In this document: piece by piece, positions 1 through 38,284 of the stretch | Layout: each line of letters opens with the position of its first letter | Position numbering within the stretch: the stretch's first letter is position 1 | Notes under the pieces: generated by a model | Database searches by the model: none | Seen by the model: only the letters and a program-made list of their open reading frames with translations | Told to the model about the DNA's origin: nothing | Made by a program: the position numbers and the translations under genes | From: a virus | Length of the DNA: 38,284 nucleotides | Direction: 5' to 3' (one strand) | Virus record (IMG/VR): IMGVR_UViG_3300007511_000053 | Location: 1 to 38,284 of that record

Positions 1-6
1 TCCGTG

Positions 7-78
7 TTATATAGTAAATAGTCTTCTATCCGCTATGTGACCTAATCTTGCTAATAAAGCGATGTGAGCAAATCTCAT
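7..78 (-). CDS. possible 23-aa peptide gene downstream of a strong promoter
   Basis: An ATG at 78-76 opens 23 codons ending in TAA at 9-7; the peptide reads MRFAHIALLARLGHIADRRL followed by three more residues. A Shine-Dalgarno CGGAG lies 5 nt upstream, and a consensus promoter at 109-137 would start a transcript about 25 nt before this ATG, so it is the first open frame on that message. The peptide is basic and amphipathic. It has no recognised family and is short enough to be chance. It could be a real small protein, a leader peptide for the next gene beyond the window, or only part of an untranslated leader. An ACGGA just after the stop could serve the next gene. Confidence 0.35.
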   Translation of the reverse strand: MRFAHIALLARLGHIADRRLFTI

Positions 79-108
79 TTATTCTCCGTAAATGGTTATA
101 GTATCTTT

Positions 109-137
109 ATTGTATCAAATATTTTTAGGTGTGTCAA
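109..137 (-). promoter_or_regulatory. sigma-70 promoter with extended -10
   Basis: On the minus strand, TTGACA (137-132) is separated by exactly 17 nt from TACAAT (114-109), and the -10 is preceded by TG one base away (TGATACAAT), the extended -10 arrangement. The -35 hexamer is perfect and the -10 differs from TATAAT at one base. It sits directly after the stop codon of the 143-aa gene and points toward position 1. It would be read by unmodified host RNA polymerase, as expected for an early phage promoter (inference). No other site of this quality was noticed in the window. Confidence 0.8.
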
Positions 138-138
138 C

Positions 139-570
139 TTATTTCATAAAATTTGAGCCGGCGCGGACAACGTCACTGCCTTGTGCTTCTCTAGTGTATT
201 TACCATCCGGTCCGAAGTGATCAGATATCACATCGTTGAAATAAGCTTGGTCGAACTCAGGGTCGACCGGTGTCTCTGGATCGATCATGTATCTTCCGGA
301 ATGAGCATAAGGGCCCTCTGGGTCCCTAACTATATTCAAAACTGCTCCGACGACCTTATTGAAGACTGAGTATTTAGTTAGAATCATTCCGATAATTCCA
401 CTTGCCTTCACAAAGCGAGCCTTAGACTTAAGTGATCCTTTGAGTGCCCTTCTAAAACCTTTGTGTTTTACTGCTTGCCTTGCTAAATCTTGCCAGCTCA
501 TATAGTTCTGTTCGTTAAGTGCATTGTGAACCTCTTCTTTTATAATCTTAATGAGTTCTGACTTTTTCAT
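139..570 (-). CDS. small protein (143 aa) with putative capsid-targeting leader
   Basis: The start at 570 is chosen because it opens with MKKSELIKIIKEEV, nearly identical to the start of the gene at 1240, and because GAGGG lies 8 nt upstream; the in-frame ATG at 624 lies inside the preceding 56-aa gene. The leader ends at L18-N19-E20, followed by Q21, matching the (L/I)-x-E recognition of T4 prohead protease gp21. Residues about 22-60 are strongly basic, then comes a hydrophobic stretch (ASGIIGMILTKYSVFNKVVG) that could be a membrane-active or buried amphipathic helix, then an acidic Pro/Asp-rich tail. No family is recognised. A role as a packaged internal head protein is inferred from the leader alone. 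Its start is 1 nt after the stop of the upstream gene. Confidence 0.8.
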   Translation of the reverse strand: MKKSELIKIIKEEVHNALNEQNYMSWQDLARQAVKHKGFRRALKGSLKSKARFVKASGIIGMILTKYSVFNKVVGAVLNIVRDPEGPYAHSGRYMIDPETPVDPEFDQAYFNDVISDHFGPDGKYTREAQGSDVVRAGSNFMK

Positions 571-571
571 A

Positions 572-742
572 TTAAACCCTCTTGAGTCCGAGTTCTTCCA
601 GTTGCTTTGGTGTAAGCTTTTCAAGAATAATAGCGAATGCTTTCTTTTCAGCTTCTGTTATCATATTAAGATCGCCAGTGTCTGCAAGGTGTTGCATTTC
701 CTCTGCGATGATTTCTTTTAGTCTTCTTTTTGTAAGTTCCAT
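572..742 (-). CDS. very small protein (56 aa) with capsid-targeting-like leader
   Basis: ATG at 742-740 opens 56 codons to TAA at 574-572. A strong Shine-Dalgarno AAAGGAG (756-750) lies 7 nt upstream. The protein begins MELTKRRLKEIIAEEM, the same helix-like pattern of Lys/Arg, Leu, Ile-Ile and Glu-Glu as the leaders of both flanking genes. I28-T29-E30 followed by A31 fits the gp21-type cleavage pattern. If cut there, a 26-residue peptide rich in Lys, Leu and Glu remains. The stop lies one base before the ATG of the next gene (TAATATG), so the two are probably coupled. The leader, the ribosome site and the tight packing together make this a real gene despite its length. The function is unknown. 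Confidence 0.8.
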   Translation of the reverse strand: MELTKRRLKEIIAEEMQHLADTGDLNMITEAEKKAFAIILEKLTPKQLEELGLKRV

Positions 743-749
743 TATTTTG

Positions 750-756
750 CTCCTTT
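750..756 (-). promoter_or_regulatory. strong Shine-Dalgarno site of the 56-aa gene
   Basis: AAAGGAG on the minus strand, 7 nt before the ATG at 742. It is the best single argument that the 56-aa frame is translated, since the gene is too short to be convincing by length alone. Confidence 0.75.
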
Positions 757-757
757 G

Positions 758-1240
758 TTAATTTCCAGTTGTGAGGAAGAGATTACCGTTTGGGCCTTTT
801 ACAAGCCTCGTCGACAATGACATACCTTTTTCCTTGAGGTGTTTTCTAAGAATATCTCCAAGCACTGTTGCAGCTCGGTGTGCGCCTGCTAACTTAGGCG
901 TTCCTGTATCTATAGCCGGCTGACCGTTGAAATCAATTATTCTTGGTGCCTGCTCAAATATATTTGATGACTCTTCTTTTATTGATAAGTTTTGAGCAAG
1001 TTGTTCTTCTGGGTATTTCTTCTTTATGTATGCTACCAACTTTGCGTATCCGTCAGGCATTGACTTGGCTTTGGCTACATGTTGTCTAACTCTCCTCATC
1101 GTGAGTTGTCCTGCATTTCCGCCGGATGCGTTCATCCTTATTTTGTAATAAACCTTCGTGAGTTCATCCCAGTTTTCTTGTTCGAACAGTAAGTTCGAAG
1201 TTTCTTCTTTTATTATCTTAATAAGTTGTGATTTTTTCAT
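758..1240 (-). CDS. small protein (160 aa) with leader and two candidate cleavage sites
   Basis: The start at 1240 is chosen because it gives MKKSQLIKIIKEET, matching the neighbouring leader, and AGGAG lies 7 nt upstream; the in-frame ATG at 1303 would lie inside the primase gene. The leader ends L18-F19-E20 followed by Q21. A second copy of the leader end, IKEESSNIFEQ, occurs at residues 87-97 with I94-F95-E96 followed by Q97, so the protein could be cut into a basic 76-residue middle piece and a 64-residue C-terminal piece. The middle contains a Lys/Arg-rich helix-like region (about 48-76). The C-terminal piece has alternating helix and turn segments and no recognised fold. Head packaging and processing are inferred, by analogy with T4 internal proteins. 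Confidence 0.8.
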   Translation of the reverse strand: MKKSQLIKIIKEETSNLLFEQENWDELTKVYYKIRMNASGGNAGQLTMRRVRQHVAKAKSMPDGYAKLVAYIKKKYPEEQLAQNLSIKEESSNIFEQAPRIIDFNGQPAIDTGTPKLAGAHRAATVLGDILRKHLKEKGMSLSTRLVKGPNGNLFLTTGN

Positions 1241-1250
1241 TATTGTGCTC

Positions 1251-2168
1251 CTAAAAATCAAGTTTGTAATGTAAATAGTCCAAATCGGATACAATATCCG
1301 CATTTAATTTTCTCTGCTCTACCACCTCTTGTGGCATCTCTCCGATGTCTGAATAGCCGCTGACATCAATAGACATAACTTTAATACCATATTCTCTTAA
1401 TTTCTTTGCTATCCCGAATTCTTTTCCCTTGACATCTTCGTCTAGCGCCAAGTACACATCCGGCTTGCGTTCACATATCTTTTGGAACAGCCTTGAGTTC
1501 TCTCGCAAGGTCGACCCAAGCAGTGGCACAGCATTCTTGCACTTCATTGCGTCGAACACACCCTCGGCTAAAATCACGTCATCATCCCAGTCGATGTTTA
1601 GATCGTTAAAGATAATGTCTTTACTAACTCTTGGATTCTTATATTTCATCCAGTCACCTGTATATGACCTAGCCACAAAGAAGTTAACATTTCCATCATC
1701 GTCAAAGCTTGGGATGATAACCCTGTCCTGATACTCTCCATAATCACAGAAGCCAATCTTCCAAGTTAGTATGTCTCTATCTGTAAATCCGCGAGCATAA
1801 AGATATTTAAGGGCGCGGCTCTTTAGCCTCGTCTTCTTTCCTGTTAGTGTTTGGAAGTTTTCTGGTAAGTCGATTATTTGTGGTGGTTCTGGTACGTGCT
1901 CTGCAAAGATAGTGTCATACTTTGTAAGGTCGACTTCGCCAGCCAAGCTGCGCCAGTCTGCATAGTAAGCTGGTGCATATCTGCGGATAAGTGGAGATAT
2001 CTTTGTGCCAGAGTAGTCACATATCCAACACTTGAATACGCCTTTCTCTATGTTAACTGATAGTTTTAGTTTGTGGTGGTTGCATTTTGGGCAGCTGAAT
2101 TGATGCTCGTCGTCGTTAGACCAGCAATGGCCGAGGGCTTTCTTAAGTAATTTGAGCTTCTCTGACAA
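1251..2168 (-). CDS. DNA primase (T4 gp61/DnaG type, 305 aa)
   Basis: Makes RNA primers for lagging-strand synthesis, normally together with a replicative helicase. An N-terminal zinc-binding motif is visible with C26/C29 and C47/C50. The central part around residues 147-180 (DRVIIPSFDDDGN, then an ARSY and a KYKNP segment) is typical of phage DnaG-like primases. The TOPRIM fold follows, with AEGVFDA carrying E202 and D206 and LDEDVKG carrying D243 and D245 as metal ligands. Length is close to T4 gp61. The start is TTG, supported by GGGAG 6 nt upstream and by the lack of any ATG before the zinc motif. The start overlaps the resolvase gene by 26 nt. No helicase gene is in the window. Confidence 0.88.
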   Translation of the reverse strand: MSEKLKLLKKALGHCWSNDDEHQFSCPKCNHHKLKLSVNIEKGVFKCWICDYSGTKISPLIRRYAPAYYADWRSLAGEVDLTKYDTIFAEHVPEPPQIIDLPENFQTLTGKKTRLKSRALKYLYARGFTDRDILTWKIGFCDYGEYQDRVIIPSFDDDGNVNFFVARSYTGDWMKYKNPRVSKDIIFNDLNIDWDDDVILAEGVFDAMKCKNAVPLLGSTLRENSRLFQKICERKPDVYLALDEDVKGKEFGIAKKLREYGIKVMSIDVSGYSDIGEMPQEVVEQRKLNADIVSDLDYLHYKLDF

Positions 2169-2700
2169 GTTTATCTCCCGCTAATGCAATTACAATACTG
2201 TCGCACATGTCCAATGTGCCTGGTTTTGGATTTCCATGTTTTGTATATTGTATCTCAATTTCAGGGTATTTGTCAATAATAAATTCTAGAACTTTTTCTT
2301 TTGCGTTGTCGCCGCGCTTAATTCCGACGCCGGCTTGCTTCCTAGCTGAAGTTGCAGCGATCATTTCTGGCTGAGCACCAAATAGTTCATAACAGAACCA
2401 CGATACAACCCCATTGAACCTGGATAGTGTTGATAGTGTCTGCGCGGAAGAGAATCCTGATCGGAAAGAATGTAATGACTGCTCAATATATATACTGTTT
2501 ATATCATACTTCTTTTTTATTGTCAAGATATTTTCCTTGATAAACTTTGCTTTTTCGTAGAAGGTCGGAAACTTTCTCTTGTTTCTGGTGTCCCAGAACA
2601 CCGTCTCTAAGATCTTTCCGTCCCGCATCACTGTCGCGCCTGTAATAGATGTTGATATATCAAGCCCTAATATAGTTTTCCATTCTTCTAAAGATCTCAT
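2143..2700 (-). CDS. RuvC-like Holliday junction resolvase (185 aa)
   Basis: An RNase H-fold endonuclease of the RuvC superfamily, expected to resolve branched DNA during phage recombination and before packaging. The catalytic acidic set is visible: D14 in LGLDISTS, E73 in IYIEQ, and D164/D167 in LDMCDS. The GVGIKRGDNAKEKV segment (about 124-137) precedes the last acidic motif, as in phage and bacterial members. Length is normal for the family. The start at 2700 lies inside the J-domain gene (41-nt overlap) with only a weak ribosome site, so translation probably depends on the upstream gene. A later start would remove the first catalytic strand. T4 uses the unrelated endonuclease VII for this task, so this is a functional replacement (inference). 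Confidence 0.82.
   Translation of the reverse strand: MRSLEEWKTILGLDISTSITGATVMRDGKILETVFWDTRNKRKFPTFYEKAKFIKENILTIKKKYDINSIYIEQSLHSFRSGFSSAQTLSTLSRFNGVVSWFCYELFGAQPEMIAATSARKQAGVGIKRGDNAKEKVLEFIIDKYPEIEIQYTKHGNPKPGTLDMCDSIVIALAGDKLVREAQIT
2175..2179 (-). promoter_or_regulatory. ribosome binding site deciding the TTG start of the primase
   Basis: GGGAG on the minus strand lies 6 nt before TTG at 2168-2166. No ATG occurs in frame before the zinc-binding cysteines, so this site fixes the start. Confidence 0.7.
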
Positions 2701-3295
2701 CTCTGATATTTTCTTTCTCTTTCTTGTTTGTACAGATGAACCACTGCCATATCAAAGATGAGTATACAACACTTAGCTCGTTGCCTAAAGAGATTATTTC
2801 TTTTTCGACTTTTTCATAATATTCATCTGGTAGGTCCGGTGTCTCTATCCCTAGCTGCTCCGATATTTCTGCAAGTTCTTCGAAGTCATTGTTCTCGTAC
2901 GCTGTTCGTGCGGCATCGAAGAGTTTCTTCTTTTGCTTTTTCTCGAACTCGGAGAGTTGACTTAGTGTATCTGGGTGTGTCTCTTTTGCTATGGACTTAA
3001 ACATTTTTCGAAGTGATGGATCCTTGTGTATTTTGTCTGACGATTCGACTATACTTTCGTCATCCTCCACCTTTTGTTCTGTAAATTCAGGTGGCTCGAT
3101 GCGTTCTTTGCTTATCTCTGTGGGTTGTTCCTCTTCTTTCGCATCAGCTGCAGCTTCAGAAAAATACTTTTCTTGAAACCGCCTCTCCAGATTAGCTTGG
3201 CAAACCGTCACGGTCTCTTGTGCAAAGGACAATTCTTCTTTGACGCTTTTTAATTTTTTCTTAAGGAACTTGTTTCTGCCCTCAGTGGTGGACAT
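2660..3295 (-). CDS. J-domain (DnaJ-like) protein, 211 aa
   Basis: Residues about 94-145 look like a J domain: a helix-forming LRKMFKSIAKE, then the HPD tripeptide at 107-109, then KKKLFDAARTAYENND, the usual third helix. HPD is the motif by which J proteins stimulate Hsp70 ATPase. The first 45 residues are a basic, charged helix, possibly coiled coil; residues 50-90 are an acidic low-complexity linker; the C-terminal 60 residues contain a hydrophobic stretch with Trp (SSLIWQWFI). There is no Gly/Phe region or zinc finger, so it is not a full DnaJ. It starts at a TGATG junction with the last structural gene and overlaps the resolvase. A role as co-chaperone recruiting host DnaK to fold or assemble the very large tail proteins is inferred from position. 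Confidence 0.75.
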   Translation of the reverse strand: MSTTEGRNKFLKKKLKSVKEELSFAQETVTVCQANLERRFQEKYFSEAAADAKEEEQPTEISKERIEPPEFTEQKVEDDESIVESSDKIHKDPSLRKMFKSIAKETHPDTLSQLSEFEKKQKKKLFDAARTAYENNDFEELAEISEQLGIETPDLPDEYYEKVEKEIISLGNELSVVYSSLIWQWFICTNKKEKENIRDEIFRRMENYIRA

Positions 3296-4488
3296 CAGAA
3301 ATCCATCCTGAGTTTTATCGTGTAGTCCAGTTTCTCTGTTTTTTTGATTGGGTTGGCGAGTGTCGCGACGGCTATCAGATTTTTGTATTCGTCGTATATG
3401 CCGACCTTAGAAATGTATGTTATTTTCTCGAATTCTTCATTGTGGCCGTCGAAGCTTGAACTTGCGATGTTTTGTGCTTTCGCTTCCGTCTCTTGATATG
3501 AGCCGCTGGTGATTACACCAGTAGGAAAGCCTAGCTCCGAATATGTTGGATTGTTCGAGTAATTAAATTCGTCAAAGTCTGCATGTGTTAACATGGTCAA
3601 CGTAGGAATTTTGTTTGTACCCTTACAACTAATCTTGTAGGAGTGATCCGTATTTATGCTAGCTCCAGACGAGACGCCAACTTCTCCTATTCCCGTTCCG
3701 AAACTCAACCAGGATGAATGAGTGTTGCCGGCTCCGAAAAAGTTTGCTTGGCTGCCGCTCAAATCCCATGATCCTGTTAGCACAGCAATTCCATAATCTT
3801 TAAGAAGTATGCCTGCGACGGATCCAGAGTTCTGTCCATAGGTCTGAACCAACTCGCCTGTACCAGTAGTCTCCTGCAATCTTGCCACTAGGGTTCCTGT
3901 GATATAATAATCTAGCGACAAAGTGTTCTTTTCTATATTCGATCCGTAAAATATAGAGGGTATACAAATAAGATTAACGGCACTAGTACCTTTATCTGCG
4001 TAACTAAATTCCGAGCTTCTACTTTGTCCAGATTCGATAATGCTTTTCAATGCTCTAATATATTTCTTGTTTCCATTCGCAAAAACATTAGAATCTTCCC
4101 TGTCGCTTGTATAATCAATGGTGTCGAACTCTTGACCAGATGGTATAAAGATTCTACTAATGCTAGCACTTAATGGATATGCATCTGTTATGGTGTCTCC
4201 GAATTCAAAATTCTGAAATGAGACGGTAGATACTGTACGGTATGCGCCGCGGGTGCCATCCTTGGTTATGAACCTGCTTATTAATCCTCCAGATGGACGA
4301 TCAATATTTTGTTCATATAAACTGATGTGACCTTGTGGTACGTGATTAACTATATTAGAAAAGTTTCCGGACTTGGCGGTCTCTCTATTATAATATACTT
4401 TATTGTTGTGTACAAAAAATTCTACATCAGGGTGCGCCACAACGACATTGTGATATATGTCATCGCTTTTGAACCTCTTGAGAGTCAT
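3295..4488 (-). CDS. virion structural protein (397 aa), paralogue of the 365-aa gene
   Basis: No named family is recognised. The sequence is rich in Ser, Gly, Thr and Asn with short beta-type stretches, as in tail or baseplate proteins, and has no signal peptide or membrane helix. Its last 100 residues align by eye with the end of the upstream neighbour: both have an EFNYSxNPxY motif, then a VGxYxxxxxLxAVAxLxxPxxK segment and a closing LRxD(F/Y). The N-terminus (FKSDDIYHNVVVAHPDVEFF) differs. The start is 1 nt after the stop of the 365-aa gene and the end is coupled to the J-domain gene through TGATG. A baseplate or peripheral tail role is inferred from the operon. Confidence 0.72.
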   Translation of the reverse strand: MTLKRFKSDDIYHNVVVAHPDVEFFVHNNKVYYNRETAKSGNFSNIVNHVPQGHISLYEQNIDRPSGGLISRFITKDGTRGAYRTVSTVSFQNFEFGDTITDAYPLSASISRIFIPSGQEFDTIDYTSDREDSNVFANGNKKYIRALKSIIESGQSRSSEFSYADKGTSAVNLICIPSIFYGSNIEKNTLSLDYYITGTLVARLQETTGTGELVQTYGQNSGSVAGILLKDYGIAVLTGSWDLSGSQANFFGAGNTHSSWLSFGTGIGEVGVSSGASINTDHSYKISCKGTNKIPTLTMLTHADFDEFNYSNNPTYSELGFPTGVITSGSYQETEAKAQNIASSSFDGHNEEFEKITYISKVGIYDEYKNLIAVATLANPIKKTEKLDYTIKLRMDF

Positions 4489-4489
4489 T

Positions 4490-5587
4490 TTAGTAATCCA
4501 ATCTGACTCGCAAAGTCAATTCGTTGGTGGGGTCTTTTCTTAATGGCTCCGAAAGTTTAGCTACGGCTAACAGCTCGTTGTCCGCGGAGTATAAACCAAC
4601 CGTCGTAACATATGACCTTGGTGGTACCATGATGTCGTTGTTCTTAACTCTTATCTTTGATCCAGTCAAGTAGCTCGGGTTCGAGCTGTAGTTAAACTCG
4701 TTGTGGTTTGCACGGCAAAAGTAGATAGAAGAGTTAAGTTCTGTTGTGTTATTAAACGACATGTTTATAATTCTGTTTCTTAGTGCAGTCGCTGTGGTAC
4801 CAATTGTCGATGCTGTCAACAAAGAATCAAAACTACTACCATGTTCGTTGTTTGCATCTGATACTAGTGATGCTGTAATATTCTGTATTCCAGCAGTGTC
4901 CTGAGATTGGGACAAAAAGCTAGCTGTTAAAGCTAGAATACCAGCTTGATAAAAAAGCAACCCAACCGGCTGTGTAATATTCTCTACTGCGGTTCCGGAG
5001 CCGCGGGTGGCATTCACGATGCCATATTCGCCTGCAGGAGAATTAACAAAATAACTATTTGCACCATTAGTGTCAGATAAAATTACACTGTCAGCGTATG
5101 TACCATTGTTGCTAAACGCTCCGTTGGCGCCGAATTCCATACTGAAGCTTCCTTTCTTTATCTCGTCCTTTACAAGGAGTCTTGAAAAGTTAAAAAAGTA
5201 AGCATTTTCTATTTTTTCTCCGGCTTCCAAATCACCATCGGCGTCGAATGGACGAACAGATCCCGTCGCATCATAACCCATCAAAACCTGAGCCATCTGC
5301 GAATAGATGTTTGCCTTCTTATCTTTCTGAGAGGTGAGATTATTATAGTGTGATACCGACCCAGATCTTACACCTACAGTAATATCGAAGATATGATTAG
5401 CAGAGGAACTTAAGAAAGGGTAGTCATATACAGACTGGAACATTCCGTGTGTGTACGTTCTAATATTTTCGTCATTGTATGTACCCGAAACGATCGATGC
5501 CGTAATCGGAATCGACTCGTGTAATAATGTTCTTGTCGTCGTTCTGTCTGAACTTCCGAATGTTTTATAAAATGTTCCCTGTGCCAT
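4490..5587 (-). CDS. virion structural protein (365 aa), paralogue of the 397-aa gene
   Basis: A Ser/Thr/Asn/Gly-rich protein without a recognised family name. Notable segments are THGMFQSVYDYPFLSSSANH near residue 46, a KKANIYSQMAQVLMGYD segment near 90-106, and NFSRLLVKDEIKKGSFSMEF near 133-152. I associate such segments with structural proteins of large marine phages, but this is recollection and was not searched. The C-terminal 90 residues share the EFNYSxNPxY and VGLYxxxxxLLAVAKL pattern with the downstream 397-aa protein, indicating duplication. AGGAG lies 6 nt before the ATG. It probably assembles into the baseplate periphery or a short fibre (inference). Confidence 0.72.
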   Translation of the reverse strand: MAQGTFYKTFGSSDRTTTRTLLHESIPITASIVSGTYNDENIRTYTHGMFQSVYDYPFLSSSANHIFDITVGVRSGSVSHYNNLTSQKDKKANIYSQMAQVLMGYDATGSVRPFDADGDLEAGEKIENAYFFNFSRLLVKDEIKKGSFSMEFGANGAFSNNGTYADSVILSDTNGANSYFVNSPAGEYGIVNATRGSGTAVENITQPVGLLFYQAGILALTASFLSQSQDTAGIQNITASLVSDANNEHGSSFDSLLTASTIGTTATALRNRIINMSFNNTTELNSSIYFCRANHNEFNYSSNPSYLTGSKIRVKNNDIMVPPRSYVTTVGLYSADNELLAVAKLSEPLRKDPTNELTLRVRLDY

Positions 5588-5600
5588 TGTTTTCTCCTAC

Positions 5601-6617
5601 TTAACTTTTCTTAACTATTCTAATGGGAATGTCTAAGGCGTATCCAGTTGTAACGCCAACAACATTTATAATTGTATCAATATATCTGTGGTCACCGATA
5701 TCTGTCAGAGTATTTGTAACCAGTGCATTGTTTGTATTTCCTAACTCCGTAAACAGTCCATTGGAGTGTTTAATAGCGTTCGAAGTCAGTGGCGTTATAG
5801 CCAATCGATTACCCGTAGGCCCGATGAAAACTTCGTAGTTTGCCGCGGTGGTTAACTCTTGATCGGACGCGGTACGGTGACGATCGACACCTTCATGAAA
5901 CCCAGGGTCACCAGAAGCTACATAGTAAGTTGCGATTCCGTCATCGTCAACAAAAGAGTGGTTCAGTGTCTCGAAATTTGCTTGTGTTCGGCCGCCGTCC
6001 AACTGCTTGGCACCTTGAAGGCGCAGCAGCCGATGATCTACCTTAACCATAAAAGCAGTCTCTACTAAATCAGATGGGAATGTAGCGTCTAAGCCGAAAT
6101 CGCCGGCACCGTCGATACCTTGATCGATGAGAATTATATTACCATCTCCATCCACGCCATCTCCCGTACCAGCAATAACACCACCCACACCTGAGAAGGC
6201 GGCTGGGTCGTTCGTTACTCCGTTAGTAACAGTGCTCTTATCCGCCAAAACAAAATATCCGTTAAAGCTCGCGACCTGCGATCTAAAAAGATTTACAAAT
6301 GGATCTGAATCTGGAGACTTTGCATTTAATGCCAACTTGGGCATGAATAAAATATTGTTACGATTCAGAGATAACAGCTTAGTTTTCATTAACGACGTGT
6401 TGTTGGTGAATGCCTCTAATACCGGGGTTTGCATTATCGATAAATCAAAGAACGCTGATCCACTTGGGTGGTTAGCATTGAAAATCTCATAATTTACTTC
6501 TTCGTCCCCAAGCGCGAACTTTACAATCTTAAAATCGCCGCGTGCCATGCGTTGCCGACCTGCGTCTGTAAGCACCGCATCTAATATAATGTCTCCGGAA
6601 TTGTCTAAAAAAGCCAT
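5601..6617 (-). CDS. virion structural protein (338 aa) with shared N-terminal domain
   Basis: Residues 1-46 (MAFLDNSGDIILDAVLTDAG, then RGDFKIVKFALGDEEVNY) match the start of the 303-aa protein at 13266, so both carry one short N-terminal domain, possibly a docking module. The middle contains a Gly/Asp-rich loop region (about 140-175). The C-terminal part looks beta-rich and ends IPIRIVKKS. A clear AAGGAG lies 6 nt upstream of the ATG. The 63-nt gap before this gene is the largest in the structural block, and it holds a small hairpin and a CTATTTAT element, so this gene may begin a separate transcript or processed message. The exact role is unknown; it is probably a baseplate or fibre component. 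Confidence 0.72.
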   Translation of the reverse strand: MAFLDNSGDIILDAVLTDAGRQRMARGDFKIVKFALGDEEVNYEIFNANHPSGSAFFDLSIMQTPVLEAFTNNTSLMKTKLLSLNRNNILFMPKLALNAKSPDSDPFVNLFRSQVASFNGYFVLADKSTVTNGVTNDPAAFSGVGGVIAGTGDGVDGDGNIILIDQGIDGAGDFGLDATFPSDLVETAFMVKVDHRLLRLQGAKQLDGGRTQANFETLNHSFVDDDGIATYYVASGDPGFHEGVDRHRTASDQELTTAANYEVFIGPTGNRLAITPLTSNAIKHSNGLFTELGNTNNALVTNTLTDIGDHRYIDTIINVVGVTTGYALDIPIRIVKKS

Positions 6618-6637
6618 GTTTCGCTCCTTCTATATTA

Positions 6638-6659
6638 AAACTACTAATAAATAGTGTTT
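6638..6659 (-). terminator. weak hairpin followed by a short T run
   Basis: On the minus strand AAACACTA pairs with TAGT(A)GTTT around a 5-nt loop TTTAT: eight base pairs with one bulged A, followed by TTTTAATAT. The stem has only two G-C pairs, so it would be a weak terminator at best and might instead be a message-end stabiliser or processing site. It lies between the 981-aa and 338-aa genes. Confidence 0.3.
6645..6654 (+). promoter_or_regulatory. TAATAAATAG element in the gap before the 338-aa gene
   Basis: Reads TAATAAATAG on the plus strand, CTATTTATTA on the minus (gene) strand. It is one of three near-identical elements, one in each of the three longest gaps of the structural block. 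It resembles the T4 late promoter TATAAATA, but in the orientation opposite to the genes. Confidence 0.3.
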
Positions 6660-6680
6660 CTTTTCAATAAATCACAATTT

Positions 6681-9626
6681 TTAGCACGGATTCTCATCCT
6701 CAGACACAACAAGCTGCTGATCTTGTGATTCCAAAATTCTACTTTGTTGTTTAAACTTCAAGATAAGGTCAACTTTTTTACCAGAAGACTTCGATATTAC
6801 CCTTAACTTAAACTTTCTTCCCCATATGTTATTACTTATATCATTGCCAAGTGGAATATTTTCATTAGGGGCAGAACTTCTAAACGCGGGATCCGTGACA
6901 TCATGCGCTGAAAAGTTTATTGTTCCTTGCAAATTACTTGGCTCTATTTGGAAAAACTCTCTAAAAGGTATTGTAATGTCGTCTTTCTTTTTGTCCATCT
7001 CATATTCTTTTAAGTCCATGTATATTCCGTTCGGGGAACTGACCATTCTCAATTTGTATACAAAGCCAGGATTTGATATGCCCCTTTCATCGATAGCCCT
7101 AAAAATATAATAATAATCAGTATTTGGTTTTATTTCATCATCGATCACTGCAGTTCGGACATGAGTTGGTACAGTAACAACCTTACTCCCAATGGCACTG
7201 AAGTCAGAATATGACTCTGGCGGATTGACTGTTCTTAACATTTGAAACTGAGTCGGTAAGGAATCATTTGAATATTTTATCTTTCCTGATGCGATATCTA
7301 TCTCTTGGGCTCTATACATTGCATCTACAATCTCTCCGTCTTGCGGAAGTATTTCGATTGGCTTCTGTTCTATACTTCCAAAGTTTGACTGTAATAAGAG
7401 CCTTATCTTATCATCTTTTCCCTGATACGGTAAAAAAGAAACCTGTGGGGATAAAGGGGGTTTGTCTACAATTGATACCGTTTTTGTAAAGAATGGTGCT
7501 TCTATGATACTCCATATAGGAACCGTCATTGTGTTTATGAACGCTTTGGCCAAAGTGCCGCTGCCGAATGGGGGTGGATTCACTAAATCGATTCCGCTGA
7601 GTTCTTGATTATAAGAGTTCGCGGCAACAAAATTTATCGAGAATATTTCGTACTTATATTCTTGCTCAAAAATGACTTGTGTATCCACAAAATTCAACTC
7701 TCCGTTTCTTCCGTGACCCATTAAGTAAAACTCCTGCACTGGTGAGTCTTCGGGAGTGCCGTCGTTAAGTCGAAATTTCCTGATCTTATATCCTATTGTT
7801 TCTGAAAAACATTTCTTTCCTTCCAAGATGTCTCGATATGATCTAAAGCCTTTTGGCTCAAGGTACTGCTTTATCTTAGAACTGCAAATAGCTCTCTTTA
7901 ATTCGTCAAACCTCCACTGTCCCTCTCGCCCTTCAGAGTGAAAACCTAATGGCCACTCAAGATCGTTGATTACCTCGGGGGCACCATACAGACCAGGCTG
8001 ATCTGGTAAAATCAGTTGTGATCGCAGAGGGTGGTCCTCTGGCAATTTCAAGTTCAACATACTTAAGTTAGTGTTGTAAGACGACCACATAAACTGTTGA
8101 ATATCTTTCTTAAAACCAGACTCGTTATAATTTTCCAAAACAGAATTTATTCTCTTCTTAACCTCTGACAAATCTTCTCCAGGTTGGCGGTAGTGATCAT
8201 AATAAGAATCCACATTCGACTGAAGTGTGTCCGTATCGTAATAATGATCTGATAGTACCGCGAAAACTTCCTGAGATCCAAAACGTAAATCATCCTGTTT
8301 TCGTAACCCTTGTGTGTCGGACATCATTTCTATAATGTATTTATCCATATCAAATTCCTTCAATATGTTTGAGATTGATTGAATCGCGTAATTTGGGTTG
8401 ATAATCGTAACCGAAACATGTTTGGTAAAGTTATTCTCATATTCAGAATCTATGTCCGTGAAGGAATCGGTATTCTTTGAATCAAACTTGACAACTCTTC
8501 CCTGTTTATCTTCACACACATCCTGGACTCTTAAGTCTTTTTCTGCATAAGATCTGTAATAATTCTTTTTCCTAAGCTCATCTTGTGTCACATCGGAAAA
8601 AGATCCGGCCGATGAGCTAACAACTGAACTGTCATTCAAAAAAGTTGAAGATACGTTCACACCTACATCGGCTATGAGTTGCCGATCAAGCCCAACATAA
8701 TCAGACTCTTCTCGAAAAAATGGTTGAGGCGCCTCAAAAGAATAATCTAAGTGAGCAGAGTTATCTGAAATTATGCTAAATTTTGGGATGTTTAGATTAA
8801 AGAGTTGACTGTCCGATAAACTTGTTATTGATTGTAAATTTTCTCCAAAACTATCAATACCTTTAACATACAGTTCTGCAAATTTTTCAACGTGTCTTCT
8901 GCGCTCCCCTACCATACTATCCATGACCGTTGGCGCGCAGATTTCTATTGCCTCCCTGTAAAAACTCAGCTCTATTTGTTGCGTCTTAGCAATTGGACCA
9001 AATCCAGCATCGAGTGGCAAATCTTGCAATTCTGGCTCTTCTACTGCTGAAACTAAAAAGGGACAACCAAAGTTTGACGCGTTTAGCTTTGACACAGTAA
9101 ACGGGTCGCGGGCGCCTTGCGATTCTTGTATAGTTAGACCGCGCAGTCTATCTAGATTCTGTTGATTGCTAATTATAATATTTTTTGACTGCTGATCATC
9201 TGTAAATAAAAGTCCCGGTAACAACCTGATATTATCCACCATTTTAGCTGAAGAGATCTTTAATGCAGCAAGCTCAACTTCTTCATCAGTTATACCCGGT
9301 TGAATAGCTCCGGCTTGTCGCGCATTCAAAGCAGCAGCGTTATCTGGCCCTACAAGTTGAGAAAATGAAAGAATCTCCTTGAGAGCTGGATTATTCGGAT
9401 TAATCATTATTTCAGACTGCTCCAAAAAATGAGAAGACCTAAGGACAGTAATTGCCCTATTCGACAGCGGGACAAGCGTATCAATTAACTGCTCAGGGAA
9501 TGCGATCCTGCTCTGGCTAGTGTCCTCTCCGCCATTGTTATTATTATCAGGACCTCCACCATTGTCGCCACCGTTAGATCCCGAAATTTCCCTCTCTTCT
9601 TCACATGGGTTTGTAATTTCTACCAT
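6681..9626 (-). CDS. large virion structural protein (981 aa)
   Basis: No named family is recognised. The N-terminus has a Gly/Asn/Asp-rich low-complexity linker (residues about 15-36) after an NPC motif; the C-terminus again ends in NPC, so the chain has a cysteine near each end. The middle is mixed alpha/beta. Residues about 840-880 (KPNTDYYYIFRAIDERGISN) look like the end of a fibronectin-III-type beta sandwich, followed by a conserved-looking RKFKLRVISKSSGKKVDL strand region near the end. It starts at a TAATG junction with the 910-aa gene. Size and place after the wedge genes suggest a large baseplate component. The assignment to structure is confident; the exact role is not. Confidence 0.72.
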   Translation of the reverse strand: MVEITNPCEEEREISGSNGGDNGGGPDNNNNGGEDTSQSRIAFPEQLIDTLVPLSNRAITVLRSSHFLEQSEIMINPNNPALKEILSFSQLVGPDNAAALNARQAGAIQPGITDEEVELAALKISSAKMVDNIRLLPGLLFTDDQQSKNIIISNQQNLDRLRGLTIQESQGARDPFTVSKLNASNFGCPFLVSAVEEPELQDLPLDAGFGPIAKTQQIELSFYREAIEICAPTVMDSMVGERRRHVEKFAELYVKGIDSFGENLQSITSLSDSQLFNLNIPKFSIISDNSAHLDYSFEAPQPFFREESDYVGLDRQLIADVGVNVSSTFLNDSSVVSSSAGSFSDVTQDELRKKNYYRSYAEKDLRVQDVCEDKQGRVVKFDSKNTDSFTDIDSEYENNFTKHVSVTIINPNYAIQSISNILKEFDMDKYIIEMMSDTQGLRKQDDLRFGSQEVFAVLSDHYYDTDTLQSNVDSYYDHYRQPGEDLSEVKKRINSVLENYNESGFKKDIQQFMWSSYNTNLSMLNLKLPEDHPLRSQLILPDQPGLYGAPEVINDLEWPLGFHSEGREGQWRFDELKRAICSSKIKQYLEPKGFRSYRDILEGKKCFSETIGYKIRKFRLNDGTPEDSPVQEFYLMGHGRNGELNFVDTQVIFEQEYKYEIFSINFVAANSYNQELSGIDLVNPPPFGSGTLAKAFINTMTVPIWSIIEAPFFTKTVSIVDKPPLSPQVSFLPYQGKDDKIRLLLQSNFGSIEQKPIEILPQDGEIVDAMYRAQEIDIASGKIKYSNDSLPTQFQMLRTVNPPESYSDFSAIGSKVVTVPTHVRTAVIDDEIKPNTDYYYIFRAIDERGISNPGFVYKLRMVSSPNGIYMDLKEYEMDKKKDDITIPFREFFQIEPSNLQGTINFSAHDVTDPAFRSSAPNENIPLGNDISNNIWGRKFKLRVISKSSGKKVDLILKFKQQSRILESQDQQLVVSEDENPC

Positions 9627-12358
9627 TAACTTTGAACTCCAGGTATTCTAACATTATTAACTATTATCATTCCGGTATTTTCGATTCGCGTATTTGGTTC
9701 TACGAAATTTATGATGTTTCGGTTTATCGTCGAGGAATTGTCTTCTGCACGTCTTTGGCCTTGCAAGCCTATCCTTGTAGTCTGATTAGTTCTAGGCAAA
9801 TATTTGTCTTCGATACTAAGAGATGAAAAATCCGATTGTTGAGATTCTATGTCTTCAAGTGTCCTTATGACTGAAAATATATCATTCAACAAACCACCTG
9901 ACGTATTGGATAGAATTAACCTAGCCAATTCTGATTGGGATGATTCCTGCTCTGCTAGAGATTCAAGGTAAGCTTCTCCATCATCTTCCATATCGTATGC
10001 ATCAATAAGTGAAGATTCCAAGAAAGAATAGTTTTCCGAAGCGGTTCCTACCCCTGCCGCCAGTCCCTCTAAGCTCGATCTAAATGTTCTATTTATTGAT
10101 GGCACCTCTATCGTAGTCGAAGGTAGATACTCGGCGACGTTAGCCACATATCTATCCAACAGCTCATCTGGATAATTAACTACCACACCACGACTTCTGG
10201 ACCTCAGAACGTATTCAAGGTTAAATTCTATCTTCGCCAAATCTTCAGGAGATAAAACTTCAAATTGGCTTGGGGAAAGACCCAACTGTTCAATCGTCAA
10301 TATAGACAAAGTCGTAGAGTCTGGATTTATAGAGAACACTCGGGACGGCCGTGTGTAATTCAGAGTATTAGAAGATAAAAAATTCTCTAAGTTATTGTAA
10401 TCTAAATATATTTCTTCTGGGCTGGTAGCTTGAATGGGCTTAAGGGTATTGAACTTAACCTCCAACATATTAGTCCTACTATTAGAGGGGACTCGCCTTT
10501 TCGATCCGTACACTTCACTATTCAAACCTTCTTCGTAGTTTGTGACTTTATCATACATCTTTATCAAAATGTTCTCCAGTTTTAAATAACTATCATAGAA
10601 AAGCATCAGCGAATCTAGCGAGCCGTTTCGCTCTGGTAGGATCGAGTCTATAAAAGCGGAGTTGTCTGCTACCAAAGCATCTATACCCAATATTCCGAGA
10701 ACCTGAAAGTATAATGAAATAGATCTTTGAAGCCCAATACTGTCTTGGTCTCGATAATCGTCAGACCACCGGTTTGTTAAAAAGTTGTAATTGCCGACGC
10801 TCGTTGTTTTTTTCGACTCTGTAATTGAGTCGTATACATCGACGATAATGTCAGGATCACTCTCCGACGTTATTATCGCGCCCGAAGCGTCGCACAAGAG
10901 TTTATTTATGTCTTTCTTTCCTTCCTTCATCGATTCGATAATAAGAGACACGTAATCCGGAATGGAATCAGACATTGTTATCTCTACTTCATATTTGTAC
11001 TTGCCATAATTTATTTTCTTGAAGAGTTCAGAATCTCTCAGTATAAATTTAACTGCACGTGCAAAGTTTTCATCTTCACTGTCAACTTGACCATATTCTA
11101 CTTGCTCAATTGATAGATCACTTTGACTCATACCAACCAGTGATCCTTCGGTGGTTTCGTATATTTTTATATATGATTCGTCTCCAGTGTGTTCGAACTC
11201 ATAATCTGAGGTGCCCACCCTGTTTGATGATGCTGCATAATTTTTTAGTTTTTTTCTGGTTATTTTCATGCACTCTATCTTACTATTTGAAAGAATATTA
11301 TCTAAAAATACAGATCTAACTCCAGGTTCCAACACTGTATTTTCTTTACCTAACAAAAATCCTAATGGAGACAGGTTTCGTAAAACCTTCAACTTATCAA
11401 TGGCAAACATTGAACTATGATCTCCTCCAAGATTGTCCGTGTAGTTTATCCAACTAACGTTCTCAAGCATTGCGAACGACTGGTCCTGGACCGTTCTTAG
11501 TGCGGATTGCTTTACTACCCTTTCGACTGCCTCAGATTCCAATGCGGCTGCAGAAATACTTCCAGAGCCGGCTGTATAAATGGAATGATAATCAACTCTA
11601 GATCTCCAAGAGAAAGGGTCCGGGATTCCGGAGCCCGGAAGTGTAGCTGGACCCATATCATCCTCTTCAAGCTTGACCGGATTCATCATGTATCCTTCAA
11701 ACGGAGTAGAAGTGTCAAAGCCTATTTGCAAATTAGAAACAGTTGAGTCTGTTGCTGAAAATTTATGGTCAAGCTTGCTAGCAAAAAACACTGGTTGGTA
11801 CTTTCCAATACCACCAAGAGTTAAAATCTCACCTTGACCATTTGTTATATTGTAATGAGAAAAAATCTCCTCGTAATCAATGTGAGCGTAATAAATAATA
11901 TTCAAAGAGATTCCGTTATTTGAATCTTCCAAGCGATCCATAATGTCGTCCCCATCTCCAAAGCGATGTTCGACATCAAAATGCAACTTGTTGGTTGCAA
12001 AATCTTGAGACACAGGTGAACCAATTGAGGTCTCATACACTCCTTGTCGTATTTCAGACATAGAGAGTGACAAGTCGATCGGATGAGCACCTAGCATTAC
12101 TTCCTCCAGCCCCCTAACTCTACCAAAGGGGTTTTCCAATAGACTAAAGGACTGTTCGGACAATGTCCTATCCTGAGGGGATCTGGATTCTTCTATGATT
12201 ATACTAAAGTAATATTTTATAAAAGGAGATAAATCCTCTTCTCCGACCCAAAAAGGTTGCACTGAAGAATTTATTGTATCTATAGATGCATAAATCTTAA
12301 CATAGTCTTTAGTCACATCGACCCTATTGATAAACGGCTCTGGAAATACGTTACTCAA
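9626..12358 (-). CDS. large virion structural protein (910 aa), TTG start
   Basis: No family is recognised. The protein is acidic, with a beta-type N-terminal third (VDVTKDYVKIYASIDT near residue 15, VEHRFGDGDDIMD near 125-140) and a more helical, Asp/Glu/Ser-rich C-terminal half; there is no signal peptide or membrane helix. The start codon is TTG, overlapping the TGA of the 303-aa gene as TTGA; GGAGGG lies 9 nt upstream, and the only in-frame alternative before a stop codon is ATA. It is coupled to the 981-aa gene through TAATG, and the two may act as a pair in the baseplate (inference from position only). Confidence 0.7.
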   Translation of the reverse strand: MSNVFPEPFINRVDVTKDYVKIYASIDTINSSVQPFWVGEEDLSPFIKYYFSIIIEESRSPQDRTLSEQSFSLLENPFGRVRGLEEVMLGAHPIDLSLSMSEIRQGVYETSIGSPVSQDFATNKLHFDVEHRFGDGDDIMDRLEDSNNGISLNIIYYAHIDYEEIFSHYNITNGQGEILTLGGIGKYQPVFFASKLDHKFSATDSTVSNLQIGFDTSTPFEGYMMNPVKLEEDDMGPATLPGSGIPDPFSWRSRVDYHSIYTAGSGSISAAALESEAVERVVKQSALRTVQDQSFAMLENVSWINYTDNLGGDHSSMFAIDKLKVLRNLSPLGFLLGKENTVLEPGVRSVFLDNILSNSKIECMKITRKKLKNYAASSNRVGTSDYEFEHTGDESYIKIYETTEGSLVGMSQSDLSIEQVEYGQVDSEDENFARAVKFILRDSELFKKINYGKYKYEVEITMSDSIPDYVSLIIESMKEGKKDINKLLCDASGAIITSESDPDIIVDVYDSITESKKTTSVGNYNFLTNRWSDDYRDQDSIGLQRSISLYFQVLGILGIDALVADNSAFIDSILPERNGSLDSLMLFYDSYLKLENILIKMYDKVTNYEEGLNSEVYGSKRRVPSNSRTNMLEVKFNTLKPIQATSPEEIYLDYNNLENFLSSNTLNYTRPSRVFSINPDSTTLSILTIEQLGLSPSQFEVLSPEDLAKIEFNLEYVLRSRSRGVVVNYPDELLDRYVANVAEYLPSTTIEVPSINRTFRSSLEGLAAGVGTASENYSFLESSLIDAYDMEDDGEAYLESLAEQESSQSELARLILSNTSGGLLNDIFSVIRTLEDIESQQSDFSSLSIEDKYLPRTNQTTRIGLQGQRRAEDNSSTINRNIINFVEPNTRIENTGMIIVNNVRIPGVQS

Positions 12359-13266
12359 TATTCATTACCCTCCGTAGTGTGCGGTTCTGGTGTCATTTCT
12401 CTCGACTGTCCAAATATGTTTCTCTGGCTTCTTCTCTTGAGAGCATAGTCGTCAACTGACTCGTCAGTTTTTATTACAAATTTCTTTAATATTTCTTCCA
12501 TGGTCCGGAGTGGTATCAGCTGCTCTTTGGAGTTTTCTTCAATTATTTCATAAACTTCCACTTCAAAGTTATTATTTGTGTATTCGACACTGTCCTCAAC
12601 AACAGAAAAAATAACCTTTTTATCCCCTATAATAATCCTTGTGTTATCAAGAAAACGCACCTGGTTTGACATCAGGTCCAAGTCTTCGTCCTCATCTGTC
12701 ATTAGTAGTGAGGAGGGAACATCGCTCTGCTCTGTCCTATCAACATACACAACATATTCAGGTTCAACTAATAGCTGAGGAATTGGCACCACTAAACTAT
12801 CGTCTTGAACAGCCGGTATGCTTGGTAAGCCACTACTTGTCAAAGTCAAGGATGATTGGTCAATATCTATGTCTACCCCGGACAGCATGGTGACCTTAAC
12901 ACTTGGAAGTTCTCGGGTAGACAATTGCTGATTAGCCAGTTGATATTTCAGAAGCTTACTGTTGGACATTGGATCCTGGGATTCTTCCAGATTTTCATAC
13001 AGACCTCTCTGTCCCTGTATTATCTTATTAGTTTCTATATCAAATCGCGACTCTATTCCTGCAACCTCTGCTTGCGTTGACAGAACGAGATCTTGCTTTA
13101 TTCGAGGCTGCGATTCATTTTGTTTCTCTGAGTCTTTTTTATAGGTGATTCCGTCGTCGAAGAACGCGTAATACTCAGGCTTGAACCTACCTTTGGACAG
13201 CAATTTTTTTCCGTAGGCTGTCAATCTAATGTCTATTACGTCTTCTTTTTTGTTTAAAAATGTCAT
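12355..13266 (-). CDS. virion structural protein (303 aa) sharing the N-terminal domain of the 338-aa protein
   Basis: Residues 1-45 (MTFLNKKEDVIDIRLTAYGK, then KGRFKPEYYAFFDDGITY) follow the same pattern as the 338-aa protein. The rest is acidic, with many Asp/Glu/Val residues, a stretch of short beta segments (about 120-240) and a Gln/Ser/Glu-rich end. TAGGA lies 8 nt before the ATG and overlaps the stop of the giant gene upstream, so translation is probably linked. Its position directly after the 4028-aa protein suggests it is an assembly partner of it (inference). No enzymatic motif was seen. Confidence 0.7.
   Translation of the reverse strand: MTFLNKKEDVIDIRLTAYGKKLLSKGRFKPEYYAFFDDGITYKKDSEKQNESQPRIKQDLVLSTQAEVAGIESRFDIETNKIIQGQRGLYENLEESQDPMSNSKLLKYQLANQQLSTRELPSVKVTMLSGVDIDIDQSSLTLTSSGLPSIPAVQDDSLVVPIPQLLVEPEYVVYVDRTEQSDVPSSLLMTDEDEDLDLMSNQVRFLDNTRIIIGDKKVIFSVVEDSVEYTNNNFEVEVYEIIEENSKEQLIPLRTMEEILKKFVIKTDESVDDYALKRRSQRNIFGQSREMTPEPHTTEGNEY
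12368..12373 (-). promoter_or_regulatory. ribosome binding site deciding the TTG start of the 910-aa gene
   Basis: GGAGGG on the minus strand, 9 nt before TTG at 12358-12356. An ATG between the two (12366-12364) is in another frame and meets a stop after four codons. Confidence 0.6.
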
Positions 13267-13275
13267 TTTAAAATC

Positions 13276-16200
13276 CTACGTCTTCTTCTTAAAGTCTGTT
13301 TTCGCCCTGACTTTAATTAGTTCAACTATAGAAAAGTAGTCGTAAGGCCAGTTATAAGAAGTTTCTTTCAACTTGTCTTCAAACTCTGTGTTTTTAGGCG
13401 AATAAGAAGAGTCTAACAATTTGCCCCCCGCCTTATTTAGTGTCAAGCTTTGCTCCTTCACGCTCTCCAGTGAGTAGTTGGCTCGTTGCTTAACCTTAAA
13501 CACTAGCCACCTGACGTGATTATCCAAGAAATTATCCAGTCCACCTTCGACGAATGGTACATTATTAGCAGAATCTAAGAAGATCGAAGAATATTTCGTA
13601 TCGATCTTTAAATTCTCTAGTCGCTCATTGTCTAAAATTCCATAACTGTATCTAGCTTGTGCTCCGGACCCCTTAGAGGCCGGCATTACATTCTGCCATA
13701 TGTTCGCAAGATCTTGCTTGTCCAAACTACCGTTGAACTGAAAGACAAAAGCCAAAGGTACAGGAGGCAGGGGTGGCAACTTTGAGTATCTAGGCAAATC
13801 GAATCGCGGTGGGAAAACAAATTTCTCCATCATCCTCAACTGGAACGCTACAGATTCCACAGGGTTGTTACCAGGATTGTTAAAATAGCTTTCATACTGT
13901 TCGTCGCGGGGTTGACGATCGAGATTCCTATTTAATTCAATTGCATCTAGATGATACTCCTCTTTTATATCTAAGAACCTTTGAACGCCTGCATCGAGAT
14001 AGAATGGTATCGCAACAACAGCTTCTGAAAATTGAAAAGACTCTTGCCTCAATTTGCCGGCTTGCTTGACAATACTCGCATTCTGGTTGCCGTAAAAATT
14101 AACCTTCCTTGCGAGACTCGGCGCGCCTTGAATATCAGATATAGACAAGTAGTATCCCTTTCTTGAATCTTCATAGTCTCCTGATTGGTGCCACATACCA
14201 CGAGATGACGTCAAGTATGAAGCCGAACTAGTGACTATTGCGTCTTTAAAGTAATAATCTCTCTGATTTCTCTCTTTCCAATATGAAGAAGTGACTTGCT
14301 CAGTGGTGCTGGTTCCTAGATTTATTACACTTGCTGTGGCGTTGGTGAAATCCATTACAGGAGTCTGCCATTTTGCTTGAATTACCCAACGCTTTGCCGC
14401 GTCGCGGTCATCTCGGGTACCTGACTCCACATCTGATTCGTATATAGAATAGGAGTTCAAATCTAATGAAGCGCTCAAATTCATCGCATTTGTAAAGTTT
14501 GTGCTTCCAGAATTATTTAGATCAGTTGTTGCGACAAGTGGCGAAGAACTTAAATTTGTATATTCGTACTGTAGGTTTTCTACTATTTCGTCAAGTGAAT
14601 ATTCCTTGGAACCACCAGTGTCATCGCTTGGACGAAAAGTAACATCTACATAAGGCCGGGTGCCCTTGTCCAAAAACGGAGGAACGTACGGCAAGTATCC
14701 ATGGCCGGCTCTTACAGTCTCTGACGTTCTCTGTATTCTGGTTGCACCAGAGACAGCATCCGCGCCGCCTGTAAATTCTGCGGCAGATGTATTTGACGCG
14801 TCGAAAGTGTTCGTACCAAAAGGCCCTGATGGATCCGCGTATCCAATGTTTCCGTAAAACTTATTTGTAGAACCAGCACTGTTAAGGTGAGCCACCGTAG
14901 TGTTGTATTGATCCCCTCCAACCTCTTGCAAGATGTGTATTTTGTATCTGCTCAGTCCAATATATGAATCATAATAGGTGTATTTAAATACCTGAATATC
15001 AAGACCAGCAGCGTTGGCCGCTACTAGCTCGTCGTATGTGTCATCCCGAAGTTGTTGTATTGTCCTTCCATTGACATTTATATATCGGTTAACGGTTTCA
15101 TCCGCGGAACTTGCATTGAAAGTGTTGTAGTTGTCGCTAGTAAAGGACAGCGAACCAAGAGCAGAGACACTATTGTAGTATCTTATGTTTATAGTCTTTG
15201 TAAAGTGACTTGTGTTTCCACCTAGGCTCGTAATAATCGAAAAACCTGGGAGTGTCCCTGCCGTGGCTGCTGTTGGAGAAGAGTAACCGTTAGGGTTAAA
15301 CTCAAGTGAAACAGAAGCAACCTGAGCATCTGTGTCGTATGAGACCTCTTGGAGCTTTGCAAAACTCAAATCCCCCTCATCTACTGGTGGACCAAAAGCT
15401 GAATGTCTATCATACATCATGACATCTCTATTTTGTAACATTATTCTCATCTTGTAATCTGTATCTTTTTGAAAGAAAGCCTTTGACGGGGCAGTTGCCT
15501 CAAACGTGACTAGTCCATCGTCGTTGAAGATATTTGTAACTTCAGCGCAGAAGTTGTTTACCGCCATTCGATATGGTAGCATAGTCCTGTTTAAGTTGTC
15601 CGACTCCTGTACATCAACTCCGAGAAGTTCGGATGTTCGCTCGCGATTTAAGGACCCAAAGACAAAAGGACGATCAACGGCAGCCTCCCAGAAATGGTTT
15701 CCATAAGCTAAACTAGCAGAGGGATGCGGCTCGTTATCATAAATCAAGACACCCTCTAACCTGGCGGGATCCAACATTTCTTCAAAAGTAACTCTGTGCG
15801 AAACTGAACCAGTTAATCTGGGTATTCCACTGTCTGAGTTTAGGTGGAAAAAAGATCCTGTTACTCCGGCGGATGATGTGACGGGGTCTGCCTTATCGAA
15901 CGTGACATGCGATTGCTTGTATGGGCCCGACCCAGTAATTGGAGAACCAAAAAACCCAATTAGGCCCGCGGGGTTGTCGGCACTAAAAGACCCAGTCATA
16001 TCACCGTGATCTCTTTCGAAGATAGGATAATCCACTGCCATACCAGACTTTATGGAATTTAATAATACCCCAGGGGAAAAGAGCGATTTTATAGATTGTT
16101 GCAAGTTTGCTCTCTTCTTAGAATCAAGTACAGCGAGTCGGTTATCAAAATCACTACCGTTGAACGCCGTAGAATTTGCAGTCAACACCCCATCCACGTT

Positions 16201-19200
16201 GCTCAAATATTTATTAGAAAAGACTCTACCAATCTGGAGTACTCTTTCCGCGGGGTAAAAACCCTCGTATGGAACAAATTTTATTGCCGCGTCGCATCGT
16301 AAAGTAAGGCGCATGGGCGAAAGGTCATCATTACTATTGCCCTTAACTAATTTAAAATGTTGCAAGATGTCACTGGTTGAATATTCCTGGAACACGGTCT
16401 CGTTGTTTCTTTCTCTTCTCGTATCTAGACGAGAACCTGTAAGTGTTAAAAATTGTTCTTTGCTACCATCTTTTCCAATATCAGCAAAGAGGCCATTACT
16501 ATCCAAGACCGGCTCTATAAAGTCACTCATTCTAAATTCTGAAACTATCGAATAATCCTTTGATATTGCCCTTATTTCCTGAATGTTTTCTCCATGAGAA
16601 TCCGTATATGGGTAAGACCCTATCTGTTCCGCAGCGAGCCATTGTGCCTGTCCCGCTAAGTGCACTGCTGTCTGTGAGGAGTTTGCTTGCAAAACTCTTC
16701 GGTTATATGTCATTGCCGGCGGGGCAGTGATATATGTAGGGTCAATACCCATTGCAAAAGTTCCGTATTCATTTTGAAGCTCGCCAGAGCCATCTGAGCC
16801 AAGTGGCGCTACTGCGCGCGTATCTGTAAAATATGAAACTCCAATATTTCGCGGTGCGGTACCGCCCTCAAACGCGTTAGATGCATCAAGGGGCCAGGAT
16901 GAGGCCTGAATATTAACAACCGAAGGGTCAGTTAGGCTCGTATATTTGCCGTCTATTCCCATGGAGTTTGTCTTACCGTCTTGTAGGACAGATTTATTTA
17001 CCTGCTTCGGGAACAAATAATAACCAAACATAGTGTCTGGCTCCTCGATCGTAACTGATCCCGTAAGAGAAACAGCTCTATTGTTTCTCTCACTATTCCA
17101 AGGATGAGAAAAATCCAGTCGGGCGCGTGTGCCTGCCAGAAATTCCCTTTTAGCAGGTGGATACAGGGTCTCAACAAAAGACACCTGCAATTGTCTTCCA
17201 TACTCTTGTTTAATCTTTTTAACCAAAGAAACGAACTGATGATTTCCTTCCAAATCACCATAGAGCCGGGGGAGCATTCGACCAGAATTTTGTCTCTCGA
17301 TATCAATACCAAGGCTAGTACCAATTCCGCTAGTATTCGAAAACCTATTGAAGAAATCAACGTCGTTTTGATATGTGGTTTTAACCGTAGCTATCGGTGT
17401 GTCCGATCCTATGGAAAGATCAGATGCTCTGAACTCGAATGGCACAACTTCAGACGCCCAGAAAGATTCAGCATCAACTTGTGTTTCTGACGAGATTCCT
17501 AACTCTAGCGGATTGAAAAATCTCCCCTCGCTATTAGGATTTGGGCCGCGGCCTATAATACTAATTCTTGCATTGCGGAACTGGCTGGCTCTATTTTGTG
17601 TAACTATAGACCCGTTCGAAAGAAAGTTAATCACGGCTGGATTCAACTTGTTAGTGATCGGTGCAATAACATGTGATCTGAACTCGCTCTGACCAATGGC
17701 GTGGCGATCTCTTTGTGCTTCGTTCACTGACTTATACAGAGAGGGTGTGTAATCAAAATTATATCCCTGTCCGGCTTGCAGCGGCTTGGGGAAATTGGCA
17801 CTAGGTGGCATGAATTTTCCTGCCATAGAATAAGTGTTGTTCTTTCTCTGATTTCTAGCCAATGGGTGGTCTGCGACTCTAAGCTGGTTCCAAGAGGACC
17901 AGTAGTAGTGCGGAAGCGCATCAGTGAATGTATCATTTCTCTTATAAGAAGCGCTGACGTCTTGTGCAAAGAAAGTCTTTATTGGTATAGACGTCGACCC
18001 AGAGACAGTTGAATAGATTTGAGCCTCGTAGAGAGCTTCAGTGCCAACAACCGGTGAGTGTTCTTCAATCGTCGCGGGGGATGCCAGCGGATAGCTTCCC
18101 GAAAATATCCAGTAGTGATGTATCTTACTGTAGAAAGATAGTTGATCCAGGTCCTTGTCATATGACGTGTTGAAGCTTGTGCTCGAACCGGCACCTTGAA
18201 CAATCGACAATGTATTGGCCTTCGAGTCTACTTCGATCTCTCTACTTATCTTCTCGAAGGTACCCTCTCTTAATCTGTATGTCTGTGCTGCATATTCATT
18301 AAACTCTTTAGCTTCTGAGTCGGAGATAGATCCGGATATCACCATGAAATCATAGAGATCAACGTCTCCGATGCCGACTGTGCTCAGAGGTTCGCCAATA
18401 CGGACTGTTTGAGCACCAGACCCGGTTGGTAATTCTGATGGTGATCCATTCGATGAGACAGTTACGTTATCTGGAGATACTTGACTTCCATCTTGCCAGG
18501 CTGTAATTCTGTCTGCCGTTGCCTCATCTCCCTTATAATAAATAACAAAGTTGTGCCAAGAACTAGACAACAGAGTGATAGGAACTGTATAGCGAGTGTC
18601 ATCCAAGTTACCACCATTTCCGTTGCTTGTTCTAAGTACCAAATAATCCTGATCTACTGTTTCTGAAAGGTTATCTGTCAAGATCTCAACATCAATATAG
18701 TTGCTACCAATTGAGAATATGCCGGCGCCGGGGTATCTTAGGTTCTCGGCGCGCAGATTGAACGCAAAGCCAAACGAACTGTCAGAACCATCTGTGCTTC
18801 CATTATCAAAGTTAAATAAAGTAGTTGCACTAGATGTCAACTTTGACGGAACGGATGCTGACAATACAGATTCTCCAGTCTGCTTGATTCGTAGGCAACT
18901 ATCATCCTTCAGACTTTGCTCTATTCTGTGTAGTCGGAAAGGACTATCATGAGATAATTTCAAGGCGTTCTCGCCTGCCAAGCTGGAACTGTTATTGAAA
19001 CTGTGAGTGTAGGAGAATCCATCGTTATTGTACAAGAATTGATCGAGTGACCCAGATGAATTATTTCTAATCCACGAATACCCAAAGTCATTTTGAGGTA
19101 TCGTAAAAGTCTGAAACGCATTATCAAACTTGGACGTAGTTGAAAAGAACGATTCGTCCGTTGTAATTGACGATTGAACCATGTCGGATCCCAGTGAACA

Positions 19201-22200
19201 CTCTACAATCTGAGGTGCGAATGAGTCGTTGCTGGGTTCAAAGTTTATATTTGCTGTGTTTCCTCCGACATAGTCGAAAAGTTTTCTAGTAGTATCTAAG
19301 TCATCACCCATCTTGTACCATGCAACAACATCACTATACTTAGAATGTTTAGTCACATCCATAACTTTCCCATCGTTATACAACTCGATAACCTGCTGGT
19401 GAGTAAGTTGTTGGCCGGCTGCATGCTTAAAGATCGTTACATCTGCCATCTTGCCGTCAAAATTCAAATCACCGCGAGTTGATAAAATTGAGCCCAAATA
19501 CACCCCAGCATCCTGGTTGGCCATACCAGTATATGAACCTCCTGATGAATCTGAGAAGCTGGTTATTTTTCTCTTATTGACATATATGTTTATCCCAGAT
19601 GCTGCCTCGTTTCCAGAATATGTTACAACTACATGATACCACCTGTCTGGTTCCTTAACTACATCAAACTGCGTAGTCCTTGTTATACTGTTTCCAGCAC
19701 TAGTCTTGAATAAGGTCACTGTAATCTTTTGAGCGTTCAGGTAAACATAGTATTCGGGTTCCGAAGCTAAAGTTGTCTTATAGAACTTGGCAATCATATA
19801 TTTTGCCGTAGTCAGTTCCGATGGGTTAACCCAAAATGAAAAAGTAAACCCCTTATCGTTTCCTGAGCCGTCTGTAAAAGAGAAGTCGTCACTGTCGCTA
19901 GCTATCACGTAATCAGAGTTATTAAAGTCAAGAGCTTTAGAGTTTAGAGGAACCAATTTGTTGGACATGATACTTGACAGTGTTTTTCTCGTGTTTCTAT
20001 TTGTCTTGTGTACTGAGCCTTGCGTTGTGGATCCGGACCTGTATCCGAACTGATCAGATTGTTCCGCCAGTAATTTATTGTTCACACCTCTCACTAGACT
20101 GTTTCTGTAATTTAGTGTGTTGTAAACGGATAATTCTCCAGACTCTCTATCCATACCAAATGCAGTCATCGATTCAGGAGAACCTGGTGCGGAGAAGCGA
20201 CTCACAAAGACATGATCACTTGCAGACGAGGACTGTTTGGTAAAATCAACGACGCCAGATATGTATGTAGACTGAATATCCTCTATTAAAGCCTCTCCAT
20301 GGTTAGCTAAAGCTCTATTATTGGTTTCACGGCCGTGTGCTTGTACGATCTGATAATCCTTCTGGTAGTTCCCCAGAATTTTAGAGCCTGTATTATCCTT
20401 TATATTTCTAACCACATAAGGTGTAGATACTCCTGTCGATCTTCTCAATTGTGATTTTGGAGTGGAGGTATCTACGACTGACATCGTCAAAGCGTTTGTG
20501 TTATAACTTATACTATACGCTTCTGGTCTTTCAGTGGTCTTTGTCCATTCTACGGCCTGATGAGGCATCAATCCTTCGTGCTGGTGTGAAAAAGGACCCT
20601 GCAACACAGACCGGTCAATTGTGGATATGTCAGTGACCTCTATATTGGACCTGAAATTTGGAAGGTCACTCACAGTTGAGCTAGACAGAAAATTGAAAGG
20701 CAAGGTGTGTTTAGAGTCGAAAAGCTCTCCGCCAAAAGAGACCGTTGTGTCAAACTCATGCTTCCTTGTGTTTGTTATTGTATCTTCGTCCAGGCAACCA
20801 TCCCTCTCTCTGATCAGGTCTGCCGAGTTTACCACAATGTCTCTCTCTTCGTTTATTGATTTATAAAACTCATCAGAAATATCTCTCTGGACTAAAATCT
20901 GTTGACTATCTATTCCAAGCTTATAGGGTTTAACCAGGGCCCTTCTTGCATAAGTCGACCCAGACACCTCTGTCGTAACTACCCTCCTCAATGCACTTGA
21001 CTTCTGAACTATTAAAGTACTCTGTGGGAGATAGGGAGAGTCAAGTTCTAAGTTAGCCGTCCCGGCTGCAGAAGAGGCCCCATGTAATGAACCAAGATTG
21101 TCCAACACACGATTGGCACCGTCAGAATAATATGAACCTGTTAGTGGATTATATGTACTGTTCGACAACGGCCAGTACGCAAGCATCTTATCTTCAGTAT
21201 CAAGACTGCCATCAGACTTTAAGAGTGGCAGTGTACTGCCTGAGATCAACAGGCTCATATAATCAACACGGAGTGGCGTTCCAGTGTTAGTGTCTACCTT
21301 CCTAAAAAATCCGATGTTCGTCTGTTTATTCGTAAACTTCTCTGCCTCCAGGGAAGATCCATTTACAGCGTAAACCAGATCCACCATCCTTAACTTGCCC
21401 TTCATTATAATAAGGTCTTCGTCGGTATCATCGTAGGCAGCGTGCGCGCCGTCACCCTGGATTATACCCAGATAAGTACCGTTCTCTTCTTTAGTGTCAA
21501 ACGATGTTACGATCACTCCATCAATATATGCTATTAGCGCGTTCTCTGAAAACTTTGTGCCGTCGTGCTTTTGTTCATGTATCAAGACGTGATGCCATTG
21601 ACCCTGCGTAAATGCGGAGTTCTTTTGTATCGTCAGATTGTTTGAAGATTTACCAAACCGAACAAATAGATGTCCACCAGTTAGGGCTTTTATCGTAAAC
21701 TCGTCATCCTTTTCCACCAAGATATTGTCTATAGAAGTGTCATCTACCTTTACATAGAATGACCATATCACGCCTCTTGGTTTAGCAAAATAATTACCAC
21801 CAAACGTAAAATCAGTGTAGGGCGTAAATAAGGCATTATCACCAAAAGAAACAAAGTTGGTCGCGGCTGATATTCTCAATGTTTCCACATTGTTAGGTTG
21901 GGTTTTAAGTACGTCGTCTAATTCCCTTCTTTCCTGATTCCACACACAATTTGAGTTCTCTGTGTTTCTTAACGGAGCGTGGCCCAACCTCCAATTATAA
22001 TCTAATTCATTTATGCCGAAGATTGAGTGTGTGTCCTCGTTAGCTTTGAATTCTATCGTAGGAGCAGGGTGTTGATATTTGTTTCTCTCCAGGATGTGAC
22101 TCTCTACAGTGTTTCTTAGTTTATCAGTAACGTTTGCAGAAGCAGGCATGAGCTGAGTCAGAGCCTTTGACAGTGAACTGTCTATCCACCTATAGTATTC

Positions 22201-25200
22201 AACAAATTTATCCAAATCAATCGTATTCTGAACTCGACTGAAAAACCTTTCTCTCAGGGTATTTAATGACTTGTATTCATGACGATACTTGTTTACGGTT
22301 GCACCGATAAGAGTGTTGTATCCCGAAATTCCCGCGAAGAAGTCTAGGGCGCGTTCGGATATTATCTGGTACATACTCTTTTCGAAGATGAATTTCTTCA
22401 CCACAGGTTTTGAAGATGCAGTGAATCTTTCAACTTCAGAGTCTACTATATCAACCGCGGTGGATGTGTGTCGGTTGCCCATGGGTGTAATCTTAACAAA
22501 AGGCATAAATTCTTGACTTATCGTGCCCGAGATGTTTCCAAAATTCACCCCAAGTGCGGGATACTTATATCCAACAATTGTTCCCATGGTAGCATCAGAT
22601 ACTTTCCCTGCAGAACCAGAAGATAAATCTTCCACACTGATTTGTCCTGATGGGTTTGACGAAGTCAGATTCTCAAACTGCCACCGAAAAACAAGCGAGT
22701 CTGCAGCAGTTAGATTCTGGCCGCTGTCCTCTTTGATTATTTCAAACGGATTTTTCCTACCAAAATAACTTGAGTTTTGAGCATGCACCTGCAATTCTTC
22801 ATCTGTTAATCTATCCAGCCACATGGCGGCGCCTAGACTCTTTACATTTGACCTATTAAGAATAGAGCCCACAAGATTAGCTCTCTCTGCCCCAAGGTAT
22901 GCGTACTTGTTAGAACTATTGAAAGAATCATAATTTGCCTTAGATATACTAGAGGACACCGAAAAGGATGACTGTTGAATATCTAAATCATAATTGTAAC
23001 CGGTAAATTCAACCTTATACGAATCTGATGCAGAGACAGGTAGAATATTATTATCCAAGTCTTGATCCTTGGATACTCTCACTGACAAGTGCCAGTGCTC
23101 ATCATCATATACATTTGCATATGTGCTCGACGTGACCTCTGTAAAAAGCCCTTGTGAACTTGTCAAAAGAAAATAAGCATGCTTCTCAGCTGATTGCGGG
23201 CGTACTGAAAAAACTTGGAAATTGTCTGACAACCCGAACAATGATGCTTGACGAATATCGGGGTCCAAGTTTTTACTTGGGGCTATGATGTTGCTTTCTA
23301 GAGTGTATGCACATGGAATGTGAGAGCCAGTGATGTGACCAAGCGCATCTCCAGTTGCTGATGACGTCAGGTACAATGTTGCACCAGTATTTAGCGGTTC
23401 TGAAAAGTCCAGACTTTTCTGTTTAACTGTCTCAAAACTCACGTCATTTAAGATCGTTCTTGACTCGTTCTCAGTGTAGACGTTAAACTTAATTAAATCT
23501 GTATCAACTCCGAAACATCTCATCATGTTCCTGAAGGAATTTTCCGTTCCCTTAGTGTTATAAATGTGTGTCAGGTTTTTATGTATGTTTGATAGTATTG
23601 TGTTTTTAACTTCTCCAAGTTTGTAGTCAAAATTCTTTACATCTGATGCCTGGTTGAAAATTTCGTACATTTCTGCGTTGTCAAAAATATCAGGAACCAA
23701 AAATCCGTAGTGCTGCAGAGTGTCAGATATCCACGGTTTCGTCTTAGAACCGGCAGTTTTAAAATCCTCGTCAGTATCGCAACCAAAAAAGAAACTGTCT
23801 ACCGATAGATTTCGAGTTTTTGTTCGCGATGAGAACAGATCTTTATCTTGGTACTCCTTCATTCTCGGTAGGAACATTATCTTCAGAAAAATATCGTCTA
23901 ATGCGCTAGCTAATATTTGCAAAAGCTCCGGTAATAAATCTTGGTCTTGGTCTCTCATAAATTGAGGTATACTGTTGACAAGTGAGTTATTGTTTGCAGA
24001 GTCGTAATTTGATCCTATTTCGACGAATTCTTGCCTCTTTGTTTCTACACTTGGACTCGCAGGTATAACTATGGGGTCTGCAGGTTCAACATAATCGCTT
24101 TGTGGCAAGTTCTCGGATAAGTCAATACCAGAACGAGAATCTCTACAATCAGACTTGTAGTTCACTATTGTTCCGTTATTAACTCTGCCGGAATAGTCTA
24201 GAACCACTTTGTCTTCCCTATCTTCGCCTGTGGTACCCTCATTAAATTTAAAATACAATCCAAGATCTGCGTTAGAGTGATCCAGGTCGGTGCCGCCATT
24301 AACAGGTCTGTACCAGTTTCTACCTATTTCCTTTGCTGTTCTTTCTTTCTTCCAATATCGCACCTCGTCAATCGAGGCCCTAAGGGCGCCTGTAACATTT
24401 ATGGCTGAAAGATCTTCAGAGCAAAGTGCACCAATAGAGCCAGTAATTGGTCGATCTACTGATCCGATAGCCTCGTTGTGCGAAGTGGTAGAATCAAGAG
24501 TTCCGTCTTTGTATAGTTTGATTTGAGTCGTGGATCCGCTGGTGACTGCAGAGATGGCGTAATGGTGCCATTTACTATCCGCAGTGGTTGCTTTCGTGAT
24601 GTTCGATGACCCAATTCTAAGGGAGTCTGCACCCGTGGCGTTACCAGACATATAGGTGAATAAGAATGGACTTTGAGAGTCAGACGCAGGATTTTCAATC
24701 TCTATCTTAATTCTACCAAAATCAGTTGCCGCGGTTGAAAACTTTGACGTCGTCGCGTCGAAAACGACCTCTCTTAATCCTTCTTTATAAAAAGAGGTTG
24801 AACTTTTCTTAAGCCAAAATTCTATCGTGTTTCCTTTTGTACCATCTATCTTTAAATTACTTTCCCTGTTTAAGGAAGGGTTAAAGATTGTGTTTTCATG
24901 CGGACCACCAGAAAAAGTTACATATGTTGCGTTTCGTGTGACTCCATAATTTGACACATTATGGGCGTGATCTAGATTTGTCAATTTCAAAAAGCCTTTG
25001 CTTTTTGGATATTCATGTTCAAAAATATACAAATCGATTACAGAAGAACTTAGAGACCACTCTATCTTTTCGGCGCGGGAGCCGTCATACGGATAAGTCT
25101 CTAGGATTCGGTCAAAACTGTCTTCATAGTATTTTTTAGCGCTTCCATACTGACAGAAAGTTTCTGGATTTCTGTGATCTATGGGAGGTATGTATCTGGC

Positions 25201-25362
25201 TTGTTGTTCTTTGTATGCTAACAGAAATCTATCGGACTCGATACCTGGTGGTAACGCGTTAGAGCCCGAAAAGGGGACGCCATTCTGTTGATGTTTATCA
25301 TTATAATAAGATGAGAGACTCACCGTCCCTCTACTTTTAAATATATCTCTATAATCTGTCAT
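13276..25362 (-). CDS. giant baseplate protein (4028 aa) with LamG-like domains and a gpI/gp7-like segment
   Basis: Probable baseplate wedge protein with surface-binding domains. LamG/concanavalin-like sandwiches are suggested at about residues 144-400, 650-895, 1175-1412, 1805-2042 and 2176-2360. They show the recurrent pattern of an early FW or FY strand (IEFWLKK, FSFWVNP), a W-H-x motif (KWHHYAIS, QWHHVLIH, RWYHVVVTY, SWHNFVIYY) and a late IDEVRYW/MADVTIF strand. Residues about 455-620 resemble the Tail_P2_I/T4 gp7 core: QDLLPELLQILASALDDIF, then HIYNTKGTENSFRNMMRCF. Residues 2400-4028 are beta-rich without a known name, ending with a PPLPPVPLAF and DLANIWQNVMP segment near 3870. The gene overlaps the 619-aa gene by ATGA and follows gp6, the place of gpI after gpJ in P2. 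LamG folds often bind glycans; host attachment is inferred. Confidence 0.8.
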   Translation of the reverse strand: MTDYRDIFKSRGTVSLSSYYNDKHQQNGVPFSGSNALPPGIESDRFLLAYKEQQARYIPPIDHRNPETFCQYGSAKKYYEDSFDRILETYPYDGSRAEKIEWSLSSSVIDLYIFEHEYPKSKGFLKLTNLDHAHNVSNYGVTRNATYVTFSGGPHENTIFNPSLNRESNLKIDGTKGNTIEFWLKKSSTSFYKEGLREVVFDATTSKFSTAATDFGRIKIEIENPASDSQSPFLFTYMSGNATGADSLRIGSSNITKATTADSKWHHYAISAVTSGSTTQIKLYKDGTLDSTTSHNEAIGSVDRPITGSIGALCSEDLSAINVTGALRASIDEVRYWKKERTAKEIGRNWYRPVNGGTDLDHSNADLGLYFKFNEGTTGEDREDKVVLDYSGRVNNGTIVNYKSDCRDSRSGIDLSENLPQSDYVEPADPIVIPASPSVETKRQEFVEIGSNYDSANNNSLVNSIPQFMRDQDQDLLPELLQILASALDDIFLKIMFLPRMKEYQDKDLFSSRTKTRNLSVDSFFFGCDTDEDFKTAGSKTKPWISDTLQHYGFLVPDIFDNAEMYEIFNQASDVKNFDYKLGEVKNTILSNIHKNLTHIYNTKGTENSFRNMMRCFGVDTDLIKFNVYTENESRTILNDVSFETVKQKSLDFSEPLNTGATLYLTSSATGDALGHITGSHIPCAYTLESNIIAPSKNLDPDIRQASLFGLSDNFQVFSVRPQSAEKHAYFLLTSSQGLFTEVTSSTYANVYDDEHWHLSVRVSKDQDLDNNILPVSASDSYKVEFTGYNYDLDIQQSSFSVSSSISKANYDSFNSSNKYAYLGAERANLVGSILNRSNVKSLGAAMWLDRLTDEELQVHAQNSSYFGRKNPFEIIKEDSGQNLTAADSLVFRWQFENLTSSNPSGQISVEDLSSGSAGKVSDATMGTIVGYKYPALGVNFGNISGTISQEFMPFVKITPMGNRHTSTAVDIVDSEVERFTASSKPVVKKFIFEKSMYQIISERALDFFAGISGYNTLIGATVNKYRHEYKSLNTLRERFFSRVQNTIDLDKFVEYYRWIDSSLSKALTQLMPASANVTDKLRNTVESHILERNKYQHPAPTIEFKANEDTHSIFGINELDYNWRLGHAPLRNTENSNCVWNQERRELDDVLKTQPNNVETLRISAATNFVSFGDNALFTPYTDFTFGGNYFAKPRGVIWSFYVKVDDTSIDNILVEKDDEFTIKALTGGHLFVRFGKSSNNLTIQKNSAFTQGQWHHVLIHEQKHDGTKFSENALIAYIDGVIVTSFDTKEENGTYLGIIQGDGAHAAYDDTDEDLIIMKGKLRMVDLVYAVNGSSLEAEKFTNKQTNIGFFRKVDTNTGTPLRVDYMSLLISGSTLPLLKSDGSLDTEDKMLAYWPLSNSTYNPLTGSYYSDGANRVLDNLGSLHGASSAAGTANLELDSPYLPQSTLIVQKSSALRRVVTTEVSGSTYARRALVKPYKLGIDSQQILVQRDISDEFYKSINEERDIVVNSADLIRERDGCLDEDTITNTRKHEFDTTVSFGGELFDSKHTLPFNFLSSSTVSDLPNFRSNIEVTDISTIDRSVLQGPFSHQHEGLMPHQAVEWTKTTERPEAYSISYNTNALTMSVVDTSTPKSQLRRSTGVSTPYVVRNIKDNTGSKILGNYQKDYQIVQAHGRETNNRALANHGEALIEDIQSTYISGVVDFTKQSSSASDHVFVSRFSAPGSPESMTAFGMDRESGELSVYNTLNYRNSLVRGVNNKLLAEQSDQFGYRSGSTTQGSVHKTNRNTRKTLSSIMSNKLVPLNSKALDFNNSDYVIASDSDDFSFTDGSGNDKGFTFSFWVNPSELTTAKYMIAKFYKTTLASEPEYYVYLNAQKITVTLFKTSAGNSITRTTQFDVVKEPDRWYHVVVTYSGNEAASGINIYVNKRKITSFSDSSGGSYTGMANQDAGVYLGSILSTRGDLNFDGKMADVTIFKHAAGQQLTHQQVIELYNDGKVMDVTKHSKYSDVVAWYKMGDDLDTTRKLFDYVGGNTANINFEPSNDSFAPQIVECSLGSDMVQSSITTDESFFSTTSKFDNAFQTFTIPQNDFGYSWIRNNSSGSLDQFLYNNDGFSYTHSFNNSSSLAGENALKLSHDSPFRLHRIEQSLKDDSCLRIKQTGESVLSASVPSKLTSSATTLFNFDNGSTDGSDSSFGFAFNLRAENLRYPGAGIFSIGSNYIDVEILTDNLSETVDQDYLVLRTSNGNGGNLDDTRYTVPITLLSSSWHNFVIYYKGDEATADRITAWQDGSQVSPDNVTVSSNGSPSELPTGSGAQTVRIGEPLSTVGIGDVDLYDFMVISGSISDSEAKEFNEYAAQTYRLREGTFEKISREIEVDSKANTLSIVQGAGSSTSFNTSYDKDLDQLSFYSKIHHYWIFSGSYPLASPATIEEHSPVVGTEALYEAQIYSTVSGSTSIPIKTFFAQDVSASYKRNDTFTDALPHYYWSSWNQLRVADHPLARNQRKNNTYSMAGKFMPPSANFPKPLQAGQGYNFDYTPSLYKSVNEAQRDRHAIGQSEFRSHVIAPITNKLNPAVINFLSNGSIVTQNRASQFRNARISIIGRGPNPNSEGRFFNPLELGISSETQVDAESFWASEVVPFEFRASDLSIGSDTPIATVKTTYQNDVDFFNRFSNTSGIGTSLGIDIERQNSGRMLPRLYGDLEGNHQFVSLVKKIKQEYGRQLQVSFVETLYPPAKREFLAGTRARLDFSHPWNSERNNRAVSLTGSVTIEEPDTMFGYYLFPKQVNKSVLQDGKTNSMGIDGKYTSLTDPSVVNIQASSWPLDASNAFEGGTAPRNIGVSYFTDTRAVAPLGSDGSGELQNEYGTFAMGIDPTYITAPPAMTYNRRVLQANSSQTAVHLAGQAQWLAAEQIGSYPYTDSHGENIQEIRAISKDYSIVSEFRMSDFIEPVLDSNGLFADIGKDGSKEQFLTLTGSRLDTRRERNNETVFQEYSTSDILQHFKLVKGNSNDDLSPMRLTLRCDAAIKFVPYEGFYPAERVLQIGRVFSNKYLSNVDGVLTANSTAFNGSDFDNRLAVLDSKKRANLQQSIKSLFSPGVLLNSIKSGMAVDYPIFERDHGDMTGSFSADNPAGLIGFFGSPITGSGPYKQSHVTFDKADPVTSSAGVTGSFFHLNSDSGIPRLTGSVSHRVTFEEMLDPARLEGVLIYDNEPHPSASLAYGNHFWEAAVDRPFVFGSLNRERTSELLGVDVQESDNLNRTMLPYRMAVNNFCAEVTNIFNDDGLVTFEATAPSKAFFQKDTDYKMRIMLQNRDVMMYDRHSAFGPPVDEGDLSFAKLQEVSYDTDAQVASVSLEFNPNGYSSPTAATAGTLPGFSIITSLGGNTSHFTKTINIRYYNSVSALGSLSFTSDNYNTFNASSADETVNRYINVNGRTIQQLRDDTYDELVAANAAGLDIQVFKYTYYDSYIGLSRYKIHILQEVGGDQYNTTVAHLNSAGSTNKFYGNIGYADPSGPFGTNTFDASNTSAAEFTGGADAVSGATRIQRTSETVRAGHGYLPYVPPFLDKGTRPYVDVTFRPSDDTGGSKEYSLDEIVENLQYEYTNLSSSPLVATTDLNNSGSTNFTNAMNLSASLDLNSYSIYESDVESGTRDDRDAAKRWVIQAKWQTPVMDFTNATASVINLGTSTTEQVTSSYWKERNQRDYYFKDAIVTSSASYLTSSRGMWHQSGDYEDSRKGYYLSISDIQGAPSLARKVNFYGNQNASIVKQAGKLRQESFQFSEAVVAIPFYLDAGVQRFLDIKEEYHLDAIELNRNLDRQPRDEQYESYFNNPGNNPVESVAFQLRMMEKFVFPPRFDLPRYSKLPPLPPVPLAFVFQFNGSLDKQDLANIWQNVMPASKGSGAQARYSYGILDNERLENLKIDTKYSSIFLDSANNVPFVEGGLDNFLDNHVRWLVFKVKQRANYSLESVKEQSLTLNKAGGKLLDSSYSPKNTEFEDKLKETSYNWPYDYFSIVELIKVRAKTDFKKKT

Positions 25363-27218
25363 GGTTCTACTCTAAATCTAAATTTTTCCGTTTGTTCTAC
25401 ATAGCTTGCGCCATCTTGCCTTAAGAAGCTAATCTCATAATTGTAGTTGGATTCCAATAGAGACATGTCAAGTTCAAAAAAGCTGCCGCTCATATCATAT
25501 GAGAGTGCTGAATATTGCGTTGATGATCCTGTTGTATAAGGCACAACTACATGATTATCAGAAACTCTACTAACCTGAAAGAATCCTTGCCTTAAGACAC
25601 TGACTGGTGCTCTTGCCGAAGCTACGGTGTAAACATTTGGTGATAACGCCTTGTTTCTCGTGTATATTCTAAATATTGCTTTCTCCTCGTTGCCATACGA
25701 CGGCTTTAAGTTCGTGATGTTCAACGAATATGAGTCTATGTCATAATGGGAATGTAAACTATCAGAAACAATATTTATGTGAGATCCAGTGTGCAATTGT
25801 ATATATCCAGAAGATCCGGAGTACTGCCAGACGTCTATCAATGTAGACAGGGTGCCATCGTATGTAAATTGTGCCTCGTAAATACCCAGGCTGTGTCGGC
25901 TAGCAGTTACATATGTCCTGCTGTGTGATTGAACTCCTGCTCCGACAGGTAGAGTTTCGGCCGTGGTGGCGCTAGCGCTTGAATATAATTGCACTAGCAG
26001 TGCTGATCCTGTGCCTGCAATGTCTGCAAGGCCGCTTCTTTGCTTGTTATATAGGTATATTCTATTGGTATTGTCAGATTCCGAAGCTAAACTGCTAGAT
26101 TTATAGGTTACCGTTCTATCATCTTTTATAGATTTGTCAAACCTAGCCTCGATGGCCGGCCTTCTGAAAAAGAACTGAGATGTTCTAGAGAACAACTTCT
26201 TTGTATAGAAGCTTTCTTGGTTTGTTCCATCTTCCGATGAGCCAGACAACCTCACAACAACTCCGTAATTTATAGCACCTGTGCCACCCGTCAAGGCTGT
26301 TGGTATATAAGTAAATTCTGAAGATTTCGAAGATGAAATTATAGTGTTACCATAATACCCCATCGCGGATTGAGATAAATTTAAAATGGTGTTATTTGCG
26401 GCACTGACAGAAGCGGTCAAATCACCAGCAAATGCCGTGTTTATCTGCTGAGTTAAACTAATAACTGTCTTGGGAATCGGATCCGTATCATCCGCGGATC
26501 TAGAAACAAAATACAAATTGTTGTCGGCGGTTCCTTCTGTTCCATTCTTAAACTGAAAGGTCTTTGGAACTCCTTTGTGTGAATATAGCAGTATCATTTC
26601 GTCAGCCGATGGAATATTATTGAAGTCGATATAAGCGCCGGCTCTCGTTGACTGTCCTGACTCGTGTGAAATCCAATCCTCAACCAAACTTGTTATGTCT
26701 ATATCTATGTCATCATCTTGTCGGTCGATAAATTTCGTAAATTCCATTGGGGAACTGCTGGCCTCTATGTGGCCGAGCGATGCGAAGTCACCACCTTGGT
26801 TGGTCCAGGCCACGCCGTCGCTGGAGGAGAGCCAATTACTTGCGTCAAGATCTCTATAACTTTCCATATCTAGGCCGCGGCCTTCTTCCCAGGAAACCAA
26901 CAGCGGACTGACCGACACAGTATATTGTTGTGGTGTTGTTTGTGCGTGTGCAACGTTATTGAACCTCAAGATAAATTCATCAGACCCCACCCCTTTAAGG
27001 GCACCAGAATTTCTATCCGCTAATATTGAGCCGGCTGGAAATTCAACAATAATTCTAGCCTGCTCAAGAGATGCGCTGCTAGCTTGGGCATATATACTAA
27101 AAAATTCAAGCACATCTGACGCACCCATATTAGAGAGTGTTGATCTACTTGATAGATTCTGCTTAAATGCAGTGGAAATTGTATTGTCTTTTGTTGCAAC
27201 GTACCTCTTAATTGTCAT
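25359..27218 (-). CDS. structural protein (619 aa) with DNRLRE-like N-terminal domain
   Basis: The first 210 residues follow the DNRLRE pattern seen in secreted and surface proteins: KDNTISTAF with GASDVLEFF at the start, a LEQARIIVEFPAGS strand, then VSWEEGRGLD, GVAWTNQGGDF and a DIDITSLVEDWIS segment ending in a YIDFN strand. DNRLRE domains are beta sandwiches, often part of surface assemblies. The remainder is Ser/Thr/Gly-rich and beta-like, with repeated SSS and GSG turns, and ends FRFRVEP. The gene lies between gp6 and the giant protein and is joined to both by 1- and 4-nt overlaps, which suggests the three are made in step. A wedge-associated or fibre-anchoring role is inferred. No catalytic motif was seen. 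Confidence 0.72.
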   Translation of the reverse strand: MTIKRYVATKDNTISTAFKQNLSSRSTLSNMGASDVLEFFSIYAQASSASLEQARIIVEFPAGSILADRNSGALKGVGSDEFILRFNNVAHAQTTPQQYTVSVSPLLVSWEEGRGLDMESYRDLDASNWLSSSDGVAWTNQGGDFASLGHIEASSSPMEFTKFIDRQDDDIDIDITSLVEDWISHESGQSTRAGAYIDFNNIPSADEMILLYSHKGVPKTFQFKNGTEGTADNNLYFVSRSADDTDPIPKTVISLTQQINTAFAGDLTASVSAANNTILNLSQSAMGYYGNTIISSSKSSEFTYIPTALTGGTGAINYGVVVRLSGSSEDGTNQESFYTKKLFSRTSQFFFRRPAIEARFDKSIKDDRTVTYKSSSLASESDNTNRIYLYNKQRSGLADIAGTGSALLVQLYSSASATTAETLPVGAGVQSHSRTYVTASRHSLGIYEAQFTYDGTLSTLIDVWQYSGSSGYIQLHTGSHINIVSDSLHSHYDIDSYSLNITNLKPSYGNEEKAIFRIYTRNKALSPNVYTVASARAPVSVLRQGFFQVSRVSDNHVVVPYTTGSSTQYSALSYDMSGSFFELDMSLLESNYNYEISFLRQDGASYVEQTEKFRFRVEP

Positions 27219-29011
27219 TATTTAATAACCCCTGAAATGTCTGTTAAAAATTTAATCTCCCATATTGAGTCTCTTGGTACGTAAAGAACCCTACCGTCCC
27301 TCGATAATCCAGAGTCAATAGAATAACTGAATCCAGAATAATTTCCACCTGAAAAATTATCTATTTCTATATTCACAACATCTAAAACCTCATCAATATT
27401 CTTCAGAACCTTAAAAACTTCTGTTATATAAAATGGCTGACCTATCTCTGGTGGGATCTCTCTAAACTCTTCGAATAGCTTCTCTCTTATTGTCGCATAG
27501 AGCGCGCTTTTATTGGAATACTCCTGAGCTATTACCTCAAACTTAATTCCTATATTCAACACATTAGCGTCTAAAATGTCAATCGAGTCAGACACCATCT
27601 TCAGCGAGTTAAGCCAAACCTTTAAATTCTGTTTAAGTGCGTTAGAAGACTTCTCCAACTCAGAGTCTGCATTCTCCGAAATAACGTACATATTTAAATT
27701 ACGCCTCAAGTCGTCCTCGTCTCGAATAGCTGAGCATCTTTTTATGGATCCAAATTTAGACGGCATGGCGTACGCTGCGCTGATATAATCCTGCAGAGTC
27801 ACCGCTCTAGATTGAGTTGCGAACTGGGAAACTGCCCTTCTCTTAATCTCTTCGGTTGTGGGTGTCGAAATATCTCCGTTTATTGGTTCTTCATTATATA
27901 CAGAAAGGTTGGTGGTGATATAATTTATTTTCGCCTGATCTAGTTGTTGTTGATTTTCAAACACCAGGTCCGGGTTGTGCACATTAACAATTGTACCAGC
28001 TGCTACGTTTGTGTTCTCTACGTTGTTATATCTGTAGGTTATAGTTAAATTTGTATTAGAAGGAGAAACTCCAAATTTATCAGAGGTTATCAAATTTGAA
28101 GGATCGAAAGAAGTGTTTGATACGTAGTTTTTTCCTGAAATCTGTAATGCGACATCTGACGGTTCTGCTATAGTGTTATTTTTTATCTCTTTTTCCGATC
28201 CATAACCAAACACTATAAACGTTTTGCTTCCTTGCTTCTCTACGACAAATCTCCTCGTTACAGGGAATGCTCTCAAAATAGACGGAGTCCTTGAATCACC
28301 AACACCCTGGCGCGTCATTTCTCTAAACACGGTATTTTGACTTAAAAAATCAACCTCAAAGTATTCATTATTTTCATCATCAAGAACACTTACAATCTCG
28401 CTAATGCCGGCACCTGGAACTTCAATTTTCAAAAACCTCTGAAACTCTCCAATCTCAACAACCGTTGTAGATTGTTGGCCAGAAATAACCTGAGCTGTAG
28501 CTTTTGCAAGAAAGTAGTCAGTGCTGGTTCCATCCGATGAATCACTGGGTGATGCTGTTACCTCAACTGATGCGTCGCTAAAATCAACATTCTCGTTTAA
28601 AGTGAATGGTACTCCCGTAGATGTAGTGAATACTGTTCCTCTCATCATTTTTGGCAGATATGTAAGATCGGGAGCCACATTTGAGCCCGCGGGTACGGGA
28701 ATAAAAATATCAACTTCGCCGACCGATGACCTGTTCGGATCAAATTTATATCCAAGTTGCCGGGCGTGCATCAGTATATTGTCGTATTCCAGTGCGGTGT
28801 GCAAAAATGATTCGTTTGCATTATAGTCCAGATAGAATGAAAGGTTATCCCCAACGAGTGACAGGAGATCCAACATCATCGAGCCAAAAGATGCCTGGTT
28901 GAAGTCTTTAAATGTGTCTGGATAGTATCTCTTGACATATGAGATCAGGTCCTTCCTGATCGATTCAAAATCCTTACTAGTATAATTGACTGGGGTTACT
29001 TTCTTAATCAT
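27218..29011 (-). CDS. baseplate wedge protein, gp6/baseplate J family (597 aa)
   Basis: A core wedge subunit whose homologues dimerise to form the inner ring of contractile-tail baseplates. The N-terminal signature is clear: NYTSKDFESIRKDL (about 9-22), then FNQASFGSMMLDLLSLVGD and LSFYLDYNANESFL (up to about 70). The middle has the J-family segment VTLQDYISAAYAMPSKFGSI. The C-terminal domain shows IPPEIGQPFYITEVFKVL followed by a VLDVVNIEI strand. Length is close to T4 gp6 (about 660 aa) and longer than P2 gpJ. An AGAGGA ribosome site is directly preceded by a CTATTTAT element. It lies just after gp25, the usual order. The stop is coupled to the DNRLRE gene through TAATG. Confidence 0.9.
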   Translation of the reverse strand: MIKKVTPVNYTSKDFESIRKDLISYVKRYYPDTFKDFNQASFGSMMLDLLSLVGDNLSFYLDYNANESFLHTALEYDNILMHARQLGYKFDPNRSSVGEVDIFIPVPAGSNVAPDLTYLPKMMRGTVFTTSTGVPFTLNENVDFSDASVEVTASPSDSSDGTSTDYFLAKATAQVISGQQSTTVVEIGEFQRFLKIEVPGAGISEIVSVLDDENNEYFEVDFLSQNTVFREMTRQGVGDSRTPSILRAFPVTRRFVVEKQGSKTFIVFGYGSEKEIKNNTIAEPSDVALQISGKNYVSNTSFDPSNLITSDKFGVSPSNTNLTITYRYNNVENTNVAAGTIVNVHNPDLVFENQQQLDQAKINYITTNLSVYNEEPINGDISTPTTEEIKRRAVSQFATQSRAVTLQDYISAAYAMPSKFGSIKRCSAIRDEDDLRRNLNMYVISENADSELEKSSNALKQNLKVWLNSLKMVSDSIDILDANVLNIGIKFEVIAQEYSNKSALYATIREKLFEEFREIPPEIGQPFYITEVFKVLKNIDEVLDVVNIEIDNFSGGNYSGFSYSIDSGLSRDGRVLYVPRDSIWEIKFLTDISGVIK

Positions 29012-29024
29012 TTAAAATCCTCTT

Positions 29025-29033
29025 TATAAATAG
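29025..29033 (+). promoter_or_regulatory. TATAAATAG element in the gp6 leader
   Basis: A perfect TATAAATA (T4 late promoter core) followed by G, but on the plus strand; the gp6 message reads CTATTTATA just before its AGAGGA ribosome site. Either a regulatory or processing element of the message, an antisense promoter, or chance. Confidence 0.3.
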
Positions 29034-29047
29034 AACATAAAATACAT

Positions 29048-29452
29048 TTATATAACTTCTATCGCGGTCTCCGTTACTTTAAGGCCAAGGATTTCATGAA
29101 CTGAGAGTGGTATTATATTGTATCTGATTGTCATTTTTAAATAGTTGTTGTCGATATAACTGTTCCCCTGATCATCAAACTCGGTAAAATCTACGCTAAT
29201 CTCTATGAACGGCATGTATTTTTTCACTTGAGACTTAACTACTTGCTTGAGTCGCGACATCTTGTCAACACTATAGTTTTCAAATAAAAATCTGCTAACA
29301 CCTATTCCTAATTCTGGCTTGGCCGGCCATTCTCCAGGATTGGTTTGCAATAAAAATAAAATATTTTGTTTCACAGATTTCTCAAGCTCTAAATGAGAAG
29401 AGAACATACCATCTCTTTCAGACCTACCTAACGGGAATACGGGTTGCAACAT
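29048..29452 (-). CDS. baseplate wedge protein gp25/GPW family (134 aa)
   Basis: A small protein that joins gp6 and the sheath/tube region in the wedge and is conserved in nearly all contractile injection machines. Visible features are an N-terminal ELEKSVKQNILFLLQTNPGE helix region followed by KPELGIGVSRFLFE, which corresponds to the family's conserved turn (usually RPxFGxGLxxLLFEP), and a C-terminal beta pair ending in ITYN-like strands (MTIRYNIIPL). Length equals T4 gp25 (132 aa) within two residues. The start at 29452 has AAGGAG 9 nt upstream; an ATG-TAA start-stop pair sits in between. The position before gp6 matches T4-type and P2-type order. Confidence 0.88.
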   Translation of the reverse strand: MLQPVFPLGRSERDGMFSSHLELEKSVKQNILFLLQTNPGEWPAKPELGIGVSRFLFENYSVDKMSRLKQVVKSQVKKYMPFIEISVDFTEFDDQGNSYIDNNYLKMTIRYNIIPLSVHEILGLKVTETAIEVI

Positions 29453-29468
29453 TTACATTATCTCCTTC

Positions 29469-29477
29469 AATAAATAG
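29469..29477 (+). promoter_or_regulatory. AATAAATAG element in the gp25 leader
   Basis: On the minus strand it reads CTATTTATT and is separated by a single base from the AAGGAGA ribosome site of gp25. It has the same placement as the element before gp6. The function is unknown. Confidence 0.3.
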
Positions 29478-29484
29478 ATCTCGT

Positions 29485-32400
29485 TCAACATTCTTCTAGA
29501 TCATCTTTTGTCTTGGCTTGATTTGTTGTATCGTTCAACACTTGACATTTAAATCTCTGATCCTTCACGTCCCTTCTCATAACTGGTGTCGACAACGCTA
29601 ATAACGTAATTGGAGTAATCGGGTGGCCATATCGCCCATGAAGGCCCAGCTCGAATTTGTCCCAGTTAAATGCACTATCGCCTTCCCTACCTGGTTCAAT
29701 ACAAGGTATCTGGAATGCATAACTTGGATCCAATAGTGGTAGCGGTCCAGAATATATATATGTCACTAGTTTATCCAAAGAGGCCGCAATTGTTCGAAGG
29801 CCGAACTCAATATCACGAGGCGTTGGGAACGGTTGAATTAAACTTCCAACTCCAACGACTAAGTCGACGGGAAAAGTCGGAAAAACACCAGCATAAGTGC
29901 TACTCCCATCTCTACCTCTACCACCCCTAAGACCAAGAGGGACATTCCTGTCTCCCGTGTAAGCTGTCAACACCTGTCCTCTTCCATCTCTCTTTTTACC
30001 AACAAATGAGAATCCGTCCATGTGGCAACTATTCCAGTGATGTTTTATCTCTTTATATGCGGGATCGATTTGCTCCGCGATGCCCCTGAGAATCATTGAC
30101 GGGATAAACTTAATAAACTCCTCTAACATGTCCTGTAGCATTTTTGCCCACTGTCCAAAATCGACCGGGAAAAGATCACAGTCTTCTTTATCGCCCGGTG
30201 CAGCGTTTTTAGCAGTTAAATCAAATATATCCGATCCATCGAGCGTACCGATTCCGAGATCTTGTAAAGTAGTGTCTTCAAACTTGGCACCTGAGCGCTT
30301 TGAAGCTTGGTAAAACATCGTCCCTAGCATATTTTTAGCAGAGGCAAAGAGCAGGGGAAAAGTATTATATGCGCCTAATAAAGATGTATTATATATGGCA
30401 GCAGTAGAGACCATCCTCTCCAGAGGAAACAGATAATCAAAATATATTTGAAATCTTTCTTCTTCTTGCAGACGATTCAATCTGTACTGAGACTGGTCTC
30501 GGAACCGGGTTATCAACTGAGGGATATTAGTTGTGTTCCAACAAGGATCTGACAAGTCAATTTCCTCTTCAAAGTTTGCCAAAAAGTAAGTTTCTAAGTT
30601 GCGGCCGTCTATGGTGCGGACGTCTCCCAAGCGCTGCTCCTCTAGTGCAATGTCAAGCGATGGCGAGGATCCGCGGTGAACTGACAGTCCTAGCGAGGCG
30701 TCGGATTCGTCTGGGATTGCCAAGACCATTCTAACTCCTTGCGATATCTTCGAATTAAAGAAATACCTATCAAAAATAAAATCTGCAGAAAAACTGTCAT
30801 CTGTCAATGTCCTATTCATTGATCTCCACAGCTCCGCAATGCCTACCTCTTCCAGTGCGCGGTGATAATGGGATTCAAGGGTTGCGGAAAATTGATTTGC
30901 CGCGATCATTCGCGAAAATATTGCCGCCATCCTATCTATTTGTCTAGTTGAATTTGCGACTGTTAACGCGAACATTATCATTGACTCTTGCGAAGACACG
31001 TCATATATGTCCTCGGCATCTCGGAAAAAGCTTCTGTGAAACAAAGGTGAAGAGTCTGGACCTAACCCCAGGGCAACAAGATTATGCATCGGACTGTCCG
31101 GCATCTCGCGAGATTCTCCATTAGCTATTGCGTACCTGGACATTCTTGAAAAACTCTCCACATCTCTCTGTTGCAGTGGCTGGCTGATTGTAAAATTCAA
31201 CTTTTCTTCCATATCTCTTTCCACTGCCTCCAGGTCGATCCTAGAAAAAACACCAACATTCCGAAGCATGTAAGTGCGCGAAAGACGACCCGCAGAAAGC
31301 GCCAACCATGTATTAATAAAGTCGTCAACCTCTTCTCTTTTTTGATCCTGCAATGATATTACTCGTTGAAGGTCTCCAGTATCTACTGGTCGTGGGTCCG
31401 CCATCATTTGCAAATTAGCAAACAAAGATGATAACACCAAGGAGAATTCGTCTACACTGGTTCTACCGTCAGCATAGAAGGGAGAAGTAGAACATATTAT
31501 ATCCGGAGTCTCTACCCTTGGATTATATTGAGAGTTTGAGATGCGAGACGTATATGTCCTACCCCAAAGAGAATCTTCGCGTCTCTGGTTAAACCAACCA
31601 AGCAAACTGTTTATAGTCTCGGTAAACTCTGCGAAGTTTGTTTCCCTTAGTCTCTCCAATCCGTTAAAATAAAGAGATCCAGCATATCCCTCGCCCTTCA
31701 GTGTCTTTAAGAGTATTCCCCTATTATTGACAAATTGATTAATTGTTTCCGTGTTCGAAAAAATACTATCTTCTCTTGCTATGTCTTTGTCACAGACTTT
31801 TTTAAGTAATTTTTCTTTGCTGAAAAAACTAGGTCGCCTGTCGCTACTGCTGAAAGAGTAACTATTCCCCCGAGAGTATCGATATCTGTCATAAAAAACT
31901 GGGAATGATGAAATATTATTTTTGACATATCTGTAACACTCTACGATGTTTGCTCTTGATATCTCAGGAGCGTTTTGAAGTACTTCTAACATTTCTGGAA
32001 TATTACTCTGATAGCGACGGATCGACCGCGTCCAAGCCCTCAAGGTGTTGAGGATTCCTTCAAAATAAGTTTCAACTATTTCATTCCACGCGTCGAAAAC
32101 CAGTTGGGTGTTGCGGCTGTTAGATTGATCTTCAAGGCACTCCGGTATTATAAAATTTACATAACATTCGGATGCAGTAGAATCCGTGAAGCCGAATACA
32201 TTATACCTTGTCAACAAAATTCTGGTTGGTATCTTATAATCATTGTCATAAAGAATAGGATCTGGCCCCAACATTTGAAGTGTTACACTGTCTGTGCCGA
32301 AAACGTCCGGTTGTGAATGCCTGGGCAATTCAATTGAACCGTCGCCAACGATCGTGTGCACAAAGCTGTCTTTCGCGTAAGACCTGAAAGCTTCCTCTCC

Positions 32401-35400
32401 AGTTCGTTCGGAGGTCGTGTACGGTGCTTCCTGTCGTGAATGCACAAAACCAAATCTACCTTCGACAAAACACCCAGTATCACCACCAAAACGAAACGGC
32501 AACCTGCTAGCTGAATCGACGTTTGGGTCATCAACTCTCATTATTTCTTGTAACTGAGTCATTTTCTCCCTGTAGTCTGATGGTATTTCTAGCCTGCTTG
32601 TTGACCAGTCTGCATCAGTATAACCAAATTTAATTTCACCAATTTGGTTGAATATCGGTGATTCTTCCCCTATAAAATCCAACACCTCTTGTTCTACTTT
32701 AACTTTCAATCCATCTGGGTATGAATCAAATGTCGTTTTATCTGTTCTGCCATATGTTGGCTCAATGAATTTTAAGTCGCCGTCTTGTAATATTCTTTCT
32801 GGATATGTGGAAGGTAAATCACCTGACTTATCTAGCAACAACCTTCTTGTAACACCGCGTGGTCGCCCGCGGGATTCAATCAAGTTTAATCCAAACTCAT
32901 CCTTACTCATCGATCTTACAAAGGCGTTATCTTTTGTGTAATCGTCAAACGCGTTTGCAGAGAAGGGTCTGGGCTTATTTTGCTCATTGAGTTGATCGTC
33001 CAAGAATGTCGTACCATCGACGAAAGTAGAGTAGTGTCTTAGTCCATCGTTTGTTAGTTGACTTGTAGATCCTATGCTGTAGGTCGTCGTGACAAGTGGA
33101 AGCCCTGAGTCGTCGGAAGCGATGTCTGTGTGTTTGTGCATCTGTCGCTTATTAGTTTTTATTTCATAAGCAGCAGAAGGTGTTCTTTTTAGGAAAGTTG
33201 GTCGTCCGGAGAGGTTGCCTTCTTGAAATAAGCGCTTGATGTCCCTCTCCGCTCTCTGGGATTCCCCGTCATCTCCTCCAGTAACAATATCGATTAATTT
33301 TTGAAAGTCTTCAATTGAAATTATTTCCACGTCTTCTGAACTGTCATTCAAAAAACTAACATTGCTTGAATTTATATCGTTGGTATAATTTGACAAATAG
33401 CTAATATTTGGCGGTTCCAGGTTCAACCTGTCATATACACCAGGTGCAATTGCGGTAAATTGTTCGGTGGCGCGTCTGAAGCTGACCGGCGTGCTAAAAG
33501 TATCTGGATTTGCAAGTGGGCCATTTATTTTTACGTAATTCTCGAAATAAATAGAAGGATTTATACTGGGCATTTCCAACTGTGGATCCACAACCCACTT
33601 GTTTTGTACCTTGTCCGAAGGTATATTTAAATTTTGAAGATTATTGATATAAAAATCGTAAAGATTTCCGCCCGGCTTCTTGTTGAAGATCCTATCTATA
33701 ATCCCTGCTATTGAAAAGATCTCTTGATTTATAATGGTTTTTATTGCCTTGCGGGGGTCCGAGCTTCCAGTAATCTTTTTCAAGGATTCTGAAAACTTGT
33801 ATTTTACATCTTCCCTCTGCAAAGTCGGAAGTTCCATTATATTTTTAATGCAAATCTCTTCTAGATATGATCTGAAACTTTCTGATGATATCATATCTGT
33901 GAAAGAAAAGACCGAATTATTTATCGACGATTTTAATGCCACTTCCAAAATAGTTAAACGAACCAAACCCTTCACTACAAGGTTTGACATAGCTTTCTCC
34001 ACTGGTGTCAACTCGGCGTAGTCCGTGACAGAGACGTCGTTCTCTGGTCTTGCATATTCCTTCATGATTTCTTCCACGAAATCTTTCGCTATCAACTTAT
34101 CAAAACCTAAATCTGAATCTGAGTTCAATTCATATTTGTTCTTAACACAAGGTATTGAGGATCCCTCTTTCGGTTCTAGATACAGCTCACCTGCTACCAG
34201 GCGAGTAATTCTCTCTACATACTCCTCTGTGAAAATAGAAGAATCGTAAAACTCAAAGAACAACTGTTCAAACAAGCCTTCCAAAACAGAGTCATAAACA
34301 ACTCCTTGCAATTTGGACATTTGAGAATTCAAAAATCCAGTAAGGCCCTCAGCATCAAGTTCCGCTTCTGAGACTCTGTATCCATTCAAAAAACTGTCTC
34401 TAAATATTGTAAAAAAGTTTCTATTCTTAGCTATCGACATGTTCAGATCGTCAGCATACAGGTCGGGTATTCTCTTGCAATATTGTATACTAAGGTCACT
34501 ACTGTCATCAATCACTGGACCATCAGTTGTTTGGATCACTCTTCTTGTCTGAATTTTGTACTTGTCGAATCCAGGCGGAGAGGGTAGATTCACCATTTTT
34601 GTTTCGATACCAGAAGCCGAGTCTGATATCACAAGTTCAGTCTCGTCCGAGTCCGTAGCTGCAGATATCAATTCGTTCGTGCCGCCTTCCCTGATCGCCT
34701 CCGCGTTTGAATCAAATATTTGTTTTAAATTTTTTAACAATTCTGAGTTTATAGAAGTAGAAACTGCTTTTTGCAAATTATTCACAACATCTTGCTGGAC
34801 TGATTCAAGTAATTGGTTGATTTTATTTACGATTCCTATTTTTAAAGATCTGGTTTGAATTTCATCCAACTCCCCAAGTTCATCCCTAGTTCCTTGACTA
34901 TCTATTTGAACGATGTCTCCTGGTAACACTCTGGATAATGATATGGGAAATTTTTGCTGCTCGTTCGGACCTGCTTTTACCAGAGTCACCTCGAATTCGA
35001 CTGGTTCAGAGTTATTAATTGACTGATAAGTTCTAAGTTGGCGATTCAATTCTTCTTGTGTTGTATAATCCGCTGTTCTAATATCATTCGACCCCTTGAA
35101 TATCCTATACTGCTTGACGTGCACACTCATCTCCGGGTCGAAGGTGGACCCCCTGGTTTCAAATGTCTGACACATATCATCTAGCAACCTCTCCAAATCC
35201 GGGAGGTCGCGAGATGGAAGGGATACACTGGGGTTCTCCGATATGAAATTAGAGTAAAACCTGAGCTTTTCAGTTGCTGCCTCTAATGTTAACTTTGCCT
35301 TGAAGTCGAAATTTGGATCCCCGGGTTGAGAGATTTCATCACTTTCCATGAAGAAATGATTCCCAAAACCACGTAAAGAAGACAGATAAGACATTTTGAC

Positions 35401-38284
35401 AGGACTCAAAAAGGACGAAGCAACTATCTCAGCCGAGTGTTTAACCGAGTCTGGCAATTCAGACACTGGTGAGCCGGGTGCACCTGGTGTTATTGTTCCA
35501 GGGAATAGTCTTGCAGTTGCGTTCGGATCACCCAAAACCTCCAGAGCCTTTGCTCGGTCGAACAAATCTCTCTCAGCAGCTTGAAGGGCAGAGTCTATCT
35601 CTGCAGCAGTAACTGAATTATTCAACAACTTCTCTCTTAGTAGTCGGAACAGGGCCGCTGTGTCCTCACAAGTATAGGTTCCCAACTGCTGGTCAAAGGA
35701 CCCCAAACTCTCACAAACATCGTCTTCTAAAAAGATACCTAAAGTATCAAAAAAACTTGCAATTGATTCCTTGTCTCTGAAAGAGTCGAAATCTACGCCC
35801 CTTTCCGCTGCGAATCTTGATATTATGGTGTAAACTTCAGTTGACACTTCTTTTCCTTGTAAAAGCGCACACAATTCTGAAGGTGTCAATATGTTTGTAA
35901 GATCTTCGAAAAGTTCTTTTGTTTGTTCTGTTGCTTCAGGAGTCTGGGGTAGTCCAAGATCAGTAAAAGCATCAGCCAAAGCCTTCTGCGGAATTGAAAA
36001 ATCATTCAAATCACCCGCAAACAATTGTTCTTCGAGTTTAGTGTTACAAAACGGAGTGTTTAGGATATCTAAGATGCCGTTTGCAAATGCACACAGGATC
36101 TTCTTAACTATCTGCGCCAATATATCCATGAGAACTTCTCCGAACTCCTTAATGTCGTCCAATCCAAAGCTCGGCCATTTTGGTGGTGGAGGTATGTCGA
36201 ACTTAGGTATCTTGATGTTAACTGCTGGTAGCTTCAAGCATTTAAGTGCGTCACATAGAAGCCTTGGAAGGCTCAGTCTGTCATAAAACTTCTTTCTAAG
36301 CTCGGCAACGTCACAGGCATCAGATAAAATAGGCAGAGCCGCGGCGGATCCAAGAACAGTCAGACCCGAGATGTCAGACAAAAAGTCTGATTCCTGAGGC
36401 TGGGATCTCCACTGATCAAAGGGCGTGGACACTTCCTTCTCCCACCACTGATGCACAGGGTCAAATAGGTCCGGTTTGTCAGCAATACTCACATCTTTTG
36501 TATACCTAAGAATCAATGGCAAGTTGGATGCAATAGAGTCTATAAGATCACAGTCCGCTGTTGACGTCAGGAACGGTGTTGTGTTCACCATTTTTTTAAT
36601 ATTCCTGAGGTAATTCATAGTCCTTGGTCTATTGAAGGGGCCTGCTTTAAGTAATAGATCATTTCCGTTTATTGATACAAACGTTCCTGCTTTTGAGAAG
36701 TCACTAAAAGTATACCGCGGTGATTCGTCAACAATCTCCCGACGACCGTGGCCGGTGGATCGGGTACCCAACGAGTCCAACGTTGTACTGAATAATTTTT
36801 CATCACTATAGGTTGCCAAAAAAGTTTTATCTTCGGATTTTTTCCTTTTGATCAAGTCCTTCAGGACTATGGGTATCTTCTTCAGACGAGTTGCTTCAAG
36901 ACTGAGAGAGAAGTCAGGTCTATTTAAAGTTACCAACTTTTCATCATCCTTAGACTTCTCAAATAGCCTGACTAATTCTTCGATCAACCCCTCTAACTCG
37001 GCAAAGGTTAAAGTTATACTCCGCGGTGCTGGGCCCGTTGGGGACGTGTCCGATGCAAAGCCGCCGGCTGATCGTACGAGTGATCCCACACCCTCAAGAG
37101 CGTCAAAGGCGGTTGCGCCGTTTACTCTTGCTTGGCCGAAGACTCCTAGATCTACAGATATATTACCAGTATCTCCGCGTGCAGCCTGCTCGAAGGTGGC
37201 CGTCCTTATTCTTCTCAGTATTTCCCTCTTTTGAACCTGAGCGAAAGCTTTGTATTCTTTAAATCTTCTAACGTTTTCTTCTGAATCTAGATCTTCTGTG
37301 TCTACACAGAACTCATCCGACACCTGTTCTGTAACTTCATCATACACTTCTTGCGAAGTTTGTGGTGTCGGTGTATCCTCTTCAAGCTCTGCGAAAGCTG
37401 CGGAACTTATCAAGTTCAACTTTTCTCTGTTTATTATGACAGCTGCTTTATAGACGTCCCCCGCCCGTAGACTTGGTGTCCTAAAGTCACGAAAAGTTGC
37501 AAATTGATCATCGCTATCTATAACGCTATATAATTGTAGCGCTGCTAGCCTAGCTTCGTCATCTCTTATTTCCTCGTTAATGAATGCTTGAGTTGTAAGT
37601 ACCCACTCCTCGTCGGAGACCAGTCCGCTGGTTTCTGGGGATAGTTGATTTTCCATGACGTTTGGATACGCCAGATGGAATAAGGGATTTTCAGGGTTCA
37701 ATACCCAAGCCCTCGGCTTGTCGAAAAACTGTATTATCTTATCAATAGCAGCGTCTTCATATTCTCTTTTTTCTTGATCAGCAATATCACTTGGAGGGTT
37801 TCTATCAAACTTGTACTCCGTGGGGACATATATTAAAAATTCTGTGGAATTGAGTTCATACGGTGCCGGGTCGATGGCAGGGTCAGGTTCCAAAGCCCTG
37901 TTCGTAAACCCCACAAGTTCTTGATCAGTCATTTCTTCAGTGGACCTCGAAGAAGTGTTGGTCTGCTGCACTCTCTGAAGAACCTGTTCAGTTGCCTGAA
38001 ATATAGGAGAATCTAATACTCCTAATTGGACCCTTGCCAAAGCACGAGATGTGACGGCAATCTTCTTGTAAGGTACAGTTGTTAGCCACTGGTATAATTG
38101 ATACTCTGATTCTTCTGATTCTTCTATTGTATCTGGTGAGTAATATTCTATAGATTGATCTGATTCTGACCCATCCTCGTTTGGAAAAATCATTGCCGGC
38201 GTGTCGGGCTGGACTATGTCTGAGTCTACACTTGGTATCTGTGCATAAAACTGATTTACGTAATTTTTCCATATTTGAAGTGGT
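29485..38284 (-). CDS. giant structural protein, 5' end outside the window (at least 2932 aa)
   Basis: The frame is open from the stop at 29485 to the edge of the window; the first internal ATG (38193) has no ribosome site, and the 30 codons before it contain no stop and read as ordinary protein (for example WKNYVNQFYAQIPSVDSD). The true start therefore lies upstream. No named family is recognised. The visible N-terminal part is acidic. Residues about 655-715 (numbered from 38193) have a Pro-rich IPKFDIPPPPKWPSF followed by long amphipathic helices and a cysteine-containing LKCLKLP/NTPFCN pair. An LTPSELCALLQG motif follows. Near the C-terminus a helical IPSMILRGIAEQIDP region precedes a Gly/Arg-rich turn and a beta-type end. 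It directly precedes gp25, so a baseplate or tail-assembly role is likely. It is not an evident tape measure. Confidence 0.75.
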   Translation of the reverse strand, partial: PLQIWKNYVNQFYAQIPSVDSDIVQPDTPAMIFPNEDGSESDQSIEYYSPDTIEESEESEYQLYQWLTTVPYKKIAVTSRALARVQLGVLDSPIFQATEQVLQRVQQTNTSSRSTEEMTDQELVGFTNRALEPDPAIDPAPYELNSTEFLIYVPTEYKFDRNPPSDIADQEKREYEDAAIDKIIQFFDKPRAWVLNPENPLFHLAYPNVMENQLSPETSGLVSDEEWVLTTQAFINEEIRDDEARLAALQLYSVIDSDDQFATFRDFRTPSLRAGDVYKAAVIINREKLNLISSAAFAELEEDTPTPQTSQEVYDEVTEQVSDEFCVDTEDLDSEENVRRFKEYKAFAQVQKREILRRIRTATFEQAARGDTGNISVDLGVFGQARVNGATAFDALEGVGSLVRSAGGFASDTSPTGPAPRSITLTFAELEGLIEELVRLFEKSKDDEKLVTLNRPDFSLSLEATRLKKIPIVLKDLIKRKKSEDKTFLATYSDEKLFSTTLDSLGTRSTGHGRREIVDESPRYTFSDFSKAGTFVSINGNDLLLKAGPFNRPRTMNYLRNIKKMVNTTPFLTSTADCDLIDSIASNLPLILRYTKDVSIADKPDLFDPVHQWWEKEVSTPFDQWRSQPQESDFLSDISGLTVLGSAAALPILSDACDVAELRKKFYDRLSLPRLLCDALKCLKLPAVNIKIPKFDIPPPPKWPSFGLDDIKEFGEVLMDILAQIVKKILCAFANGILDILNTPFCNTKLEEQLFAGDLNDFSIPQKALADAFTDLGLPQTPEATEQTKELFEDLTNILTPSELCALLQGKEVSTEVYTIISRFAAERGVDFDSFRDKESIASFFDTLGIFLEDDVCESLGSFDQQLGTYTCEDTAALFRLLREKLLNNSVTAAEIDSALQAAERDLFDRAKALEVLGDPNATARLFPGTITPGAPGSPVSELPDSVKHSAEIVASSFLSPVKMSYLSSLRGFGNHFFMESDEISQPGDPNFDFKAKLTLEAATEKLRFYSNFISENPSVSLPSRDLPDLERLLDDMCQTFETRGSTFDPEMSVHVKQYRIFKGSNDIRTADYTTQEELNRQLRTYQSINNSEPVEFEVTLVKAGPNEQQKFPISLSRVLPGDIVQIDSQGTRDELGELDEIQTRSLKIGIVNKINQLLESVQQDVVNNLQKAVSTSINSELLKNLKQIFDSNAEAIREGGTNELISAATDSDETELVISDSASGIETKMVNLPSPPGFDKYKIQTRRVIQTTDGPVIDDSSDLSIQYCKRIPDLYADDLNMSIAKNRNFFTIFRDSFLNGYRVSEAELDAEGLTGFLNSQMSKLQGVVYDSVLEGLFEQLFFEFYDSSIFTEEYVERITRLVAGELYLEPKEGSSIPCVKNKYELNSDSDLGFDKLIAKDFVEEIMKEYARPENDVSVTDYAELTPVEKAMSNLVVKGLVRLTILEVALKSSINNSVFSFTDMISSESFRSYLEEICIKNIMELPTLQREDVKYKFSESLKKITGSSDPRKAIKTIINQEIFSIAGIIDRIFNKKPGGNLYDFYINNLQNLNIPSDKVQNKWVVDPQLEMPSINPSIYFENYVKINGPLANPDTFSTPVSFRRATEQFTAIAPGVYDRLNLEPPNISYLSNYTNDINSSNVSFLNDSSEDVEIISIEDFQKLIDIVTGGDDGESQRAERDIKRLFQEGNLSGRPTFLKRTPSAAYEIKTNKRQMHKHTDIASDDSGLPLVTTTYSIGSTSQLTNDGLRHYSTFVDGTTFLDDQLNEQNKPRPFSANAFDDYTKDNAFVRSMSKDEFGLNLIESRGRPRGVTRRLLLDKSGDLPSTYPERILQDGDLKFIEPTYGRTDKTTFDSYPDGLKVKVEQEVLDFIGEESPIFNQIGEIKFGYTDADWSTSRLEIPSDYREKMTQLQEIMRVDDPNVDSASRLPFRFGGDTGCFVEGRFGFVHSRQEAPYTTSERTGEEAFRSYAKDSFVHTIVGDGSIELPRHSQPDVFGTDSVTLQMLGPDPILYDNDYKIPTRILLTRYNVFGFTDSTASECYVNFIIPECLEDQSNSRNTQLVFDAWNEIVETYFEGILNTLRAWTRSIRRYQSNIPEMLEVLQNAPEISRANIVECYRYVKNNISSFPVFYDRYRYSRGNSYSFSSSDRRPSFFSKEKLLKKVCDKDIAREDSIFSNTETINQFVNNRGILLKTLKGEGYAGSLYFNGLERLRETNFAEFTETINSLLGWFNQRREDSLWGRTYTSRISNSQYNPRVETPDIICSTSPFYADGRTSVDEFSLVLSSLFANLQMMADPRPVDTGDLQRVISLQDQKREEVDDFINTWLALSAGRLSRTYMLRNVGVFSRIDLEAVERDMEEKLNFTISQPLQQRDVESFSRMSRYAIANGESREMPDSPMHNLVALGLGPDSSPLFHRSFFRDAEDIYDVSSQESMIMFALTVANSTRQIDRMAAIFSRMIAANQFSATLESHYHRALEEVGIAELWRSMNRTLTDDSFSADFIFDRYFFNSKISQGVRMVLAIPDESDASLGLSVHRGSSPSLDIALEEQRLGDVRTIDGRNLETYFLANFEEEIDLSDPCWNTTNIPQLITRFRDQSQYRLNRLQEEERFQIYFDYLFPLERMVSTAAIYNTSLLGAYNTFPLLFASAKNMLGTMFYQASKRSGAKFEDTTLQDLGIGTLDGSDIFDLTAKNAAPGDKEDCDLFPVDFGQWAKMLQDMLEEFIKFIPSMILRGIAEQIDPAYKEIKHHWNSCHMDGFSFVGKKRDGRGQVLTAYTGDRNVPLGLRGGRGRDGSSTYAGVFPTFPVDLVVGVGSLIQPFPTPRDIEFGLRTIAASLDKLVTYIYSGPLPLLDPSYAFQIPCIEPGREGDSAFNWDKFELGLHGRYGHPITPITLLALSTPVMRRDVKDQRFKCQVLNDTTNQAKTKDDLEEC

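Follow-up and report, generated by a model that had tools for sequence, protein, structure and literature searches.

Three small neighbouring genes of an uncultured marine phage begin with a shared leader, which is very probably a cleavable capsid-targeting sequence (CTS), similar to that of the T4 internal proteins in its working and unlike it in its sequence. Moreover, it is likely that this one modular tag, distinct from that of T4, loads many unrelated and rapidly swapping proteins, some of them as polyproteins cut into two cargos, in much of the uncultured T4-type phages. The open-access literature searched yielded no account of this leader.

The leader cassette and its predicted cleavage sites

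The window, i.e., the whole stretch of DNA analysed, is an uncultured marine phage fragment of 38,284 bases from IMG/VR, in which tail and baseplate genes dominate, mostly on the minus strand. It holds giant tail-region ORFs of 4,028 aa (13276-25362) and at least 2,932 aa (29485-38283, open at the window edge). At its left end, a primase is followed by the small minus-strand genes C, B and A, which are consecutive and co-directional (arrows mark predicted cuts):

1251-2168, minus strand: DNA primase (phrog_47, E 6e-42), the upstream flank of the cassette
758-1240, minus strand: gene C, 160 aa, with a leader; probably a polyprotein of two cargos
1181-1240, minus strand: first 20 residues of gene C, its leader MKKSQLIKIIKEETSNLLFE, with cleavage predicted behind E20, LFE↓Q
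953-982, minus strand: internal leader half of gene C, IKEESSNIFE↓Q at residues 87-96, with a second cleavage predicted behind E96
572-742, minus strand: gene B, 56 aa, leader-bearing, kept in place in relatives; predicted mature peptide of 26 aa
653-742, minus strand: first 30 residues of gene B, comprising leader and pro-region, MELTKRRLKEIIAEEMQHLADTGDLNMITE; predicted cut ITE↓A (28-30)
139-570, minus strand: gene A, 143 aa, leader-bearing cargo, with an 84% identical homolog in L002
511-570, minus strand: first 20 residues of gene A, its leader MKKSELIKIIKEEVHNALNE, with cleavage predicted behind E20, LNE↓Q

The first-pass annotation had described three adjacent genes with a common N-terminal leader and otherwise dissimilar products, as well as gp21-type sites at residue 20 of A and C and at ITE↓A in B. 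Both descriptions are borne out: the three ORFs are confirmed, BLASTP shows no relationship between the mature parts of A and C (E = 9.6), and the residues right after the predicted cuts are QNYM in A, AEKK in B and QENW in C. AlphaFold models of A (mean pLDDT 57.8) and C (56.2), both of low confidence, place a helix at residues 3-20. The start codon ATG is preceded by GGAGC in B and C, and by AGAGGG in A. The likeness of the three leaders is far beyond chance: a loose leader regex recovers 39 of 2,379 ORFs in the window lineage, where the genomes are related and the ORF counts hence not independent, versus 1 of 3,408 in tRNA-bearing control IMG/VR loci. Direct searches yielded a single relative of gene A, in L002, and none of gene C. 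The Pfam, PHROGs and PDB matches of A and C were at chance level, and ATR13 and ornithine acetyltransferase were rejected as candidates.

In gene B, the site equivalent to the leader end (residues 19-21) is LAE in 13 of 17 relatives and LAD in the window, whereas residues 28-30 keep [IL]TE followed by A or S, or VSE followed by S, in all 17. Since the 28-30 site is invariably kept while the other varies, A31, which had been put forward from the letters alone, is the better call for the mature start. In T4, aspartate at P1 stops processing and leaves targeting intact (PMC9026906), and this fits gene B, with LAD in the window and ITE↓A retained.

A second kind of site lies within the genes. The A homolog of L002 (L002:930-1595; 222 aa) runs on beyond the stop of the window gene, and its extension consists of FIKEEIRNILPE, a cut before Q, and then a second cargo. 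In gene C, IKEESSNIFE↓Q occupies residues 87-97. When each sequence was shuffled 20,000 times, the leader-half profile score was equalled by no shuffle of the L002 protein and by one of C, so that both look like two cargos joined via a cleavable leader remnant. Such internal leader halves are rare elsewhere, with one more case in 303 ORFs among the matches listed. The cassette of L002 includes an extra ORF (L002:1743-2429), by eye a homing endonuclease of the GIY-YIG/NUMOD type.

A search with the window primase returned 25 relatives from IMG/VR. In 13 of these and the window, the cassette lies between the primase and, in records that extend far enough, an SbcC-like gene, and in these 14 records it comprises a constant gene B plus zero to two variable leader genes. 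The mature parts of the leader-bearing neighbours of B mostly differ from genome to genome; the stretch after the primase is thus a slot where cargo swaps around a constant gene B.

Head genes of the relatives and spread of the leader

The first-pass annotation had made its reading depend on a gp21-like protease, which only the relatives could show: the 38 kb window stops short of the head region and gave no S77 match. An S77 (gp21-type) prohead protease is present in 17 of 26 primase-relative records, namely those that span the head cluster, and from these relatives the window phage probably has one too. The head genes of the relatives (S77, a leader-bearing prohead-region protein and a gp23-type capsid protein) lie about 10 kb beyond the cassette. 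In G003, whose primase is 94% identical to that of the window, the order is terminase, portal, S77 (78426-79064), a 138-aa leader protein, an acidic scaffold-like protein and a 593-aa capsid protein. The gene of the 138-aa protein (G003:79061-79477) overlaps the end of the S77 gene; the protein starts with MKKSELKNIIKECVKEILFE, followed by EGVLSN, and its site is LFE↓E. A leader protein overlapping or just behind S77 is conserved in 14 relatives, with LF[ED] at residues 18-20, and tblastn found no homolog of it in cultured phages. It may be a prohead-core or scaffold partner for leader docking. In a 292 kb phage (G027, L383), several leader genes crowd around the S77 gene. The capsid protein matches Pfam Gp23 (E 8e-72), and all 14 aligned N-termini carry LLRE↓A or LLRE↓T ahead of the conserved domain, at the expected end of a pro-domain. 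This is comparable to T4 gp23, which is cut at SFLTE↓AEIGG.

The distribution of the leader was assessed with two degenerate DNA patterns (KKS and KIT), which cover the first 13 or 15 codons only. Run on IMG/VR, each found at least 120 stretches, and together they amount to at least 303 distinct leader ORFs. Removal of redundancy from the matches listed left 116 and 146 proteins (262 in all). Among these 262, information content remains high as far as the E at EE+7 and falls to background from the next residues. The motif [LIVMF]xE occurs at EE+5 to +8 in 69% and 68% of the two sets; the corresponding figures are 6-7% for windows further on and 12% for shuffles. Because the search imposed nothing on positions past the pattern, this abrupt end of conservation is an independent result. 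Among the matches listed, the strict [LI]xE is found in 66% (KKS) and 54% (KIT). About a third of the leader proteins do not have [LIVMF]xE at the exact site, and some of them have one a few residues on; anywhere in EE+4 to +18, it is present in 91% of the KKS and 78% of the KIT matches listed. The majority consensus of 148 leaders is MKITKSxLKQIIKEExxxxLxE, with almost nothing beyond it. In 84,980 bacterial and archaeal species genomes, the KKS pattern occurs in only 4 stretches, which belong to two metagenome-assembled genomes; one match (L528) sits on a contig of an assembly labelled Candidatus Nitrosopelagicus and is probably binned phage DNA.

The company of T4-type head genes was examined in 35 leader-bearing contigs of at least 97 kb, taken from the matches listed, and in 15 control contigs of the same size range, in which a looser leader pattern found nothing. 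S77 is present in 29 of the 35 and gp23 in 27, and all 27 gp23 carriers also have S77; the 6 contigs without S77 are also without gp23, as fragments would be. In the controls, S77 occurs in 8 of 15, and the same 8 have gp23. The enrichment of S77 (29/35 versus 8/15) is modest (Fisher p = 0.04), and as S77 is common in large phages, its co-occurrence alone is weak support, the joint pattern of S77 and gp23 being the better one.

Most cargo matches no known family. The exceptions are leucine-rich repeats, an EF-hand and FliG_C, a LysM domain (G025, near 183.8 kb, minus strand) and a thioredoxin-like protein with WCPPC (G006, near 89.5 kb, minus strand), which falls just below the Pfam cut-off. 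Basic, lysine-rich cargo is found in G010 (7.4-8.2 kb) and G023 (0.15-0.7 kb), G003 has basic proteins as well, and mature A and C are mildly basic; some cargo, by contrast, is glycine-rich and hydrophobic. Past its leader, the G003 protein matches hypothetical proteins of cyanophages in its mature domain. Known anti-defence proteins were matched by none of the cargo (PADLOC was outside the search).

A proposed route into the head and its alternatives

During head assembly, the amphipathic helix of the leader would dock the tagged protein onto the prohead core, and the S77 gp21-type protease would then cut after the terminal (L/I)xE, so that the mature protein would already be free inside the head by the time DNA packaging starts. 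The genome would be accompanied by mature A (123 aa), the 26-aa peptide of B, and mature C with one cut or two, which would give pieces of 76 and 64 aa; upon infection, these would probably pass into the host. The swapping of cargo beside a constant B is as expected for host-specific takeover or counter-defence proteins. That the leader proteins are packaged and cleaved, as initially proposed, is strongly suggested by genomics and well supported by it: S77 in 17 of 26 records, a leader protein beside S77, LRE↓A or LRE↓T in the capsid protein, and 262 leader proteins. Docking of the leader, injection and the function of the cargo are what we infer, with injection and action on the host drawn from the precedent of T4 (PMC3012670, PMC9391042). 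A role as injected effector or in counter-defence would likewise be a matter of inference, because no cargo has a known anti-defence function.

Many head proteins of T4-type phages remain uncleaved, and some of the leader proteins may likewise keep theirs as a docking helix. As a general account, i.e., a leader that docks proteins into the prohead core or virion yet stays on, with LxE merely the end of the helix, this is unlikely. The helix does stop at the site in both low-confidence models, roughly one leader in three departs from an exact LxE, and an amphipathic pattern alone would account for the conservation of the first 15 residues. However, L or I at P3 and E at P1 are both enriched while P2 is free, which is the specificity of the gp21 protease, and conservation stops at the very next residue. 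Moreover, the internal copies in polyproteins retain IKEE-x-LxE↓Q, and gene B preserves its [IL]TE or VSE before A or S throughout, though the LAE at the end of the helix varies.

There is only a slight chance that the leader directs proteins elsewhere, e.g., to the host membrane or a replication compartment, or that it is a regulatory domain. The cassette adjoins replication genes (primase, SbcC-like) outside the head operon, and the hydrophobic, glycine-rich character of some cargo would suit such a target, but the same leader is found on the gene adjoining the prohead protease, every leader-bearing gp23 contig among the matches listed has S77 (27/27), and in T4, too, the internal-protein genes are away from the head operon (ipI is at 73.6-73.9 kb and the head genes are at 101-106 kb). 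A recent duplication or recombination of gene starts at the DNA level, the leader protein itself being functionless, is highly improbable and largely refuted: the genes are adjacent on one strand and in one operon, and leader genes are often in tandem, but between the leaders of A and C, 20 codons show 6 synonymous and 5 non-synonymous changes, the synonymous ones speaking against a recent DNA copy, and the protein pattern is kept over very diverse phages on unrelated bodies.

Phage proteins that are carried in the head and delivered with the DNA act first on the host, yet they diverge too fast for detection by homology. If the leader does target proteins to the capsid, such proteins can be listed by a simple pattern, with at least 303 distinct ORFs across many uncultured phages, and the tag would become a search key for the whole packaged and injected repertoire of these phages. 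Candidate proteins for takeover and counter-defence would then be at hand as a catalogue, and the tag might serve to load chosen proteins into other phage heads.

Comparison with known systems

Primase, baseplate and capsid protein point to two cultured relatives, Flavobacterium phage immuto and Microcystis phage Mel-JY01, besides the uncultured LR756508; when the leader (20-22 aa) was compared with cultured phages by tblastn, LR756508 alone was returned, with a query too short to show absence. In immuto (MW353176), two MKKS-type leader genes, immuto35A_175 and immuto35A_176, lie upstream of the primase, S77 is present and the capsid protein is related. Its leader, however, is more divergent, without a clear LxE at residue 20, and the cargo of the first leader gene is hydrophobic, with no similarity to A or C noted.

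In the giant phages phiKZ and SPN3US, the prohead protease (gp175/gp245) removes propeptides after xE from ejection or inner-body proteins, and several cut sites per propeptide are reported (PMC10052503). The motif of SPN3US is A-x-E, the literature consulted describes no common leader family of this kind for these phages, and the capsid here is of the gp23 type.

The closest parallel is provided by the T4 proteins IPI, IPII, IPIII and Alt, whose CTS is cut by gp21. T4 sets the precedent for the role of the CTS, for the L/I-x-E specificity of gp21 and for unrelated mature parts (PMC9026906, PMC3012670), and residues required for targeting have been described, as have others required for processing (PMC9026906). 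In both systems, a short N-terminal leader closed by (L/I)xE sits on small, otherwise unrelated proteins, the set of cargo genes is swappable, and the phage group has an S77 protease and a gp23-type capsid, here from relatives. Translated T4 IPI starts with MKTFKEFTSTTTPVSTITE, cut before A, a leader of 19 residues and thus close to the 20 found here; its mature form has 76 aa (PMC3012670). The leader sequences differ (MKKSELIKIIKEE... here versus MKTFKEF... in T4): by eye, the T4 leader (MKT.KEF... to ...ITE↓A) agrees with it in no more than the initial MK, an N-terminus that is basic and hydrophobic, and xE↓A. The leader described here is also more strongly conserved, is found on the protein behind the protease gene too, and occurs across many uncultured phages with several tagged genes each, sometimes repeated within one gene. 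Each genomic feature of the T4 internal proteins that was tested is present in this system except the leader sequence, with protease and capsid seen in relatives only. The leader proteins are set apart from the T4 internal protein family, and their functioning would be T4-like.

Follow-up and report, generated by a model that had tools for sequence, protein, structure and literature searches.

The window analysed in this study, a viral record of 38,284 bp, was found to contain a single uninterrupted ORF of 4028 codons (positions 13276-25362, minus strand; all further features of the window lie on the same strand), which encodes a giant protein of 4028 aa. Upstream of this ORF are genes for a gp25-like baseplate wedge protein (29048-29452; phrog_261, 9e-14), a 597-aa gp6-like baseplate wedge protein (27218-29011; phrog_219, 4.8e-25) and a 619-aa protein (25359-27218) whose position is conserved, while a 303-aa ORF (12355-13266) is conserved downstream. 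The gp6-like protein showed near-full-length matches in the Flavobacterium phage immuto, the Microcystis phage Mel-JY01 and the 484-kb genome of an uncultured phage (LR756508). The order gp25, gp6, an ORF of approximately 480-770 aa and the giant gene was kept in the IMG/VR loci that reach far enough. As the original prediction had it, the giant gene follows the gp25/gpW- and gp6/gpJ-type genes in the manner of gpI, but one ORF, the 619-aa gene, intervenes between gp6 and the giant gene. The giant protein is probably a component of the tail baseplate. It had no match in PHROG, and profile searches of PDB sequences returned nothing usable; matches to IcmE were discarded as repeat artefacts. Another giant ORF (29485-38193; 2902 aa) lies upstream of gp25, and its counterparts in relatives, which range from 1299 to 3167 aa, occupy the same place. 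Farther downstream of the giant gene (3295-5587), two fibre-like proteins of 365 and 397 aa are encoded, with paralogues in Mel-JY01 and immuto that have a conserved C-terminus in common; they are candidate separate fibre proteins.

The giant protein was divided into an N-module, a MID module, variable parts (aa 1169-1457 and 1790-2490) and a C-module. The N-module (aa 1-1150) begins with a conserved helical segment (FGSA...YPYDGS; aa 40-130, positions 24973-25245) that could be aligned by eye with the FSSA segment in the homologue from the Flavobacterium phage. This segment is followed by the first LamG-type domain (LamG1; aa 147-400, 24163-24924), the KGT segment (NIYNNLxxIYKSKGTEKSFRNLxRCFG; aa 430-640, 23443-24075), LamG2 (aa 658-962, 22477-23391) and a helical tail (LIGxPVNRYR ... 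QLxPASxx...ESHxLERNKY; aa 968-1110, 22033-22461). The KGT segment and the helical tail are the candidate first and second halves of a gpI/gp7-like wedge core, and LamG2 sits between them. An insertion bearing LamG3 (aa 1169-1457, 20992-21858) precedes the MID module (aa 1458-1790, 19993-20991), and the variable region beyond it contains LamG4 (aa 1824-2011, 19330-19893) and a weakly supported LamG5 (aa 2223-2326, 18385-18696). The C-module (aa 2890-4028, 13276-16695) contains WMVFKVKQ and YSYNWPYDYFSLVEL.

The five LamG segments are marked by W[HY][HNL] motifs at aa 265, 757, 1256, 1908 and 2269. The strict form, W[HY][HN], occurred four times in the giant protein compared with a mean of 0.19 in the shuffled protein, and none of 1000 shuffles reached four. 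Pfam Laminin_G_3 matched segment 1 (E 6e-9), segment 4 (E 2e-17) and segment 3, the last with an E value of 2.6e-5 that lies just under the Pfam cut-off. Segment 2 had no Pfam match and formed a confident β-sandwich (pLDDT blocks of 80-91) in an AlphaFold2 model of aa 25-1127 that was built from 11 sequences and resolved only two LamG domains, LamG1 and LamG2. A Foldseek search with this model matched laminin LG, pentraxin and neurexin LNS chains. Segment 5 was weak, with an E value of 0.001 from an iterated family profile and no Pfam match. A LamG/concanavalin-like (PF13385) assignment was therefore obtained from Pfam for segments 1, 3 (just under cut-off) and 4 and from AlphaFold2 and Foldseek for segments 1 and 2, and it was weak for segment 5. 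The giant protein thus probably carries four to five lectin-like domains, and the approximately five LamG-like segments that had been predicted from the repeated W-H motif were recovered, three by Pfam, one by AlphaFold2 and one weakly.

A single-protein IMG/VR search with the core retrieved no relatives because the peptide patterns were too specific, and the family was reached through an IMG/VR search based on gp6. The N-module was present in at least 557 IMG/VR stretches, and at least 76 non-redundant relatives could be aligned over the N-terminal helices, LamG1, the KGT segment, LamG2 and the helical LERNKY tail. Complete fused relatives ranged from 2783 to 4501 aa, with a median of 3079 aa. 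The mean identity to the window protein was 41% for LamG1, 31% for LamG2 and 35% for the KGT segment. Compact homologues were found after gp6 in immuto (1265 aa), Mel-JY01 (1336 aa) and the 484-kb uncultured phage (1400 aa), all of which have the KGT/tail core in common with the giant protein. As judged from the family alignment and the arrangement of these compact relatives, LamG1 and LamG2 are constitutive in the family and LamG3-5 are accessory. This is a large, undescribed family of proteins that have a constant core with swappable domains and are sometimes encoded by two genes; it has hundreds of metagenomic members, there is no Pfam or PHROG model for its core, and the relatives in isolated phages are annotated only as hypothetical.

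The accessory LamGs occupied different positions among the relatives. A clean insertion of approximately 290 aa, the LamG3-bearing region, distinguishes the window protein from L037, the relative nearest to it, and the LamG4/5 region differed even between these two proteins. In 13-14 non-redundant relatives, the giant is encoded by two adjacent ORFs with the C-module on a separate ORF. Two split points were found, one past the N-module (L122 and L078) and one past the MID module, so that the MID module belongs to the N protein in some split relatives and to the C protein in others. At least nine changes between the fused and split states were needed on a FastTree tree, four of them forced by well-supported branches. 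Some of the splits could be sequencing frameshifts; the spacing of the two ORFs in L043 and L044 (an 8-bp gap and an 11-base overlap) resembles that of genuine gene pairs. Because of these recurrent splits, we regard the giant as a modular protein and not as a bloated gp7. The original description of a core fused to five LamG domains was accurate as to the existence of the LamG segments, but two of these are constitutive and LamG2 interrupts the KGT/tail core; it also did not recognise the C-terminal third as a conserved module in its own right, which some relatives encode as a distinct gene. PHROG scans of the standalone C-module relatives returned no function, and no C-module was seen in the immuto or Mel-JY01 protein.

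The two core peptides on which the original prediction was based map to aa 477-492 (23887-23934) and aa 600-617 (23512-23565), which confirmed that the KGT-type segment lies between LamG segments 1 and 2. K-G-T was invariant across the 45-member family alignment, and hhalign of the KGT segment against the immuto protein gave 98.4% with an E value of 7.7e-15. The immuto-type protein has no LamG2 between its KGT and PAR/PAS motifs, and this arrangement points to an older, continuous core of KGT segment plus helical tail that LamG2 came to interrupt.

In a first hhalign comparison, the KGT segment and 10 gpI sequences had only a 26-column motif in common. The score rose when we included compact homologues, excised LamG2 and enlarged the gpI profile, choices that were made after the first result; the unified core and a gpI profile of 67 sequences then aligned over 117 collinear columns with a score of 28.9, an E value of 0.0019 and a probability of only 14%. 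Scores in the controls were lower: the maximum was 18.0 over 40 column shuffles and 18.7 over 12 further families taken from these genomes, and reversing the profile gave 14.7. The subset nearest the window protein alone scored 18.0 against gpI, which is noise, and the gpI link therefore depends on the compact bridging homologues. None of 45 family members matched PF09684 (Tail_P2_I) above the curated cut-off; four of them gave weak matches, the best with an E value of 0.083. In LR756508, the sole PF09684 signal was located inside the core (E 0.024; 12.7 bits compared with a cut-off of 20.6). The PF09684 search revealed no other Tail_P2_I candidate in seven relatives of 120-190 kb, in immuto or in Mel-JY01, so that a separate gpI gene, which would have spoken against the prediction, was not found in these genomes. 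An AlphaFold2 model of the compact immuto-type core (58 rows) reached a pLDDT of 45, and its Foldseek matches to ferritins and similar proteins were discarded as meaningless at this pLDDT. We consider a relationship between the core and gpI likely, on evidence that is suggestive and falls short of proof; the predicted link to Tail_P2_I stands in that the collinear match exceeds the controls, but the match is below threshold. Membership of the T4 gp7 family, which had also been proposed, was not supported: the core profile and HMM detected no homology to T4 gp7, gp8 or gp10, and the giant protein did not match the gp7 family phrog_964.

To place the giant protein among known systems, we compared it with several wedge proteins. 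It resembles P2 gpI in having a KGT motif, with flanking helices that may correspond, and in following gpJ/gp6, whereas gpI has only 176 aa and the core of the giant is interrupted by LamG2 within 4028 aa. T4 gp7 is likewise large, multi-domain and encoded downstream of gp6, but it has 1032 aa, directly follows gp6 and shows no detectable sequence similarity. The immuto and Mel-JY01 proteins contain the homologous core in the same place after gp25-gp6 but are smaller. In jumbo phage 121Q, a 3323-aa protein (phrog_10938; L319:23467-33438) follows the gp6-like wedge gene and is like the giant in size, position and KGT motif, and in Atu_ph07 a 4449-aa protein (L320:23537-36886) follows a gp6-like gene and has a KGT motif together with a sub-cut-off CBM_5_12 match, a possible carbohydrate-binding module. 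These two proteins have an FYxGxIxxKGT motif in common, but neither was matched by the core or LamG profiles of the window protein's family. The Vp4 baseplate wedge protein Gp119 (831 aa) contains carbohydrate-binding modules and binds bacterial cells (PMC11406892), and the wedge/baseplate proteins Alg11 and Alg12 of AlgoCIS also have carbohydrate-binding modules (PMC8894135); both systems differ from the giant in having CBM folds instead of LamG and in belonging to other lineages. Giant or carbohydrate-binding wedge proteins have precedents in 121Q, Atu_ph07 and Vp4 Gp119. Our searches of the open-licence literature retrieved no account of a baseplate wedge with LamG domains.

On balance, the giant protein appears to stand in for P2 gpI or T4 gp7 as a baseplate wedge protein, with built-in LamG1 and LamG2, putatively host-binding accessory LamGs and a C-module, an explanation that we hold to be somewhat probable. 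Its modules, their conservation, the insertion, the split and fused states and the gene order were observed directly, whereas we infer docking on the wedge and ligand binding from position, the gpI-like profile and the precedents. The KGT segment and helical tail would be two pieces of a single interrupted core by which the N-module attaches to the gp6-like wedge, and LamG1 and LamG2 may be platforms built into the outer face of the wedge as fixed parts of this anchor. The variable LamG region would face outward and touch the host surface or a fibre, where glycans or proteins of the host are the most likely ligands of the accessory LamGs, which would act in addition to the separate fibre-like proteins encoded downstream. 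The C-module may be a second baseplate part that closes the baseplate, supplied in cis here and by its own gene in some relatives. A role of the giant in first contact with the host is plausible.

The LamGs could instead be structural parts of a wedge protein that dock separate fibres and neighbouring wedges, and the host would then be contacted first by the fibre-like proteins encoded downstream. Consistent with such a role, LamG1 and LamG2 vary about as little as the KGT segment, immuto and Mel-JY01 encode homologues of the 365- and 397-aa proteins, and the gp7-like part of AlgoCIS holds the tail fibres (PMC8894135); the clean insertion of LamG3 and the variability of the LamG4/5 region, however, are what one would expect of binding domains adapted to the host, and we consider a purely structural role possible but rather unlikely. 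A further possibility, in which the giant belongs among the tail-fibre/adhesin-type or other peripheral baseplate proteins, is unrelated to gpI and gp7 and has a convergent KGT motif, would agree with the weak profile statistics, the low pLDDT of the core model, the KGT motifs of the unmatched 121Q and Atu_ph07 wedge-neighbours and the 619-aa gene between gp6 and the giant, but it is quite improbable given the 117-column match well above the shuffled and unrelated-family controls, the fixed position after gp25-gp6 and the lack of another gpI candidate in the seven large relatives, immuto and Mel-JY01.

If the core of the proposed wedge protein is gpI-like, it identifies the wedge subunit that had been missing in these phages, the variable LamG region becomes the first place to seek host-range determinants, and the recurrent split and fused states are natural experiments on the joining of baseplate parts. 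A wider reading is that host recognition has moved into the wedge in a large phage group, through a gpI-type core with an inserted lectin-like domain, exchangeable accessory domains and repeated fusion and splitting, so that receptor binding and the triggering of contraction would reside in one chain; we regard this as speculative and unlikely at present.

Two minor observations were made elsewhere in the window. The N-termini of the 303-aa protein and a 338-aa protein (5601-6617) are similar (MxFLxxxxDxxDxxLTxxGxxxLxxGxF), which suggests a common N-terminal domain. Additionally, two small proteins (139-624 and 758-1303) contain a near-identical stretch (MKKSELIKIIKEEVHNAL and MKKSQLIKIIKEETSNLL), perhaps a common targeting or propeptide signal.
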